Shown: positions 1 through 64,000, counted from the stretch's first letter. The stretch is DNA of 64,000 nt from Candidatus Methanomethylophilaceae archaeon (GCA_944320495.1 CALUHR010000013.1:124001-188000); one strand, 5' to 3'. The notes: generated by a model not told the origin, from the letters alone. A program made the numbers and translations.

Positions 1-7
1 ACTGGCC

Positions 8-613
8 ATGGTATTCCTTGATATCATGCATACCGCCAGATTGGATACGAATGTTGCGATCTGTGCTCTGCTTGCACTAGGAGGCCCCCTTTTCGCATCC
101 ATAATCAGCAGAATAGTCCTCCGCAATGACCAATCCAGCGAGAACGACAGATACTACAAGATCTGGCGCATCGACACCCTGGTCTACCTCTACATGATGC
201 TGATGGCCTGCATCAGCTTCGCGATGTTCATCGAGGCGGGATATGAGACTTCGTCGAGAGAGACACTCGGGCGGACAATGGCGGTCATCTACATACTGCT
301 GATGATCTGGCTGCCATTCCTCGTAATCAACTGCATCTGCTTCCTCTTCGCGGTCCGCGACCATAACAGAACATCCGCGGCCAGATCGAATGATTTCTAC
401 AAGGGCCTCCAGGTCATCCTTCTGCAGATCGACGAGATGAACGGCGTCGTCGCTCCGAAGGAGAAGGGCACTAAGACAAAGTTCGGCAAGAAGGGCGGCA
501 AGAAGGGAGCCGACGGGGTTCTGCCGATCAAAGAGACGAACGCCGTTGACACACAGCAGGACGAGAAGCCCAAGATGAAGCTCAGAAAGAGGGAAAAGAA
601 GGGAGGTGAGTGA
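8..613 (+). CDS. Three-helix membrane protein, first gene of kinase/SPFH/PP2C operon
   Basis: Unrecognised 201-residue protein. Three hydrophobic stretches are visible (about residues 16-38, 56-78 and 91-114), followed by a long hydrophilic tail very rich in Lys and Gly (about 145-201), so the tail is probably cytoplasmic. It lies only a base or so before the ribosome site of the kinase gene, and its last codons contain that site (GGAGGTGA at 602-609). The ATG at 8 is the first possible start in the window, but the gene sits at the edge and could begin earlier. Inference: it may anchor the downstream kinase/SPFH module to the membrane. No family was recognised. Confidence 0.7.
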   Translation: MVFLDIMHTARLDTNVAICALLALGGPLFASIISRIVLRNDQSSENDRYYKIWRIDTLVYLYMMLMACISFAMFIEAGYETSSRETLGRTMAVIYILLMIWLPFLVINCICFLFAVRDHNRTSAARSNDFYKGLQVILLQIDEMNGVVAPKEKGTKTKFGKKGGKKGADGVLPIKETNAVDTQQDEKPKMKLRKREKKGGE

Positions 614-614
614 G

Positions 615-3600
615 ATGGTCAGAATCAAGAAGGACGCTTCGGGAGAATCGGCCGAAGAGAAGCCCAAGAAGGGATTCAGTATAAAGAGGGTCGAGAAGAA
701 CGACCATGCAGCCTCCAACAGGACGAAGAACCACGGGGAAGCGACCCGGGTAACGGACCCTGATGATGCGGCAGATAGGGAAGGATTCGTCGGATCTGCA
801 GGATACGGCCATGACGACCGGACTGAGAGTCCGACCGATGAGACGGCTGCGAAAACCCCCAACGGCGGATTGCTCAGCGGGAAGAAGAACAGCGATGGCA
901 CGCCCCGCGACACCAAGAACCCGCGGATGCCTGTGAAAAATCCTGGGAAGAAGGAGACGAGCCAGGAGGACCTGACCAAGCGCAAGGTGGATGACATCTG
1001 CAGCAACATCAATAAGGTCTTCAACAACGTCGAAGCGGGAATCATCTCCAACGAGGACTACATCAAGGTAGTCGACTTCCTGCTGAAGTACAACCGTTTC
1101 GACACCGTGGTCATGGCTACGGAGCATGTCGGCTCCGGCAAATACTCTCTAAGAGCCAGGCTGATCGCCCAGAAGACTGGGGAACTGCTCGCCGCCAACG
1201 ACCTGAGGACGCTGTACAACCTCTACGGTCACGAGGTCCTCTCCGATTCCATCATAGATAACAGATGCGACCTCGGAGAATACCTGGACAGTTACATACA
1301 ACGCAACGCCAAGGCCATCGAGGCCGTCCCGAAGGCCGTCGAGGACCTGAAGCGCGCGTTCCCGTCCGCATCATACTACCCGAGGATGATCGATGAGAGT
1401 TCCGTAAGGGTGTCCTCGAACTACGCGAACGAGGACATCATCAGATGCGACGACTTCAACGGCCTGGATGCCCAGTACAACAGATACAAACAGAGACTGG
1501 AGATCATTCTGGGTTCGGATGTGTTCAAGCAGGCCTACACCAACAGGTTCAAGGCGATCGTGTCGGACATCGACAGGATCGAGGAACTGAAGCCGATACT
1601 CCTGACCCTCGACACGAACATGAACCCGTTCCTGGAACCGTCTGGTCAGATCCTGGCGGACAGGATGGATGAGCTGGTCTGCCATTACATGCACTCCCCC
1701 GGACGCATGGATGAGCTCAACAACCAGTTCAACCGCGCCAACACCGATGTCAAGGACCGCGTCTCGGAATCATACTTCCAGAACGTCGTCCGCATCCTCT
1801 CCAACAGTTCTCACAGCGTGGAGGAACTGTCAGAGGACTACAGGGCGGTCAACTGGGGATATATGCACACCGACGGCAGAGATAGCATCGTCGTCGACGT
1901 CTACTGCAAGAACATCGTCGCCCATATACTGCCGCTGGTCACAAGCAGCATACCCGCCCTCAAATCCTCGGTGCCCAGGGACGATGGCCGCGTGTCCAAG
2001 CGTCTGGCCGAGCTCGTCATCGGACCTGTCTCCAACGGCGACGTGCCCTTCGACAGCCTCTACGCCTGGCTGGAGTACTTCCAGAACGTCACCGATAAGA
2101 GCAACGAGGTGAGCCTCGTCGATTCCAAGATCTGCCTCCAGATTGGGAAGGGATTGATCCAGAACAATCCCGAGGAGGCGTTGGCATACTTCCAGATGGC
2201 GGTCCACGAGGATCTGGGCGGGCTGGAGGTCTACGCCATACTCATCAAAGCACAGAAGAGCCTCGACGACGGCAACACCGGCATGGCGCTGAAGTACGCC
2301 CATGATGCGATCCTGAACAACCCGCGGATGACCTGTGCCGGAAAGGCGTTCTCAGCCTATGTGTCCAACATAAGCACCCCGGGAGAGCTATCGTTCTGCG
2401 AATCCGTGGATTCGTTCATCGACGAGATGAACAACCTGGACCAGATCATCAGCTCCACTACGCTGGACTACATCGCGATGGCCTACTGCGCGGGCAACCT
2501 GTCCCGCGTCGACCTCGTGGGAAAACTCGCTGGTCTGAAGACCGAGAAGAGCAAGTTCTTCGAGGCGTTCTGCGAGACTATCCGCGGAATAGAGCTCCTG
2601 CGTGGGGAATCCTTCGGCGAGGCCCTGGACGCCTTCTCGGAATCCATGGACCTGGCCAGCGACGACGAGCGCCTGACCTATCTCAACAGGATGGGCTACT
2701 CGGCATGCCTATGGGCGACCAACTCCGAGATGACGGCTGGCAATCTGAAGTCCATATGCGAGGAGGCCCAGCGCATGTCCAGCGTCAGGATCGACATCTG
2801 GATGTCCCTGTACATCTCCGGACTGGTGGATGACCACCAGCTCTCGTGGAACTATGCGGCGGACAAGTACATCAGGGCAATGGACTACGTCTTCGACAAG
2901 ACGGAACTCAGGATCCTGGCATCCCGCATGTACATCAAGATGAACGAGCCGGCCGAGGCGAAGAGGATCCTCGAGGGCAACAACGACAACGTGTCGGAGA
3001 TCATGCGCCTCGAGATCGACTTCCTCGTGGGAGCCACCGGAACGGCCACCCGCCCCAGGGGCAGCATCGAGAAGCTCTCCCTGGAGACCCCGTATCAGCG
3101 CGCCCTGGCGGACCGCCTGCTCGGTATGGCCGAGGACTACCACAACGTGTGGGGCAAAGCCGCCGACAAGTACGGCGAGGGGCTGAAGGAGCTGGCCAAC
3201 TCCAAGAGGCGTCGCGACGTCCTGATGAGGGCCGACCTGTACCGCAAGCGCGCCAAGGCCCAGTACAAGGTCTCCAGACAGAACCTCGCCAAGGTCAACG
3301 AGGACTACGAGGCCGCCATCGAACTCCTTCTCAACATGGACGACGGGACCAGCGAGTTCAAGCAGATGATGGAGGACATCGAGAAGGAGAAGGCATCCGT
3401 CAACTCCTCGACAGAGGTCGTAGAGGAGTCCCCGAGGGACATGTCCGTCAAGGCGCTGGATTTCGGAGGCATCGACCTCGTCATGAGGGGAGGCCCCATC
3501 GGGAAGGGAGGGACGTACAACGTGTACGCCGCCAGCTCGACCGACGGCAGGAGATACGCCGTGAGGCTCCTGAAGAGGATCGACCCCTACGTCACCGCGA

Positions 3601-4271
3601 CCAACGCCCTCACCAAATCCGAGGAGTCGAAGCTCCAGAACGAGGAGGACATCTGGAAGGAACTGTCGGACTACTGCCCGGACAAGGTCGTCCAGCTGAT
3701 AGGCTCCATCAAGATCCGCGATGTACCGGCCCAGATCATGGAGTTCGCAGACAAGCAGTACAGCAGGATCGAGAGCTCCCTGTCCATCAGGGAGCGCCAG
3801 GAGGTCGTCATCCGCGTGCTTGACTGTCTGGCGTCCATCCACGAGGCGGGCTTCGTCCACAACGACATCAAACCCGACAACATCATACAGGTCGGAGGGG
3901 TCTGGAAGATCGCCGACTTCGACACCGCCTTCGAGGAGGGCGAGTCCACTCCCAACCCCGGCGGCACGTTCCAGTACGAGTCCCCCGAGCAGTTCAGCGG
4001 AGGGGAGATCACATCCAAGAGCGACATCTGGGCCGTGGGGGTCCTGCTCTGCCACTCGCTGTACATGAGGTATCCGTTCAGCGGAGCCGAGAGCGAGTAC
4101 AAGAGCAACGTCATGAGGGGCGAGTTCGACAGGGGGGTCATCAGCCAGACGTACATCCCGCTGCTCGAGCGCGTGTTCTCCCTCGATCCCGAGGTCCGCC
4201 CCACAGCCGCCGAGTTCGCAGAAGAGCTCAGAAACATCACAGGTTCCGGAAGAACGGAGGCAGACGAATGA
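615..4271 (+). CDS. TPR-repeat protein with C-terminal Ser/Thr protein kinase domain
   Basis: About 1218 residues. The N-terminal 110 residues are charged and low-complexity. A long helical region with TPR-like pairs follows (clearest at about 500-900, for example EEALAYFQMA and YAADKYIRAMDYVF). The last 260 residues form a eukaryotic-type kinase domain: Gly-rich loop GKGGTYNVY near residue 957, catalytic loop HNDIKPDN near 1082, DFD in place of DFG near 1101, and SPEQ in place of APE. The VAIK position reads YAVR, so the usual ATP-contacting Lys is Arg, with a Lys two residues later. ATG 615 is chosen over GTG 606 because GGAGGTGA lies five bases upstream. The stop overlaps the next start (ATGA). 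Its partner is probably the PP2C phosphatase at 7265-7960. Confidence 0.88.
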   Translation: MVRIKKDASGESAEEKPKKGFSIKRVEKNDHAASNRTKNHGEATRVTDPDDAADREGFVGSAGYGHDDRTESPTDETAAKTPNGGLLSGKKNSDGTPRDTKNPRMPVKNPGKKETSQEDLTKRKVDDICSNINKVFNNVEAGIISNEDYIKVVDFLLKYNRFDTVVMATEHVGSGKYSLRARLIAQKTGELLAANDLRTLYNLYGHEVLSDSIIDNRCDLGEYLDSYIQRNAKAIEAVPKAVEDLKRAFPSASYYPRMIDESSVRVSSNYANEDIIRCDDFNGLDAQYNRYKQRLEIILGSDVFKQAYTNRFKAIVSDIDRIEELKPILLTLDTNMNPFLEPSGQILADRMDELVCHYMHSPGRMDELNNQFNRANTDVKDRVSESYFQNVVRILSNSSHSVEELSEDYRAVNWGYMHTDGRDSIVVDVYCKNIVAHILPLVTSSIPALKSSVPRDDGRVSKRLAELVIGPVSNGDVPFDSLYAWLEYFQNVTDKSNEVSLVDSKICLQIGKGLIQNNPEEALAYFQMAVHEDLGGLEVYAILIKAQKSLDDGNTGMALKYAHDAILNNPRMTCAGKAFSAYVSNISTPGELSFCESVDSFIDEMNNLDQIISSTTLDYIAMAYCAGNLSRVDLVGKLAGLKTEKSKFFEAFCETIRGIELLRGESFGEALDAFSESMDLASDDERLTYLNRMGYSACLWATNSEMTAGNLKSICEEAQRMSSVRIDIWMSLYISGLVDDHQLSWNYAADKYIRAMDYVFDKTELRILASRMYIKMNEPAEAKRILEGNNDNVSEIMRLEIDFLVGATGTATRPRGSIEKLSLETPYQRALADRLLGMAEDYHNVWGKAADKYGEGLKELANSKRRRDVLMRADLYRKRAKAQYKVSRQNLAKVNEDYEAAIELLLNMDDGTSEFKQMMEDIEKEKASVNSSTEVVEESPRDMSVKALDFGGIDLVMRGGPIGKGGTYNVYAASSTDGRRYAVRLLKRIDPYVTATNALTKSEESKLQNEEDIWKELSDYCPDKVVQLIGSIKIRDVPAQIMEFADKQYSRIESSLSIRERQEVVIRVLDCLASIHEAGFVHNDIKPDNIIQVGGVWKIADFDTAFEEGESTPNPGGTFQYESPEQFSGGEITSKSDIWAVGVLLCHSLYMRYPFSGAESEYKSNVMRGEFDRGVISQTYIPLLERVFSLDPEVRPTAAEFAEELRNITGSGRTEADE

Positions 4272-5665
4272 TACCGATTAGCGGAAGGACTGATGTCCTG
4301 ATACAGTGGTTCTCCGACGAGTTCATCAAGAAGAACGAGAAGGTGTTCGAGAAGATCACCGTCGGACCCGGAGAGGTCCTGATCATCATCAAGGACGGCA
4401 AACCCTCTGACACGTACCTCGAATCCTCGGTCAAACTGGCCGGGGACGGGTTCCTCGCCAAGTTCCGCGAGAAGCTGAAGGGCGTGAACAACCAGGTCCT
4501 CATGGCCGACCTCAGGCCCTTCGCCGCCAGGATCGGCATCCACGGGTACACCAAGGACAGGACGGAGATCGAGGGCGCCATGAACCTCACCGTCCGCGTC
4601 TCCAAGGAGAACATGGTCCGCCTGTCCAGCCTCTACACCAGGGACCTCCTCTCCGACGAGAAGTGGAAGGACATGCGCGGCAAGGTCAAGGAGGTGACCC
4701 GCGAGGACATCGAGAACATCCTCCGCTACGACACCGAGCTGACCGTCGACTCGTCCGTACTGACCCAGACCCTCTCCTCCGACATCAGGGACCATCAGGA
4801 CGTCTTCAACGCCCGCGTGAGGAACGCCATCGACTCGATGACCCCCGTCTGGGCGAACTGCGGCCTCGCGGTGGACGTCGTCAAGGTGGACATCGAGAAG
4901 AACGCCTACGAGGACGCGATGCGCTACCACGACGAGCAGTCCAAGGCCCAGATGATCATGGACGCGGACTTCGAGACCGCCGCCCACGAACTGGGGCTCG
5001 AGATGGACTACGGCATCCTCTTCGTCAGGAAGGAGGCCGAGAAGAGGCTCGAGGAGGAGAAGGGGAAGTACGACGTCCAGAACTTCTAGTTCACCAAGGA
5101 GATGGAGGACGAGCTCGCCAAGACCGATCACGAGATCGAGCTGCGGCGCCGCGACATCATCTCCAAGCTGGAGTTCGCCAAGGTCCAGGCCGACATCGAC
5201 CACATCAACAGCGTCAGCGACGACGAGATCCGGCGCAGGAAGGCGGACACCGACGCGTACGTCGAGATGGCCCAGATCAAGAACGACGAGTACGTGAAGG
5301 ACCAGGACGTCCGCAGACAGATCGAGATCATGCAGGCCCAGAGGGACATAGAGATCCAGAACGCCTACGAGGACGGTAGGAAGAACGGCAAGCAGCTCGC
5401 CGAGGACGGCGCCTTCGACATGGGGTACAGCAGGGGATACGCCGACGGACTGAAGGAGGCCATGAGGAACGGCTCCGGACAGACCGTCGTAATGCCCGGA
5501 TACGGGATGCCCCCCGCCTACGGCTACCCTCCGGCCCCTCCGTACCAGGGAGGGTATGACGACCGCCGCCGGTACGACGACTACGACGACCGCAGGTACA
5601 GGGACGATGACAGGCGCTACGACGACGACCGCCGCCAGCCGAGGCGCGGGGACGACAGGGAGTGA
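4268..5665 (+). CDS. SPFH-like coiled-coil protein with an in-frame TAG codon at 5087-5089
   Basis: The frame opened at 4268 reaches a TAG at 5087-5089, then continues without any other stop to TGA 5663-5665. Read through, it gives 465 residues: an SPFH/YdjI-like domain (about 1-230), a charged coiled coil that starts before the TAG (KEAEKRLEEEKGKYDVQNF) and goes on directly after it (FTKEMEDELAKTDHEIELRR), and a Gly/Pro/Tyr/Arg/Asp-rich tail (about 400-465). GC at third codon positions stays high across the TAG. A separate downstream start at 5102 would have AAGGAG with no spacing, so reinitiation is unlikely. Best reading: TAG is decoded (pyrrolysine) or a recent nonsense mutation has split the gene. 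It overlaps the kinase stop by four bases. SPFH proteins commonly scaffold membrane microdomains. Confidence 0.72.
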
Positions 5666-5670
5666 GCAGC

Positions 5671-5853
5671 ATGGACACGATAGTCATAGCCGCCGGAATC
5701 TGCGTGGTCGCGGCGATAGCCGTGATCGCCGCCGCCCTCTACCTCAGACGCCCCAAACAGGAGCCGGAGGACGAGGGCAGGAAGGTCACCGAGGACCATG
5801 TGATCGCAAAGATGGACACCATACTGAGGTATCAGAATGCCGACAGACCGTGA
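5671..5853 (+). CDS. Small single-pass membrane protein
   Basis: 60 residues: one N-terminal hydrophobic helix of about 22 residues (IVIAAGICVVAAIAVIAAAL), then a short charged tail. ATG 5671 is preferred to GTG 5662 because GGAGTGAG lies just upstream of it, straddling the stop of the SPFH gene. It overlaps the next gene by 17 bases, so the two are probably translated together. The family is unknown. Its position between an SPFH protein and soluble proteins suggests a membrane adaptor, which is inference. Confidence 0.6.
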   Translation: MDTIVIAAGICVVAAIAVIAAALYLRRPKQEPEDEGRKVTEDHVIAKMDTILRYQNADRP

Positions 5854-6526
5854 GATCCGCGACACGCTCAGGGAGACAGACTCCTGCCTAGACAAGATCA
5901 TCTCCACGATGTACGAGCACCCCTCTTACTATGAGGGGGTCATCTCCACCATCCGCGAGGCGCGCAAGTTCGTCCGCGACAAACCCGCCAAGGCCCTCGA
6001 GCTCACCAAGACCGCCCTGGCGGACTGCGAGGCCGAGGCGGCCGTCGCCATGGAGTACCACAGGATCGTGGACGGCATAGCCCCCGACGACCCCGTCTTC
6101 AACGAGGACAAGGTCAAGTCCAGGATGGACGAGTACCGCACCGACCTGCGCAAAGGGGACGTCAAGGGCGCCGTCAAGGCCATCGAGCATCTGAGGAAGG
6201 CCATCGGCGGACGCGGCAGGCCGCCGGCGATCCAGGTGCGTCTCGAATCGGACAGGATCAGCCGCGAGGACAAGACGGCGAGGCTCATCATCTCCAACGT
6301 CGACACCGCCGACGTCATACTGAACTCGGTGTACGTGTCGGCCAACGTGTGGTCCGAGGATGTGCTGCTGACGGTTCCGGTCATCCGCGCGGGGAACTCC
6401 GCCGACGTACCGATCACCATAGGGTCGGAGGCCCTGGAGTCCCCGGTGATCCATGTCCACATAACGTACACGCGCGACCTGGTGCCGGTCAACCAGACCT
6501 ACTCCTTCAAGATCTTCGTGGAATGA
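5837..6526 (+). CDS. Helical protein with C-terminal CARDB-like beta domain
   Basis: 229 residues, no signal peptide. The first 130 residues are helical and charged. The last 100 or so alternate hydrophobic residues with turns (IQVRLESDRISRED, ARLIISNVDTADVIL, VPVIRAGNSADVPITI), in the style of the CARDB/Ig-like domains of archaeal proteins. It starts inside the preceding small membrane gene and is followed after four bases by the zinc-finger gene. No catalytic motif is visible. A binding or scaffolding role in the kinase/phosphatase module is inferred only from the operon. Confidence 0.6.
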   Translation: MPTDREIRDTLRETDSCLDKIISTMYEHPSYYEGVISTIREARKFVRDKPAKALELTKTALADCEAEAAVAMEYHRIVDGIAPDDPVFNEDKVKSRMDEYRTDLRKGDVKGAVKAIEHLRKAIGGRGRPPAIQVRLESDRISREDKTARLIISNVDTADVILNSVYVSANVWSEDVLLTVPVIRAGNSADVPITIGSEALESPVIHVHITYTRDLVPVNQTYSFKIFVE

Positions 6527-6530
6527 GAAC

Positions 6531-7268
6531 ATGGGCTGCTGGAAATGCTCCTGCGGACACTACGTCGACACGGAATATCGGAAGTGCATATTCTGCAACC
6601 GTCCGAAGCCGGGAACGGTGAAGCAGGGGGACATCGAATACACGGTCACGTTCCTCTACATGCAGAGGAACAAACCGTGCCTCAACTCGCTGGTGGCCAA
6701 GGGCCCGGTCAACATATCGACCGGCGCCGACCACCAGCGCCTGAACGTGACGAACATCGTGTCGTCGGGGGCCGCCACGGAGTTCCTCTCCTTCGACTGG
6801 GAGAACTCCATCCCCCACGGCAACCCCCTCCAGATATGGCCGGTCGCCGAGGGGGGATTCGAGATCACCTGTCTCAGCCCATCGTTCACGGCCAACGGCA
6901 TGGAGATAGGATCGGGGAAGGTGCGCGTCGAATCCGGGTCGATCCTGATGCTCTCGTCGGCCATGGCGATCAAGGTGGAGGACTTCCGCGGGACCGCGTT
7001 CATCAAGGGGAGCCTCTCCCCCGTGGGAGCCAGGAACGGGAACCTGAAGGACTCGGACATGTACTTCCCGCCTGGATCGGACATCGGGTTCCTGAACGGG
7101 CTCAACTACCTCGCCCGCACCAGGTACGTCAACGGCGGGGCGGTGGAGTCCAAACCGAAGGACGAGACCGACTGGGGATACGTGAACAAGGCCATCCTGT
7201 CGATGTTCGGCATCAAGTTCAGGAACTACAGGGAGACGATAGCCGCCCTGGAGGAGGGTAGGACATGA
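6531..7268 (+). CDS. Zinc-finger protein (RanBP2-like N-terminus) of unknown function
   Basis: 245 residues. The N-terminus WKCSCGHYVDTEYRKC...CNRPKP has the Trp, the two Cys pairs and the Asn-Arg-Pro of RanBP2-type zinc fingers. The remainder is beta-rich with no motif I recognise; residues about 40-200 could form a binding domain resembling those found with bacterial stress-signalling modules. It overlaps the PP2C gene (ATGA at 7265-7268). Its fixed place between SPFH and PP2C genes suggests a substrate or adaptor of the kinase/phosphatase pair. Confidence 0.6.
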   Translation: MGCWKCSCGHYVDTEYRKCIFCNRPKPGTVKQGDIEYTVTFLYMQRNKPCLNSLVAKGPVNISTGADHQRLNVTNIVSSGAATEFLSFDWENSIPHGNPLQIWPVAEGGFEITCLSPSFTANGMEIGSGKVRVESGSILMLSSAMAIKVEDFRGTAFIKGSLSPVGARNGNLKDSDMYFPPGSDIGFLNGLNYLARTRYVNGGAVESKPKDETDWGYVNKAILSMFGIKFRNYRETIAALEEGRT

Positions 7269-7960
7269 TCGAGTTCTGTTCGCTGAAGGGAGTTCGTGAG
7301 TCGAACCAGGACGCACTGGCGGTCATAACCGCGGCCGGAGGCACCATGGACGTCAGGATGATCCATCATAACGGTCGCGACGACTACACCGACGGCACCG
7401 ACATGCCGGACGGCATGGAGATACTGCTCGTGGCTGACGGCATGGGCGGGCTCGAGAACGGGGATCAGGCCAGCTTCCTCACGCTGAACTTCTTCCTGGA
7501 GAGCCTCCAGTCCGAGTTCAGGGAGCGCATCGACATGACCGACGAGATTCGGAGGATCGTACAGAGGACCTCCGACGACGTCCGGGACAACTGCCCCGGT
7601 TCCGGATCCACCCTCGTGGGGATGCTCACCCACGGACGGATGTCCTGGATCTTCAGCGTCGGCGACAGCAAGTGCATAGCCAGGACGGGTGAGGGCGTCG
7701 TCCGCTCCGAGGACCACTCCCTGGGGGACGGCGGGATCATCACGGCCTACATCGGCATGGAGGGGGAGGTTCCCGTGAACATCGCCCCCGTGATCGACTG
7801 CGGCAACGCCATCCTGTTCTCAGACGGCCTCAACCCCGTGTTCGAGGAGAGGGGGACGGACATCGCCGATTCTAACGAGTCCGCCGAGTTCCTATGCAGG
7901 CTGGCCGTCCAGAAGGGGTCCACCGACAACGTCACCTGCATCATGCGCAGGGACATCTGA
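7265..7960 (+). CDS. PP2C-family protein Ser/Thr phosphatase
   Basis: 231 residues, close to the usual length of a prokaryotic PP2C (PPM) catalytic domain. Motifs in order: ESNQDA (first metal-binding Asp), LVADGMGG, GSTLVGML, SVGDSK, FSDGLNP and DNVT near the C-terminus. These carry the acidic residues that bind the two Mn/Mg ions. It is the last gene of the operon and is followed by a GC hairpin. Paired with the kinase at 615-4271 it makes a reversible phosphorylation switch; the target is unknown. Confidence 0.9.
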   Translation: MIEFCSLKGVRESNQDALAVITAAGGTMDVRMIHHNGRDDYTDGTDMPDGMEILLVADGMGGLENGDQASFLTLNFFLESLQSEFRERIDMTDEIRRIVQRTSDDVRDNCPGSGSTLVGMLTHGRMSWIFSVGDSKCIARTGEGVVRSEDHSLGDGGIITAYIGMEGEVPVNIAPVIDCGNAILFSDGLNPVFEERGTDIADSNESAEFLCRLAVQKGSTDNVTCIMRRDI

Positions 7961-7966
7961 ACCGAA

Positions 7967-7992
7967 CGGGGCCTCCGCATCGGACGGCCCCG
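7967..7992. terminator. Hairpin between convergent genes
   Basis: CGGGGCC (7967-7973) and GGCCCCG (7986-7992) form a 7-bp stem with a 12-base loop, six bases after the PP2C stop and ahead of the convergent ATPase stop. There is no T-run. Placement suggests an end-of-transcript structure serving both directions. Confidence 0.4.
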
Positions 7993-8031
7993 CCACACCC
8001 TTCCCGGATGACCGGACGCGTATCCCTCGGA

Positions 8032-9468
8032 TCATGCGTGTATGTCGTCCATCGGGACGAGCTCGATCCTCATCCCCGGATTGTCCTCCGCGAACTCCCT
8101 GAGCTCGTCGGTGAACCCGACCCTCGAGAACAGGATGTAGCGCTTGTTCTGGTATCCTCTCCTCGCCGACAGCCCGCGTTTGACCAGGTTCTCGTACTCC
8201 CTCATGCCGACCATACGATGGGTGAACCTGCACTCACACAGCACCAGGTCGACGTTGCGGTCGTTCTCGACCTCCGCCACGATATCTATGTCCGCGTCCT
8301 CCATGACGGGGCGCCCGTCCTCCCCGCGGACGACCTCCCCGTTCGAGACGACCGGGGACGACCCCCGCCATCTGCCGATCCACTTGCATCTCTCGGTATC
8401 CAGGACGTACTGCCTGCATACCTCCTCGAAGCGCCTTCCGAAGAACGCTGCCATCCTGTTGCCGAGCGTCCTGTAGACATCCCTACCATGCGAGAACCTG
8501 CCGTAAGGCTCACTGCGGATTGCCACATCGTAGTAGAAGTCGAGGAACCCGTCGGTCACCACGAACATGCGCTTCCTCGTCTTCCCGTAGCATATCTCCT
8601 CACGGATGACCCCGAGGAGCTCCAGGTTCTCTATCGCCGCCAGACAGGTCGTGCGGGAGAGTCCCGTCCTGTCCTCGATGCCGCTCGCATCGAAGGTCCC
8701 CTCGCGGATCGATGCCAGGATGCGGTCGTACGTCTCCTTCGGCTTCAGCTCCAGCGATACGAGACTGTCCGCCTCCGACCTCAGCAGGGCCGGTTCCTTC
8801 AGGAAGCCGTCCGTGATCGCCTGCTCCACGGACCTCCCCTTCATGTACTCGTGATACGCCGGGATGCCGGAACCGACGGCGAACATCCTCACCCTGTCCT
8901 CCTCGTCCAGCCCCTTGTGGAACGCACATGCCTGGGGATACGGCAGGGGATCGATCCTCATCTGCAGTATGAACCTCTTATAGAGCGGTGATTCCCCGTC
9001 GTTCAGATGCCTCCCCATAGCCATCATCGACGACCCGCACACCACGAGCATCAGACGGATATGCTTCATGTCATGGTCTATGAACCTCTGAAGCAGCGGC
9101 ACGGTGGACCCGTCCATGTCGGCCAGCAGTGGGAACTCGTCAAGCACCACCACGGTCTTCTCCCCCCTGTCGACGGACCCCACCTCCTTCAGGAATCCCA
9201 GGAGGTCCGGGACGCCCCACAGTCTCACCTCCCTCCCGACATGCTCGGTCGCCTGTGAGGAAAGGACGTCCCATGTCAGGTCTGGATCCTTGCCTGGAAC
9301 GGTCATGAACAGAGACGGCTTCCCATCACAGAACCTCTGGAGGAACGACGTCTTCCCCACGCGCCTCCTCCCGTAGACGGCACACGTCGTGGAACCTCCC
9401 TTCCTGTAGAGCCGATCCAGTTTCGAGAGCTCGTCATCTCTGCCTTTGAATACGTTATTGATTGTCAA
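8032..9468 (-). CDS. Archaeal ATPase (AAA) with C-terminal DUF234/nuclease-like domain
   Basis: 478 residues. Walker A GRRRVGKT near residue 35 and Walker B VVVLDEFP near 110 mark the archaeal ATPase family of STAND/AAA relatives. A winged-helix segment follows (about 250-290). The C-terminal third has DADIDIVAEVEN...LVLCECRF, matching the PD-(D/E)xK-like pattern of DUF234, with the terminal E-x-K replaced by ECR. The start is a TTG (9468), because the nearby ATG frame stops at once. The AT-rich leader just upstream holds a TATA-like box. Members of this family are often strain-variable. Function unknown; a role in defence or stress is a guess. Confidence 0.8.
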   Translation of the reverse strand: MTINNVFKGRDDELSKLDRLYRKGGSTTCAVYGRRRVGKTSFLQRFCDGKPSLFMTVPGKDPDLTWDVLSSQATEHVGREVRLWGVPDLLGFLKEVGSVDRGEKTVVVLDEFPLLADMDGSTVPLLQRFIDHDMKHIRLMLVVCGSSMMAMGRHLNDGESPLYKRFILQMRIDPLPYPQACAFHKGLDEEDRVRMFAVGSGIPAYHEYMKGRSVEQAITDGFLKEPALLRSEADSLVSLELKPKETYDRILASIREGTFDASGIEDRTGLSRTTCLAAIENLELLGVIREEICYGKTRKRMFVVTDGFLDFYYDVAIRSEPYGRFSHGRDVYRTLGNRMAAFFGRRFEEVCRQYVLDTERCKWIGRWRGSSPVVSNGEVVRGEDGRPVMEDADIDIVAEVENDRNVDLVLCECRFTHRMVGMREYENLVKRGLSARRGYQNKRYILFSRVGFTDELREFAEDNPGMRIELVPMDDIHA

Positions 9469-9477
9469 TCATATTTT

Positions 9478-9490
9478 GTGTATAAAATCT
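9478..9490 (-). promoter_or_regulatory. TATA-like promoter of the ATPase gene
   Basis: Read on the minus strand the sequence is AGATTTTATACAC, in a 63-base, strongly AT-rich gap between the HD gene and the ATPase TTG start. The box lies only 10-22 bases upstream of the TTG, closer than the 27-28 seen elsewhere, so another nearby A/T box could be the true one. Confidence 0.35.
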
Positions 9491-9531
9491 TAAATTTTTA
9501 TTTTAAGAAAATTTTTTCATAAACTTTTACT

Positions 9532-10002
9532 TTAAGATTTATGCAGACGCGAAGCGCCAGGTCGCTCTCCCTCGAGCACCTTCCTGGCCCTGGCGTACTT
9601 CTCCCTCCAGTGCAGGATCCTCTCCTCCGACACGTCCGGGCATCCCGAGAAGCGCGTCTCATCGGAATTGTGGTCCATGTCCGCCCTCTTCACGGCCCTG
9701 GCCACGGGGTTCTCCCTCACAGCCCTGACATAGTCGAGATAATCCACATCCCTCCCGTGCGTCAGCAGACGGACGGCGTCCACCACCTCCTTGGGAAACT
9801 CCCTCTCCAGGTCCTCGAACGTCACGTCCGTGTCCTCCACCACGTCGTGCAGCAGCGCCACGCATGTCGTGACCTCGTCGGTCATCTGCTCCGCCACGTG
9901 GAACGGATGGAACACGTACGGCACGCCCGTCTCGTCGAACTGTCCGTGGTGGGCCTCGTAGGCGATGCGCATGGCCTTCCTGGTGAGCGGCGTGTAGATC
10001 AT
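9532..10002 (-). CDS. Small alarmone-hydrolase-like HD protein (SpoT/MESH1-type)
   Basis: 156 residues. The pattern RIAYEAHHGQ, YVFHPFHVAEQM, VALLHDVVEDTD, TFEDLEREFP and AVRLLTH is the HD-domain signature of RelA/SpoT hydrolase domains and stand-alone MESH1-type enzymes, with the metal-binding HD in LLHD. No synthetase or TGS domain is present. Family members remove the pyrophosphate from (p)ppGpp or use NADPH; either is possible here and neither is shown. It ends at TAA, unusual in this window. Upstream (39 bases) is an unknown gene, downstream an ATPase. Confidence 0.78.
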   Translation of the reverse strand: MIYTPLTRKAMRIAYEAHHGQFDETGVPYVFHPFHVAEQMTDEVTTCVALLHDVVEDTDVTFEDLEREFPKEVVDAVRLLTHGRDVDYLDYVRAVRENPVARAVKRADMDHNSDETRFSGCPDVSEERILHWREKYARARKVLEGERPGASRLHKS

Positions 10003-10041
10003 ATGACGGACATGGTGCGGATGGTATTTCCAGACAGCGCC

Positions 10042-10728
10042 TCATGCCTCCGCCAGCCTCTCCCTCGCCTCGGCGAAGGGATCGAACCTCACCAGCTCGA
10101 ACCCGACCCTGCGGTTCACCGCACCGATCTCGCCCCTGCACTCCCTCAGGTCCGCGCTGGACGCTCTGGACAGCATGCCGAAGAACCTAGCGTAGAAGAC
10201 GTCCAGCATGCCGCGGTACGTCACCAGCAGCCCCTCCAGGTCCGCCGAGCGGAGGTACCTCCGCTGGTCGGCGCTCCACATCTGGTCGGAACCGCACCTG
10301 CGGGTGAAGACCACCGCCCCTGTCCCCGGATCCACCTCCAAGGGCATCATGTCGACGTGCACCACGTAGTTCCTCAGATTGACCATCAGGGACGCCTCGA
10401 ATCCGAGGGACGACCTCTTGAGGTCCCGGAACTCCGCATCGACGCCGCAGCGCTTGGCGCTGACCGCCGCCAGGTTCTTGCAGGCGTACATCCTCGACAG
10501 GAAATCCGAGAGCGTCTGGCACAGTTCCATGGTGGACGATTCGAGGTCCCGGTAGCTGCTCCTCCCGGACCGTCCCGGTGACCTCATGGATGAGACGAGA
10601 CCGATGAGCTCCGACAGCTTGGAGTCCATCATGCCGTAGCACATGGACATCCTGCGGATGACCTCGTACGTTCTGAAGCTGCTCGATTCCCTGAGCCTCC
10701 TGAGTTCGACGGCGGGTTCCGAGGGCAT
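10042..10728 (-). CDS. Hypothetical helical protein at island left border
   Basis: 228 residues, not recognised. It appears mostly helical and charged, without membrane segments; CGVDAEFRDLKRSSLGFE and LRNYVVHVDMMPLEV are the most distinctive stretches. The start codon (10726-10728) and its upstream region lie inside the left copy of the 56-bp direct repeat, so insertion of the island replaced or duplicated its promoter region. Before the island it would have stood next to the HipA-like gene now at 25149-26312. Confidence 0.6.
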   Translation of the reverse strand: MPSEPAVELRRLRESSSFRTYEVIRRMSMCYGMMDSKLSELIGLVSSMRSPGRSGRSSYRDLESSTMELCQTLSDFLSRMYACKNLAAVSAKRCGVDAEFRDLKRSSLGFEASLMVNLRNYVVHVDMMPLEVDPGTGAVVFTRRCGSDQMWSADQRRYLRSADLEGLLVTYRGMLDVFYARFFGMLSRASSADLRECRGEIGAVNRRVGFELVRFDPFAEARERLAEA

Positions 10729-10772
10729 GCGGATGAATCGCGGGCGGCCGTTATGAGCGTTGGCGACGTAGA
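10717..10772. repeat. Left copy of 56-bp direct repeat flanking the island
   Basis: Bases 10717-10772 match 25063-25118 at 54 of 56 positions in the same orientation (differences at 10744 and 10767). It begins TTCCGAGGGCATGCGGATGA and includes the start codon of the 10042-10728 gene. The two copies bound the AT-richer glycan gene block, as expected for a duplicated target or attachment site, or for a recombination junction. Confidence 0.85.
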
Positions 10773-11003
10773 TTCCGTAGGTCTAGTGGGATGACGTATG
10801 GTCGCCTGAAATCCCCGATCCTGCCCTCCAGCAGACTAGTTATCGTCAATGCACGGCCGAATTTGAGGTACATGAGGACACCGTCACAGCCCTATGGCGC
10901 CAGCTCAAGCTTGCCTGTATATTTTGATTATACCGACATGATGCCGCCATAACCTGGATACGGACCATGCCAGAATCATGAATCGTTAATGAAGTCCCTG
11001 CCA
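10773..11003. other. Left island margin, no convincing gene
   Basis: The 231 bases after the left repeat hold no gene I can name. On the minus strand a short frame (10751-10873, 40 residues, ATG to TAA inside the repeat) reads MYLKFGRALTITSLLEGRIG and has some coding look; just upstream its frame is closed by a TAG. It may be the tail of a gene broken when the island formed. Confidence 0.35.
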
Positions 11004-12104
11004 TCATGATAAACAGAGAGATAGGGTGAAAAACAGAACCAATGTGATCATGAACGACGCCGAGTTGCAGAGAACTATCTCAAAAACACTGCGATATTGG
11101 TATTCGGAGTACAGGAACTGCTTGAAAATCAAGGAGATCCTGCGCCGTTTAATGCATTGGACTGTACAACCTATATCCTCCACATAAGAAAGAAGAGCAA
11201 TAGTCAGTTCGCTTAAACCAGAGATTTTGCGGAAACGAACTAATGTCTCAAGGAGAACAGACAGAGTGAAATCCGATATCACAGCCAAGAATGCAATCAT
11301 GACGCAGAGTGGATCCGATGTCGCAAAAGACAGGATTGCACCTAACACCATCAATAGGATGTGTACGGGGACCTTGTTTATCCTGGGAATTGTTTTGTTC
11401 GGGTACTTTGATATGAGCTTGGCATCGGCCTTCCCGTAATTGTATAGTCTCCCAATCACGTCCCTCGGGTTGTCCCATGTTTTGTTTGAGTGGTATACTA
11501 TGGCATGACGGGCAGATGCTATGGTATATCCCGCCTCGTTCAACCTGACGCCTATATCGACGTCCTCCCCTCCCGGCTTATTCGGAAACGATTCATCGAA
11601 ACCTCCTATCTCCTCCAGGACCGCCTTTCTTATGGAAAAATTCGCAGTAGGGCCCCAAGGCACGGCGTCAACCTCGTTGGGGAGGGAAAATGCAATCATC
11701 CAGGGAGATCCACGAATTGTCCTGAAGAATCTGGTGTTCTCACCCTCCAATGTAATTGGCCCGCATGCGGCACCGATGTGACTCCCCTCGTATGAGGTCC
11801 AATGCGCCATTATCGCCCTTTTATCTAGAACACAGTCGGAGTCACAGTAGTATAGGAGCTCATACTTGGCATATTTCGCCGCAAGATTGCGCTTGATGGC
11901 CACCGACTCTCTTGCATAGTAATACCTGTACCCGAATTCCGAACACATCGATTCAATGATTCTAGCATCGTTCGTTTTGGAATTGTCTACGACAACGACC
12001 TCCCACGGCATGTCCTTGTCTGCGTCTAGTATGCTTTCGAACAATCTCCTGAGAAGAGCTATGCGACCGCAACAAACCACTAGGATGCTCACTCCATCCA
12101 TCAT
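11004..12104 (-). CDS. GT2 glycosyltransferase with C-terminal membrane helices
   Basis: 366 residues. GT-A fold signs: SILVVCCGRIALLRRL at the N-terminus, metal-binding CDSDC (DxD) near residue 93, ANFSIRK and GGEDVDIGVRL near 180 (acceptor/catalytic acidic pair), then YHSNKTW. The last 130 residues contain hydrophobic helices. Size and layout match the two tandem GT2 genes at 17542-19789, so the three look like paralogues. It follows the UbiA gene with a one-base gap and ends the minus-strand half of the island. Donor and acceptor are unknown; a UDP-sugar and a lipid-linked glycan are likely. Confidence 0.82.
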   Translation of the reverse strand: MMDGVSILVVCCGRIALLRRLFESILDADKDMPWEVVVVDNSKTNDARIIESMCSEFGYRYYYARESVAIKRNLAAKYAKYELLYYCDSDCVLDKRAIMAHWTSYEGSHIGAACGPITLEGENTRFFRTIRGSPWMIAFSLPNEVDAVPWGPTANFSIRKAVLEEIGGFDESFPNKPGGEDVDIGVRLNEAGYTIASARHAIVYHSNKTWDNPRDVIGRLYNYGKADAKLISKYPNKTIPRINKVPVHILLMVLGAILSFATSDPLCVMIAFLAVISDFTLSVLLETLVRFRKISGLSELTIALLSYVEDIGCTVQCIKRRRISLIFKQFLYSEYQYRSVFEIVLCNSASFMITLVLFFTLSLCLS

Positions 12105-12105
12105 A

Positions 12106-13920
12106 TCACATCATGAAGACAAGTGCACAGATTACGAATGAAAACGAACCAAGAGCCATACTCAGGCATGTGCATACAGTTCTCCTGACAATCTCCTTCT
12201 CATCGAAAGAGTAGAGCCTCAGTCTGAGGATAGAATCCAATCCAAATCCACGCAGAAATCTAATCCTTGCAATTTTACAAGATAGATTGCGATACATGAT
12301 CAACACGCATACGATCCTTGTAACAACCAACAACAGGAGGGATGCTGATGCCCAAAGTCTGATAGCCCCGTCTGCAAGGATAAAAAGAGCCAGCAGAACA
12401 ACAGCAACGGACAGGAACGCTGGAAATCTGTGCAGAGAAACCTCTGGCACAGCCCTGCAGATGGATGCGGCCTGCATGCCCCATAGCCGCTCCACAGCCT
12501 TCTCATACTCCTGGGGAACTCCGATCAGTGATGCGCTTTTATCGGAGCAAATATGCCTCCATCCGCTTACTTTGGCAATAACGTCTAGAGGTGTGCCGAA
12601 TCCCGCTCTAAGAACGTCCTCGGTCCGAACTATGTAGAGCATCCCCGGCTTGTAGAATTCTTCCATCGACAAGGAAAGTGACTCAGATATATCCTGAAAA
12701 AAATGGGATGTATCCATCCGGAGAGTGAGTCTGGCACATTCCCCCTGTTCGATTGTAGAAAGTACGTCACTCGACCTGACAGAACATCTTAGGGGACTTA
12801 TCACCATCATGTCGCATTTCAGAGATTCCAACGAGCGAATTGTCCCCTCGTCTGTCAGTTCAGGCTCCACTCCAACAAAGATACAACGTCCGATTCTGAG
12901 ACCGTTCTCATTGATGTAGCGATTCAGACGCCCGGAACGCCACATCATCATCGAAACCTTTGCATAACCTGCGACTGCAGAGAGTGCTTTGAAAAACGTG
13001 ACTGACCCGAATAGAAACACGGGAACCAAATATGCCGCCCAAATGGGATCGACATGAATCATGGAAACTAAAATCGCCAATGGAAGAAAAATTACGAAAG
13101 TTGGCGTCAGCGGAAGATAAGTATAATCGAAAAACGGCCACAAACCAGAACGCACGATGGCGCGAAGGGTGAACAGCTCAACCGCCAGCGAGGTCATGAG
13201 AATGACGAGATTGATTGGCCACCCTGACGTTGGCAGAATCATCACAATGCATGATGTCGCCAACCATTCCACGACTATGCATATGTAGATTCCCCGTTTG
13301 GAAGCGATCTGATGAGTGCCGAAGAAAGTTTTCGTTTTTGAAGCAACATCGTTGTCATGGTCCATCGACTGGTGTATGAGGATGTAACGGACTCCCAGAG
13401 CAAAACCCAGGATCATCGTCGCCGAAAATATCACCGGATTCACCGGGATCATGAGAGGCAATACAGTCAATGGACTGCAGCGTTGGGCATATGACGAGAC
13501 AATGACCCCCATCAACCCACGCTCCTTGAAACGGATCGGCCTCAGAGAATATGACGTACTCAGGAATAGATTCGTAACAACGACGATGGTCATTGGTATG
13601 CTCGGAAAAACAAATATCGGAATCAAAACCGGAACTGTCGCTAACAAGAGACTGCAGTATCTAAAACACATCGATCTGGTCGAGAACATATTCGATTTAC
13701 CGACTGCACGATCCTGCTCCACGTCGCTGAAATCATTGGCGACATAACCCGAAATCATAATTGCGACAGAAAGAACTGAGAAACACACAAATGGCAGCAC
13801 GGACTCTTCCGGAGTCACTCCGGACACCAGAAAGACCGCGATTGCCCCCAGCATTAGGAATGGAATCTTGGATCCAGCCCAATCATCCATTCTTAAACTT
13901 CTGATTCTCATAGAAGTCAT
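12106..13920 (-). CDS. UbiA-family prenyltransferase fused to an unknown C-terminal domain
   Basis: About 604 residues, twice the usual UbiA length. The N-terminal half (to about 320) has nine or so membrane helices and both Asp-rich motifs of the family: NDFSDVEQD and DHDNDVASKTKT. It resembles the branch that loads sugars or rings onto polyprenyl phosphate. After it come about 150 soluble residues (RCIFVGVEPELTDEG to EYEKAVERLWGMQ) that I do not recognise, and then two to four further helices. Starts at 13932 (TTG), 13920, 13911 and 13890 are possible; 13920 keeps the LRMDDW segment that UbiA proteins need. It overlaps the end of the radical SAM gene by 38 bases. Confidence 0.78.
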   Translation of the reverse strand: MTSMRIRSLRMDDWAGSKIPFLMLGAIAVFLVSGVTPEESVLPFVCFSVLSVAIMISGYVANDFSDVEQDRAVGKSNMFSTRSMCFRYCSLLLATVPVLIPIFVFPSIPMTIVVVTNLFLSTSYSLRPIRFKERGLMGVIVSSYAQRCSPLTVLPLMIPVNPVIFSATMILGFALGVRYILIHQSMDHDNDVASKTKTFFGTHQIASKRGIYICIVVEWLATSCIVMILPTSGWPINLVILMTSLAVELFTLRAIVRSGLWPFFDYTYLPLTPTFVIFLPLAILVSMIHVDPIWAAYLVPVFLFGSVTFFKALSAVAGYAKVSMMMWRSGRLNRYINENGLRIGRCIFVGVEPELTDEGTIRSLESLKCDMMVISPLRCSVRSSDVLSTIEQGECARLTLRMDTSHFFQDISESLSLSMEEFYKPGMLYIVRTEDVLRAGFGTPLDVIAKVSGWRHICSDKSASLIGVPQEYEKAVERLWGMQAASICRAVPEVSLHRFPAFLSVAVVLLALFILADGAIRLWASASLLLLVVTRIVCVLIMYRNLSCKIARIRFLRGFGLDSILRLRLYSFDEKEIVRRTVCTCLSMALGSFSFVICALVFMM

Positions 13921-15250
13921 CTGCTCTGTCAACCTTCAGAAGTTCCAGACCGTTGTTGGTGATGAACATGCAGTTGTCACAGATCCTAGGCAGCTTTCCA
14001 CTGAAGAACAGTTCCCTCAACCTTACGAGAGGATTCCCGTTCCACACCTCGGTGAAATCACGATCGAGATTGCCAACGTTATGAAGAACGTCTATGCAGC
14101 ATGCGATGACCTCTCCCTTTGCCGTGACCATGGAGGTGTCCCAGATCCGGTCGCAGATGCCGTTGCAAGTGCTTCTGGATTTCTGGGGATTCAGGTCAAA
14201 TCCGTACAAGCTCCATCTCTCGCTCATTGGCGAGCATCTATCTATCTGGCGCGGTGGATCCCACGGCTCCGAACCTATGCGTATAATGTCTAAATCGTAG
14301 TCTGAATCCGAAAGAGACAAGAAATAATCAGGATAGATCAGCTCTATGCCTACAGCTTCTGCTACCTGAATTGCACGTTTTAGATGCGTTTTTAGAGCTG
14401 ATGGATACAGCACAGGGTCATCATATTTGTTCAAAGCATTGTCATTGATTCCCACTCTTGTGAAAATAACCCGTTGGAATCCGTTCTCGACAGCGTATTC
14501 GACTATACGCTCTAACTCAGCGATGTTGTGTCTCATCACCACTGTCGCCAACGTCATGAACGTTTGTGGTGAAGCCGACCTAAACCGACGGATGTTTTCT
14601 GTCACACGCTCCAGGTTCAGACCCTTACGTATGATGGAGTACATCCTCGGATCTACAGAATCCAACGAAACCGTCAATGTTTCAAATAAATCATGATGAG
14701 CCAGCACTGCATCCGGAAGTATTGACATGTTCGTGTTTGTGGACACATGGATGTGATACTTGGAATACAGATCTAAACGGGAACCCAGAGCAGGATCCAT
14801 GAACGGCTCCCCATTGCCATGTAGGACAATAGTGCGAAGATATGGCATCACAGATTCGAGACACGATACGAAATCATCCGTGAGATGGGATGCCCCGATA
14901 TTACGACGATAGTAGTGTACACACATTATACACTCTGCATTGCAAAATGACGTGTGCTCCAACTGAAGGGTCATTGGATAATGGCGGAATACAGACCTGC
15001 CTTCGACCAGATCGTGGCAGGCAAGTGCCTCATTGAGATCTTTGACGGTGTCGTAATCACCTAGCTCAAGACACGACAAGATCGTAGATTCTATGGCATC
15101 GGCATCGGAGAGATCCACATTCACACGGCCGTTTTCATAAGCAATGGGCGATTGACCCCGACGTATCATATCTGGCAACCAGTCTTTCATTGATTCGTGA
15201 ACAGGCGATTGACAGGTCACTTCCTGGATGTCATTGCCCGAAGACACCAC
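13883..15250 (-). CDS. Radical SAM/SPASM-type enzyme
   Basis: 455 residues. The 4Fe-4S/SAM motif FCNAECIMC (CX3CX2C) is near residue 100; a C-terminal Cys-rich part (CNGICDRIWD, IACCID, CDNCMF) matches a SPASM or twitch domain binding further clusters. The N-terminal 80 residues are family-specific. Start GTG 15250, one base after the nucleotidyltransferase stop; the end overlaps the UbiA gene. In glycan clusters such enzymes modify sugars or attach unusual groups; the substrate here cannot be told. A second enzyme of the class is at 22763-23701. Confidence 0.82.
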   Translation of the reverse strand: MVSSGNDIQEVTCQSPVHESMKDWLPDMIRRGQSPIAYENGRVNVDLSDADAIESTILSCLELGDYDTVKDLNEALACHDLVEGRSVFRHYPMTLQLEHTSFCNAECIMCVHYYRRNIGASHLTDDFVSCLESVMPYLRTIVLHGNGEPFMDPALGSRLDLYSKYHIHVSTNTNMSILPDAVLAHHDLFETLTVSLDSVDPRMYSIIRKGLNLERVTENIRRFRSASPQTFMTLATVVMRHNIAELERIVEYAVENGFQRVIFTRVGINDNALNKYDDPVLYPSALKTHLKRAIQVAEAVGIELIYPDYFLSLSDSDYDLDIIRIGSEPWDPPRQIDRCSPMSERWSLYGFDLNPQKSRSTCNGICDRIWDTSMVTAKGEVIACCIDVLHNVGNLDRDFTEVWNGNPLVRLRELFFSGKLPRICDNCMFITNNGLELLKVDRADDFYENQKFKNG

Positions 15251-15251
15251 A

Positions 15252-16121
15252 TCACACCCACAGATGCTGAGGGTAGGTTCCTTTCACCTTCTCTTCGTTA
15301 ATATGCTTCAAAAGAGCATCGTAATCATCGCGATACGTAACTCCCATCCATGATGCGTTCGTATCCACACAGTTCATCTTGATCTCCCCCAGAGATAGCA
15401 ACGAATCCAGAACAGTGGATAGCACGAACTCCTGTCCATCCTGCTCGTGATCCTTGATGAACATCTGAAGCCTCTGCCTTAACATAGTGAAAATCGAGGG
15501 ATTGAGCACGAACAGGTTCATGGAGACTGGATTACTCTCGCATATGCGCATTACTTTATCTGAATTCAAAGGACGACAAGCAATTCCATCCGAATCGACC
15601 CACACTTCCGACTCGATGATCCTGCGAATATGGCCGGAGTCTACCTTGCAAATGCCACGTTTCACCGTCCCGTGTGGAGAGAGTGTATTTCCGACTCTGT
15701 AGCATATGCAGCCACATTCTCCACTGCCTGAAAGCGGAGAGTTGAGCATTCCGGTAATAAGGGCACCCCTACCATAGAAATCATCAGCATTGACGACCAG
15801 AAACGGCTCCTCCAGGTGTCCTTCGCAGCAGAGAAGGGCAAATCCGGTACCAGATGGCAATACATGAACAGACATCTCATTTTCAGGATATTCCTGAATG
15901 ACGAATTCCAATGGAATCCTGGCACCAATTCTCGCCTTCAGAGCCTCGAAGAACTTCAGATGGCTCTTTTGAATAACTATGATGACTTTGCTGTAACCGC
16001 AAAGAATTGCATCATATATGGAATAGTCGATTAAGAAATTCCCGTCATCATCAACTGGTTCATACTGCTTCAACCCCCCGTATCTCTTACCGAGGCCGGC
16101 TGCCAGTATCACCATTTGCAT
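15252..16121 (-). CDS. Sugar-phosphate nucleotidyltransferase
   Basis: 289 residues. The N-terminus MQMVILAAGLGKRYGGLKQY is the nucleotide-binding signature (LAAGxGxRxGG...K) of NTP-transferases; VNADDFYG near residue 108 supplies the metal-binding Asp. Such enzymes make NDP-sugars from sugar 1-phosphates. It is the first gene of the minus-strand operon of the island, with a TATA-like box (AATTAATAATGG, 16143-16154) about 27 bases before ATG 16121, consistent with a leaderless mRNA. It is not a close match to GlmU- or ManC-type proteins, so the sugar is uncertain. Confidence 0.82.
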   Translation of the reverse strand: MQMVILAAGLGKRYGGLKQYEPVDDDGNFLIDYSIYDAILCGYSKVIIVIQKSHLKFFEALKARIGARIPLEFVIQEYPENEMSVHVLPSGTGFALLCCEGHLEEPFLVVNADDFYGRGALITGMLNSPLSGSGECGCICYRVGNTLSPHGTVKRGICKVDSGHIRRIIESEVWVDSDGIACRPLNSDKVMRICESNPVSMNLFVLNPSIFTMLRQRLQMFIKDHEQDGQEFVLSTVLDSLLSLGEIKMNCVDTNASWMGVTYRDDYDALLKHINEEKVKGTYPQHLWV

Positions 16122-16231
16122 AATTGGGACATTGACGTACCATTATTAATTTTAACTATTTTAGTATAAATTCAATTTTGAATTTGATAATAATATTTAA
16201 GACCATTATCCAGATTGAACTATGAACGGTT
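16122..16231. promoter_or_regulatory. Divergent promoter region of the island operons
   Basis: A 110-base, very AT-rich gap between divergent genes. Minus-strand TATA-like box at about 16143-16154 for the nucleotidyltransferase; plus-strand box TAATATTTAAG at 16191-16201, about 27 bases ahead of 16224 and so giving a leader of a few bases before ATG 16232. The two halves of the island are therefore probably expressed together from here. Confidence 0.55.
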
Positions 16232-17545
16232 ATGAAGACTGTGAGCGAGACCAAGATCGGATTCGTCGGACTGGGATACGTCGGCACGGTGAGTGCTGCA
16301 GGTTTCGCGATTCTGGGATTTGATGTTTACGGATACGATCTGGATGAAAGGAAAGTGACCAGTCTTATAAACAGACAGCCGCTCATCTACGAATCTGGAC
16401 TCCAGGAAGTTCTGTTAGACGCCGATATTTCATCAAGAATGCATTTCGTGTATGATATCGACAACCTGGTTGATAATGCGGACGTCATCTTCGTAACAGT
16501 TGGGACACCGGAATCTATTGACGGCTCCTGCAACACATCTTTTGTCACACAAGCTCTTGAATCCATACTGTCACGTCTCACAGAGAGAGGTCTGGACAGC
16601 ATTGTTGTGGTAAAAAGCACCGTGCCCGTAGGATTCACACAAGAATTCATCGATTCTCTTGGAAACGACGAAGGAATCTGTCGGAACATATGCTTCAGTC
16701 CAGAATTTCTCAGAGAAGGATCCGCTCTAGATGACTTTCTCAATCCGAGCAGGGTGGTGATTGGCACAACTGATGCAAGCATTTTCGAGACTGTTGCCCA
16801 CCTATACGGAAAATATGAATCGAAAGGAGTTCCGATTCTAATGATGGATCCGACCTCTGCCGAGCTAGTGAAGTATGCCTCTAACTCGTTTCTGGCAGCG
16901 AAGGTCGCTCTGATTAATGAATTCGCTGACCTTTCTCACGCTGTTGGTGCGAACATTGATACCGTGTCGAGAGCGATAGGAATGGACCCACGGATCGGTA
17001 ACGAGTTCATGCGCGCATCGGTCGGATTCGGTGGGAGTTGCTTTCCGAAAGATGTGTCTGAGATTGACCATAGATCCAATAGTCTTGGAATACGCCACCC
17101 CCTCATCGGCTCAATTCTTGAATCAAACAGAGCCCACATAGAGAGGATGACGGATCGCATTGACAGATGTGCGAAACATCAAGGAATCAGAACGATTTCA
17201 ATCCTGGGCCTGGCTTTCAAACCTGACTCGGATGATATCCGCGAATCCCCTGCCATTGAAATCGCATCGAAACTTCTTGAAAGAGGATATGTTGTGAAAG
17301 CATACGACCCACTGGCAGGACCCAATGCACTTCTAGCCCTGCCAAAGGGGATTGAGATACTCGACAATGCATACGACTGCATGAATGAGGCGGAGATGGT
17401 AACCATCCTAACGGGATGGCGTTCCTTCAGAGAGCTAAAATTCTGCAGGTCTGGAAGTGTGCGGATCGTTATGGATCTCGCCAATGTCCTGGACGGTGAA
17501 ACGATCGGTGCCATGGGGCTCGAATACCACAATATAACGGAGTGA
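16232..17545 (+). CDS. UDP-glucose/GDP-mannose-type 6-dehydrogenase
   Basis: 437 residues, the usual family length. KIGFVGLGYVG is the NAD-binding loop, VVKSTVPVGFT and EFLREGSALDDFLNP are family blocks, and GFGGSCFPKD near residue 265 carries the catalytic Cys. The reaction is two-step NAD-dependent oxidation of an NDP-hexose at C6 to the uronate. The UDP-glucuronate-decarboxylase-like gene downstream makes UDP-glucose the likely substrate. It opens the plus-strand operon; the next start overlaps its stop (GTGA). Confidence 0.9.
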   Translation: MKTVSETKIGFVGLGYVGTVSAAGFAILGFDVYGYDLDERKVTSLINRQPLIYESGLQEVLLDADISSRMHFVYDIDNLVDNADVIFVTVGTPESIDGSCNTSFVTQALESILSRLTERGLDSIVVVKSTVPVGFTQEFIDSLGNDEGICRNICFSPEFLREGSALDDFLNPSRVVIGTTDASIFETVAHLYGKYESKGVPILMMDPTSAELVKYASNSFLAAKVALINEFADLSHAVGANIDTVSRAIGMDPRIGNEFMRASVGFGGSCFPKDVSEIDHRSNSLGIRHPLIGSILESNRAHIERMTDRIDRCAKHQGIRTISILGLAFKPDSDDIRESPAIEIASKLLERGYVVKAYDPLAGPNALLALPKGIEILDNAYDCMNEAEMVTILTGWRSFRELKFCRSGSVRIVMDLANVLDGETIGAMGLEYHNITE

Positions 17546-18678
17546 CGAATACGACCGTTGACTTCTCCATCGTCATACCCACATGGAACAGAAAGGAGTA
17601 CGTTGAACGTCTCCTGAAATCCATCGCAGAGGACAGACAATCCTACACGGGCGGCTCTACAGAGATAATAATCGTAGACAGTAGCGTGGATGAGGAACGC
17701 GACTCCATAATGGAATCCTGCAAAAGGTATGGTGCACGCTATATTGAAGGGCCCGACTCTGTGAGGAAAAAACGCAACATGGGAATCGTGGATTCGCGGT
17801 TCGACCATATCCTCTTCCTAGACTCAGACGTCATAGTGGAGAAGGGACTTCTGGAAGCGCACGCCAGAGTGTACGAAGAGTCCCCATCAGAGAATCTTGG
17901 AGGCACATTCGGCGTAACCGAATTCTATGGAGAAAGGTCATTCATCTGGAAAGTTGTCGAATACACGAACTACACTGTTGCGTTCGATCAGGCTAAGAAA
18001 TACCCCTATGTGAACTGGACGATTGGAAACAACGTTTCTTTCGTAAAGAAATGTCTCGTAGACATAGGTATGTTCGAAGAAAACCTGCCGTTTAAGCTTG
18101 GAGGAGATGATCTCGATCTAAGCTATCGGGTAGTCGCCAGCGGGCATCCGATCAAATGTACGTCAGAGGCAGTGACATATCATTCTCGTGAAACATGGAA
18201 TTCCAGAGATGCCATCAATAACAGGACGAAGAGATGGGGTGCGATGGAGTACTACAACTCGAAACGTCACTGGAATTTGATGAAGAAGACCCTCCCCGGG
18301 CTTCCGATCATGTTCTCTATGGCAACACTGTCCCTTTTGATATCATTCCTAATAACAGAATCAACAGCGTTTCTATGGTCTATCCCTGTGATCGGTATTC
18401 TGACGTTCATAATCGGTTTTGCCTGTGATGCTACTAACAGCCACAGATACAATATCATATACTATGGATTAGCGAAACTCCTCGGTGTAAAATACAGCTA
18501 TTACAAAATCAAAGAGTGCTGGCACAATCATGACTTCGGGCTGATTGGAAGAGTCATGATCTTTGACAAAGGACATGCCATGGCCGAATATTCTGCGAGA
18601 AGCCGTAAAATGGACTGGTTCCTGATATCGTCCGTAGCAGTATTCCTCATAGATTTCCTACTTACAAGGATGGGTTGA
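17542..18678 (+). CDS. GT2 glycosyltransferase with C-terminal membrane helices
   Basis: 378 residues. N-terminal DFSIVIPTWNRKEYVERL, metal-binding FLDSDV near residue 94, GGDDLDLSYRV near 190 and YHSRETW are the GT-A landmarks. Two hydrophobic helices (about 255-300) and a further one at the C-terminus indicate membrane attachment. The GTG start overlaps the TGA of the dehydrogenase. It is a paralogue of the next gene and of 11004-12104. Donor is probably one of the UDP-sugars made by the neighbouring enzymes. Confidence 0.84.
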   Translation: MTNTTVDFSIVIPTWNRKEYVERLLKSIAEDRQSYTGGSTEIIIVDSSVDEERDSIMESCKRYGARYIEGPDSVRKKRNMGIVDSRFDHILFLDSDVIVEKGLLEAHARVYEESPSENLGGTFGVTEFYGERSFIWKVVEYTNYTVAFDQAKKYPYVNWTIGNNVSFVKKCLVDIGMFEENLPFKLGGDDLDLSYRVVASGHPIKCTSEAVTYHSRETWNSRDAINNRTKRWGAMEYYNSKRHWNLMKKTLPGLPIMFSMATLSLLISFLITESTAFLWSIPVIGILTFIIGFACDATNSHRYNIIYYGLAKLLGVKYSYYKIKECWHNHDFGLIGRVMIFDKGHAMAEYSARSRKMDWFLISSVAVFLIDFLLTRMG

Positions 18679-18682
18679 CTCC

Positions 18683-19789
18683 ATGGACTTCAGTGTCGTT
18701 ATACCGGCCCGCGGTCGCACGGATCTCCTCAGAACACTGCTGGAGAGCCTGAATACCGCCAGGGGTTTCAATGACGGTGATGTGGAAATCCTGATTCTAG
18801 ACGATAGCGACGAACCGTATTCGACAGCGATCAAATCCATGTCTACAGGACTCGGTGCAAGCTATATTCGTGCTGAAATGACAGTGGGTGCTAAGAGAAA
18901 TCTCGGTGCCAGAATGTCAAATCACGACATCGTTGTTTTTCTTGATTCAGATGTTCGTGTGTCCGATAATTTCTTCTGCGGATATGAAAGGGTTTTCGCC
19001 GCCAAGGAGATCAACATGGCGATAGGACTTTTGGAGTTCTATGGCGACGAGAGCTGGTACTGGAAGGTTGTCAAGTCCACCCCGTTCGTAAAATGTTTTG
19101 ACATGCCACGGTACATGGACATGCTCCCATGGGGATGTTCCTGCAACATGGCAGTCCGGAGAGACTTCTTCCTTGAACTATCCGGATTCAGCGATGAATT
19201 CCGCGAACCGGCAGGAGAGGATGTTGATCTAGGCCTTAGGGTTAGCAAGCGCCACATTCCAATAGTCCCAGTCAAAGAATCGGTGGCGTTCCATTCCAAC
19301 ACCACCTGGTCAAAGAGACGGGACATGATCCGTCGTGTTTGCATGTACGGGAGAGGGGATGCAGTCCTTGTTGAACGCCATCCTGACTCGACGGTGAGAT
19401 CGGGCCTCCGCCGTTGGATCTTTTTCCTCGCTATCACCATAATCTGCTGTCTTTCGGCAATCGTTTCTGAAAATGCCTGGATGCTTCTGATGATACCGAC
19501 ACTCATTGTTGCCGAACTCCTCGCTGTATCTGCCAAGATATCGGTAAAAACTGAAGATGTTAGCCTGTGTCAGGCACTGGCATCCCAAGAGCTGGTGCTA
19601 CGCAATGAGCTGTCATACATCTTGACCTGCATATCAAGAGGACATCCGGGCAACGTCTTCAGACAGATCGTCACCGTTGAGGGACAGGCATATGACATCT
19701 TGGATTTCATGAGATTCGCCTACCTATTGGACCTTGGTCTGCTGATGCTCCTCTTCATATTCTCGGGATTGGTGATAACATATGCATGA
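18683..19789 (+). CDS. GT2 glycosyltransferase with C-terminal membrane helices
   Basis: 368 residues. DFSVVIPARGRTDLLRTL, FLDSDVRV near residue 94, GEDVDLGLRV near 180 and FHSNTTW define the GT-A domain; two helices at about 240-285 and one at the C-terminus follow. It lies four bases after the preceding paralogue and overlaps the ligase gene by eight bases, so the block is one transcription unit. Tandem duplication with divergence suggests successive sugars of one glycan. Confidence 0.84.
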   Translation: MDFSVVIPARGRTDLLRTLLESLNTARGFNDGDVEILILDDSDEPYSTAIKSMSTGLGASYIRAEMTVGAKRNLGARMSNHDIVVFLDSDVRVSDNFFCGYERVFAAKEINMAIGLLEFYGDESWYWKVVKSTPFVKCFDMPRYMDMLPWGCSCNMAVRRDFFLELSGFSDEFREPAGEDVDLGLRVSKRHIPIVPVKESVAFHSNTTWSKRRDMIRRVCMYGRGDAVLVERHPDSTVRSGLRRWIFFLAITIICCLSAIVSENAWMLLMIPTLIVAELLAVSAKISVKTEDVSLCQALASQELVLRNELSYILTCISRGHPGNVFRQIVTVEGQAYDILDFMRFAYLLDLGLLMLLFIFSGLVITYA

Positions 19790-20972
19790 AGAACAGATGA
19801 AAAAATTCCTCCAGTGCGTAAAGTCGGGTTATTTCAACAATCCTGTCACCATAGAACGTGTAGAACCGTTGAAAGGTCTGTCAGAGCTGTCATATGACGA
19901 CTTTTGTCACATCCCGGTAATGACGAAGAGCGACATAAGATCGACATCCATCGAAACACGCGAACTCGAAAGCGGAAGATGCGTCGGCATATTCTCCAGC
20001 AGCGGATCCACCGGCAAGAGGACATATTATAAGTTCAGCCAAGAGGACCAGGATGTCTTCAATGAGACTGCCAGAGAGCTGTTCGGCAGACTCGGCGTGA
20101 ATTCCGACGATGTCTTCGCTGTTTGTGCCCCCGTAGGGGAGGGGATAATGGCCCACTGCATGATATGGGAGGCCATTGCCAACTGCTCGGGGTATACTGT
20201 ATGCCCAACCCCATCGCCTTCGAATGTGATGGAAATGTTGGACAACATCCCTGTAACGATAATAGCGGGATTGCCGTCTGTCTTGGACTTCTCGCTTGAA
20301 TCAGAGAAGGGGACACAGAGCCATAAGACGCATCTTCGCATGATGATCTCTGGCGGGCACTATATGTCCGAAGCGAAGCGCGATCGCATCGAGTCAGTCT
20401 GGGGGATAGAATGGTACAATGCGTATGGAATCAGCGAATTCTTCGGTCCGTTGATGTGCGAGTGCCGCTGTAAAAACGGATTCCATTACAACCAGAAATG
20501 TCTCTTCGTCGAAATTGTAGATGTCCATTCCAAAGAACCTATCGAGGGACCGGGGAAAATCGGCATAATGTTGCTCACACCTCTATGGAAGAAAGGATCC
20601 CCTCTGATCAGATACTGGACTGACGACTACGCCGAATGGATAGACGAACCCTGTACTTGCGGTGCATTCGGACGCAGAATCAGGATACTTGGCAGACAAT
20701 GTGATGTGATTTGCATCAATGGGAGATACATCTTCCCCAACGACATCGAAGAGATTCTCGTCAGGAACAGCAGAAACACCTTGGCATACTTCGACATCGA
20801 AGATGATGATATCGTCTGCTTCCTCCCGGAAATTAACGGATCATGCGGAGAGCTTGAGAGACTCTTTGACACAGAGATTCACTTCAAAACAAAGAGCGAA
20901 TGGCCCAATATCAACCGCCCGAAGCCATATTACTTCAGCAAAACATTGAAACAGAGGCTGAGTGACAGATGA
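19782..20972 (+). CDS. PaaK/CapK-like AMP-forming ligase
   Basis: 396 residues. FSSSGSTGKRTYYKF near residue 70 is the phosphate-binding P-loop of adenylate-forming ligases, and AYGISEFFGP near 210 is the second core motif; GRRIRILGRQCDVICINGRY near 300 leads into the C-terminal lid. Cys pairs (CECRCKNG, CTCG) resemble the structural Cys of the phenylacetate-CoA ligase family. Homologues in capsule clusters (CapK) are thought to activate a carboxylic acid for transfer to a sugar. The substrate is unknown. It starts within the last codons of the GT2 gene and its stop overlaps the epimerase start. Confidence 0.8.
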   Translation: MHEEQMKKFLQCVKSGYFNNPVTIERVEPLKGLSELSYDDFCHIPVMTKSDIRSTSIETRELESGRCVGIFSSSGSTGKRTYYKFSQEDQDVFNETARELFGRLGVNSDDVFAVCAPVGEGIMAHCMIWEAIANCSGYTVCPTPSPSNVMEMLDNIPVTIIAGLPSVLDFSLESEKGTQSHKTHLRMMISGGHYMSEAKRDRIESVWGIEWYNAYGISEFFGPLMCECRCKNGFHYNQKCLFVEIVDVHSKEPIEGPGKIGIMLLTPLWKKGSPLIRYWTDDYAEWIDEPCTCGAFGRRIRILGRQCDVICINGRYIFPNDIEEILVRNSRNTLAYFDIEDDDIVCFLPEINGSCGELERLFDTEIHFKTKSEWPNINRPKPYYFSKTLKQRLSDR

Positions 20973-21949
20973 GTCGCATACTTGTCACCGGAGGACTTGG
21001 ATTCATCGGAACCAACCTGACCCTCAGGCTATTGAAATCAGGTGACGAAGTGGTGGTCATAGATAATGCGTATACCTCCAGCCTGGAGCGTATTTCTGCA
21101 TTCGAAGAATACGATGGATTCGAATTCATAAACCAAGATGTAACAACGCCTTTTGATGAACTGAACGTTGATGGCATCTATCATCTGGCCGCACCTGCAT
21201 CTCCGATAAAATACTCCAGAAATCCGGCGTATACCGTCAGAACCATCGTGGAAGGCGCGTTCAATGCATTGGAATGCGCGAGGAACAATGATTGCCGCAT
21301 ACTGGTTGCGTCCACCAGCGAGATTTATGGTGAGTGTGAAAAACACCCTCAGAGCGAAACGTACAACGGCAATGTTTGCACCATGTCCACAAGAGCCTGT
21401 TACGATGAGGCCAAAAGATGCGCAGAGACGGTCTCATTCTGCTATCATGAGACATATGGCGTAAACGTCGTCTGCCCCCGTATTTTCAACACGTATGGGC
21501 CATACATGCAGCTTGATGACGGCCGTGTGATGACCTCATTCATCAGTTCGCTTCTGAAATCAGAACCCCTGAGGATTTTTGGAGATGGGGAACAGACGAG
21601 ATCGTTCTGCTACATCGACGACCTGCTCGACGGTTTAGAACTTGTATTCTCATCCTCACTGAAAGGCAAAGCCATCAACATCGGCAATGATTTCGAGATA
21701 TCAATAAACAAATTGGCGGACATATTCGAAGAGATCTGCGGAAGGAGCTTTGAAAGAATCTATGAGAAACGCATGGACCACGAACCGATGAACAGGTGTC
21801 CCGACCTTAGCCTTATCCGCAACACACTAGGTTACAGACCGAGGATGAACATCCGCGACGGCCTGACTCGTATGGTTGAGTTCTACAGGCGATTCGATGG
21901 AAGTCACAGTAGTCATCCCAACACTGAACGAAGAAAAGCATATTCGTGA
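20969..21949 (+). CDS. NAD-dependent sugar epimerase/dehydratase, UDP-glucuronate decarboxylase-like
   Basis: 326 residues, extended SDR fold. NAD loop GGLGFIG; the block PASPIKYSRNPAYTVRT, then STSEIYGECEKHPQ, and RACYDEAKRCAE with the Tyr/Lys pair are typical of UDP-xylose synthase (UXS), which oxidises and decarboxylates UDP-glucuronate. With the dehydrogenase at 16232 this gives UDP-glucose to UDP-glucuronate to UDP-xylose. Closely related 4-epimerases share much of this sequence, so the product is probable rather than certain. The GT2 gene begins 53 bases before its stop. Confidence 0.82.
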   Translation: MSRILVTGGLGFIGTNLTLRLLKSGDEVVVIDNAYTSSLERISAFEEYDGFEFINQDVTTPFDELNVDGIYHLAAPASPIKYSRNPAYTVRTIVEGAFNALECARNNDCRILVASTSEIYGECEKHPQSETYNGNVCTMSTRACYDEAKRCAETVSFCYHETYGVNVVCPRIFNTYGPYMQLDDGRVMTSFISSLLKSEPLRIFGDGEQTRSFCYIDDLLDGLELVFSSSLKGKAINIGNDFEISINKLADIFEEICGRSFERIYEKRMDHEPMNRCPDLSLIRNTLGYRPRMNIRDGLTRMVEFYRRFDGSHSSHPNTERRKAYS

Positions 21950-22757
21950 GTGCCTAGAGAGTGTGTGGTCCAATACTGTGAAACCGATTGAGATCCTTGT
22001 CTGCGATGGAGGATCCGATGATGAAACTGTTCGCATCGCTGAATCTCTAGGGGCTAAAGTCCTTATCAACAAGGACCGGACAGCTGCAACCGGCCGCAAC
22101 CTTGGCATAGCCAATGCCTCCGGTGACATAATCGCGTTCACCGACGGGGACTGCAAAGTCGATGTACATTGGATCGAATCTTTGCTGAAGGAGTTCGAAG
22201 ATTGCAATGTAGATGGCGTTGGTGGCAAAACCATTCCTGCTGATACAGATAATGAAATTGAGAGATTCTGGGGGCATATATCTCTCGAAGTCATCATGTC
22301 GTTTCCGGATCATGATTATACTGTAACCAATCGGACTCTTAATGATGCGTTTATTACTGCCAATTGTTCCTATAGGACTGATTTTCTTAGAACAATTGGC
22401 GGTTTTGACCCTTGGTTCGGCAACAACGCAGAGGATGTTGACCTATCGTGGCGTGCACTTAGTCACGGTGCGAAGCTCAGATATTGCCCTCATGCCGTGG
22501 TCATCGCTCATTCTCCTCAGACAATACGCGAAATGTGCCAGAAGAGCTTCCGCAATGGGGTCTCCTCCACCAAACTCCAGAAAGTACACAGCGGAGAGGA
22601 ATCCAGCCTCGATATCGAACTGTATCACACCCTGGTCAGATCGCTCATTGGGACGTTTAAGATGAACAAACAAGACCTTCTGCTGTCTGTCGAATTGATG
22701 TGTCACATTTGGGGAAAGATATCGAGCAGCAGAAAACTGCACTACCGTAACTGGTGA
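21897..22757 (+). CDS. GT2 glycosyltransferase, short form
   Basis: 286 residues from ATG 21897, chosen because MEVTVVIPTLNEEKHIREC is the usual GT2 N-terminus; the upstream in-frame start at 21876 would add residues lying in the epimerase end. FTDGDCKVD near residue 80 is the metal site, GGFDPWFGNNAEDVDLSWRA near 170 the acceptor region. There is no long hydrophobic C-terminus, unlike the other GT2 proteins here. The 53-base overlap with the preceding gene and four-base overlap with the alternative start of the next indicate coupled translation. Confidence 0.83.
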   Translation: MEVTVVIPTLNEEKHIRECLESVWSNTVKPIEILVCDGGSDDETVRIAESLGAKVLINKDRTAATGRNLGIANASGDIIAFTDGDCKVDVHWIESLLKEFEDCNVDGVGGKTIPADTDNEIERFWGHISLEVIMSFPDHDYTVTNRTLNDAFITANCSYRTDFLRTIGGFDPWFGNNAEDVDLSWRALSHGAKLRYCPHAVVIAHSPQTIREMCQKSFRNGVSSTKLQKVHSGEESSLDIELYHTLVRSLIGTFKMNKQDLLLSVELMCHIWGKISSSRKLHYRNW

Positions 22758-22762
22758 TCGGG

Positions 22763-23701
22763 ATGGATGAGATTATACTGGAAATCAGCGGGAATTGCAA
22801 TCTCGATTGCAATATGTGTGGATACGGAAGATCCAAAACGAAAGAAAAAAAGCTCATGACCCGCAAGATGTTCGAACATGTGATTGAACACTACTGCGAG
22901 GGCATACGGACCCTTCGGTTGAACGCGTGTGGAGAGAGTACTATACACCCTGAATTTAAAGAACTCCTATCCTACGCAAGACAGACACTGCCTGACGTTG
23001 ATATCAAACTATTCTCCAACATCAATTATCGGGATCCGTCCATCTCGAAAGCCATAGTAGATGCGGATGTGCAACTGATCATGTCCATAGACTCTGTGGA
23101 TCGTGATCGTATAGGGATCATAAGACGCGGATCGGACTATGACACCATTATGCGCAACTTCGATTATCTGTCCAGAAATCTGAAATTGAAGGCTGTTATG
23201 TTTACTCTGCAGACCAGAAACTTCGATGAGCTGATGGAGGTCGGAAGGTTCTCGCTAGATCACGATTGCCACTTCTTCTGCAACATGGTTAATGGTGAAC
23301 CGCACCTCTCGGAGTTGGAATCGCTGCTGATGAACGAAGACAATCTGATGAAGCTTAGATCTGAATTCGAAGAACTTCATCGTCTCGCGGTTTCAAAAGG
23401 GCTTAGAGCATTTCTGCCAGACCACGTCGGAACTGTGCACATACCGGCAAATGAAACAGACGACCTTATGCTAAAAACCACTGGGCAGGGCCGTTGTAAT
23501 CGTTTCCAATCCGAACTATGCATACATTATGATGGCACGGTGACACCTTGCGGAATGTTCAACCCCTATATCTACGGGAATGTCATGGATTACACTCGCG
23601 AATCTCTGCTGGAATCGGAAAGATATCGTCTTTTCCAGAAAAACCAGGCCAATGATGATTACTGCAAAAACTGCGGATGCATGCTGGTTCAGGAATTATG
23701 A
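22763..23701 (+). CDS. Radical SAM/SPASM-type enzyme
   Basis: 312 residues from ATG 22763, which has GGTGAT four bases upstream; GTG 22754 is the alternative. GNCNLDCNMC near the N-terminus is the CX3CX2C cluster motif, and GESTIHPEF is the family GE motif. The C-terminal CNRFQSELCIHYDGTVTPC, YCKNCGC forms a SPASM-like set of Cys residues. It belongs to the same broad group as 13883-15250 but is shorter. Neighbours indicate sugar or lipid modification. Its last codon overlaps the next start (ATGA). Confidence 0.82.
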   Translation: MDEIILEISGNCNLDCNMCGYGRSKTKEKKLMTRKMFEHVIEHYCEGIRTLRLNACGESTIHPEFKELLSYARQTLPDVDIKLFSNINYRDPSISKAIVDADVQLIMSIDSVDRDRIGIIRRGSDYDTIMRNFDYLSRNLKLKAVMFTLQTRNFDELMEVGRFSLDHDCHFFCNMVNGEPHLSELESLLMNEDNLMKLRSEFEELHRLAVSKGLRAFLPDHVGTVHIPANETDDLMLKTTGQGRCNRFQSELCIHYDGTVTPCGMFNPYIYGNVMDYTRESLLESERYRLFQKNQANDDYCKNCGCMLVQEL

Positions 23702-25431
23702 CCGTGACGCCTAGATCAAATGATGGCCTTTCGATAATCATCATTACACATAACAATGAATATATTGTAAGAGTTGTGGAGGCCGTATTGGAACAGATCT
23801 CACCGGTAGACGAGGTCATACTTGTGAATGATCATTCGGATGAAAGATTCCTAAGCGGCATCCCCACACATCCATCATTGAAGATTGTAACACCGGTGAT
23901 GGAGGGCAACAGGAGCCATAATAGGAATATCGGTGCTGAACTCTCATCCCGCGGAATCCTAGTCTTTATCGATGGGGATGTCCTAATCCAAGAAGGATCG
24001 CTATCTTGTATACGCGATACGGGTAAACATACACCCCTCACCTTCAATGTCATGGCACAGTCAATCACTCTGGAACAGTTGTGTATGCTGAATCAGAGAA
24101 CGGACATTATGAACGCCGTACTGAACAAGAGATTCGAGTATCTGGATCACCTCGACGGTATGCGTGATTGGCGCTTGGATGATTCACCCTACGGTCCTGA
24201 CATGGAGGATTGGTGCGTGTTCTACACATTGTTCTGTTCCATCCCAAAACATCTCTTCGTTCAGGCAGGAGGATTCGACGAATCCATTCACGGATGGGGC
24301 TGTGAAGACGTGGATCTTGGATTCAGACTGAAACGGATGGGAGCGAACATACATTTCATCGAAACAATTCGTGCTATACACATTCCACACCCCCGTAACA
24401 ACTACATTCAGAACTTGAATGGACGCAGGAATCTCTACCATATGCTCCAAAGATACAGGGATATCGACATTGAACGCGTGATAGCATTCGGCACATCATG
24501 TATGGTCAGATCTGCTTTATCGAACATACTCGAGAAATGCTCATCCATGGATGATACGAGTATAATACCGTCAGATTGTGATTTGATTCTCACATTTCGT
24601 TCTGGAAATCCAGTCTTGATAGTACGCGATAAAGACAGAAAAACCGAATGGCCATCAATGGGTCTAGCTATACCGTTTGAGAACACCCACTTTCATCAAG
24701 CGTACATTTCTGAGAATTACTTCCTGCTCCCTGAAGGATTATATTGCAGGGTTCTTCAGGAACTGTGTCGCGTTTCGAAGTATGTGATTACAAGATGTCC
24801 CGATAGAAAAAACAGACCGACATTCGATAGATGGGTTCATGACTCTTTGAAACACGCATACTGCTACACAGATATCATCCATCTATCCAATCAAATCAGG
24901 GATTTTTCATTCCAAAACAACGGAGAGTACATCGAAGTTTCATATCAGCCTGGATTTGATAATAGTCGCGAACCTAACATGTTGAATGATCGATTCGATG
25001 TCCCATCCATAACAAGAGTGGAACAGGTTGAGATTCAATGGCATATGAACCTCAATTCGAAATTCCGAGGGCATGCGGATGAATCGCGGACGGCCGTTAT
25101 GAGCGTTGGCGATGTAGAATCGGTATCACGACGCAGAAGACGGAGCCGTCACCTTCTAGCCACCCGTGCCTCCAGACCGTCGATCCTGGACCCCAGAAGA
25201 TCCACTATCGCCGCATCCCTCCCGGTCCTGCGGAACATCTCCACCTTGGAGAACACCTCGCAGGCCCTGTCGACCCCCTCCCTCAGGGCGTCGAAGTCGA
25301 TCCATCCGACATCGCGGACCAGCCTCATCTGCTCCGACCAGTGCTCGGAGAAGGGCTTGCACCCCTTACCCGCATCTGCGACGATCGAACCCTCCCAGCA
25401 GTCGAACCCCATGCTGGAGCCGCTGTCATAG
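23698..25431 (+). CDS. GT2 glycosyltransferase with its C-terminus lost at the island border
   Basis: N-terminal half is a GT-A enzyme: SIIIITHNNEYIVRVVEA, FIDGDV near residue 91, GWGCEDVDLGFRL near 200 (the GWGxEDxDL of galactosyltransferase-type C-terminal domains). Residues about 260-455 are an unknown domain with island codon use. From 25063 the frame enters the right repeat and then reads the complementary strand of the HipA-like gene, giving an Arg/Ser/Pro-rich tail of 120 residues that is certainly not native. The original stop has been lost. ATG 23698 overlaps the previous stop. Enzyme activity may remain if the catalytic half folds alone. Confidence 0.72.
   Translation: MTVTPRSNDGLSIIIITHNNEYIVRVVEAVLEQISPVDEVILVNDHSDERFLSGIPTHPSLKIVTPVMEGNRSHNRNIGAELSSRGILVFIDGDVLIQEGSLSCIRDTGKHTPLTFNVMAQSITLEQLCMLNQRTDIMNAVLNKRFEYLDHLDGMRDWRLDDSPYGPDMEDWCVFYTLFCSIPKHLFVQAGGFDESIHGWGCEDVDLGFRLKRMGANIHFIETIRAIHIPHPRNNYIQNLNGRRNLYHMLQRYRDIDIERVIAFGTSCMVRSALSNILEKCSSMDDTSIIPSDCDLILTFRSGNPVLIVRDKDRKTEWPSMGLAIPFENTHFHQAYISENYFLLPEGLYCRVLQELCRVSKYVITRCPDRKNRPTFDRWVHDSLKHAYCYTDIIHLSNQIRDFSFQNNGEYIEVSYQPGFDNSREPNMLNDRFDVPSITRVEQVEIQWHMNLNSKFRGHADESRTAVMSVGDVESVSRRRRRSRHLLATRASRPSILDPRRSTIAASLPVLRNISTLENTSQALSTPSLRASKSIHPTSRTSLICSDQCSEKGLHPLPASATIEPSQQSNPMLEPLS
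25063..25118. repeat. Right copy of 56-bp direct repeat flanking the island
   Basis: Same orientation as 10717-10772, differing at two of 56 bases (25090 and 25113). It lies inside the 3' part of the last glycosyltransferase frame and 31 bases before the stop of the HipA-like gene. After it, G/C-rich codon use returns. Confidence 0.85.
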
Positions 25432-26312
25432 ACCGGTGCGGGGGACACCCATTCCAGGGAATGCGCGTCGCGGATTATGCCGAAGTTGTTGAGATGGCGG
25501 TCGCCGTTGGCGATGACATAGTCCAGGACCATCATCCGGTCCAGTGCCGGGACGGCGTCGATGCCGTGACGGGCGCAGCACGAGACGTAGTGGTCGTAGT
25601 CCGGCACTCCCGCATCATGGACCTCCGAACGCATGACCTGGTACGCCGGGACGAGCTCCGTGTCCGCGGTCACGAAGTCCTCGCATACGCTGCACGGGGT
25701 GCCTCCATAGTCTATCACGGAGTAATCGACATGATCCATACCGAGCGAATCCGCTATGATGCCCGCAGCCACCTCGTTGAACGGCTCCTGCATGTATGGC
25801 TTCGTTCCAGATTTGATGAGACAGCGCCTTCCGTCCATGATCTTCCAACGCTTGGTCAGCATACCGTCAGAAGCAGAGTCCGGCGATGAGAAATCCATGG
25901 AACCCGTCCAGACCTCCCTCCCGAAAAGAAGATCTCCAACATCGTCCGAGAAGGGATTATCGAAGAAATTCACCTCGGACCATTCGAGATCCGAACCAAC
26001 CGGACGTATCCAGTAGTGGTCCGATAGGCTCAATCCCAATGATTTCCTCAGGAGTAATTCAGTGTTGGAGATGTCGAGCTTCTCGAGTACATGCTTGATT
26101 CCGCTACGCGACATAGGAATCGCTCTGGAGGACCACCATCTCTGAAGCCTCTCCGGACGTACGATATCATCTATCACAGTGCCCACAGGCATGTGTGCCA
26201 CATCGTACACACTCCCCATGTGCACCATGACCCCTGTGACATACTCGAGATCGATGGAGGCGACCGTGACATCCCCGTGCATCAGCTCGAACAGCATGCA
26301 ATCATGTCGCAT
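25149..26312 (-). CDS. HipA-like protein kinase, no HipB partner
   Basis: 387 residues. The C-terminal half has the HipA catalytic motif VIANGDRHLNNFG near residue 270 and PVYDSGSSMGFD near 305 (metal-binding Asp region), with CLIKSG...EPFNEVAA near 165 as the ATP-binding part. The N-terminal 120 residues differ from bacterial HipA. HipA kinases phosphorylate a tRNA synthetase and cause dormancy when unchecked by HipB; no HipB-like gene is next to it, so it may be controlled otherwise or be a HipA-related enzyme of other function. Its 3' end is overlapped antisense by the runaway glycosyltransferase frame. Before the island it was probably adjacent to 10042-10728. Confidence 0.82.
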   Translation of the reverse strand: MRHDCMLFELMHGDVTVASIDLEYVTGVMVHMGSVYDVAHMPVGTVIDDIVRPERLQRWWSSRAIPMSRSGIKHVLEKLDISNTELLLRKSLGLSLSDHYWIRPVGSDLEWSEVNFFDNPFSDDVGDLLFGREVWTGSMDFSSPDSASDGMLTKRWKIMDGRRCLIKSGTKPYMQEPFNEVAAGIIADSLGMDHVDYSVIDYGGTPCSVCEDFVTADTELVPAYQVMRSEVHDAGVPDYDHYVSCCARHGIDAVPALDRMMVLDYVIANGDRHLNNFGIIRDAHSLEWVSPAPVYDSGSSMGFDCWEGSIVADAGKGCKPFSEHWSEQMRLVRDVGWIDFDALREGVDRACEVFSKVEMFRRTGRDAAIVDLLGSRIDGLEARVARR

Positions 26313-26429
26313 ATGCTATCGTTCTCTTTAGAACCTGCTCTCATAATTCAATGTCCCAGCAAATGTTCGAAACGACGGATCGTCTGGTAACTGGAACGAT
26401 AACACAATTCCGTACTTTCGTAACACGAA

Positions 26430-26440
26430 GACTATTTAAC
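26430..26440 (+). promoter_or_regulatory. TATA box of hypB
   Basis: ACTATTTAACG lies about 28 bases before ATG 26464, the spacing seen at other leaderless genes of the window. This decides the hypB start against ATG 26443, which would lie upstream of the predicted transcription start. The remaining 26313-26429 gap shows nothing else. Confidence 0.55.
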
Positions 26441-26463
26441 GTATGCAACGGGTTACCCGCCCC

Positions 26464-27114
26464 ATGCACATAGTCCAGCCCGGCACCGAGATCGATGTTC
26501 TGAAACAGAACAACAAGATCGCCCATGAGAACTACCGTCTGCTGAAGCAGCACAACATCAAGTCCATCGACTTCATGGGCTCCATAGGCGCCGGCAAGAC
26601 CGCGCTCATCATCAAGCTCGCAGAGAAGCTCAGGGCCAAGGGCGTCCGCGTCTGCGCCATCGCCGGCGACGTCACCGGTGACGACGACTACACCAGATTC
26701 GAGAAGTCCGGACTCGAGTCGGTGAACTGCAACACCGGCCACGAGTGCCATCTCGACGCCAACCTCATCAAGAAGACGCTTGCCGACATCAACCTGGACG
26801 ACTACGACGTGCTCTTCATCGAGAACGTGGGCAACCTCGTCTGCCCTGCGGACTTCCCCCTCGGCACCGACCTGAGGGTCGTCGTCGTGTCCGTCACCGA
26901 GGGCGATGACATGGTCAGGAAGCACCACGACATCTTCATCCACTCCGATGTGGCCATCCTCAACAAGGTGGACATCGCCGACGCCGTGGACGTGGACCCG
27001 GAGGTCATCGCCAGGGACTACAACAAGCTCACCGGCGGCGTCAAGAACATCCTCAAGTGCAGCGTGAAGAAGGACCAGGGCCTGGACGAGATCCTCGCCG
27101 CCCTCAAGCTATGA
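26464..27114 (+). CDS. hypB: Hydrogenase/urease nickel incorporation GTPase HypB
   Basis: 216 residues. P-loop GSIGAGKTALI near residue 40, metal-site region CNTGHECHLDA, ENVGNLVCPADFPLG near 120 (the CxxDF segment typical of HypB), and LNKVDIAD for guanine recognition. It lacks the N-terminal His-rich stretch of some bacterial HypB. It loads nickel into [NiFe]-hydrogenase large subunits together with HypA. The start at 26464 is set by a TATA box 28 bases upstream. It is followed after nine bases by purD, whose ribosome site is GAGGTG. Confidence 0.93.
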   Translation: MHIVQPGTEIDVLKQNNKIAHENYRLLKQHNIKSIDFMGSIGAGKTALIIKLAEKLRAKGVRVCAIAGDVTGDDDYTRFEKSGLESVNCNTGHECHLDANLIKKTLADINLDDYDVLFIENVGNLVCPADFPLGTDLRVVVVSVTEGDDMVRKHHDIFIHSDVAILNKVDIADAVDVDPEVIARDYNKLTGGVKNILKCSVKKDQGLDEILAALKL

Positions 27115-27123
27115 GGTGGCGAC

Positions 27124-28446
27124 ATGAGGGTTCTCACCGTCGGAGGCGGAGGAAGGGAGCATGCCGCCGTGGAGGCGTTCCACAGGGCCGGCTCCGAGCT
27201 GTACTGCGTCATGAAGAACGCCAACCCCGGCATCCTCGCCAGAGCCAAGGGCCACCTCCTGTGCGACGAGAAGGACGTCGCCAAGGTCGTGGAGTTCGCC
27301 AAGGCGAACGACATCGAGCTCGCGTTCATCGGCCCCGAGGCCCCGCTCGGCGAGGGCATCGTCGATGCTCTCGAGGCCGCCGGCATCAGGTGCGCCTCCC
27401 CCACGAAGGCCGCCGCGAGGATCGAGACGTCCAAATCGTTCATGAGGGAGCTCGTGGAGAGACACGGCATCGACGGGAACCTCTCCTACGCCAGCTTCGA
27501 CAACGCCGAGGACGCCGAGGCCTATCTGAAGGGGATCGACCACGAGATCGTCGTAAAGCCCGTCGGCCTCACCGGCGGCAAGGGAGTCAAGGTCCAGGGC
27601 GAGCACCTCCACGGTTTCGACGAGACCATGGAGTACGTCAGGGAGATCTTCGACGGCAACATCGGCGGCGCAGGGGTCATCCTCGAGGAGAGGGCGGTGG
27701 GCGAGGAGTTCACCCAGATGGTCTTCTCCGACGGGGAGCGCGTCGTCCCCATGCCCCTGGTCCAGGACCACAAGAGGGCCTACGAGGGCGATGTCGGCCC
27801 CAACACCGGCGGAATGGGCTCCTACACCGACGCGGACCATCTCCTCCCGTTCATCGGAGAGGACGACCGCATGAAGGCCATCGCCATCGTCCAGTCAATC
27901 GTGGATGCCCTGGCCGAAGAGGGATGCCCCTACCGCGGCGTGATGTACGGCCAGTTCATGCTCACCATCAACGGCCCGAAGATCATCGAGATCAACGCCA
28001 GATTCGGCGACCCGGAGGCCATGAACGTCCTGACCGTACTGGATTCGAACTTCGAGGACATCTGCTGGAGGATGGCCACCGGCACCCTGGACGCTGGCGC
28101 GGAGTTCTCCCCCAAGGCGACCGTCTGCAAGTACGTCGTCCCGAAGGGATACGGCGTCAAGTCCGAGGCTGGCCACGAGATCTCCGTCGACGAGGAGGCC
28201 ATCCGCGGATGCGGGGCCGTGGCGTACTACGCGAACGTCGACATGAGGGACGGCAAGCTCGTCACCGGCACCTCCAGGTCCATCGGGGTGGTCGGCATCG
28301 GCGACTCCATCGAGGAGGCCGAGGCCAACTGCGAGAGGGCCCTCGCGCACGTGAGGTGCGACGCAGTGTTCGTCCGCCACGACATCGGAACCCGCGAGCT
28401 GGTCCAGCGCAGGGTCGACCACATGAAGGCCCTCAGGTCCGCATGA
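27124..28446 (+). CDS. purD: Phosphoribosylamine-glycine ligase
   Basis: 440 residues, normal for PurD. Starts MRVLTVGGGGREHA; ATP-grasp features are VVKPVGLTGGKGVKV near residue 140, GPNTGGMGSY near 230 and IEINARFGDPEA near 290. It catalyses the second step of purine synthesis (phosphoribosylamine, glycine and ATP to GAR). GAGGTG sits five bases before the ATG. The stop overlaps the truA start (ATGA). Confidence 0.95.
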   Translation: MRVLTVGGGGREHAAVEAFHRAGSELYCVMKNANPGILARAKGHLLCDEKDVAKVVEFAKANDIELAFIGPEAPLGEGIVDALEAAGIRCASPTKAAARIETSKSFMRELVERHGIDGNLSYASFDNAEDAEAYLKGIDHEIVVKPVGLTGGKGVKVQGEHLHGFDETMEYVREIFDGNIGGAGVILEERAVGEEFTQMVFSDGERVVPMPLVQDHKRAYEGDVGPNTGGMGSYTDADHLLPFIGEDDRMKAIAIVQSIVDALAEEGCPYRGVMYGQFMLTINGPKIIEINARFGDPEAMNVLTVLDSNFEDICWRMATGTLDAGAEFSPKATVCKYVVPKGYGVKSEAGHEISVDEEAIRGCGAVAYYANVDMRDGKLVTGTSRSIGVVGIGDSIEEAEANCERALAHVRCDAVFVRHDIGTRELVQRRVDHMKALRSA

Positions 28447-29291
28447 CGGACATAGCCGTCAGGGTCGCCTACCGCGGCGAGGGGTTCTACGGGTCGCAGA
28501 TGCAGCCCAGGCTCCCCACCGTGGAGGGGACCCTGCTGGCGAACATCGTCCGCGTGACCGAGATGGATCCGGAGGACGTGTGCCTCAGGCTCGCCAGCCG
28601 CACGGACAAGGGGGTCAGCGCCACAGGCAACGTCGCATCCTTCGAGAGCGGCGGCGCCGACCCCGTCAACCTTCTAAAGGCCCTCAACTCGGTGCACGGC
28701 GGCGTGCTGTGCACCGCCTACGCCGAGGTGGACGACGACTTCACGCCGCGCCACGCGGACCGCAGGACATACGAGTACGTAGCCAAGGCCCGCGGGCTCG
28801 ATGCGGACGTGGCGAACGAGTGCCTCTCCATGTTCCGCGGGAGGAGGGACTTCTCCGGCTTCTGCAAGGCCGAGGGGAAGGACCCTGTCATCGACCTCAC
28901 GAGGGCGGACGCCGTCGTGGACGGCGACGTCCTGATAATGACCTTCGAGGCGGACCACTTCCTCTGGAACATGGTCCGCAGGATATCCGCCGCGGTCCTC
29001 CGCGCGGCATCCGGCAGGATGCCCGTGTCCAGGATCGAGGAGGCCCTCGCCGGCGGATGGTCCAACTTCGGGATAGCCCCGGCCGAGGGGCTGACCCTCA
29101 CCGACGTGTTCTACGATGGGATGGGGTTCATCCCATCCCCCGACCCGGCCCTCGCGTACAGGAAGGCGGACGGACTATACTCGGCGAGGCTCGCCGAGAG
29201 GTTCTACGGGAAGCTCCGAAGGCGGCCCCGGTCTCAAGAATATCCAGAAGTAAGGGGTTTCGAGGTGGTTTTGGCGGGTCACCCCGCCTGA
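28443..29291 (+). CDS. truA: tRNA pseudouridine synthase TruA
   Basis: 282 residues. SRTDKGVSA near residue 45 carries the catalytic Asp, and FRGRRDFSGFCK near 130 and FLWNMVRRI near 175 are core TruA blocks. It makes pseudouridine at positions 38-40 of tRNA. The start is the ATG overlapping the purD stop; a longer frame upstream is out-of-frame purD sequence. It ends seven bases before the convergent surface-protein stop at 29298. Confidence 0.93.
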   Translation: MTDIAVRVAYRGEGFYGSQMQPRLPTVEGTLLANIVRVTEMDPEDVCLRLASRTDKGVSATGNVASFESGGADPVNLLKALNSVHGGVLCTAYAEVDDDFTPRHADRRTYEYVAKARGLDADVANECLSMFRGRRDFSGFCKAEGKDPVIDLTRADAVVDGDVLIMTFEADHFLWNMVRRISAAVLRAASGRMPVSRIEEALAGGWSNFGIAPAEGLTLTDVFYDGMGFIPSPDPALAYRKADGLYSARLAERFYGKLRRRPRSQEYPEVRGFEVVLAGHPA

Positions 29292-29297
29292 GACGCA

Positions 29298-30125
29298 TCA
29301 GCGCCTGGACTTGGGCTTGCCGTAGTTCTTCACGGGCTTCCTGTAGACCCAGATGATGACCAGGGCCAGCAGGATGATCACGATCACGAGGAGCGCGACC
29401 CACATGGTGTAGCTGCTGTCTCCGATGTAGAAGGTGTACTCCTCACCGAGACCGCTGATGGTCACCATGTTGCCGTCGTCGGCCGGCTGCAGGGAGAAGG
29501 TGTAGGCACCCTCTCCGGCGTCGGTGACCCAGTCGTAGGTGACGGTGGTGGATCCCTCCTTCGCGAGGTCGAAGGTGGTGAAGCTGTCCTCGATCCTCTC
29601 GCCGTTGACGTAGAAGTACACGCCGTACCCGGTGAGGTCCTGCCCGGACTCGTTGGTCAGGGTGACGCTCAGGGTGATGGGCTCGACGACCTTGATGTCG
29701 AAGGTGTCCTCCTTGGCGAGGTCCTCGGCGGGGATGTCGACGGTCTCGCCCTCATCATCGGTGTAGGATGCCTCCACGTCGTAGGTGACTATCAGCCTGT
29801 AGCTTCCGGCGGTGTCCGGGGCATCGACGGAGAGGGTGGCGGAGCCACCGTTGTCGAGGTCCCCGGAGCTGGGGCTGACGCCGTTGCTGACGGTCTCGCC
29901 GGACGAGTCCACGAGCTTCGCATCGTAGGAGATGGCCATGGAGAGGTCCTGGTACGAGTCGTAATCGTGGTTGGTGTAGGTGATCGTGTACTCCGCGTCG
30001 TCCCCGGTGCCGACGACCGGGTCGCCGTCCACGTTGGAGTAGACGGCGTCGGTCTCGGCGATGGGCACGAGGCAGGCGACGAGGATCGCCGCGAGGGCGA
30101 CCACAGCGATTGTCTTGATGTTCAT
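29298..30125 (-). CDS. Secreted surface protein with C-terminal membrane anchor
   Basis: 275 residues. A signal peptide (IAVVALAAILVACLVPIAETDA) is followed by two beta-rich domains with Asp/Thr/Ser/Gly-rich sequence in CARDB/Ig style, then one membrane helix (MWVALLVIVIILLALVIIWV) and a basic tail (KPVKNYGKPKSRR). The topology is therefore extracellular domain, helix, cytoplasmic tail. Its ATG overlaps the TGA of the AglB-like gene, so both are made from one mRNA and may work in one complex. Function unknown. Confidence 0.8.
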   Translation of the reverse strand: MNIKTIAVVALAAILVACLVPIAETDAVYSNVDGDPVVGTGDDAEYTITYTNHDYDSYQDLSMAISYDAKLVDSSGETVSNGVSPSSGDLDNGGSATLSVDAPDTAGSYRLIVTYDVEASYTDDEGETVDIPAEDLAKEDTFDIKVVEPITLSVTLTNESGQDLTGYGVYFYVNGERIEDSFTTFDLAKEGSTTVTYDWVTDAGEGAYTFSLQPADDGNMVTISGLGEEYTFYIGDSSYTMWVALLVIVIILLALVIIWVYRKPVKNYGKPKSRR

Positions 30126-33100
30126 CTGCGTGCAAACACCCCCCTCTTGCTGGCGAGCCAGAAGGCAGCGATTATCATGAGGATGATCACAGCGACGAGG
30201 AACCAGACTCCCGAGGGGATTCCGGACCTCTCGTCGATCGCATCTCCTCCGCTGACACCGGAGTCGTCCACGGTGACGGAGATCTCCTGGGGCTCCAGGG
30301 CCTTGGTGCTGCTCGCGTCTCCGGAGATGGTGACGGTGATTCCCTGCACTGGCGAGGAGGCGACGTTGCCGTCCTCGTCGGGGTCGGCACCCATCTGCAT
30401 GAGAGCGATGTAGTAGGTGACGGTCTGGAGTCCGTAGATGGTGACCTCGGCGCCGGACTCGGCGACGAGGGTTCCGTCGGCGTCCACGAGGGTGACGTAC
30501 CATCCATCGATGTGGCCGAAGCCGATCTGGACGTTCTTGGCGTAGACGTCCTTGTTGACGAAGGTCACGGCGTACATGTACTGGGATGCGGAGATCCTGT
30601 CGTTGGCCGCCCCCTCGTCTCCTGCGTAGAGGATGTCCATGCCCTCGCTGCCGGTGGCAGGGGCGGAGTTCTCGGTGATGGCCTCGGTGACGGTGTCGGT
30701 TCCGTTGATGTCGGAGACGATCAGGTCCACGCCGTCCAGACCGGGCGCGACGGTGGCCGCGTCGTAGTATCCGGTGACGGTGGCCTGCACGGACTCTCCG
30801 GCGGGGACGGTCACGGTGACGCCCCTGTCGAGGGACCAGGCGGACCCTGCGGAGACGGCATAGGACATGGCCTTCTCACCGTTGTTGGTGACGGTGAACT
30901 GGACGGTGGCCCTTCCGTCGGCGAACTCGGCGCGGTCGATGGCGACCTCGAAGGCGGGCTCGTCCTCCTCGGAGTCATCGGCGGGAGCGTCGGAGCTCAG
31001 GACGGAGATGTTCCTGATGCATCCGTCGGTCATGTTGACGAGGTCCTCGGTGGCGGAGAACCAGTGCTCGACGGAGGCGACGGTGGCGCTGACCTCGACG
31101 GTCGCGGTGACGTCGCTCATGTCGGCCGGCAGCCTGAGGGTGAAGGCACCGTCGGTGACGTCGAACTGCCTCTTGACGTCCCCGGACTCGACCGTGATGG
31201 TTCCGTCGGCGTTGATTCCGACGTATCCGGTGACCTCCATGACGCTCTGGGTGGCCTTCATGTCGAGGGTCACGGCCTCACGGGAGTCGCCGGTGAGGTC
31301 GACGTACCCGTAGGCGATCTTGACGTCGCTGGCGTCGGAGCGGTTGGTGGAGGAGATGTAGTACTCGTGTCCGACCTCGAGGTAGTATCCTCCGTCGAAG
31401 GAGTGGTAGGACCCCTCGGTCTGGATGGAGATCGCGTCGGACTCGTTCTTCTGGATGTTGGCGGTGACGACCTCGACGACGTCCAGTCCGACGAACTCGG
31501 TCTGGCCGGGGTAGAGGTAGACGGTTCCGCTGAAGTAGTATCCGGAGGCTCCGTCGATGGTGATCTCGTACTCGCCGGGGCAGAGCTCCTGGGCGACTCC
31601 GGCCTCCATCGAGATGGTCTCGTCTCCCTCGTAGAAGTCGAGCTCGGCGTCGTAGTCCAGGGTGACGGACTGCTGCTTGACGACGTTCTTCTGGTCGTCG
31701 GTGTATCCGACGTACTGGATGGTGACGGTCCTGGTCGTGTTGGAGGACCCGGAGGACACGTCCTGCGTCATGCTCTCGCAGGCGAAGCTGTCGTTCTCGA
31801 GGGTTCCGTCGGCGTTGTTGAAGCTGACGACGGCCTCGATGCCGTCGGGGATGTAGTAGTACGCGACACCGCTGGTGTTGGTCATGGAGACGACCTGGTA
31901 CTCCCTCTCCTGGTAGGTGTAGGTGATCATTCCCTTGACGAAGGGCAGGTTGACGTTGCCGTCCCCGGTGGCGGAATCGTACCTGAGGGTGGCGCTGATC
32001 CTCCTTCCGTCGACGGTGTCGAGATCGCCGAGCTCGGTGCTGGTGCCGCTGACGCTGGCGGATCCGATGTAGACCCTGTCGCCGCTGTTGTAGGCGTTGA
32101 TGGTGTATGTGCCGGCGGGCACGAAGGCGGTGAACGCGCCGTCCTCGTCGGTGGTCGCCTTCACGGTGAATCCGTTCTCGTCGTAGAACACGACGGTACC
32201 GGACACGCCGTCCTCCCCGTCCTTGAGCGTTCCGGTGACCTTGGAGTACTGCCCGCTCTGGAGCGTGACGGAGTCCCCTCCGGTGTAGACCGCGTGGTAG
32301 ACGGTGGTGCCGCTGACGCCGTAGACGCTGTAGGACATCGCGTCGGTGGCGATGCTGACGGGCACGTCGAAGGTGCCGTTCTCGACATCGGAGACCGTGC
32401 TGAACTCACCGGCGTAGACGGCGAGGGCGACGCCCTCGGGGGCGTTGTCGATGCTGACGGTCCTCGACTCGTAGGCGGTCATGGTGACGCTCCTGTTGGA
32501 GCTGCTGGCGTTCTGGACGCTGGAGGTCATGGAGACCAGTCCGTTGCCCAGGGAGACGGTGTACTTGCCGGGGATCACATCGATCTCGGCCTTTCCGTCC
32601 TCGCCGATGGCGGTCTTGAACTGGGCGCCGGTGACGGTGTTGGTGGCGATGACCACGGGAGCCTCATCGTAGGCGCTTCCGTCGATCACGTTGTCATAGA
32701 CGTCCTCGACCGTCGCGGTGATCTTCTTGGTGGTGGGGGTGATGACGATTCCGGTGGTGTCGCCGGGGTGGATCGTGACGGATCCGGACCCGAGGGAGGT
32801 CCCGTCGGCCCCATAGAGGATGTAGCTGTAGGTTCCGGGCAGGACGTTCTCGATGACGATCTGTCCGCCGGTGATCTGGATCTCGACGTCCTCGGGCTCC
32901 GCACCTCCGCTGAGGGTGAGCATCATGTCCTCGGCATCGTAGATCTCGCCGTTGACCTGGACCTCGCCGGTGGCGACGGCGTCCGGGATCACGGTGACCT
33001 GCTGGACGGCGGAGGACGTGAAGGAGTCGACGAGCACGTCGCCGATGCTGATGTCCACGCGGTAGTCGCCGTCGGGGACGAGCGCGCTGTAGGCGCCGTC

Positions 33101-35725
33101 GCGGACGGTGGTCTCGGAGTAGAGCACGTAGTCGCCGTAGACGTCGCTGTACTGGTAGACGGAGACGGTGGCTCCGGAGACGGCCTCGCCGGAGGACTGC
33201 TGGACCTGTCCCGTCAGGACGGTCGCGTCCTCGGAGACGCCGGTGTACTCGAGCATGACGTAGCAGGCGAGGTAGTTGATGGTGCCTCCCTCGTTCTCCT
33301 GCTTCTCCATGGCCTCCCAGCCGTCCATGTACTCCCAGCCGTCGGTGGTGCTGTCGGCATCGTCCTCGGCGTTGTACATGACGAGCCAGTCGGTGACGGT
33401 GAATCCGGCGAGCCCGTATCCGGGGATCGCCTTGACGGTGCCGTCGCTATAGGCGAGCGCGGAGAGGTAGCTGTTGGAGCTGCTGAATCCGGCGTCGGCG
33501 GCGGAGGGCCCGATCATGGCCTTCCAGAGGAAGGTGTCGTACATGGCGGAGGTGTACACGGTGTTTCCGTAGTACGTGTTGTAGGAGTAGAACTGGGTCG
33601 CGGCTCCGTAGCCGTCGACGTTGTATCCGGCGAAGTAGCCGATGGTGGAGAAGCTGTCTCCGTCGCCGTAGGAGAGCGGGAGCATGGAGCCGTCCAGGAG
33701 GACATATCCGATGCGGTCGCCGCTGGCGTCGCAGACGGCCTCGTACGCGTCGCAGATCTCCTTCTCGTCCATTCCGGAGAGGATGACGTTCATGCTGGCG
33801 AGGTACACGGCGTTCTCGTCGGTGATGTCGGACCTGACGCTTCCGTAGGTCTCGGGGTCGGCCTCGATGTCGGCCCTGGCGGTGGAGGGGTCGGCCACGT
33901 ACGCCCTGATGGCGTCGTAGACGGCGGTGTCCATGCATGCGGAGAAGTCCATGCCGTCGTTGGACATGATGATGCGGAGCATCATCGCGGCGACCGCTCC
34001 TGCGGACCCGTCGGCGAGGTAGACGTGCGAGGAGGCGGTCGTGCCATTGCCGAGGGTGTCGTTGACGTTCTCGAAGCCTCCCTGGGAGACAGAGTCGTAG
34101 ACGTTGTCGATCCAGGAAACGAGGGCGCCGTCCTTGGGGGCGTCCTCCCAGTTGTCCCAGATGTCCCCGACGGGGTAGGAGTCTCCGGTGGCGATGGTGA
34201 AGTTGGTGTTGCCGGTGTAGAAGTGGTCGCCCTCGGTGTTGGAGGGGGATCCCGCATCGACCGCGAAGCTGACGTTCGGAACGATGACCAGGCAGACCAC
34301 GACGATGACGGATGCGAAGGGGAGGGGCTTGATGAGCTTCCTGAAGCAGCCAGGGAACCCGGCGGCCCTGATGTTGGAGGCCCAGTCCCTGAGCTTGGCG
34401 GCCCTGAGGACCTTGACGATGACGGCTCCGGCGCCGACGCCGAAGACGCAGGCGACCACGGCGGCGTTGTCGTAGCTGGTCCAGGTCGCGAAGAACATCA
34501 CGAACAGCCAGACGACCATGAGGAGCTGGGTCGCGGAGTGGTCCCTCCTGAAGTAGACGTAGCTCTCGTAGAGGGCCAGGCAGATCGGGAGCCACATGGT
34601 CAGCCAGCCGTAGTAGGCGGCGACGTTGGACATGGACACGCGGTCGCTGACCAGCTGGTCCATGGTGCCCGCGTAGGGCGAGTTCCCGAAGATGAAGTCG
34701 TCGAACATCTCGGGCGCGGCGACCGCGAGGGCGACGCAGAGCACGAGGAACACGACGACGAGTGCGGGGATGGTGGCGACCCAGGGCTTGGACCTGAGCG
34801 CCATGAACACGAGCGTGAACACGACGGAGACGACGGCGACGAACAGCGATCCGGAGTAGACCGTGTCCATCAGGCCGGCGGGGACGTAGTACGCGGCGGG
34901 GATGAGGGCGCCGACGAGGATCGCGACGCAGTACCCGAGCGTGATGCCCGTGAAGTCCTTGCCCCTTATGCGGGAGGCCACGGCCTGGAGGACCATGGCG
35001 ACCGCGAGCATGACGATCACGATGCGGAACCCGTTCCAGGTCAGCGCGGAGAGCATCACGAAGACGCCGGCGATGAGACCGTAGAGCAGGACGCCCTTCT
35101 TGGCGGAAGCATCGGCGTCGGCGGCCTTGACCATCCTGATGAGGAAGTACACGGCGAAGGCCACCAGGAAGGCGGCCAGGGCGTACTCGTTACCGCTGGA
35201 GAACACGGAAGTGCTAATCGGGAGGGCCATGAAGGCCAGGACGAGCGCCGCTACGACACCTATCGTCTTGTCGAACAGCTCCTTGCCGATCATGTACACG
35301 GGGATGCAGAGGAGTGCCCCGAAGATGGGGTTCAGCACCGCCAGTGCGAACGATGCGGCCTCGGTGGTTCCCATGGAGCCCTGGAAGACCGAGGCGACGC
35401 CGGCCGCCAGGAAGTCCATGAGCGGGGGGACGTACAGGGAACCGCCGACGGGGTAGTTGACGGACATGTCCGTCATCGACCATGAGCCGGCGAGGATGCT
35501 TTCAATCACATGCAGGTGATACTGTGCACTCGAACCCCCGGACAGGGCAAAGTTCCCATCCGCGGAGACGCCGTAGGCCATCACGAAACGCAGCAGGAAC
35601 GCCACGACGACGATGACCGCCAGTGCGAGTACACACCAGTGGCCTCTAAGCCACCCGTTGCCGCTTCTATCGCGGTCGGCCCCCTTCTCAGCGGGGGCGG
35701 CTGACTCTTTTCCGAATTTGCGCAT
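30122..35725 (-). CDS. AglB/STT3-like giant membrane protein with long extracellular beta repeats
   Basis: 1867 residues, about twice a normal AglB. Residues 1-480 have 11-13 helices in the STT3/AglB arrangement. The next segment (WDNWEDAPKDGALVSWIDN, HVYLADGSAGAVAA) aligns by eye with the AglB soluble domain, but WWDYG appears as SWIDN, and the first external loop has SAQYHLH where DPYYHxR is usual. From about 840 on there are many carboxypeptidase-regulatory/Ig-like repeats (for example VLTGQVQQSSGEAVSGATVS), ending in a helix (FLVAVIILMIIAAFWLA) and a basic tail. A TATA box (CTTTTTATAG) lies about 50 bases upstream. It is probably an oligosaccharyltransferase relative; activity is uncertain. 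Confidence 0.72.
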   Translation of the reverse strand: MRKFGKESAAPAEKGADRDRSGNGWLRGHWCVLALAVIVVVAFLLRFVMAYGVSADGNFALSGGSSAQYHLHVIESILAGSWSMTDMSVNYPVGGSLYVPPLMDFLAAGVASVFQGSMGTTEAASFALAVLNPIFGALLCIPVYMIGKELFDKTIGVVAALVLAFMALPISTSVFSSGNEYALAAFLVAFAVYFLIRMVKAADADASAKKGVLLYGLIAGVFVMLSALTWNGFRIVIVMLAVAMVLQAVASRIRGKDFTGITLGYCVAILVGALIPAAYYVPAGLMDTVYSGSLFVAVVSVVFTLVFMALRSKPWVATIPALVVVFLVLCVALAVAAPEMFDDFIFGNSPYAGTMDQLVSDRVSMSNVAAYYGWLTMWLPICLALYESYVYFRRDHSATQLLMVVWLFVMFFATWTSYDNAAVVACVFGVGAGAVIVKVLRAAKLRDWASNIRAAGFPGCFRKLIKPLPFASVIVVVCLVIVPNVSFAVDAGSPSNTEGDHFYTGNTNFTIATGDSYPVGDIWDNWEDAPKDGALVSWIDNVYDSVSQGGFENVNDTLGNGTTASSHVYLADGSAGAVAAMMLRIIMSNDGMDFSACMDTAVYDAIRAYVADPSTARADIEADPETYGSVRSDITDENAVYLASMNVILSGMDEKEICDAYEAVCDASGDRIGYVLLDGSMLPLSYGDGDSFSTIGYFAGYNVDGYGAATQFYSYNTYYGNTVYTSAMYDTFLWKAMIGPSAADAGFSSSNSYLSALAYSDGTVKAIPGYGLAGFTVTDWLVMYNAEDDADSTTDGWEYMDGWEAMEKQENEGGTINYLACYVMLEYTGVSEDATVLTGQVQQSSGEAVSGATVSVYQYSDVYGDYVLYSETTVRDGAYSALVPDGDYRVDISIGDVLVDSFTSSAVQQVTVIPDAVATGEVQVNGEIYDAEDMMLTLSGGAEPEDVEIQITGGQIVIENVLPGTYSYILYGADGTSLGSGSVTIHPGDTTGIVITPTTKKITATVEDVYDNVIDGSAYDEAPVVIATNTVTGAQFKTAIGEDGKAEIDVIPGKYTVSLGNGLVSMTSSVQNASSSNRSVTMTAYESRTVSIDNAPEGVALAVYAGEFSTVSDVENGTFDVPVSIATDAMSYSVYGVSGTTVYHAVYTGGDSVTLQSGQYSKVTGTLKDGEDGVSGTVVFYDENGFTVKATTDEDGAFTAFVPAGTYTINAYNSGDRVYIGSASVSGTSTELGDLDTVDGRRISATLRYDSATGDGNVNLPFVKGMITYTYQEREYQVVSMTNTSGVAYYYIPDGIEAVVSFNNADGTLENDSFACESMTQDVSSGSSNTTRTVTIQYVGYTDDQKNVVKQQSVTLDYDAELDFYEGDETISMEAGVAQELCPGEYEITIDGASGYYFSGTVYLYPGQTEFVGLDVVEVVTANIQKNESDAISIQTEGSYHSFDGGYYLEVGHEYYISSTNRSDASDVKIAYGYVDLTGDSREAVTLDMKATQSVMEVTGYVGINADGTITVESGDVKRQFDVTDGAFTLRLPADMSDVTATVEVSATVASVEHWFSATEDLVNMTDGCIRNISVLSSDAPADDSEEDEPAFEVAIDRAEFADGRATVQFTVTNNGEKAMSYAVSAGSAWSLDRGVTVTVPAGESVQATVTGYYDAATVAPGLDGVDLIVSDINGTDTVTEAITENSAPATGSEGMDILYAGDEGAANDRISASQYMYAVTFVNKDVYAKNVQIGFGHIDGWYVTLVDADGTLVAESGAEVTIYGLQTVTYYIALMQMGADPDEDGNVASSPVQGITVTISGDASSTKALEPQEISVTVDDSGVSGGDAIDERSGIPSGVWFLVAVIILMIIAAFWLASKRGVFARR

Positions 35726-35860
35726 TCTAATAAGTCTCCGTCTCTTTAGAATGGCCGTTCATACAGGAACCTCTATAAAAAGGGCACCCTGGGTCATTTT
35801 ATTATAATAAGAACGCGCGCGCACCCACACACGATACGCGCGATTGGGTTTGACCGCCCG
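35726..35860. promoter_or_regulatory. Promoter region of the AglB-like operon
   Basis: 135 bases. On the minus strand CTTTTTATAG (35772-35781) is a strong TATA box for the gene ending at 35725, implying a leader of about 24 bases. Nearer pyrF there is an A/T run and then an alternating purine-pyrimidine stretch of CG/CA repeats (35812-35845). No gene is seen. Confidence 0.5.
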
Positions 35861-36514
35861 TCAGAGCACGGTGCGTATGTCCTCGGCGAAGGCCTGCGCT
35901 GCCCCGCGGGGGTCCTCCGCGCCGTAGATCGAACGGCCCACGATGGCGTAGTCGGCTCCGGCCGCGATGGCGTCCGAGGCCTTCCCGCCCTGGGCGCCGA
36001 CGCCGGGGGAGAGGATCTTCCTGTCCGGTCCCGCGACTGCGCGGATCGCCCTTATCCTGTCAGGCCTGGTGGCGGGGGCGATGAACCCGTCGGCCCCGCA
36101 CTCGACGCCCATCCTCGCCATCTCCTCCGCATGCTTCGCAGTGAAGCATAGCGCACCGGGGTGGCTCATCTCGGTGACGGCGTAGATCTCCGCGTCGCCG
36201 GACGCCTCCACGGCGGCCCTGAGGGAGTCGTCTCCGGTGAATGCGTGGACGATGACCGCCGACGCGCCCCTGGAGACCGCGTTCTCGACGATGAGGCGGA
36301 CGGTGTTCGGGATGTCGGCGACCTTGAAGTCGCATATGACGTCGGTCAGGTCCGCCAGCCTGGTGATCATCTGCGGGCCCTCGGAGAGCACCAGGGGCCA
36401 GTTGATCTTGACGGCGTCCACGACGTCCGCCACTGCCTCGGCCACCGCCATGGCCTTGTCGCCGTCTGTCTCATCCAGTGCCAGCACCAGTCTGCTCTCG
36501 CGCCTCATGAGCAT
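35861..36514 (-). CDS. pyrF: Orotidine 5'-phosphate decarboxylase
   Basis: 217 residues. RLVLALDETD at the N-terminus, the catalytic DFKVADIPNT near residue 63 (DxKxxD), VTEMSHPG near 120, and the phosphate-binding ILSPGVGAQGG and YAIVGRSIYG near 175-200. It makes UMP from OMP. ATG 36514 is supported by GGGAGGTCC upstream; an earlier TTG at 36532 lacks a ribosome site. It diverges from the radical SAM gene at 36562. Confidence 0.93.
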   Translation of the reverse strand: MLMRRESRLVLALDETDGDKAMAVAEAVADVVDAVKINWPLVLSEGPQMITRLADLTDVICDFKVADIPNTVRLIVENAVSRGASAVIVHAFTGDDSLRAAVEASGDAEIYAVTEMSHPGALCFTAKHAEEMARMGVECGADGFIAPATRPDRIRAIRAVAGPDRKILSPGVGAQGGKASDAIAAGADYAIVGRSIYGAEDPRGAAQAFAEDIRTVL

Positions 36515-36561
36515 CCGGACCTCCCGAAGCAATATAAGGGCATCGAGACGTGGCAGTCGTC

Positions 36562-37626
36562 ATGCTCAGGAGGATGGAGTGCGGATCCGCGCGCTGCGGC
36601 AAGGTGTCCGAGGGATGCGTCAGATGCATCGAGGGGTCCAAGATGGTCCTGCTCGTTACGGGGAGATGCGGCTGGAACTGCTACTACTGCCCCGTGTCCC
36701 TGGAGAAGAAGGGGCTCGACGTCATCTACGCCAACGAGGGGCGCGTCACCACCGACGAGGAGGTCATCGCCGAGGCCGAGGCCATGGACGCCCGCGGCAC
36801 CGGCATCACCGGCGGGGACCCGCTCGCGGTGATGGACAGGACGCTCCACTTCATACACCTCCTGAAGGACCGCTTCGGCCCGGACCATCACATCCACCTG
36901 TACACGGCGACCATGGACCCCGAGAAGTCGAGGGCGCTGGAGGAGGCCGGCCTCGACGAGCTGCGCATCCATCCTCCGGAGGACGTGTGGACCCGTATGG
37001 CCGACACCCGCCTCGCGGAGGTCGTCTCCGCGGTCCGCATCCCCGTGGGCATCGAGGTCCCCGCGCTCCCCCGCAGGGAGGCGGAGCTCCGCGCGATGAT
37101 CGAATATGCCAGATCTGTCGGGGTGGCCTTCGTCAACCTCAACGAGCTCGAGTTCTCCGAGAGCAACTGGGACATGATGAACGCCTACGGCTACGCTGTC
37201 AGGGACGACGTCTCCTCGGCCGTCGCCGGCTCCGAGGAGACCGCCATGGCCGTCATGAAGAAGGTGAGGGGGATCGACATCCACTTCTGCTCCTCGTCCT
37301 TCAAGGACGGGATCCAGCTCCGCAGGAGGCTCATACGCAGGGCGCTCAACACATGCCCGAAGTACCAGCAGGTCACAGAGGACGGCACCATCGTCCGCGG
37401 ATTCGTGAAGGGGGACCCCATCGAGGTCTCCGCCAGGCTCGCCGAGCTCGGCGTGCCTGACGATCTGATGTGCGCCGGGGAGGACCGCGTCGAGGTGGCG
37501 CCGTGGGTCCTCGAGGAGGTCTGCGGCGGCCTCGGGTTCAAGGCCTGGCTGTCCGAGCAGTACCCGACGGCCGACGGCCTCGAGGTCGAGAGGACCCCTC
37601 TGAACCGAAAGAGCCAGATGATGTGA
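36562..37626 (+). CDS. Radical SAM protein of the COG2108-like archaeal group
   Basis: 354 residues from ATG 36562 (GTG 36550 and ATG 36574 are alternatives). CGWNCYYCPVS near residue 35 is the cluster motif; additional Cys residues precede it (SARCGKVSEGCVRC), and GTGITGGDPL is the SAM-binding GGE-like element. The C-terminal 90 residues are family-specific. Archaeal homologues are conserved but without known function. A TATA-like AATATAAGG (36530-36538) precedes it and is shared in opposite sense with the pyrF region. Confidence 0.8.
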   Translation: MLRRMECGSARCGKVSEGCVRCIEGSKMVLLVTGRCGWNCYYCPVSLEKKGLDVIYANEGRVTTDEEVIAEAEAMDARGTGITGGDPLAVMDRTLHFIHLLKDRFGPDHHIHLYTATMDPEKSRALEEAGLDELRIHPPEDVWTRMADTRLAEVVSAVRIPVGIEVPALPRREAELRAMIEYARSVGVAFVNLNELEFSESNWDMMNAYGYAVRDDVSSAVAGSEETAMAVMKKVRGIDIHFCSSSFKDGIQLRRRLIRRALNTCPKYQQVTEDGTIVRGFVKGDPIEVSARLAELGVPDDLMCAGEDRVEVAPWVLEEVCGGLGFKAWLSEQYPTADGLEVERTPLNRKSQMM

Positions 37627-37634
37627 GAATGGCA

Positions 37635-37662
37635 CCCCGCACCCTCCCGTGGGGGTGCGGGG
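37635..37662. terminator. Strong GC hairpin between convergent genes
   Basis: CCCCGCACCC (37635-37644) pairs perfectly with GGGTGCGGGG (37653-37662) over an 8-base loop. It lies nine bases after the radical SAM stop and 35 bases before the NusA-like stop, so it may mark the ends of both transcripts. No T-run follows. Confidence 0.5.
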
Positions 37663-37697
37663 GCGATGGAAATCGTTTGGCGTCCCGCAAGGGACGA

Positions 37698-38126
37698 TCA
37701 CTCGACGCTGAGGCTCTGGATGTCGTGATGCCTGTTCACGATGTCCCTGGCCAGACGCAGGTTCTTGCCCGCCTTGCCGATCGCGCGACCCTTCAGCTTG
37801 GGGTCGACGGTCACCGTGGCATGGGTGATGTTCCCGCGCTGCTCAATCACGACCTTCTGGGGGCCGTAGATGTGGAAGACGTTCATCACGAACTGCTCCG
37901 GGTCCTCGGAGTACTCGACGACCTGGATGTTCTTCCCGGTCAGCTCCTTGAGCTTGATGACATGCTCGCCCTTCTTCCCGACCGCGATGTTGGCCTTGCC
38001 CTTCTCGACGATGAACACGAGCTTGTCCTCGGTGTCCATGCAGTCGATGGCGCTGGTCTTGGTCACGGTCTCGAAGAGGGAGATGTACCTCAGCGTGTCC
38101 TCTGTAAGCACGATGTCGGCGGGCAT
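37698..38126 (-). CDS. NusA-like KH-domain transcription factor
   Basis: 142 residues, the size of the archaeal NusA homologue, which has only the two KH domains. The N-terminal part has VEKGKANIAVGKKGEHV (first KH GxxG) and the second has LKGRAIGKAGKNLRLAR. ATG 38126 gives MPADIVLTEDTL; longer frames are out-of-frame L30e sequence. It is the last gene of the RNA polymerase operon, where archaea usually keep it. Confidence 0.9.
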   Translation of the reverse strand: MPADIVLTEDTLRYISLFETVTKTSAIDCMDTEDKLVFIVEKGKANIAVGKKGEHVIKLKELTGKNIQVVEYSEDPEQFVMNVFHIYGPQKVVIEQRGNITHATVTVDPKLKGRAIGKAGKNLRLARDIVNRHHDIQSLSVE

Positions 38127-38131
38127 TCTGA

Positions 38132-38419
38132 TCACAGCGTAAGGATGTTGGAGCTGCCCTTGTCGATGACGACCAGAGCGGAGACGGAGAACGGCTTTCC
38201 GCACAGGGCGCCGAGCTCCATGTTGTTTCCGTCGAACACGTGGACCTTCACACCGATGTCGCCGGTGAGCTCCTTGCAGGGGCAGTTCCTGGCCAGGACG
38301 ACCATCTGGGCGTTCCCGTTCTTGACGGCCTTGAGGGTCTGGTCGACCCCGAACTCCACCTTTCCGGTGGTGATGGCGGATTTCAGCGCCCTGCTAATAT
38401 CGATCTTCTCGTCACTCAT
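38132..38419 (-). CDS. rpl30e: Ribosomal protein L30e
   Basis: 95 residues. [36 protein letters not shown] and [16 protein letters not shown] follow the L7Ae/L30e fold. Start overlaps the rpoA2 stop (ATGA), stop six bases before nusA-like ATG. Gene order A''-L30e-NusA is standard in archaea. Confidence 0.94.
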
Positions 38420-39861
38420 ATCTTGTCATCCCCGTTCTTCTTCTTGGGTGTGTAAATCAGGTTTACAGCGCCGGTACCGAGGGTGACCGGCTGTCCGACG
38501 ATGATGTTCTCGGTGACTCCCTCCAGGGGGTCGGTCTCGCCCACCATCGCGGCGTGCAGCAGATGCGCTGCGGTGATCTCGAAGGCCGCCCTTGCGAGCA
38601 CGGAGGACTTCTTTCCGGAGACTCCGTGCCTTCCGATGGCCTTCACGTATCCGTCGTTCGTCATGAGGTCGGCGACCAGCATGATGTGCCTTATGTCGAC
38701 GTCCAGACCGGCCTCCCCGAGGGTGCCCATGGCCTCATGGATGATCGAGTTCCTGGCGGCCTCGATACCCAGGACGTCGGCGACCTCCAGGATGCTGTTC
38801 GTCATGACGTTGTCCGCGTCGACGCCCTCCACCTTGAGCACCTCCTTGAGGTTGCTGCCCTCGGTGATGATCTTCCAGGTGCCCTCCGTCTTGGACAGGA
38901 TGGCCCTGGTGATGCCGTCGATCCCCTTGATCTTGGCATTCTTGATGGCGTCGAACATCAGCTGAAGCTTCTTGTAGGACGGTTCGTCCGAGGTCACGAC
39001 GATCTCGAACCCGTCCTTCTGGACCATTCCCTTGACCGCCTTCACCTTGCCGAGCCTCTCGACGATGTCGTCCTCGGTGATGCCCTTGGCCTCCATCTTG
39101 CGGGGCTCGGGCACGATGATGAGCCTCATGTTGGTGATGTCGGTCTCCACGCGGGCGACGTCCAGCAGGGTCGTGATCTCGATGTTGGAGGCCACGAACT
39201 TGGCGACCATCTCGTCCTCCGCGGCGGTGCCGATGAGGGGGATGTTCATGGACGGCGTGGAGGGTATGCGCCTGGCGTCGACGATCTCGATCAGCCTGGG
39301 CAGACCCTGGGTGACGTTCACGTTCGCGACTCCCGCGTAGTGGAAGGTACGCATGTTCATCTGCGTACCCGGCTCTCCGATGGAGTGCGCGGCCATGACT
39401 CCCGCCGACTCGTTCTGGTCCATCTTGTGCCTGACGTACATCTCGTTGGCGCGTCTGAGCAGCGCCTCGCACTTGTCGTCGGGCAGGTCGGCGTTCTTGA
39501 TGCGGGCGGCGATGTCGACGACGACCTTCAGCGGAAGCTCGATGCCGAGCCTGTCCCTCATCTCCTTGAGCCTGGTCTCGCCCTCGTTGAGGACGTACTC
39601 CTTGACGACCTCCTCCATGGGGGCGACTGGCTCGATCTCCTCGACCTCCTTCTTCGCCTTGGACGGCGCGGAGGCCTTCCTCTTGCCGATCTTGGCGAGA
39701 ACGGAAGCCGCCTCCTCCTCCATCAGACCGAGGTTGACGAGCTCCGCCTCGCCGGCGTTGGCGATGGCGGTGAGCGAGGTGTACTTGGTGAGCAGCAGCG
39801 CGGTGGTCTCCTCGGAGATCCCCCTGCTGGTCAGAGCCTTGATGGTGTCCTTCCTTGCCAT
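38416..39861 (-). CDS. rpoA2: DNA-directed RNA polymerase subunit A''
   Basis: 481 residues. The first 110 residues include a helix-hairpin-helix-like extension ([20 protein letters not shown]) and an acidic/basic linker before the usual A'' start. Then come [21 protein letters not shown] (bridge-helix/trigger-loop region) near 185 and [20 protein letters not shown] near 215. ATG 39861 lies one base after the rpoA1 stop. The N-terminal extension is longer than in many archaea. Confidence 0.95.
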
Positions 39862-39862
39862 A

Positions 39863-42667
39863 TCACTCGCCTCCTCCCTCGTAGTCGAAGTCCATGTCGT
39901 CCTCGGACTCCTCGGACTCCTCCTCGATGTACTCCATCTCGTCCTTCTCCAGGGATCCGTAGTCCCCTCCGACATCCTTGGTGTCGAGGTGGAGCAGACC
40001 CTCGTAGTCGTCTCCGAGGACCTCGGAGAACAGGTCGTCGAGGTCGATCGCCTTTCCGCGCACGGCCTTGGACGGGTCGACCCCGTCCTCTCCGTAGTAG
40101 AACTGGACGATCGTGCCGGCGGTGTTCCTGACGGTTCCGTCGGCGGTGAGCTTCAGGTCCTCCAGCGCGGAGACGAGACGCCTCTGCATGTATCCGGACC
40201 TGGACGTACGGACGGCGGTATCGACCAGTCCCTCCCTGCCTCCCATGGCGTGGAAGAAGAACTCGGTCGGGGACAGTCCGGACTTGTAGGAGTTGGAGCA
40301 GAATCCCCTGGCGTAGGCGCCGAGGTCCCCCCTCTCGAAGTGGGGCAGGGTCCTGTTCCAGTATCCTCTGGAGAGCCTCTCTCCACGGACGGCCTGCTGA
40401 CCGACGCAACCGGCCATCTGGGACAGGTTGAGCATCGATCCGCGGGCTCCGGCCTTGGCCATGATGACCGCGGGGTTGGACATTCCCAGGTGCTTACCGG
40501 CGATCTTACCGGCTCCGTCACGGGCGTCTCCCAGGACCTTCATGACACTGACCTCCAGGGTCTCCCTGAGGGACCTTCCGGGCATCTGCTCGAGGGTGCC
40601 GTCGCGGTACGAGTCGACCAGCTCGGTCACCTTGTCGATGCAGTCCTGGGTGTTGTTGGCGATCTGCAGCGCCGCCTCCTCGGGTATGTCCTCGTCGCCG
40701 ATTCCGGTGCTGAACCCGTGGTTCATGATGGATCCGAGGGCGAGCCTCGTGACCTGGTTGATGAACTGGGCGGCGCGGTCGGCGCCGTAGCCCCTGGCGA
40801 TGCGGTCCAGGATCTTACCCTTGCTGTTCCCGATCCCCTTGACGTCGATGGTTCCGCACAGCAGCTTGCCGTCCCTGATCTTGACGTACGCGTCGAACTC
40901 GCACTGGTCCTTCTTGCAGACGGAGCAGTTCTGGCAGATGTTCGCCTTGAAGGTGGTGTTGAAGTCGTCCGGGAGGACGGTGGAGAACAGCTGCTTCCCG
41001 GTCCAGTAGTGCTCGCCGGTCTTCTCGTCGATGAACGGCTCGGGCATCTCGATGTCCCCGAGCTTGAACATGATGTTGGAGGCCTCGGCGGCGCCGAACC
41101 TGGGGTTGTTGTGCGTGAGGAAGTACGCCCCGGTGATGTGGTCGTGGATGGCACCGATTATGGGTCCTCCGTACCTGGGTGAGAGGATGTTCTCCTGGAC
41201 CAGCATGAGGATGCGCGCCTCGGCGCGGGCCTCGTCGGACTGGAGCACGTGGAGGTTCATCTCGTCGCCGTCGAAGTCGGCGTTGTACGGCGGGCAGTCG
41301 CACAGGTTGAACCTGAAGGTGCGTCCGGGCATGATCCTGACGCGGTGTCCCATGATGGACATCCTGTGCAGCGAAGGCTGCCTGTTGAACAGGACGATGT
41401 CGCCGTCCACGAGCTGCCTCTCGACCACGTAGTCGACCTCGATGCCCTCGGCCACGTCGGCCGCGTTCTTCTCGGTGACCCTGATCCTCCTGCCGTCGGA
41501 ACGGATGACGTAGTTGACGCCGGGGACGTAGGGGTTGTCCGGGAGCGGTCCGGGGCCGCGGGCCACGAACTCGCGCATCCTGTCGATGTTGTGGGCGTTG
41601 ACGTGCACGGGCACGGTCAGCTCCCTGGCCGCGATGACCGGCACGCCGACCTCGTTGATCGAGAGCAGGGGGTCGGGCGAGATGACGGTACGGGCGCTGA
41701 AGTTGACACGCTTTCCGGACAGGTTGGACCTGAAGCGTCCCTCCTTGCCCTTGAGCCTCTGGGCCAGCGTCTTGAGCGGGCGGCCGGACCTGTGCCTCGC
41801 GGGCGGGATGCCGGAGGTCTGGTTGTCGAAGTAGGTGGTGACGTGGTACTGGAGCAGCTCCCACAGGTCCTCGACGATCAGCTGCGGCGCACCGGCGTCA
41901 CGGTTCTCCCTGAGCCTCTGGTTGATCCTCAGGACGTCGACCAGCTTGTGGGTCAGGTCGTCCTCGGACCTGTCTCCGGAGTCGAGGGTGATGGACGGCC
42001 TCACGGTGACCGGCGGGACCGCCAGGGCGGTGAGGACCATCCACTCGGGCCTGCAGGTCTCGGGGTCGATGCCCAGGGCCCTGAGGTCGTCGTCGGGGAT
42101 GCGCTCGAGCCTCTCGCGGACCTCCTTGGCGGTCAGCTTGTGGTTGTCGTTGACCTCCCTGAAGGTGGTGGGCTTGTCGAGCTTGATCTTGATCTGCTCG
42201 GCGCCGCAGTAGGGGCAGATGCCCTTTCCGGACGCGTCCTTGGCGGTCTCCTTGGAGTAGTTCTTGAACTCGACGGTGTCCCCGCCGAACTCCTCCATCC
42301 TCTCCATGCTGTCCATGCGGGCCCTGATCTGCTCCTCGGAGAGCATCAGCCTGCCGCATTTGCAGCAGGTCGACTCCAGGAGCATCTTGATGTCCTTGAT
42401 GAACCCGACGTGGATGACCGGCATGGCCAGGTCGATGTGCCCGAAGTGTCCGGGGCACTCGTCGACCTTGCATCCGCAGGTCTTGCAGCGGAGACCGGGC
42501 TCGATGACTCCCATGTGGGGGTCCATGAGTCCCATCTCGATCGGGTATCCCTCGTCATCGTAGGTGTCCGCGGTGATGATCTTCGTCGCGGACATCCTCC
42601 TGATCTCGTCGGGCGAGACGCAGGAGAATTTGATGGATCCGATCCTCTTCGTGATTCCTGCTGTCAT
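39863..42667 (-). CDS. rpoA1: DNA-directed RNA polymerase subunit A'
   Basis: 934 residues. Zinc-binding Cys clusters [17 protein letters not shown] near residue 60 and CPYC near 145; the metal-binding active site [13 protein letters not shown] near 465; clamp and funnel regions in order. The last 40 residues are very acidic. ATG 42667 overlaps the rpoB stop. The longer open frame to 43345 is rpoB sequence in another frame. Confidence 0.96.
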
Positions 42668-45600
42668 CTCAGGTCCTCCAGCTGAAGCCTCATGGCGACA
42701 CCCATGCTCAGGAGCTCGTCCATCAGCAGCTTGAAAGCGTAGGAAGTTTGGACGGGATAGATGTGGGTGTGGTTCTTGCACACCGGGCAGTAGAGCGCAC
42801 CGTTCCTGTCCTTGATTGCTATGTGTCCGCACCTGGGGTTGCCGCAGATGTACTGGACGGTTCCGTCGGACTCGTCGAGCAGCCTGTCCTTGATGACCAT
42901 GGCCGCGCCGTGACCGATGAGACAGTCCCTCTCCATCTCTCCGAACCTGAGACCTCCCTGCCTGGAGCGTCCCTCGGTGGGCTGCCTGGTGAGGATCTGG
43001 ACGGGTCCCCTGGACCTGACGTGCATCTTTCCGCTGACCATGTGGTGCAGCTTCTCGTAGAAGATGACGCCGGTGTAGACCTCGGTCTGGATCATGCGTC
43101 CGGTCCTGCCGTCGTACATGACCTCCTTGCCGTCCCTCTTGAACCCGTTCCTCACGAGCCCGTCGCGGATGGAGTCCTCGTTCTCTCCGGAGAACGCGGT
43201 TCCGTCGATGATGCGGCCCTCCATGGACCCGACCTTGCCCGCGATCATCTCGAGCACGTGCCCGATGGTCATACGGGACGGGATTCCGTGGGGGTTGACG
43301 ACGAGGTCGGGGGTGACCCCGTCGGCGGTGAAGGGCATGTCGCACTGGTCGACGAGCCTTCCGACGACTCCCTTCTGTCCGAACCTGGAGCAGAACTTGT
43401 CGCCCAGCTCAGGGATCCTCTCGTCCCTGACCTTGACGCGGACCAGCCTGCATCCGTTCTCGGACTCGGTGATCATGACGGAGTCGACGTAGCCCTTCTC
43501 GCCGGGGCGCACGGTGACGGAGGTCTCCCTGCGCTTCTGCGGGGTGAGGAAGTCTGTGTCCTCCTCCAGGAACCTGGGCGGGGACGTCTTCCCGATGAGG
43601 ACGTCGGACCCGTGGACCTCGGACTCGGGGGAGATGAGACCGTCCTCCCCGAGCTCGGCGTAGGCCAGGTCCGCCCTGGCGCCCATGATGTCGGGCGAGG
43701 GGATCTCGAAGTGGTCCTCCTGTCCTCCGGGGTAGCGGCGCTCCTCGGCGCGGTAGGACCTCATGAAGGTGGACCTTCCGAGTCCGCGCTGGACGGAGCT
43801 CTTGTTCATGACCAGGGCATCCTCGATGTTGTACCCGTGGTACGACAGGACCGCGATGCAGAAGTTCTGACCGGCGGGCCTGTGGCTGTAGCCGATGTAC
43901 TTCATGGTCTGGGTCTGGACCATCGGGACCTGGGGGTACTGCATCAGGTGTCCGCGGGTGTCGGGCCTGATCCTGTAGTTGGCGGTGGGCACTCCCAGGG
44001 CCTGCTTACCCATTCCCGCGCCCATGGTGATACGGGGCGCGGAGTTGTGCTCCGGATAGGGGACGATACCGGCGGCCACGCCGATGATGACCATGGGGTC
44101 GATCTCCATGTGGGTGTGGGCCTCGGTGATCTTGGTGGGCACCTCGAAGGTGCCGTCGCACCAGGTGCACCTGAGCTCGACGTCCCCGTCCTTGCCGGGG
44201 TTCATCCAGTCGGCGTCGGTGACCGAGAGCGCGTGCCCGCAGCAGGGGCACCTCCTCGGGAGGTCGTAGGCGTCCACGGCGACGAACGCGTCCTCCTCCT
44301 CCTCGGCGTCGAGCCACTCGACGATGCCCTCGCGGAACAGGTCGTTCCATTTGACCCTGCCGTCGCGGATGCCCTCCAGGTGCTTCCTGGTGAGGACGAG
44401 CCTGCCGTTCTTGACGATGAGCAGGGGCCTCCTGAGGCGTCCCTCGTCGCAGTTGATGAGGATCTCGCCCATCTCGGCGTCGTAGCGGATGTTGATCTCG
44501 TTGGAGATGAGTCCGCAGCGCCTGCGCTCCCTGATGTCGCTGACGAGCTTGGCAGGGTCGGAGTGGGTGCCGATGAGGTCCCCGTTGACGTAGACCCTGG
44601 CGCCGGTACCAGACTTGACGGTCTCGAGCTCGAGCTCCCTGAGCATCCATTTGACGTCGCCGTCGGGGAATCCCTCGGACACGTCGATGATCAGGGCGGC
44701 GTTCTTCACCAGTCCGCAGTTCTGACCCTCGGGAGTCTCGGACGGGCACAGCCTTCCCCACTGGGTGGGGTGCAGGTCACGGGCCTCGAAGTGGGGCTGG
44801 CTCCTGGTCAGCGAGGACGTGACCCTCCTGAGGTGGGACATGGCAGAGAGGTTGGACGTCCTGTCGAGCAGCTGGGACACTCCCGCGCGTCCGCCGACCC
44901 AGTTCCCGGTGGCGAGAGCGTGGAGCAGCTTGTGGGTGAGGAGGTCGGGACGGATGGAGGAGGCGATGTTCATCTCGCTCTTCTTCCTGCCCCAGTTCCT
45001 CTCCAGCTGGTACTTCAGGTCCTTCATGAGGCTGCTGAAGCTGGTCCTGAAGAGATCCTCCATGAGGTCGCCGGACAGCTTGAGCCTCTTGTTGGCGTAG
45101 TGGTCCTTGTCGTCCTCCTTCCTCTTGCCGAGGGACAGCTCCAGGACGGAGTGGGCGATGCGGCCGAGGAAGATGGCCTTCTTCATGCGGTCCTCCTGGG
45201 TGTCACCGAGGTGGGGCAGCAGGGACCTGTCGAGGATGCTCTCGACCTTCTTGGTCCTGTACTCCTTCGCCTGACCGGCGGCGAAGTTCCTCTCCAGGAA
45301 CAGGATGGCGTCCTCCTGGGTGTGGTATCCGTTGGGGGCGTAGGTCTTCTTGTCGAAGGAGGCCTCGATGTTGGCGTAGACGATGTTCGCCATGGCCTCG
45401 TCGGACACGATGGTCTCGAAGATCTCCTCGTCGGACTCCATCCCGAGGGCCTTCATGAGGGCCACCAGCGGGATGCTTCCGGAGGCGACGGGCACGGAGA
45501 CCATGACCATGCCGTCCTTCTTCTTCTCCACGAGGGTGAGGGCGCGGTATCCGTCCTTCTGGGAGAACACCTTGGCGACCTCCACGGCCGCGCCGTACTT

Positions 45601-46266
45601 CTCGTTGTACTCGACCATGACCCTGTTGGGGGCCAGGTCCTCGAGCGTGATCAGGACCCTCTCGGTGCCGCCGATGATGAAGTATCCGCCGGGCTCCCTG
45701 GGGTCCTCCTTCTGCCTGATGAGCTCGTCCTCGTACTCCCTGTCGGTGAAGGCGCGCTCGGCGTGCCTCTCCATGACCTGGCGGTTGAGGTTGCAGCCGG
45801 AGGATTTGACCATCATCGGGAGATCCCCGACGTGGATCCACCTCTCGCTCTCGGGCACCTCCTTCTGCACGCCGTCCTCGTAGACGTCGAAGCGGACGTA
45901 GACGGGGGACATGTAGTTGAGGTTCCTGAGCCTGGCCTCCATGGGGGTGAGCTCGTGGCTGTACCCGTTGGCCTCCATGACCTTGGGCTCCTCGACGCGG
46001 ATGGTGGCCTTGCTCTGGGGGTCGACCTTCCCGTCGTCGTCCCTCGGCCTGCCGATGCGGATCTCGATGTTCCTTCCGCCGGTCCTCTCCGGGTCCAGCC
46101 TGATGATCCCCCTGTCCGCGTCGTCCGTGGGCACACGGATGTCGTCGACGATCCTCTGCATCCTGCTGTCCGGGTTGTCCGCGGTGGCGAGGAAGTCGTC
46201 GAAGGACGAGATGTGGTGGTTGACGATGTTGCGCTCCCTGAAGTAAAGATTTACCAGATCCCTCAG
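42664..46266 (-). CDS. rpoB: DNA-directed RNA polymerase subunit B (unsplit), probable CTG start
   Basis: 1200 residues if begun at CTG 46266. The first ATG is at 46161, but in-frame codons upstream encode [20 protein letters not shown], the conserved N-terminus of RpoB, with no ATG, GTG or TTG before an in-frame TAA. GGGGGTGA ends four bases before CTG 46264-46266, so CTG initiation is the best reading. Other landmarks: [47 protein letters not shown], and the C-terminal zinc site CGNPRCGHI...CPVC. An unsplit B subunit fits Thermoplasmata-type archaea, since many other methanogens split it. Confidence 0.95.
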
Positions 46267-46270
46267 TCGC

Positions 46271-46543
46271 TCACCCCCTGGTTACGAGCCTGTAGACCAC
46301 GAACTCCTGCGCGGTCTCGCTCTTTCTGACGATCTTGATGACGCGACCCTCGTCGATGGGCCCGTGGATCGTCTCAAGGACCTTGATGCCGGGGTCGCTC
46401 TTCCTGATCTTCGGAAGCTGCCCCCTGGTGATGCCCATCTCCCCGAGCACCGCGTCCGCCTCCTCCTGAGAGAGGAGATGGTGCTCCGGAACGAGGACGT
46501 GCCTAAGCACATTGAAGCTAGTTTCTGCTGCCAAGTGACTCAC
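46271..46543 (-). CDS. rpoH: DNA-directed RNA polymerase subunit H
   Basis: 90 residues from GTG 46543. [32 protein letters not shown] and [20 protein letters not shown] match the archaeal/eukaryal Rpb5 C-terminal domain. A GATTAAC TATA-like box about 28-30 bases upstream supports a leaderless GTG start; TTG 46534 preceded by AGGTGA is an alternative. It is the first gene of the polymerase operon. Confidence 0.93.
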
Positions 46544-46646
46544 CTACTTTTTCCCAGCCCGGTCAGCCGGTTAATCGGTTTCAGAGAAATGCTACGCATG
46601 CCTTCCTCATACTTGATCCGCCGTTCGATCGCTCATGAAGTCCATC

Positions 46647-46723
46647 TGGCGGGCCTGAAGGGATTCGAACCCTTGACCACCTGATTAAAAGTCAGATGCT
46701 CTACCTAGCTGAGCTACAGGCCC
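46647..46723 (-). tRNA. tRNA-Lys (anticodon TTT)
   Basis: Acceptor GGGCCTG (5', 46717-46723) pairs with CAGGCCC (46651-46657), discriminator G, and CCA is encoded (46647-46649). D arm AGCTCAG, anticodon stem CTGAC/GTCAG around loop TTTTTAA-like sequence with anticodon TTT, T arm GGGTTCGAATCCC. No intron. A TTAAATA box at 46767-46773 on the same strand may be its promoter; it contains the trmI stop codon. Confidence 0.95.
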
Positions 46724-46765
46724 ATGGATAGCTTAAAGCTTGTAAGTATCGGGCAACGGGTCATC

Positions 46766-47644
46766 CTATTTAACAGAATCGGCTATGCGCGGACACGGCC
46801 CGTCGCCCGATGCGTGCTTAACCTTGTTAAATCGCGCCTGCGATCGGTTTTCGGACTCTCCGGCCCTCTCCGTGACCGGTGCGGCCCTCTTCCTGGCAAA
46901 GATGAGGTACGCCGTGTGGCCGAGGGTGTCGAAGGACGGCCTCACCCCTCCTGGGTGGACCTCCATGAACCTCTGGATGTTCTCCAGCGCACGGACGTCG
47001 GCGTAGCCCGCCTCGCGGAGGGCCGTGACTATGCTCTCCATCTGGTTCATGTTCGGCACGTAGGCGCAGAGCCTGCCGCCCGCCCTCAGGAGGGGATCGA
47101 GATTGGGCAGCGCCAACCACGGGTCTGGCATGTCCATGGTGAGCGCGTCCGCCTGCCAGTCGATTCCTGGATCGGCCTCGCGGGCGTCCCCGATGGAATA
47201 GGACCAGCGGGAGTCCAGCCCGGTGCGGGCGACGTTCCTCTCCGTGCGCTTCGCGTTCTCCTCCTTGAGCTCCATGGTGTGCACGTGGCCCGTCGGACCT
47301 ACGGCGGTGAGCAGAGCGGTGGTGAGGCCGCCGGACCCAGCGCCGATCTCGAGGACGCGGTCGCCGGACTTCACGTCGCAGTGCATGAGGATCGTGGCGG
47401 CGTCCTTGGGCGAGATGATCTGGGCGCCCCTCTCCAGCGAGCCGATGAGGTCCATCGCGCCGGGGCGGAACACGGTGTACTCGCGGCCGACCAGGGTCAC
47501 GCGGTCGCCGTCGTCCAGTCCCTTGAGCTTGGACCCGTCCATGGCGCCGAGCCCCTGGACCTTCAGCATGCCGAACGAAACCTTGAGCCAGTGCCTCTTC
47601 CCCTCGGCGTCCTCCAGGAACACCGTCTCGCCCTCTGCGAACAT
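46766..47644 (-). CDS. trmI: tRNA (adenine-N1)-methyltransferase TrmI
   Basis: 292 residues. An N-terminal beta domain (MFAEGETVFLEDAEGKRHW) precedes a Rossmann methyltransferase: LEIGAGSGGLT (SAM loop) near residue 115, MELKEENA and DMPDPW near 190. It methylates A57/A58 of archaeal tRNA. ATG 47644 lies 27 bases after a TTTAATAG TATA box, so the longer frame from 47728 is rejected. The last 40 residues (after YLIFARKR) are an unusual tail. The stop is TAG, rare here, and lies inside the probable tRNA-Lys promoter; the next in-frame stop (TAA) is 10 codons on. Confidence 0.9.
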   Translation of the reverse strand: MFAEGETVFLEDAEGKRHWLKVSFGMLKVQGLGAMDGSKLKGLDDGDRVTLVGREYTVFRPGAMDLIGSLERGAQIISPKDAATILMHCDVKSGDRVLEIGAGSGGLTTALLTAVGPTGHVHTMELKEENAKRTERNVARTGLDSRWSYSIGDAREADPGIDWQADALTMDMPDPWLALPNLDPLLRAGGRLCAYVPNMNQMESIVTALREAGYADVRALENIQRFMEVHPGGVRPSFDTLGHTAYLIFARKRAAPVTERAGESENRSQARFNKVKHASGDGPCPRIADSVK

Positions 47645-47707
47645 GGACGGACGATTGGGCACCTCGTTTAATAGAATGACCCCGCCGGGACGCGTCCGGA
47701 CGGGTTC

Positions 47708-47754
47708 GCCGGGCACGGGGCCCGGCATGGTTTCCCGGGGGTCGGAGCCCCCGG
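47708..47754 (-). terminator. Tandem GC hairpins after proS
   Basis: CCGGGGG/CCCCCGG (47735-47741 with 47748-47754) and GCCGGGC/GCCCGGC (47708-47714 with 47720-47726), both perfect 7-bp stems, begin directly after the proS stop on its strand. They lie upstream of the trmI promoter and probably separate the two units. No T-run. Confidence 0.45.
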
Positions 47755-47755
47755 A

Positions 47756-49159
47756 TCACATGGTGTGCGCGGCGTACGCCGGCTGGTCCACGGGCTTGCC
47801 GCAGATTATGCACTTGCCGGAGTACTGCTCGGGGTGGTAGGGCCTGCCGAGGATCTTGAACCCGTAGGTGTCCTCGAACTTGTGGCCGCACTCCTCGCAG
47901 CCGCACCAGCCGAACCTGAGGATCTTGTCCTCGGGCAGGTTCTCGACCGAGTCCACGTCCTGGATGCGCGACTTCTGGATCTCGCAGGCCTTCTGGTACA
48001 TGTTCTCGGAGATGGCGTCGAGCAGGAGCTGCACGCCGGGCGCGAGGGAGTCGATGGCGATCTCGCCCTTCTCGCCGGTGTCCCTCCTGGCGAAGGAGAC
48101 CACGCCGTTCTCGATGTCCCTGCCGCCGAGCTCGATGCGCAGCGGGACTCCCTTCATCTCCCACTCGTAGTACTTGGCGCCGGGGCGCATGTCGCGGTCG
48201 TCCAGCTTCACGCGGATGCCTGCCGACCTGAGCACCTCGGCGATGCGCATGGTGGCCTCTGCGACGGCCGCCGCATTGTCCTTCTTGAAGATCGGGATGA
48301 TCACGCACTGGAAGGGGGCGATGCCCGGGGGCATGACGAGTCCCTGGTCGTCCCCGTGGACGCCGATGAGGGCGCCGACCAGCCTCTCGGACATGCCGAA
48401 GGTGGTCTGGTGGACGTGCTTGTGCTCGCCGTTCTCGTCCTCGTAGGTGATGTCGTAGGGGATAGAGAAGTTGGTGCGGTAGTGGTGGATGGACCCCATC
48501 TGCAGCGTCCTGCCGTTGGGCATGGACGTGTCGATGCCGACGGTGTAGTGCGCGCCGGGGAACTTGTCCCACTCGGTGCGGATGAGCAGGGTGTAGGGCA
48601 GGCAGATCTTCCTGGCGATCCTCTCGAGGATCTCGATGTCCTCCTCCACCTGGCACTGGGCGTCCTCCTCGGACACGTGGCAGGTGTGGGACTCGAAGAA
48701 GTGGATCTCGCGGACCCTGATGAACGGGCGGGTCTGCTTGGTCTCGTACCTGAAGGTGTTGACGATCTGGTACGTCTTCAGGGGGAGGTCCTGGTGGGAC
48801 CTGACCCAGAGGGAGAACATCGGGTACATGGCGGTCTCCGAGGTGGGCCTGACGACCAGCCTGACGTCGAGCTCGTTGAGGCCGGCGTGGGTGACCCAGT
48901 AGACCTCCTCGTCGAATCCCTTGATGTGGTCCTTCTCCTTGGCGAACTGGTCCTCCGGGATCATCAGGGGGAAGCAGACCTCGTCGTGCCCGGTGGCGTC
49001 GAACTCCTCGCGGATGTAGGAGTCGATCTGCCTCATGATCTTCCAGCCGTACGGCGTCCAGACGTTCATCCCCTTGATGGGGTACCTCTTGTCGCAGAGG
49101 TTGGCCTTCTCGACGATGTCGAGGTACCAGTCGGCGAAGTTGTCCTCTTTCATCGACAT
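47756..49159 (-). CDS. proS: Prolyl-tRNA synthetase, archaeal/eukaryal type
   Basis: 467 residues. Class II motifs: motif 1 around GMNVWTPYGWKIMRQID, motif 2 FRYETKQTRPFIRVREIHFFE, motif 3 GDDQGLVMPPGIAP; the anticodon-binding domain follows, then a C-terminal zinc-like Cys set (CGCEECGH...CIICG) typical of this ProRS type. ATG 49159 is chosen because GGAGTGAT lies four bases before it, inside the end of prs. It charges tRNA-Pro. Confidence 0.95.
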   Translation of the reverse strand: MSMKEDNFADWYLDIVEKANLCDKRYPIKGMNVWTPYGWKIMRQIDSYIREEFDATGHDEVCFPLMIPEDQFAKEKDHIKGFDEEVYWVTHAGLNELDVRLVVRPTSETAMYPMFSLWVRSHQDLPLKTYQIVNTFRYETKQTRPFIRVREIHFFESHTCHVSEEDAQCQVEEDIEILERIARKICLPYTLLIRTEWDKFPGAHYTVGIDTSMPNGRTLQMGSIHHYRTNFSIPYDITYEDENGEHKHVHQTTFGMSERLVGALIGVHGDDQGLVMPPGIAPFQCVIIPIFKKDNAAAVAEATMRIAEVLRSAGIRVKLDDRDMRPGAKYYEWEMKGVPLRIELGGRDIENGVVSFARRDTGEKGEIAIDSLAPGVQLLLDAISENMYQKACEIQKSRIQDVDSVENLPEDKILRFGWCGCEECGHKFEDTYGFKILGRPYHPEQYSGKCIICGKPVDQPAYAAHTM

Positions 49160-49164
49160 GCAGA

Positions 49165-50019
49165 TCACTCCCTCAGCGCGTCGGCGATGAGGCCGGCGAC
49201 GGAGATGTGGGACACCTCGTTCTCGAGGGTGTTGCAGCAGAGCACCGCGGACAGAGCGGAGCCGGTGAGCCTCTCGATGGCGTTGTTCACGAAGACCCCG
49301 TGGGTGCAGGCGACCGCTACGGACGCGGCGCCGGCGTCCCTGAGGGCGGAGGCGGCGGTGACGATGGTCCCTCCGGTGGAAATCATGTCGTCCACGATGA
49401 GGACGTTCTTGCCCGCGACGTCGAATGTGGCGGGGGCGATCCTGACCTCGGTCCCGGAGAGGCGGGTCTTGTTCAGGTGGTCGCTGGGGACGCCCATCCT
49501 GTCACCGACGTCCTTGGCGCGCCCTGCGGCCCCGATGTCTGGGGAGAGGACCAGGTCGATCCCCTTGCCCTTGAAGTAGTCGGCTATGACGGCGGCGGCC
49601 TTGAGGTCGGTGTGCCTGCAGGGGAAGTAGTCGAGGACGGCCTCCTTGTGGATGTCGATGGTGATGACCCTGTCGCAGACCAGAGCGAGGTGCTGGCACA
49701 TTACCTTGGCGGACTCCGGCTCGCCGGGCTTGAAGACGCGGTCCTGCCTGGCGTACCCGAAGTAGGGGATGACCAGGGTGACGGACCTGGCCCCGAGCCT
49801 GCGGACGGCGTCCTGGATCAGGAACATCTCGATCAGGCTGTCGTTGGGGTAGGTGTTCTGGACGATGACCACGTCGTCATCGAGGGCCTCGGCGTCGATC
49901 CTGGTGTAGCACTCGCCGTCGGGGAACTTCGTGGACGCGGCCTGGATATAGGTGCAGTCGAGGATACCCGCCAGCTCTTTGGCAAGGTCCCTGGATGAGG
50001 AGCCGCCTACTATTATCAT
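49165..50019 (-). CDS. prs: Ribose-phosphate pyrophosphokinase
   Basis: 284 residues, the archaeal short form. FPDGECYTRI, YFGYARQDR near residue 85 (ATP site), DIHKEAV near 120 (catalytic His), and the PRPP loop VLIVDDMISTGGT near 205. It makes PRPP for nucleotide synthesis. A CCTTATTACC box about 28 bases upstream suggests a leaderless mRNA. proS follows on the same transcript. Confidence 0.95.
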   Translation of the reverse strand: MIIVGGSSSRDLAKELAGILDCTYIQAASTKFPDGECYTRIDAEALDDDVVIVQNTYPNDSLIEMFLIQDAVRRLGARSVTLVIPYFGYARQDRVFKPGEPESAKVMCQHLALVCDRVITIDIHKEAVLDYFPCRHTDLKAAAVIADYFKGKGIDLVLSPDIGAAGRAKDVGDRMGVPSDHLNKTRLSGTEVRIAPATFDVAGKNVLIVDDMISTGGTIVTAASALRDAGAASVAVACTHGVFVNNAIERLTGSALSAVLCCNTLENEVSHISVAGLIADALRE

Positions 50020-50271
50020 GATTCGCGTGTAAGTAATCGCGGTAATAAGGGTTTACTGGGACGGTGACCCAGAGCGTGGGTATGGCCGGGGGATGACCCC
50101 CGGAAAAGGAGAAAGGAGGACACGGGTAACCAACGCGTCTTCAAGGCAGGAGCGGGCCCGATCGTCCCGGGCCGGGAGTTCCCATGCTATTCTTGGATAT
50201 AGCATCCATCCATATAAAGGTGACTGCCCCCGACCGACACGGCGATATGCCCGGACGACCTGCGAGAGGCC
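50020..50271. promoter_or_regulatory. Divergent promoter region with hairpin and inverted repeat
   Basis: 252 bases between prs (-) and the DUF357 gene (+). It holds the prs TATA box (about 50042-50052), a perfect hairpin CCGGGGG-ATGA-CCCCCGG (50086-50103), an inverted repeat ATGCTAT/ATAGCAT with an 8-base spacer (50184-50205) and a TATA box CATATAAAGG (50211-50220) for the plus-strand gene. The inverted repeat sits directly upstream of the TATA box, an operator-like position. Confidence 0.5.
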
Positions 50272-50604
50272 ATGGCAGAAAGACAGGACGTCGTCACCGA
50301 CGAGCGGATGGACAAATACCTCGACATCACGGGCCGCGCCCTGGCGAAGCTCAGGATCGCGGCGCCGGAGAAGTCCTACAACCGCCGCCTGGCGGACAGC
50401 TTCCTCGAGATGGCCAACTGCTACTACTCGGACGCGAAGCACTTCAGGGAGTGCGGAGACCTCGTCACCGCCTTCGCGGCCGTTAACTACGCCCACGCCT
50501 GGCTGGACTGCGGCGCCAGGATCGGCCTCTTCGACGTCGGAGGGGACGACGTCCTCTTCACGCTCTTTGAACGATCGCCTCGCGATGGCTCGAAGAGCAC
50601 CTGA
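50272..50604 (+). CDS. DUF357-family protein
   Basis: 110 residues, helical. YLDITGRALAKLRIAAPEKSYNRRLADSFLEMANCYYSDAKHF and AVNYAHAWLDCGARIGLFDV are the core of the archaeal DUF357 family, whose function is unknown. GAGAGG lies just upstream of ATG 50272. Its last 47 bases overlap the convergent pantoate kinase gene. Confidence 0.82.
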   Translation: MAERQDVVTDERMDKYLDITGRALAKLRIAAPEKSYNRRLADSFLEMANCYYSDAKHFRECGDLVTAFAAVNYAHAWLDCGARIGLFDVGGDDVLFTLFERSPRDGSKST

Positions 50605-51421
50605 ACGTCCTCACGTGACCCCTGCCCAGCATGGACCAGAGGACCTCCTCCGGCGCGTCTGTGTAGATGCTGTTGCCCAGCATGCACATGCCGGCATGGA
50701 ACCCGCGGGACCTGAGGCCGTCCAGGACGTCCGACATGCGGGACGACTCCAGACCGGTCTCGCGGGAGAAGCGGTTGGACGCGACGAACAGGTTCTCGTA
50801 GGTGGGATCCGCTATGAACCCGTCCAGGGTGTCGGCCGCCGCGTCACGGACGGCCTCCATCCTCCCGGGATCGGCCAGGACGTCGCCGGTCTCCATGACC
50901 GGCCCGAGCACCGCCAGTGTAATCCTGGGGATCGTGAACCCGGCGTTCCTGACGGCCCCGTGTGGCGGCAGTCCCGCCACCGTGCGTATCGGCACGTCCC
51001 TGCCGCCGACTATGGCGCTGACGTCCCCGAGCCCCCCTCCGCAGCGGACCTCCGCCACGTGTGCGGCGGAGAACGCCTCGAACCTGGGCATGCCCGTGAC
51101 ATCCGCTATGGCAAGACCGACGGCGATCGCTCCGGCGGCGCTCATGCCGAACCCCTGGCTCACCGGCAGGTCGTTGTCTATCGAGATGTCGAACCCCGTC
51201 CCGGGCGCCATGATCGAGGCCACCGTGCGGGTGACGGGTGCGTCGGACTCCTCGCCGTCCATCCTCACGATGACCTCGCCGTCGTCCCTCGGGACGACGT
51301 CGGCGCGGGCCCCGAGGCTCAGGCGTATGCCCACCCCGCGGGACCCCGTCGACATCACGTCGTAGGACCTGATCGGCTGGAAGATGCACGACACGTGCCC
51401 GGGGCAGAACGCTCTCGCCAT
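50558..51421 (-). CDS. Pantoate kinase (GHMP family)
   Basis: 287 residues. ARAFCPGHVSCIFQPI at the N-terminus and the GHMP ATP loop LPVSQGFGMSAAGAIAVG near residue 88 identify the archaeal PoK family; CGGGLGDVSAIVGG near 130 is another block. It phosphorylates pantoate in the archaeal route to coenzyme A. Neighbouring coaBC belongs to the same pathway. ATG 51421 lies 67 bases inside the open frame of coaBC. Longer upstream frames are coaBC sequence in another frame. Confidence 0.88.
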   Translation of the reverse strand: MARAFCPGHVSCIFQPIRSYDVMSTGSRGVGIRLSLGARADVVPRDDGEVIVRMDGEESDAPVTRTVASIMAPGTGFDISIDNDLPVSQGFGMSAAGAIAVGLAIADVTGMPRFEAFSAAHVAEVRCGGGLGDVSAIVGGRDVPIRTVAGLPPHGAVRNAGFTIPRITLAVLGPVMETGDVLADPGRMEAVRDAAADTLDGFIADPTYENLFVASNRFSRETGLESSRMSDVLDGLRSRGFHAGMCMLGNSIYTDAPEEVLWSMLGRGHVRTFRCSSSHREAIVQRA

Positions 51422-52611
51422 GATCGCAGCTTCTTGATGCAGAGGTCGAGGATCGCGTCGGAGACCTCGGCCTTCGTACCGGTGATGGCCCTGTCCTCGG
51501 TCTCGGTCACGAGGATGGAGGAGGAGGTCGTCCTCCCGACCACGTCGATGTCGTTGGCCACCACGGCGGCGAGGTCGTACCTCTGCAGACGGCTCCTCGC
51601 CCTGTCGACCAGCTCCTGCCTCGTGAGACCCGACTCGGCCTTGAAGCCGACGACCACGGGGCACCTCTCCCTGATGAGGGGCAGCACCTTCGGGACCGGC
51701 CCCAGATCGAGGTCGAACCCCGCATCGCTGGATATCTTGCCGGACACAGGCTCCAGCGGGGTGAAGTCCGCCAGGGCGGCCGGGACGATGACCGCATCGT
51801 GGTCTATCTCCGGGACCATCCCCACGAGGTCCGACACGGTGGCGAACCTCCTGGTGGGGATGTAGTCGGGCAGCTGCACGCTGCATCCGCCCATCCACAG
51901 CTCCACGTCCGCACCCCTCTCGAAGGCCCTCCTGGCGAGCTCCACGCTCATGGTCCCGGACGAGCGGTTGGTGATGATCCTCATCGAGTCGATTGGCTCC
52001 TCGCTCCTGCCGCCGATGATCAGCAGGCGCTTGCCCTGCAGGTAGTTCCTGGAGAGCAGCTTGAACGTGGATGCGACGATCTCCTCGCGGGATGCGACCT
52101 TCGCCCTGCCGTCGGAGACGCGGGGGCCGATGAAGGTGACGCCCCACGCCTTTAGTCTGGCTATGTTCGCGGAGACCGCGGGGTTGGTGTACATGGAGTC
52201 GTGCATGGCCGGCGCGATGGCCACCGGGATCCCGGATCCGAGGGCGACGGTGGCGAAGGACGTCACCGGTGTGTCGTCGATGCCGTTGGCCAGCTTGGAC
52301 ACGGTGTTCGCAGTCGCCGGGTAGATGAGGAGCAGGTCGGCGGAGCGGGCGGCCATCATGGTGATGTGCTCGGTCCCGCCGGTGAGGTCCGTGACCGGCC
52401 TGTGGCCGCAGGCGAACTCCAGGGAGTCGGGCGTGACGAGCTTCTGGGCCTCGCGGGTCATCACGACCCTGACCTCCGCGCCGTGCCTGACCAGCTCCCT
52501 TATGGTGCCGAAGCACTCGACGGCTGCTATGCTCCCGGTGATGCCGATGACGACCGTCTTCCCCCTGAGCTTGGTGCTCTTCTCGCAGTAGATCTCCTCC
52601 GAAGGATGCAT
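51355..52611 (-). CDS. coaBC: Bifunctional phosphopantothenoylcysteine decarboxylase/synthetase
   Basis: 418 residues. CoaC part: GITGSIAAVE near residue 22, PATANTVSKLANGIDD near 98 and APAMHDSMY near 130 (the usual PAMNxxMW). CoaB part: GGRSEEPIDSMRIITNRSSG near 200, ADFTPLEP near 290, VVGFKAESG near 335 and ANDIDVVG near 370. The family end is expected near IKKLRS (about 400), but the frame runs on for about 20 residues, overlapping the pantoate kinase start by 67 bases. It starts two bases after the tmk stop. Confidence 0.92.
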   Translation of the reverse strand: MHPSEEIYCEKSTKLRGKTVVIGITGSIAAVECFGTIRELVRHGAEVRVVMTREAQKLVTPDSLEFACGHRPVTDLTGGTEHITMMAARSADLLLIYPATANTVSKLANGIDDTPVTSFATVALGSGIPVAIAPAMHDSMYTNPAVSANIARLKAWGVTFIGPRVSDGRAKVASREEIVASTFKLLSRNYLQGKRLLIIGGRSEEPIDSMRIITNRSSGTMSVELARRAFERGADVELWMGGCSVQLPDYIPTRRFATVSDLVGMVPEIDHDAVIVPAALADFTPLEPVSGKISSDAGFDLDLGPVPKVLPLIRERCPVVVGFKAESGLTRQELVDRARSRLQRYDLAAVVANDIDVVGRTTSSSILVTETEDRAITGTKAEVSDAILDLCIKKLRSWRERSAPGTCRASSSRSGPTT

Positions 52612-52612
52612 C

Positions 52613-53206
52613 TCAAAGAACCTCCCGAATGATTTTCATGACGTCGGCCAGGACGTCCTCCCTGGGGCGGGAGGCGTCGACGACCTCGAAGCCGTACCTC
52701 TCCGCCAGCTCCAGGTAGCGCTCCCTGACCTGGGTGAGGAAGCGGAGCTCCTCGAACTTGCTCCCCTCCTCTCCCCTGGAGCCCACCCTGGCGAGGGCCT
52801 CCGCGGGGTCCATGTCCAGCAGGATGACCGCGTCAGGGATGCCGACGAACCGCTCGGAGAGGGTCTCTAGCCAGCCCTCGTCCGCGGAGTCCCCGTCCAG
52901 GGAGGCGGACTGGTAGGCGATGGTGGACGCGTAGTACCTGTCGCACAGCACGACGGAACCCTCCCCGACCCTGCGCATGATGCGGTCGGTGTGCTCGATG
53001 CGGTCGGCGACGAACAGCAGCGACTCGGCCCTCTGGGATATCCTCCCTGCGGCGCCTGAGCGTATCAGCGCGCCCACGCCGGTGTCGGTGGGCTCGAAGG
53101 TCACCTCCGCGTCGCGCCCCTCCGAACGGAGGATCTCCGCCGCGGACCTGCATGCGGTGGTCTTCCCGGTGCCGTCGATGCCCTCCAAGACTATGAACGC
53201 GCCCAT
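52613..53206 (-). CDS. tmk: Thymidylate kinase
   Basis: 197 residues. P-loop GIDGTGKTT near residue 9, DRYYASTIAYQ near 90 (the DRY motif) and a lid region RGEEGSKFEE near 148. It phosphorylates dTMP. A TTTAAAT TATA box at 53231-53237, 28 bases upstream, supports a leaderless start at ATG 53206; the box overlaps the TAA stop of the Toprim gene. Confidence 0.93.
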   Translation of the reverse strand: MGAFIVLEGIDGTGKTTACRSAAEILRSEGRDAEVTFEPTDTGVGALIRSGAAGRISQRAESLLFVADRIEHTDRIMRRVGEGSVVLCDRYYASTIAYQSASLDGDSADEGWLETLSERFVGIPDAVILLDMDPAEALARVGSRGEEGSKFEELRFLTQVRERYLELAERYGFEVVDASRPREDVLADVMKIIREVL

Positions 53207-53232
53207 GTCGGCGTTGTTATGCCCCGAGCGAT

Positions 53233-53640
53233 TTAAACCTTCATCAGTTCGACGCGCTCCCTCAGGAGCCTGACCGCCGAGTCCAGCGACTCGACGTCCT
53301 TGGAGTACGGCCTGCAGAGGACCGTCAGGTCCCTGCGCACCGTGTCGTCATAATCCACGCAGAGCGACTCCAGGTCCCGCCTCAGCGAATCCGCGAGGTT
53401 CCCTCCGCGCCTGTCCCAGTCCGTCAGGATCACGGCCGGCCTCCCCTCGCGCCAGACGTGCTCCGCGGCCTTCAGCGGCCCTCCGCCGGACTGGACGCAG
53501 TAGAACTCCCCCTCGATCCCCAGCGCCCTCAGGGCGTCGACGTCCTTCAGGCCCTCCACCAGGATCACGTGGTCCTCCGCCAGCTCCGAGAGCCTGGCCA
53601 GGCACTCCTCGATGGACTCGAGGCGCTCGGCGTCGTCCAT
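53233..53640 (-). CDS. Toprim-domain protein (UPF0292-like)
   Basis: 135 residues. HVILVEGLKDVDALRALG has the Toprim Glu and VILTDWDRRGG the DxD, so the metal site is intact. The family is small stand-alone archaeal/bacterial Toprim proteins; nucleic-acid hydrolysis or an RNA role is possible. It lies wholly in the 3' half of the open frame of the DUF167 gene, in another frame. It ends at TAA. Confidence 0.8.
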   Translation of the reverse strand: MDDAERLESIEECLARLSELAEDHVILVEGLKDVDALRALGIEGEFYCVQSGGGPLKAAEHVWREGRPAVILTDWDRRGGNLADSLRRDLESLCVDYDDTVRRDLTVLCRPYSKDVESLDSAVRLLRERVELMKV

Positions 53641-53932
53641 CGACGGCCCCCAGCGAGGCGAGGATGGGATCGGGGTCGCCGCGGATGCGGACGGTCTTCT
53701 GCCTGGACGTCATCCCCGAAGAGACCTCGCACCTGCATCCGGTCAGATCGGAGAAGAACCTGCAGACCTCCGCGTTAGCGCGTCCGTCGAGCGGCGGGGC
53801 GGAGACCCTCAGGACCATGCGCCTCCTCCACTCGTCGTAGCCGTCCGGACCGGGGCGGCTGGACCTGGGTGAGACGGACACATCGACCTCCACCCACCCG
53901 TCGCCGCGGCGGCAAACATCCTGGACCCTCAT
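53348..53932 (-). CDS. DUF167 (YggU) family protein, frame overruns into the Toprim gene
   Basis: The first 95 residues (to about 53640) match DUF167: VDVSVSPRSSRPGPDGYDEW, SAPPLDGRANAEVCRFF and SSGMTSRQKTVRI. The family is normally about 100 residues, but here no stop occurs at the end of the domain and the frame runs another 293 bases across the Toprim gene, giving a Gly/Arg-rich tail that is surely not native. True end near 53640 by frameshift or sequencing error, or a real long overlap. Function of the family unknown. Confidence 0.65.
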   Translation of the reverse strand: MRVQDVCRRGDGWVEVDVSVSPRSSRPGPDGYDEWRRRMVLRVSAPPLDGRANAEVCRFFSDLTGCRCEVSSGMTSRQKTVRIRGDPDPILASLGAVDGRRRAPRVHRGVPGQALGAGGGPRDPGGGPEGRRRPEGAGDRGGVLLRPVRRRAAEGRGARLARGEAGRDPDGLGQARREPRGFAEAGPGVALRGL

Positions 53933-53987
53933 GACACCCGGATGGGTGCGGTGGAGTTGAACCCTCCGCCGGACGTCGCACCGAACG

Positions 53988-53996
53988 CTTTATAGC
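53988..53996 (+). promoter_or_regulatory. TATA box of the GINS gene
   Basis: CTTTATAGC, about 26 bases before ATG 54018. It places the start at 54018 rather than at GTG 54003 or ATG 54006, which would precede the transcript. Confidence 0.5.
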
Positions 53997-54017
53997 GCGC
54001 GCGTGATGGCGTCCCCG

Positions 54018-54881
54018 ATGAGCCCCGCGGTCGACCCTATGACATTCGATGAGCTGTCCGAGCTCTACAGGGTCGAGATGAAGAGCGCATCCCTCTCGCA
54101 GCCGAGGAGGGACCTCTACAGGGCGATGGCGAACCTCCTGACCTCCCTGCGCCAGGAGTACGACCGCCAGATGTCGAAGGACCCGGACTCTGTCATGACC
54201 GAGGGCGCGGAGCAGCGCCGTAAGAAGGCGGACCGCCTGTGCAAGGACATCATGGTCGTGCGCACCAGGAAGATCTCCGCCATGGCCATCCGCGGAGCGG
54301 AGGGCGGGCGCAACGCGCTGGACTGCCTCACGGACGAGGAGCGCACCTACTACGACGGCATCCTGGAGCTCACCAGGCGCCAGCTTTCGGAGGTCGACAG
54401 GCTCAGGGGCAAGAGGGTCACGGTCGAGACGCGCATCGACGAGCCCCCGGCCAGGGACGTGCCGCCGGCTCCCGAGCCGGAACCGGAGGAGATCCCGCTG
54501 GACGCCGTCCCAATGGACGACGAGCCATTCGACGACATACCCGAGGAGGACCAGTTCATCCCGGACGACGAGCCGGTCCCCGAACCGGAACCTGCGGTCT
54601 CCGAGGAGCCCCCGGTCGCGGAGACCCCCGTTCACGGGCCCGAGCCGGTCCCCGAGCCCTCTACAGAGCCCTTGGCCGCGCCGGAGGAACCCTCGGACAC
54701 GACCGTTCGGGAAGATGACCTCTCCCCCGAGCTCATAAGGATCCTCGAGGACCTGCCGCCCTTCGCGGGACCTGACAGGGACTACAGCCTCGCGAAGGAG
54801 GACCTGGTCACCCTGCCGAGGGTCCTGGCGGACGTCCTCGTCAACGCCGGCAAGGCCACCCGCATCACGCCTACGCCCTGA
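54018..54881 (+). CDS. DNA replication factor GINS51
   Basis: 287 residues. The N-terminal A domain (MTFDELSELYRVEMKSASLS to about 140) is helical; a Pro/Glu/Asp-rich linker (about 145-235) follows; the C-terminal B domain reads VREDDLSPELIRILEDLPPF...LVTLPRVLADVLV, the signature of archaeal GINS51. It forms the GINS tetramer or dimer of dimers that links MCM helicase and GAN/Cdc45 at the fork. The last 11 bases overlap the convergent MBL gene. ATG 54039 is an alternative start. Confidence 0.85.
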   Translation: MSPAVDPMTFDELSELYRVEMKSASLSQPRRDLYRAMANLLTSLRQEYDRQMSKDPDSVMTEGAEQRRKKADRLCKDIMVVRTRKISAMAIRGAEGGRNALDCLTDEERTYYDGILELTRRQLSEVDRLRGKRVTVETRIDEPPARDVPPAPEPEPEEIPLDAVPMDDEPFDDIPEEDQFIPDDEPVPEPEPAVSEEPPVAETPVHGPEPVPEPSTEPLAAPEEPSDTTVREDDLSPELIRILEDLPPFAGPDRDYSLAKEDLVTLPRVLADVLVNAGKATRITPTP

Positions 54882-55629
54882 GCGTCCTGGAGTCCCCCAG
54901 GAACTCCAGACAATCGATGTTCAGGCGGCGTATGCCTGTTATCTCGGAGACGGTCTCCCTGGCGATGTCTGGCTCGTTGTTGGTCCTGCTCAGGTGCGCC
55001 AGGAAGATCTGGCGCCCGGAGTCGGTCATCGTGCGCCTGATCGCCTTTGCCGTGTCCACGTTGCACATGTGACCGTGGTCGCTGCCGATGAGCTGCTTCA
55101 GCTGCGGGGGATAGGGACCCTCGGCGAGCATCCTGGCGTCGTAGTTCGCCTCGATGACCGCGATGTCCGCCTCCTTGAGGGCGGCCTCGATCTGGAACGT
55201 CAGCTTCCCGGTGTCGGTGGCGAGGAGCACCTTCTTCCCGTCCACCTGCGTGTAGTAGGCGCACGGCTGGACGGCATTGTGGACCGTGGGCAGCGGTGTC
55301 ACGTGGAACTGGCCGATGTCGAAGCTCCCCGACGGGTCTATGGGGACATAGTCCACGCTCCCCAGGTTCAGTGCCGAGAACGTCGCCTCGTTGCACATGA
55401 CAGGCACACCAAGCTTCCTGGCAGTGGCGCCGGCGCCGCTGACATGGTCGCTGTGCTCATGCGTGACGAGGATGGCTTTGACCATCTCCTTGTCGACGCC
55501 CTCCTGCTCCATCTGTTTGAGGATCTTTTTGCAGCTGATGCCGGCGTCGATCATTATGGCCTCGCCGTCGCTCTCTATGACGGTGCAGTTCCCGTCGCTG
55601 CCGCTGGCGAGGACGTGTACCTCCAGCAT
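54871..55629 (-). CDS. Metallo-beta-lactamase-fold hydrolase (YycJ/WalJ-like)
   Basis: 252 residues. LASGSDGNCTVIES at the N-terminus, metal-binding THEHSDHVSG near residue 60, VHNA and LATDTGK near 110-145, and a C-terminal LAHLSRTNN. This group are probable phosphodiesterases or nucleases. It stops at TAG 54871-54873 and a TGA follows only one codon later (54865-54867), so the extra stop makes the product almost the same if TAG is read through. Confidence 0.88.
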   Translation of the reverse strand: MLEVHVLASGSDGNCTVIESDGEAIMIDAGISCKKILKQMEQEGVDKEMVKAILVTHEHSDHVSGAGATARKLGVPVMCNEATFSALNLGSVDYVPIDPSGSFDIGQFHVTPLPTVHNAVQPCAYYTQVDGKKVLLATDTGKLTFQIEAALKEADIAVIEANYDARMLAEGPYPPQLKQLIGSDHGHMCNVDTAKAIRRTMTDSGRQIFLAHLSRTNNEPDIARETVSEITGIRRLNIDCLEFLGDSRTLRA

Positions 55630-55635
55630 CCCGCT

Positions 55636-56121
55636 TCAGACCTTCTTCTTGTAGAGAGCGAAGATGATGTCGCCACGGGAGATGATCCCGACCACGACGC
55701 CCTTCTCGACGACGGGCAGGCGGTTGACCTTGAGCTCGATCATGGACTTGAGGACCTCCATGATCGTGGTGTCCGGGGTGGCGGTGAGGACGGTGCGGGT
55801 CATGACATCGGAGACGAGCTTGTTGGAGATCTCCTCGGAGATCTTCTTCAGCCTCTCGTCGGGCTCGCTGGCGGAGTCCATGGAATAATTGAGCATCACC
55901 GAGTCCGACTGCTCCCTGTCCAGGGCAAGCTGGTAGTGCAGGATGAGGTCGAGGATGTCGTTCTCGCTGAGGATTCCGAGAAGGTGGTTCCTGTTATCGA
56001 CGACGGGCGCGCCGGATACGTTGTCTAGAGCCAGCTTTATGACAGCCTTCTTGAGGTTGTCGTCCGGCTTGAGCGTGACCACCTGGGTCGTCATCAGATC
56101 CCTGACCTTCAACTTGGACAT
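55636..56121 (-). CDS. CBS-domain pair protein
   Basis: 161 residues: two CBS motifs (VRDLMTTQVVTLKPDDNLKKA at the start and VSDVMTRTVLTATPDTTIME near 100), each with the G-[IV]-[IL]-S ending (GILSEND, GIISRGD), forming one Bateman module. Such proteins sense adenine nucleotides. No effector domain is attached. A CATATATT TATA box centred 28 bases upstream supports ATG 56121. It lies six bases before the MBL gene. Confidence 0.88.
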   Translation of the reverse strand: MSKLKVRDLMTTQVVTLKPDDNLKKAVIKLALDNVSGAPVVDNRNHLLGILSENDILDLILHYQLALDREQSDSVMLNYSMDSASEPDERLKKISEEISNKLVSDVMTRTVLTATPDTTIMEVLKSMIELKVNRLPVVEKGVVVGIISRGDIIFALYKKKV

Positions 56122-56239
56122 CGGACGCGGGTATCGTAGTGACGCATATATTGGTTTGGTGGAGGGCTGGACAGACTCCGTCGGCCTCCGGCCCAATAGA
56201 TAGTTTTATGTACAAGCAGGATATGAGCATCTTTGTCGT

Positions 56240-56316
56240 GGGCCTGTAGCTCAGCTAGGTAGAGCGTCCGACTCTTAATCGGACGGCCAAGGGTTCGAAT
56301 CCCTTCAGGCCCGCCA
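56240..56316 (+). tRNA. tRNA-Lys (anticodon CTT)
   Basis: Acceptor GGGCCTG (56240-56246) pairs with CAGGCCC (56306-56312); discriminator G and encoded CCA (56314-56316). Anticodon stem CCGAC/ATCGG-side pairing around loop with CTT. Apart from the anticodon arm and variable part it is nearly identical to the tRNA-Lys(TTT) at 46647. A GTTTTATG box at 56203-56210 is a probable promoter. No intron. Confidence 0.95.
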
Positions 56317-56362
56317 CTTGTTTTCTATCACTGCCTTCAGTAACGATGGTCTTTTCGTTTCG

Positions 56363-56613
56363 TCAATTCAACGGAACTCCTGGTGTGCGACATGGACGAC
56401 ACGATACAATTGGGCGGTACTGCCTGAACGAACTGAGCTGCTCGTCCATCCTGCTGATGGCCTACATCTGTCCGCGCACATCCATGCTCTGAGACAGCAT
56501 GGGGTAGAACGGCACCTTCCTCCTGTGACGAACTGGATATCCAATCGGGCGGTAGAGCGAATAATCCTTCTTATTGTGGTAATTGGCCAGGATAATGATT
56601 GATTCTCGAATTT
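56363..56613 (-). pseudogene. Remnant of a transposase-like gene with in-frame TAG
   Basis: A minus-strand frame without a plausible start reads ILANYHNKKDYSLYRPIGY, RKVPFYPMLSQSMDVRGQM, then TAG (56462-56464), then AISRMDEQLSSFRQYRPI and ends at TGA 56363-56365. The residues and charge pattern look like the C-terminal part of an insertion-sequence transposase, though I cannot name the family with certainty. Upstream in this frame is A/T-rich with stops, so it is a fragment. No terminal inverted repeats were found. Confidence 0.35.
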
Positions 56614-56722
56614 TTATTATATCAAATTTTTTCTATTATCATAATTTTTTATCGTAATTAACAAGCATTTATACAGAGACCTCACCGAAGATGACATGCC
56701 AGGTCTCAGCCAGACTATGGCA
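56614..56722. other. A/T-rich gap next to elp3
   Basis: Bases 56600-56680 are almost only A and T with short runs, unlike the surroundings. No gene or clear promoter was found. It may be the decayed end of the transposase-like remnant. Confidence 0.4.
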
Positions 56723-58345
56723 TCAGTGGTCCGGATTCTGCGAAGGCATCCGGCGATCCCCCGATGGGATGGATGTGCCGGACCATAGATCGCGGACGAA
56801 GACGAGTCCTCCTGATCGCAGGTCCTTCGCCATGTACGGCAGGTCGTACCCGTATCCGAGGGACGCGTAGTATCTCCTGACGCCCACCCCGCTCGTGACC
56901 CTGATCCTGCCGTACCCGCGCTCCCTTGCGAGGTCCTCGGCCCTGGCGACCAGCTCGCGGCCGAACCCGCGGTGCTGCCACTCCCCCTCGTCGCCAATCG
57001 ACGCGGCCTTCCCGAAGACCTTCAGCTCGCGGATGGTCGCGTTGGCGTCGAGCCTCAGGCGGGCGTATCCGATCAGGGAGTCCCTGTACTCGTAGGTGAT
57101 GAACAGCTCCGTGCCGCCGCAGGCCTCGTACTCGATCACCTTCGGCTCGGCGTCCGCCGGGTCCCTCAGGACCACGCCGGTGTGGCCGACCTCCCTGCAG
57201 CGGATGCACCTGCACGGGCGGCCCTCCGCACGCATGCGGTCCTCGACGAGCTGGCGGATGTTGCTGGTGGTTATGCCCGCGGCGATCTGCGGCGCGGGAA
57301 TGTCCCTCTGGATGCGCTGGATGCGCACGTACTCGGGGACGACGGACTTCATGTCGGCCAGCAGGCGGACGGCGGTCTCGGTGTCGTACGGCTCGTATTC
57401 CCCGGCCCTCCACATATCGTAGAGGCCGGTGCCATCGATCACGAGGGTCGTGTAGAACTTGAGCATGTCCGGACGGTACGCGGGGTCGTCGAACACCCTC
57501 CTGAAGCATTCCAGGTCGTGCTCCGGCGACGATCCCGGCAGTCCGGGCATGATGTGGTAGCAGACCTTCAGGCCGTGCTCCCTGCACTCGCGGGTACACC
57601 TGCGGACCTCTTCGGTCCCGTGGCCCCTGTCCACCCCCCTGAGTATGTCGTCATCGAGAATCTGCACGCCGAGCTCCACCCTTGTGGCCCCCAAGGCCAT
57701 GGCGCGCTCGATCTGCTCCGCCCCGAACACGTCCGGGCGGGTCTCGACGGTGAGCCCGACGCACCTGTGAGCGGAGGTCTCGTTCAGACGCTGCGCCTCC
57801 TCCAGCGTCCCCGAGTCGGTACCGTTCATGGCGTCGAAGCACCTGCGCACGAACCACTCCTGATAGTCGGCGTCGCGGCTGGTGAAGGTCCCGCCCATGA
57901 CGATGAGGTCGATCTTGTCGGTCGGATGGCCGATGTCCGTGAGCTGGCGTATGCGGTCGGTCACCTGCAGGAAGGGGTCGAAGTCGTTCCTTCCCGCGCG
58001 GCGTGCGGCCGGCTCCTTGCCCGTGTAGGACTGCGGGGAGCAGTTGCCCACCCCTCCGGGGCAGTAGGTGCACCTGCCGTGGGGGCAGTCGTGAGGAGAC
58101 GTCATCACGGCGACTACGGCCACGCCGGACATCGTGCGCATGGGCTTCTTGACCAGGAGCGGCAGCAGGAGGTCCCTGTCCTCCTCGCGGACGTTCGCCA
58201 GGATGCTGGAGTTGGGGGGCACGCCGGCGAGTCCGTACCTCTTGCAGAGCTTCAGCTTGAGGTTCTGCAGCTGGTCCCTGTCGCGGACGGTCCCGTCCCT
58301 CACCGCCTGGATGAGGTCGGCGGAGAGCTGTGAGACGTCATCCAT
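56723..58345 (-). CDS. Elp3-family tRNA uridine(34) acetyltransferase/radical SAM enzyme
   Basis: 540 residues, the usual archaeal Elp3 size. Radical SAM part with CPHGRCTYCPGG near residue 85 and VMGGTFTSRD near 148; a HAT (GNAT-type) part at the C-terminus with GFGRELVARAEDLARE and GVRRYYASLGYGYD. Archaeal Elp3 alone makes the 5-carboxymethyl group on U34 of some tRNAs. The last 15 residues (SIPSGDRRMPSQNPDH) look unconserved. It overlaps the end of the small gene upstream by eight bases. Confidence 0.93.
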   Translation of the reverse strand: MDDVSQLSADLIQAVRDGTVRDRDQLQNLKLKLCKRYGLAGVPPNSSILANVREEDRDLLLPLLVKKPMRTMSGVAVVAVMTSPHDCPHGRCTYCPGGVGNCSPQSYTGKEPAARRAGRNDFDPFLQVTDRIRQLTDIGHPTDKIDLIVMGGTFTSRDADYQEWFVRRCFDAMNGTDSGTLEEAQRLNETSAHRCVGLTVETRPDVFGAEQIERAMALGATRVELGVQILDDDILRGVDRGHGTEEVRRCTRECREHGLKVCYHIMPGLPGSSPEHDLECFRRVFDDPAYRPDMLKFYTTLVIDGTGLYDMWRAGEYEPYDTETAVRLLADMKSVVPEYVRIQRIQRDIPAPQIAAGITTSNIRQLVEDRMRAEGRPCRCIRCREVGHTGVVLRDPADAEPKVIEYEACGGTELFITYEYRDSLIGYARLRLDANATIRELKVFGKAASIGDEGEWQHRGFGRELVARAEDLARERGYGRIRVTSGVGVRRYYASLGYGYDLPYMAKDLRSGGLVFVRDLWSGTSIPSGDRRMPSQNPDH

Positions 58346-58589
58346 AGTAGGCGCTGCTGGTCTCCTTCTTCTCGGGCTCCTCGGGGGCGGCCTCTAGCTC
58401 GTCCATCACGGAGATGAGCGAGGCGACGACCATCCTCTTCCTCCCGTCGACGTCGAAGACGAGGGCGGTGTCCGACCCTATGACGGACATGCCCCTGTAC
58501 ACCCCCTCGAAGGTCTCCGCCTGGGTGGCGGTGATGCGGTGAACGACGGAATATCTGGAACCGACCGTGACCCTGTACTCCTGCTCCAT
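58338..58589 (-). CDS. Small conserved-looking protein before elp3
   Basis: 83 residues. The core FEGVYRGMSVIGSDTALVFDVDGRKRMVVAS looks like a small beta-barrel (Sm- or SH3-like), followed by an acidic tail. AAGGAGTGAT precedes ATG 58589, with ATG 58592 as alternative. It overlaps the elp3 start, suggesting a link to tRNA modification or regulation; this is inference. Confidence 0.6.
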   Translation of the reverse strand: MEQEYRVTVGSRYSVVHRITATQAETFEGVYRGMSVIGSDTALVFDVDGRKRMVVASLISVMDELEAAPEEPEKKETSSAYYG

Positions 58590-58594
58590 CATGA

Positions 58595-59011
58595 TCACTC
58601 CTTGGAAACTAGGTCCTGGAAGTGGGCGATGGTCTTGCGGTAGTTCTCCATCGCCATGGACACATTGGCCTCGGTGAAGCTCCAGGCCTTGGAGAGGTCG
58701 CCGAACCTTATGCGGTAGCCCTTGCGGACCTGCCCGTCGTACTCGACATCCATGGCTTCCAGGAGGTCCATGGACTTCAGCTTGTTTATGTGGCGGTAGA
58801 TGGTGGGCTTGGTGGTGCCCAGGAGGGCGGCCAGCTCCTCCACCGTCCACGCCTTGGACGGGTGGGCCATGAGATGCTCCATGAAGAGGCGGTAGGGGAC
58901 GCTGTCCCTGATCGTGGTGACCCCCGTCTTCGGGTCGTAGCCCTTCGGCAGGTATCCGATCTGGACCAGGAACGTCTCCGCTACCACGTTGACGTCGTCC
59001 ACGCCGGACAT
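58595..59011 (-). CDS. Winged-helix transcriptional regulator
   Basis: 138 residues. TVEELAALLGTTKPTIYRHINKLKSMDLLEA (about residues 56-86) is a clear winged helix-turn-helix, followed by a wing (YDGQVRKGYRIRFGD) and a helical C-terminus. ATG 59011 lies about 36 bases after a CTATAATTT box; the TTG at 59044 sits on that box and is rejected. It may regulate its own operon with elp3. Confidence 0.75.
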   Translation of the reverse strand: MSGVDDVNVVAETFLVQIGYLPKGYDPKTGVTTIRDSVPYRLFMEHLMAHPSKAWTVEELAALLGTTKPTIYRHINKLKSMDLLEAMDVEYDGQVRKGYRIRFGDLSKAWSFTEANVSMAMENYRKTIAHFQDLVSKE

Positions 59012-59052
59012 TGGTGTGTTGCTGACGACCTGGAGCTCGAACAAATTATAGC

Positions 59053-59135
59053 CTCCCTCGTGGCAGAGTTAAGCTAGAACTTAAACTTGATGCCATCCGG
59101 ATGCCTGGGCACCCGGAGGCCCCCGCGAGCGGGTT
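59053..59135. other. Short gap with a GC hairpin
   Basis: 83 bases between the two regulators. CCCG/CGGG (59122-59133) can pair over a tetraloop just after the stop of the XRE-like gene. Nothing else seen. Confidence 0.3.
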
Positions 59136-59648
59136 TCAGATCAGGTCCTTGAGCCTGTCGATGGCCTTCAGGATGCTGGCGTAAGGAATCGCGCGGGACA
59201 CCGGGATCGCCAGTATCTTCTCGATGGTGGGCGCCACGATGGGCGCGCACACGACTCCGAGGGCCCCGTCGCGCTCCGCGCGGACGGCTGCGATGATCGC
59301 GTCCTCCACCGTGGAGACGGGGTACTCGCGTATGCTGACCGTGAGGCCGTCCAGGTCTATGGTCTTCGGGAGGTTCTCGACGACCATGTTGCTCGCCACG
59401 ACGGCGATGAAATGGGACTCCTCCGGCTCCATTATGATCTTGAGGGATTTGATCACCTGGCGGACGGTGCGGAGGTTCGGCTCCCTCTTGTCCTCCAGGA
59501 TCTTGTACATCGTGCTCTGGGACACGCCGGAGATCTGGCAGAACTCGTTCAGGGACATGTTGAGCTCGTCCTCCAGGATGCTGCGGAAGGCCTTCTGGAA
59601 GCCTCCCTCCTCCCTCAGCATGCCGCTTATCAGATCAGATACTGTCAT
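59136..59648 (-). CDS. XRE-like helix-turn-helix regulator (COG1709-type)
   Basis: 170 residues. ELNMSLNEFCQISGVSQSTMYKILEDKREPNLRTVRQVI is an XRE-type HTH (about 30-68). The C-terminal 100 residues form a beta/alpha domain (GLTVSIREYPVSTVEDAIIAA, GVVCAPIVAPTIEK) known in archaeal predicted regulators. ATG 59648 overlaps the thioredoxin-reductase stop, so it is co-transcribed with the redox genes and may respond to redox or a ligand. Confidence 0.75.
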   Translation of the reverse strand: MTVSDLISGMLREEGGFQKAFRSILEDELNMSLNEFCQISGVSQSTMYKILEDKREPNLRTVRQVIKSLKIIMEPEESHFIAVVASNMVVENLPKTIDLDGLTVSIREYPVSTVEDAIIAAVRAERDGALGVVCAPIVAPTIEKILAIPVSRAIPYASILKAIDRLKDLI

Positions 59649-60535
59649 CCCTTGGCCCCCTTGGCGAAGTCCGCGGCCTCCATGCCGGCGACACAGCCCT
59701 GGCCGACCGCCTTGGCGACCTGCCACGGCCTCCCGGTGACGTCCCCGCAGGCGAAGAGCCCGGGGACCCCCGCCACGCGGCAGGACGCATCGACCTTCAG
59801 GGTGTCGTCGATCTCGGGCATCGCGCCGAGGTCTAGCGCTATGTCCGCGGCCGACCTGGCGCCCAGCTCTATGAAGGCACCGTCCGTCGGGATCACTGTG
59901 CCGTCCTCCAGCGTCACTGACTCCACCCTCCCGTCCCCGTCTATGGAGACGGGCCTGGACCCGTGGACGATTGCGCCGGCCCCTTCCGCTCTCTTTGACG
60001 CGGCCTCGGTGGCCTTCAGGTCCCAGCGGACCCAGTGGGTCTCCGATGCGTACCCGGTCATGAGCTCGGCCGCGGCCGCGGCCTCGGAATCGTTGCCGAT
60101 GACGACGACGCGCCGTCCGCGGTAGAAGTTGCAGTCGCAGACCGCGCAGTAGCTGACGCCCTTGCCGAAGAGCTCCTTCTCGCCGGGAACGCCCAGCTTC
60201 AGGCGGGAGACCCCGGTGGCTATGACCACGGCCTTCGCCCTGACGGAGTCGCCGCCCTCCAGGCCGAGGACGAAAACACCGCCCTCGACGGATGCGGAAC
60301 CGACGTTCTCGGCCACGAACACCGCGCCGGTGGCCTCCGCCTGCTCCCTGCCGCGCTCCAGGAGGATGTCTCCGGACACGGGGCCGGCGCCGAAGTAGTT
60401 CTCCAGCTCGGTGCCGCTGATCGCGCTGCCCCCGGAGCGTCCGAGGACGACCGTCCTCGCCTTCTTCCTCGAGGACTGGATGGCCGCCTGGATGCCGGCG
60501 GGGCCGGCGCCTATGATCGCTACGTCGGCGTCCAT
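59645..60535 (-). CDS. trxB: Thioredoxin reductase
   Basis: 296 residues. FAD loop IIGAGPAGIQAA, redox site CAVCDC near residue 130 (usual CATCDG, so the Gly is Cys here), second nucleotide loop VIGNDSEAAAAAE near 150, and GLFACGDV near 255. NADPH/other cofactor preference cannot be judged by eye. It overlaps the trxA stop by one base and the XRE gene start by four. Confidence 0.9.
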   Translation of the reverse strand: MDADVAIIGAGPAGIQAAIQSSRKKARTVVLGRSGGSAISGTELENYFGAGPVSGDILLERGREQAEATGAVFVAENVGSASVEGGVFVLGLEGGDSVRAKAVVIATGVSRLKLGVPGEKELFGKGVSYCAVCDCNFYRGRRVVVIGNDSEAAAAAELMTGYASETHWVRWDLKATEAASKRAEGAGAIVHGSRPVSIDGDGRVESVTLEDGTVIPTDGAFIELGARSAADIALDLGAMPEIDDTLKVDASCRVAGVPGLFACGDVTGRPWQVAKAVGQGCVAGMEAADFAKGAKG

Positions 60536-60846
60536 CAGAGGGAGCTCACGTAGGAGACGAGGTCTTCCTTGGGCCTCAGACCGACGAGCGCGTCCACGAG
60601 GACCCTGTCCTTGAAGACCAGGAGCGTGGGGATGGCGTTGATGTTGAACCTGATGGCAATGGCCTGGTTGTCGTCGGTGTTGAGCTTGGCGAACGCGGCC
60701 TTGCCCTCGAGCTCAGCGGCAGCCTCGTCGACTATGGGGCCCATACGCCTGCAGGGTCCGCACCAGGGGGCCCAGCAGTCGATAACCGCGATGTGGTTGG
60801 ACTCCACGAAGGAGTCGAAATTAGTCTCGTTGAGTTCGGTCACCAT
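60535..60846 (-). CDS. trxA: Thioredoxin
   Basis: 103 residues. IDCWAPWCGPCRRMGPIVDE has the WCGPC active site near residue 28, and INAIPTLLVFKDR the cis-Pro. ATG 60846 is preferred to the upstream start at 60864. A CTAAAATAC box about 39 bases upstream overlaps the TAA of the HD gene. The pair trxA-trxB forms one disulfide-reducing system. Confidence 0.93.
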   Translation of the reverse strand: MVTELNETNFDSFVESNHIAVIDCWAPWCGPCRRMGPIVDEAAAELEGKAAFAKLNTDDNQAIAIRFNINAIPTLLVFKDRVLVDALVGLRPKEDLVSYVSSL

Positions 60847-61987
60847 TGAATGAACACCGGGCACCGTATGGGCCCGGCTTGTATTTTAGAGAATGGTTCG
60901 GAGGATGTGCGTGCGCCTGGCGAGCTCCAGGTCCGGCATCTCCCCGATCCTGCGGGGGATGACGTCGAGGTTCTCGCCGTACAGCTCGGAGAGCTCCCAG
61001 TGAAGGGCCTCGACCCTGTCCGCGCCGCGGTCGGCGCCCTTGGAGCGGAGCTTCGACACGGAGTGCTCGTGGGAGACCACGCGGTTGTCGCTCACCATGT
61101 TGTCCGCATGGGCGACGATCTTCTCCTCGATGGTCCGGGGCATGTAGTCCGCCGGCGGGAGGCCCATCTCCGCCACGTCCTCGTCGTCCAGACCGGCGCC
61201 CGTGTGCTTGCGGACGATGTCCACCAGCGCGGGCGACAGCCCGTGCGCGGCGACGATCTGGGAGCCTATGTACGCGTGCATTATCGAATGGTCCACGGAG
61301 CGTCCGATGTCGTGGAGCAACGCCCCTGCCGTCACCAGGGCCCTGTCGGCGTCGATGCGCGTGAGCATCTCCTGCGCCACGGCGTTCACCGTGCAGCAGT
61401 GGATGATGACCCTGCGCTTGCATCCGGCGTCCTTCAGGAGCTCGATGCACTCCGCATCGCTGGGGATCGTGCTCGACAACGGTCTTCCCCCTCTCGTTCG
61501 GGACCACCTCGAGGTGGCCCCCGCGGTCCTCGTAGAGGGCCTTCCCCTCTGTGAAGCGGTCCAGGAAGATTGCCAGCGCCGCTATCTCCGAGTGCGGCTG
61601 GTTGCCCACGGAGACGTTGAAATCCGCGCGCTGGTACACCTCGGCGGGCACCTTCTCGGCACCCACGACTATGAGTATGTCCTCGTCCCGCGGGATCTTG
61701 GGCAACGCCTCGTCGACCCTCTGCCCGTACATGGTCAGATGGACGACCTTCCCGGGGAAGTCCTTGATCTCCTGCTTCCAGGAGACCCCGGTCTTTATGG
61801 TGTAGTCCCCGCCGAACCTCTCCACGACGCTGCGGATGTTCTCCTCCAGCACCGGGTCCTCCGTGTCCACGAATATGCCTTTGGCACCGAGTGCGCGGGA
61901 GCTCAGGGCCACATGGGTGGTGACCCTCTTGTCCCGCTCCGGACGGTGGCCGATCCTCATTATCCAGATTCCGGCCAAATCCGTCAC
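60821..61987 (-). CDS. trm56: tRNA (cytidine-56) 2'-O-methyltransferase, frame overruns into HD gene
   Basis: The functional part is about 170 residues (61480-61987): IWIMRIGHRPERDKRVTTHV at the N-terminus, GVSWKQEIKDF and ILIVVGAEKVPAEVYQRADFNVSVGNQPHSEIAALAIFLDR, the SPOUT motifs of aTrm56 (2'-O-methylation of C56). After VVPNERGKT the expected stop is missing and the frame continues 390 bases or more out of frame through the HD gene to TAA 60821, an Arg-rich tail that is not native. The start is GTG 61987, overlapping the upstream gene stop. See the finding on fused or frameshifted ends. Confidence 0.8.
   Translation of the reverse strand: MTDLAGIWIMRIGHRPERDKRVTTHVALSSRALGAKGIFVDTEDPVLEENIRSVVERFGGDYTIKTGVSWKQEIKDFPGKVVHLTMYGQRVDEALPKIPRDEDILIVVGAEKVPAEVYQRADFNVSVGNQPHSEIAALAIFLDRFTEGKALYEDRGGHLEVVPNERGKTVVEHDPQRCGVHRAPEGRRMQAQGHHPLLHGERRGAGDAHAHRRRQGPGDGRGVAPRHRTLRGPFDNARVHRLPDRRRARAVARAGGHRPQAHGRRSGRRGRGGDGPPAGGLHAPDHRGEDRRPCGQHGERQPRGLPRALRVEAPLQGRRPRRGQGRGPSLGALRAVRREPRRHPPQDRGDAGPGARQAHAHPPNHSLKYKPGPYGARCSFNGDRTQRD
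60886..61479 (-). CDS. HD-domain hydrolase (TIGR00295/HDIG type)
   Basis: 197 residues. VIIHCCTVNAVAQEM, GALLHDIGRSVDHSIMHAYI (HD with nearby His residues) and VRKHTGAGLDDEDV are the landmarks of this archaeal HD family. The only in-frame start is TTG 61479, with GAGAGGGGG upstream. It lies inside the overrunning frame of trm56, in the +1 frame. Family function unknown; phosphohydrolase activity likely. Confidence 0.8.
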   Translation of the reverse strand: MSSTIPSDAECIELLKDAGCKRRVIIHCCTVNAVAQEMLTRIDADRALVTAGALLHDIGRSVDHSIMHAYIGSQIVAAHGLSPALVDIVRKHTGAGLDDEDVAEMGLPPADYMPRTIEEKIVAHADNMVSDNRVVSHEHSVSKLRSKGADRGADRVEALHWELSELYGENLDVIPRRIGEMPDLELARRTHILRTIL

Positions 61988-62484
61988 TCTTCGCGAATGA
62001 GTTCGATCCTGTGCCCGCGGTAGTCCATCTTCACGGACCTGCGCACCAGGCTCTTCAGCATGGTGGACGAGAGACCGAGCGCCTCGGCGACATCTCCGGA
62101 GAACCTTCCCTCCTTGCCGACCTCGGCGAGGATCTTCTCCTCGATGGCTGAATACTCCTCGTCGCTCATCATGGCTGCCGTGAGGACGTCACTGATCTCG
62201 TAAACGGGCCACTGGGCGTTGATGCTGAAAGACGTGTAGTAGGTGTGGTAGGACTTCTCGGGATATCCTCCGTCCTTGGAGAGCCAGCGCGTCTCGACCA
62301 GCTTCATCTTCTCGAAGAAGATGATTGCATCCCTGCCCTCGGGACCGAACTTGGCCTCGATCTCGTCGGCAGTCCTCCATTCCAAGGTCACCTCTTTCAG
62401 AACGTCCCTTTTCACGGGAGTATCAACGGACCTCAGCATCGGGACCAACTCCGACGGCTCGTTGATGACCTTGATCCTGTTCAT
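61984..62484 (-). CDS. ArsR-like archaeal regulator
   Basis: 166 residues. Two winged-helix-like segments: VKRDVLKEVTLEWRTADEIEAKF near residue 24 and FSGDVAEALGLSSTMLKSLVRRSVK near 130. The size and first gene position before trm56 match a conserved archaeal pair. ATG 62484 is supported by a TATA box at 62507-62517. Confidence 0.75.
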   Translation of the reverse strand: MNRIKVINEPSELVPMLRSVDTPVKRDVLKEVTLEWRTADEIEAKFGPEGRDAIIFFEKMKLVETRWLSKDGGYPEKSYHTYYTSFSINAQWPVYEISDVLTAAMMSDEEYSAIEEKILAEVGKEGRFSGDVAEALGLSSTMLKSLVRRSVKMDYRGHRIELIREE

Positions 62485-62506
62485 GAACAGACTGGATGCG
62501 GTCGTA

Positions 62507-62553
62507 GGTATATAATGGTTCAACGATTCGCAGGTATATGATATTTAAATCAT
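62507..62553 (-). promoter_or_regulatory. Promoter with upstream palindrome
   Basis: TATA box (plus-strand GGTATATAATGG, 62507-62518) lies 23-33 bases before the ATG of the ArsR-like gene. Twenty bases further upstream ATGAT/ATCAT (62538-62553) is a 16-base imperfect palindrome that could be an operator. The rest of the 62524-62650 gap is A/T-rich with no gene. Confidence 0.4.
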
Positions 62554-62679
62554 GAATTATCGATTGCATATTTGATGCTATATTATCAACATAATTGAAC
62601 ATAATGGTCCATGTAAACGGGCATCCAGCACCGTGCCGCTGTAATAAGGTTTAATACGGACGCCCCCAATCCGCGCACA

Positions 62680-62847
62680 ATGAAAGCAGAGAAACAGCCC
62701 GAACTGGTCTGGCAGTGCCTGAACTGCTACAGGACCTACAAGGGCCCCGACGCGCAGCAGAAGGCTCTCGACTGCTGTGGCTCCGTCACTCAGGGCTGGT
62801 GGGCCAACTACAACAAGTGGGGCAAGCAGAAGTGGTACGGCCGCTGA
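62680..62847 (+). CDS. 55-residue zinc-finger-like protein
   Basis: Starts ATG 62680, 27 bases after a GGTTTAATAC TATA box (leaderless). Translates to MKAEKQPELVWQCLNCYRTY followed by a Cys pair (DCC) and an aromatic basic C-terminus (WWANYNKWGKQKWYGR). CxxC plus CC could bind zinc or iron. No relative was recognised. Spacing, codon use and a clean promoter support a real gene. Confidence 0.55.
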   Translation: MKAEKQPELVWQCLNCYRTYKGPDAQQKALDCCGSVTQGWWANYNKWGKQKWYGR

Positions 62848-62900
62848 TCGGCCCCCAGAAACCCCTTACCGTTCTCATTTTCCTATAGGAGTGTGCGCGA

Positions 62901-63209
62901 TTGACCGAACCCAAGGACCCGGTCGAATCTGTCAACGACGACCTTGAGCTTCTCGAGAGGCACATCTCCATACTTCGGACCGTCCGTGACAACCAGCCCG
63001 TCGGGCTGATACGCCTGTCGGAGATGACCGGCATACCGAAGCACCGCGTCAGGTACTCGCTCAAGATCATGGAGCAGCAGGGCATCATCATCGCCACCCC
63101 CGAGGGCGCCATGGTCTCCGACGGCTACGACGCATTCATGGCCTCCATGGCCGAATCCGTGAAGAGGCTGGCCGAGAAAGTCTGCCTTCTGAGGGATGCT
63201 CTCCGCTGA
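62901..63209 (+). CDS. Small winged-helix regulator
   Basis: 102 residues from TTG 62901. LIRLSEMTGIPKHRVRYSLKIMEQQGIIIATPEG is a winged helix with a turn to a wing, flanked by helices (VNDDLELLERHISILRTVR and SVKRLAEKVCLLRDAL) likely to dimerise. It may bind DNA. The 3' end overlaps the antisense zinc-ribbon gene. No ATG or GTG is in frame nearby. Confidence 0.65.
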   Translation: MTEPKDPVESVNDDLELLERHISILRTVRDNQPVGLIRLSEMTGIPKHRVRYSLKIMEQQGIIIATPEGAMVSDGYDAFMASMAESVKRLAEKVCLLRDALR

Positions 63210-63303
63210 ACCTGGACTCCATCGGCTGCCCACAGTGCGGGCACATGGAGAACGGCATTATGTCCGATATCTCCGCGCCGCAGAACTCGCACCTGTCGCT
63301 CAT
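63136..63303 (-). CDS. Zinc-ribbon protein
   Basis: 55 residues from ATG 63303, with GGAGGAGGGG just upstream. DRCEFCGAEISDIMPFSMCPHCGQPMES holds two CxxC pairs of a zinc ribbon. The last 25 residues (GEHPSEGRLSRP...) are low-complexity and may be noise, since they overlap the plus-strand regulator. Small archaeal zinc ribbons often bind RNA polymerase or ribosomes. Confidence 0.5.
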   Translation of the reverse strand: MSDRCEFCGAEISDIMPFSMCPHCGQPMESRFSGEHPSEGRLSRPASSRIRPWRP

Positions 63304-63463
63304 CGCCCCTCCTCCCGAACACGCTGACGAAGCGCTCCGCACATCCTGGATCCGCCGGGACGGCGGACCTGAAGCGGATCGTGTCCAGCGCCTCCACATA
63401 GTACGGCCGGAGATCCGCGCTGGCACTGACCCTCGGTCCCATGGGCCCGCGCTCCGACAGCAC
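63304..63463 (-). other. Possible C-terminal continuation after TAG
   Basis: Directly after TAG 63464 the same frame reads VLSERGPMGPRVSASADLRP, then YYVEALDTIRFRSAVPAD and RFVSVFGRRGDE, with third positions nearly all G or C until the zinc-ribbon start at 63303, after which third positions become mixed. This is the pattern of genuine coding sequence and suggests TAG decoding or recent mutation. It has no stop of its own before the zinc-ribbon start. Confidence 0.45.
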
Positions 63464-63823
63464 CTAGAAGAACCCGTCGGTGGCCATGCCGCGGGGCGTC
63501 CCGTGCCCGCGCATGAAGGCCATGACCTGCCGCAGGGGATCGTCCACGGGACGGTTCATCGGGACCATCGCGAGGATCGTGCCATCGTATCCGCCCAGAC
63601 CGTCGAGGCAGTACTCCGGGTCGCCGTAGCCGATTCCGCGCATCACCGGCATCACCAGCGTGCGCTTGGTCAGCTCGTACGGGGACTCGAACCCGGCCAG
63701 CCCCTTGAAGCCGGGAGTGAAACGGCCGGACACGGCCGCCCCGCACATCCTGACGCCCATGGAGCGGTCCAGCTCGCGCACCGCACCCATGCACACCTCC
63801 GACAGTGGATTCCCGTGGATCAT
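63464..63823 (-). CDS. Unrecognised protein, probably interrupted by in-frame TAG
   Basis: 119 residues to TAG 63464-63466. Sequence: MIHGNPLSEVCMGAVRELDR...AGFESPYELTKRTLVMPVMR, GIGYGDPEYCLDGLGGYDGT and MNRPVDDPLRQVMAFMRGHG; no family recognised. TTATGAAC about 27 bases upstream is the TATA box for a leaderless start at ATG 63823. After TAG the same frame stays coding-like for about 160 bases (see 63304-63463), so the protein probably continues. A TAG stop is unusual in this window. Confidence 0.6.
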   Translation of the reverse strand: MIHGNPLSEVCMGAVRELDRSMGVRMCGAAVSGRFTPGFKGLAGFESPYELTKRTLVMPVMRGIGYGDPEYCLDGLGGYDGTILAMVPMNRPVDDPLRQVMAFMRGHGTPRGMATDGFF

Positions 63824-63928
63824 GCCTCTTCGACCCCGCAGGGGTTCATAAGCCGAAGGGGGTGGGTGCGCCGAATGCCATTCTTAAGGAGGAGAGAGCC
63901 AGCATCCGTGTTCCCCACCGTACTGTGA

Positions 63929-64000
63929 ATGGAACATTTGAATGAGCACACGAGCCTGCAGCATGAGGAGATCGATGCGGCGATCGTATCCTCGGATGGC
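63929..64000 (+). CDS. Start of a gene cut by the window end
   Basis: ATG 63929 opens a frame (MEHLNEHTSLQHEEIDAAIV...) that runs to the window end. A TTCTTAAGG box about 36 bases upstream could be its promoter. Too little is visible to name it. Confidence 0.3.
   Translation, partial: MEHLNEHTSLQHEEIDAAIVSSDG

What the first reader, a model, noticed from the sequence alone, without database searches (positions are those of the whole stretch)
10717..25118. Island bounded by a 54/56-bp direct repeat
A long near-perfect repeat at both edges, an abrupt drop in G+C, and a broken gene at one edge show a 14.3-kb insertion. The repeat includes the start region of one native gene, so it is probably a duplicated target/attachment site. 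No recombinase is inside.
Basis: seen in the sequence. Interest (0 to 1): 0.8.

Follow-up and report, generated by a model that had tools for sequence, protein, structure and literature searches.

The report
Foreign sugar-coat gene island, archaeon
A methane-producing archaeon carries a 14-kb block of foreign genes, probably for building surface sugars; it landed beside the start of a native gene and duplicated about 56 bases there, and a sister species shows the site without the block.

Summary
The direct repeat (10717-10772 / 25063-25118, 54/56 identical; 59/63 when extended) occurs only twice in the genome and flanks 14.3 kb of DNA with GC ~0.47 and GC3 0.47-0.60, against GC ~0.63 and GC3 mostly 0.84-0.94 outside. 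The sister species G008 (93-96% nt) has the empty site: one repeat copy between ORF228 and hypB. The island encodes a probable surface-glycan locus: five GT2 glycosyltransferases, nucleotide-sugar dehydrogenase, epimerase/dehydratase, nucleotidyltransferase-like protein, UbiA-like membrane protein, CapK/PaaK-like ligase, two radical SAM/SPASM proteins. No integrase.

The 'attachment site' reading is not supported. The repeat is the upstream region and first four codons of ORF228, not a tRNA. The broken right-hand gene was cut by an IS630-family element, whose first ~105 bp remain (24958-25062) and end exactly where the right repeat begins. Beyond the left repeat lies ~100 bp of higher GC with a weak hipA-tail match.

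Most likely this is an old, inactive insertion made by homology-assisted or illegitimate recombination that duplicated ~56 bp of target. Insertion with one native repeat copy is shown; the mechanism is inferred. It is a known kind of event (flexible surface-glycan island) in an uncultured Methanomassiliicoccales lineage. Donor unknown.

The parts
10042..10728 (-). ORF228, native gene next to the left repeat; lineage-restricted, invariant R-N-x-x-x-H motif (HEPN-like, inferred)
   Evidence: 99% identical in G008, 59-72% in five other congeners; no Pfam or PADLOC match
10717..10779 (.). Left repeat copy; core 10717-10772. Upstream region, ATG and first four codons of ORF228
   Evidence: follows G008 up to ~10772, then departs
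10780..10895 (-). Possible remnant of a diverged hipA 3' end (tentative)
   Evidence: frame GVLMYLKFGRALTITSLLEGRIG; E 0.045 in 310 bp; about 1% of control windows score as high; GC 0.535 for 10780-10880, between native and island
11004..12104 (-). GT2 glycosyltransferase, 366 aa, membrane segments
   Evidence: PF00535 2.8e-13
12106..13932 (-). UbiA-like polytopic membrane protein, 608 aa
   Evidence: PF01040 2.3e-08, just under the Pfam cut-off; about 12 hydrophobic segments
13883..15250 (-). Radical SAM/SPASM protein, 455 aa; true start may be later (overlaps next gene)
   Evidence: PF04055 and PF13186; CxxxCxxC at residue 103
15252..16121 (-). Sugar nucleotidyltransferase-like protein, 289 aa
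   Evidence: weak: PF12804 3.4e-05 below cut-off; TIGR03992 2.3e-07
16232..17545 (+). UDP-glucose/nucleotide-sugar dehydrogenase, 437 aa
   Evidence: TIGR03026 2.6e-112, above cut-off; three Pfam domains
17542..18678 (+). GT2 glycosyltransferase, 378 aa
   Evidence: PF13641 3e-15
18683..19789 (+). GT2 glycosyltransferase, 368 aa
   Evidence: PF00535 1e-12
19782..20972 (+). CapK/PaaK-like AMP-dependent ligase, 396 aa
   Evidence: PF00501 7e-12; PaaK-type models 5e-33 to 1e-30, below their cut-offs
20969..21949 (+). NDP-sugar epimerase/4,6-dehydratase, 326 aa
   Evidence: PF01370 8.3e-49
21876..22757 (+). GT2 glycosyltransferase, 293 aa (start may be later; overlaps previous gene)
   Evidence: PF00535 4.9e-28
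22754..23701 (+). Radical SAM/SPASM protein, 315 aa
   Evidence: PF04055, PF13186
23677..24957 (+). GT2 glycosyltransferase gene, 3' end lost; the frame reads on by chance to 25431 through the IS remnant, the repeat and antisense to hipA
   Evidence: PF10111 1.2e-10
24958..25062 (+). Remnant: 5' terminal inverted repeat and first ~15 transposase codons of an IS630-family element, cut off at the right repeat
   Evidence: 82% over 74 nt to a sequence at two G015 contig ends; matches the end of a 1.1-kb element in G045
25063..25125 (.). Right repeat copy; core 25063-25118
   Evidence: follows G008 on the hipA side
25149..26312 (-). HipA-like kinase gene, native side of the right junction; lost to a short remnant in G008
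   Evidence: PF07804 1.5e-08; 36-50% identical relatives in congeners; remnant in G008

Best explanation
The interval is a horizontally acquired gene cluster, probably for a surface polysaccharide or glycolipid, inserted between ORF228 and hipA in an uncultured Methanomassiliicoccales archaeon. The insertion left about 56 bp of the target, the ORF228 upstream region and start, in two copies. Shown: foreign composition, the empty site with one repeat copy in the sister species, the truncated IS630-type end at the right junction, and no integrase in the island. Inferred: the DNA entered by homology-assisted or illegitimate recombination, not by site-specific integration. One side would have paired in the ORF228 upstream region, with a donor that had related sequence there (hence the hipA-like tail beyond the left copy). 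The other end, broken inside an IS630 element, would have been joined about 56 bp back, so that the stretch between was copied; a single crossover by a circularised fragment gives the same result. The island has no mobility gene of its own now. A surface-glycan function is inferred from gene content.
For: Two repeat copies genome-wide and one in G008; joined flanks align to G008 at 166/174; five further congeners lack the island. GC3 0.47-0.60 against mostly 0.84-0.94. Island genes: five GT2, sugar dehydrogenase, epimerase, CapK-like ligase and others. IS630 end cut exactly at the right repeat (transposase DDE_3). Left copy departs from G008 just after the core and has a weak hipA-tail match beyond it. 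One-sided and single-crossover events that duplicate target DNA are documented in E. coli (PMC3240628).
Against: The hipA-tail match at the left edge is weak: 165 of 1440 native windows score as high at DNA level. Published homology-facilitated illegitimate insertions usually delete target sequence, and the duplications seen in that study were 109-950 bp. No donor was found. The two cores still match at 54/56, which an attachment site would also show.
Confidence: 0.55

Rival explanations
1. The repeat is attL/attR of an integrative element whose recombinase acts in trans or was lost; the 56-bp core is the attachment site at the 5' end of ORF228.
For: Near-identical direct repeat at both ends and a single copy at the empty site. 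Five tyrosine-recombinase genes lie elsewhere in the genome.
Against: No integrase in the island; target is not a tRNA; the right end is a truncated insertion sequence directly at the repeat; only one island uses the core in this genome.
Confidence: 0.2
2. A longer target duplication (ORF228 and more, or tandem hipA-ORF228 units) once flanked the island. The right-hand copy was then trimmed by a deletion starting inside the IS630 element, leaving only the 56-63 bp seen now.
For: The right repeat starts exactly where the IS remnant stops, which looks like a deletion junction. The left side may hold a second, diverged hipA end. Two hipA genes lie in tandem on contig C8.
Against: G008 shows a single ORF228 and a single hipA remnant. 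The hipA-like tail at the left is much more diverged than the repeat itself.
Confidence: 0.17
3. The island is a transposon or an IS-bounded composite element, and the repeat is its target-site duplication.
For: An IS630-type end lies at the right edge.
Against: IS630 elements duplicate only TA (family knowledge; TA flanks the G045 copy). No matching end was seen at the left edge: the IS query hits the window only at the right edge at better than chance.
Confidence: 0.03
4. Assembly artefact: the repeat joined two unrelated stretches.
For: The genome is a draft of 14 contigs, 90.6% complete, and named relatives at this locus are metagenome bins.
Against: The copies differ at positions 28 and 51, so the longest exact shared word is 27 nt; contig C13 is 552 kb long; both flanks align with the sister species in the native order.
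Confidence: 0.03

Closest known systems
Flexible genomic islands for exposed cell structures (surface glycans), as in PMC4033161
   Same: Foreign-composition cluster of glycosyltransferases and sugar-nucleotide enzymes, present in one lineage and absent in its sister, without its own integrase.
   Different: Here it is an addition at a site that is otherwise empty, not a replacement of an equivalent cluster, and its junctions carry a short duplication and a severed insertion sequence.
Integrase-driven genomic island / integrative element with attL and attR
   Same: Direct repeat at both ends, single copy at the empty site.
   Different: No recombinase, no tRNA target, one end is a truncated IS.
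Homology-facilitated illegitimate recombination and single-crossover insertion (PMC3240628)
   Same: One junction lies in sequence shared with the recipient, the other has no visible homology; target DNA is duplicated.
   Different: Published illegitimate events usually delete target DNA, and the duplications reported there were 109-950 bp; homology past the left junction is only weakly supported here.
IS630-family insertion sequence
   Same: Terminal inverted repeat and first transposase codons present at 24958-25062.
   Different: Only about 105 bp of roughly 1.1 kb remain; not an active element.

Membership tests
Genomic island (horizontally acquired) | Composition and codon use unlike the host | tested here: met
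   GC ~0.47 against ~0.63; GC3 0.47-0.60 against mostly 0.84-0.94
Genomic island (horizontally acquired) | Absent from the same site in close relatives | tested here: met
   Empty site in G008; five other congeners lack it
Integrative element with att sites | Direct repeat flanking the element, one copy at the empty site | tested here: met
Integrative element with att sites | Recombinase gene within the element | tested here: not met
   None among the island genes
Integrative element with att sites | tRNA or comparable conserved attachment gene | tested here: not met
   tRNAs only at 46.6 and 56.2 kb; ORF228 found in 7 of 60 genomes searched, own included
Integrative element with att sites | Excision and circularisation | not testable with these tools
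   Needs reads or an experiment
Flexible surface-glycan island | Genes for glycosyl transfer and sugar-nucleotide synthesis | tested here: met
Flexible surface-glycan island | Product is a surface glycan | not testable with these tools
   Inferred from gene content
Homology-assisted illegitimate insertion | Homology to recipient-type DNA continuing past one junction | tested here: inconclusive
   hipA-tail-like sequence at 10780-10895, weak
IS630-family element (right-edge remnant) | Terminal inverted repeat of an element with a DDE_3 transposase | tested here: met

The most novel reading that the evidence does not exclude
The upstream region and start of ORF228 (a possible HEPN-type gene beside hipA) is a recurrent landing site used by an as yet unrecognised recombinase acting in trans, which moves glycan cassettes among Methanomassiliicoccales and regenerates a 56-bp core.
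Probability: 0.07. Interest if true: 0.6.

Novelty: new member of a known kind. Interest (0 to 1): 0.3.

Why it matters
It documents, with an empty-site comparison, how an uncultured methanogen gained what looks like a whole surface-glycan locus without an obvious integrase. It also shows that a long direct repeat at both ends of an island need not be an attachment site: here it is native gene-start DNA, and one end is a severed insertion sequence. Surface glycans are often involved in contact with viruses and hosts, but the function here is untested.

Tried and rejected
tRNA target: the only tRNAs in the window are at 46.6 and 56.2 kb. Transposon target duplication: IS630 duplicates TA only (family knowledge; TA seen in G045), so it cannot make 56 bp. 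Donor search: no DNA match to the island interior in 31 congeners except the IS end; the UbiA-like protein has only weak matches in 147 genomes of the order and none confirmed in genome contigs; the radical SAM protein has none at E<=1e-20 outside this genome in 390 genomes of the phylum, none in viral contigs and only distant plasmid matches, 21-29% in the rows listed; the CapK-like protein has relatives only at 36% or less in the rows listed. Left-edge DNA search against the genus gave only weak, short hits beyond the repeat itself. hipA-tail remnant at the left edge: kept as tentative only, because native windows often match the tail as well at DNA level (165 of 1440). No structure prediction was run.

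Full report
Observation. The repeat is real. A search of the whole assembly (1.77 Mb, 14 contigs; the window is contig C13 124001-188000) finds these two copies and nothing else above chance. Between them GC falls to about 0.47 and GC3 to 0.47-0.60, against 0.84-0.94 in most flanking genes tested, 0.79 in the gene at 29298-30503 and 0.74 in hipA. Named relatives at this locus are uncultured Methanomassiliicoccales / Methanomethylophilaceae bins, so the host very probably belongs to that order of methanogens.

What the repeat is. On the minus strand it covers the upstream region, the ATG (10728) and the first four codons of ORF228. The upstream block can be aligned in six congeners; that it holds the promoter is an inference. 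It is not a tRNA.

Empty site. In congener G008, whose flanks are 93-96% identical, ORF228 is followed by one repeat copy, a short remnant of hipA, and hypB, without the 14.3 kb. The window's two flanks joined at the repeat align to it at 166 of 174 positions. G021, G014, G015, G016 and G023 also have ORF228 beside hypB without the island. The left copy follows G008 up to about 10772 and then departs; the right copy follows G008 on the hipA side. The 56-bp stretch was therefore duplicated when the island entered, or was brought in as a matching end.

Contents. Two divergent gene runs start at about 16.1-16.2 kb. Minus strand: a nucleotidyltransferase-like protein, a radical SAM/SPASM protein, a UbiA-like membrane protein and a GT2 glycosyltransferase. 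Plus strand: a nucleotide-sugar dehydrogenase, two GT2 enzymes, a PaaK/CapK-like ligase, a sugar epimerase/dehydratase, a GT2 enzyme, a second radical SAM/SPASM protein and a GT2 gene that is broken at its end. Gene content of this kind is typical of surface-polysaccharide loci (family knowledge); the product is not known. No recombinase was found.

Right edge. The last GT2 gene is not broken by the repeat. At about 24958 it runs into 105 bp that match the 5' end of an insertion sequence: 82% over 74 nt to a sequence at the ends of two G015 contigs with different flanks, and the inverted-repeat end of a ~1.1-kb element in G045. The G045 element has a transposase in two overlapping frames with HTH and DDE_3 domains, which fits IS630. 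In the window the element is cut off exactly where the right repeat begins, and its start codon is already changed.

Left edge. Between the left repeat and the first island gene (10780-11003) GC declines from 0.59 to 0.49. On the minus strand the frame GVLMYLKFGRALTITSLLEGRIG resembles the last residues of HipA in order and position. The match is weak (E 0.045 in 310 bp; about 1% of control windows equal it at protein level), so it is tentative. G016 has a comparable remnant in the same place.

Mechanism. An integrase element predicts a recombinase, usually a tRNA or similar target, and a proper element terminus at each end. The first two were tested and not met, and the third fails at the right edge. 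An IS630 target duplication cannot be 56 bp. An insertion with one homologous and one illegitimate junction would explain the duplication, the departure of the left copy from G008 just after the core, the truncated IS at the other junction and the missing integrase. An E. coli study that looked for such one-sided events found mostly target duplications, which it put down to single crossover of a partly degraded circle; those were 109-950 bp long (PMC3240628). Replacement of surface-structure islands by homologous recombination is described for aquatic prokaryotes including an archaeon (PMC4033161). Genomic islands of deviating GC have been noted in this order (PMC4153887). I put 0.55 on homology-assisted or illegitimate insertion, 0.2 on a cryptic attachment site and 0.17 on a longer duplication trimmed by an IS-linked deletion.

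Age and donor. The two cores differ at 2 of 56 positions, and the window and G008 differ by 4-7% in the flanks, so the insertion is probably not very recent, but the numbers are too small for a date. No close relative of the tested island proteins was found in the order or phylum samples, in viral contigs or in plasmids. The donor is unknown.

Verdict. The attachment-site reading is not supported. This is an ordinary kind of event, a flexible surface-glycan island, in a little-studied host, with an instructive pair of junctions.

Noticed in passing
window 10042-10728 (-): ORF228 has an invariant R-N-Y-V-V-H stretch in all seven homologues aligned, the pattern of HEPN ribonuclease motifs; it lies next to a HipA-like gene, so the two may form a stress or defence unit. 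No profile match supports it.
   Followed up: partly
L051 6607-10202 (G008): The sister species has its own ~3.6-kb insertion on the other side of ORF228, with a SIR2-domain protein that matches candidate defence models, so the ORF228 neighbourhood looks like a variable spot.
   Followed up: partly
window 606-9468: A run of genes with a 1221-aa protein ending in a Ser/Thr-type kinase domain, a PP2C phosphatase and an archaeal ATPase; shared with G008 from 3432 on (its fetched stretch starts there) and not seen beside ORF228 in the stretches of five other congeners. The ATPase matches a candidate defence family, PDC-S27.
   Followed up: partly
window 55000-57000: GC dips to 0.58 beside tRNA-Lys(ctt) at 56240-56316, a possible integration spot.
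   Followed up: no
L031 4437-5546 and 6083-7186 (own genome, contig C8): Two further HipA-like genes in tandem, 45% and 37% identical to the one at 25149-26312.
   Followed up: no
L054, L055, L056: In G015, G014 and G016 a small open reading frame with a likely membrane segment sits between ORF228 and hypB, where the window has the island and hipA.
   Followed up: no
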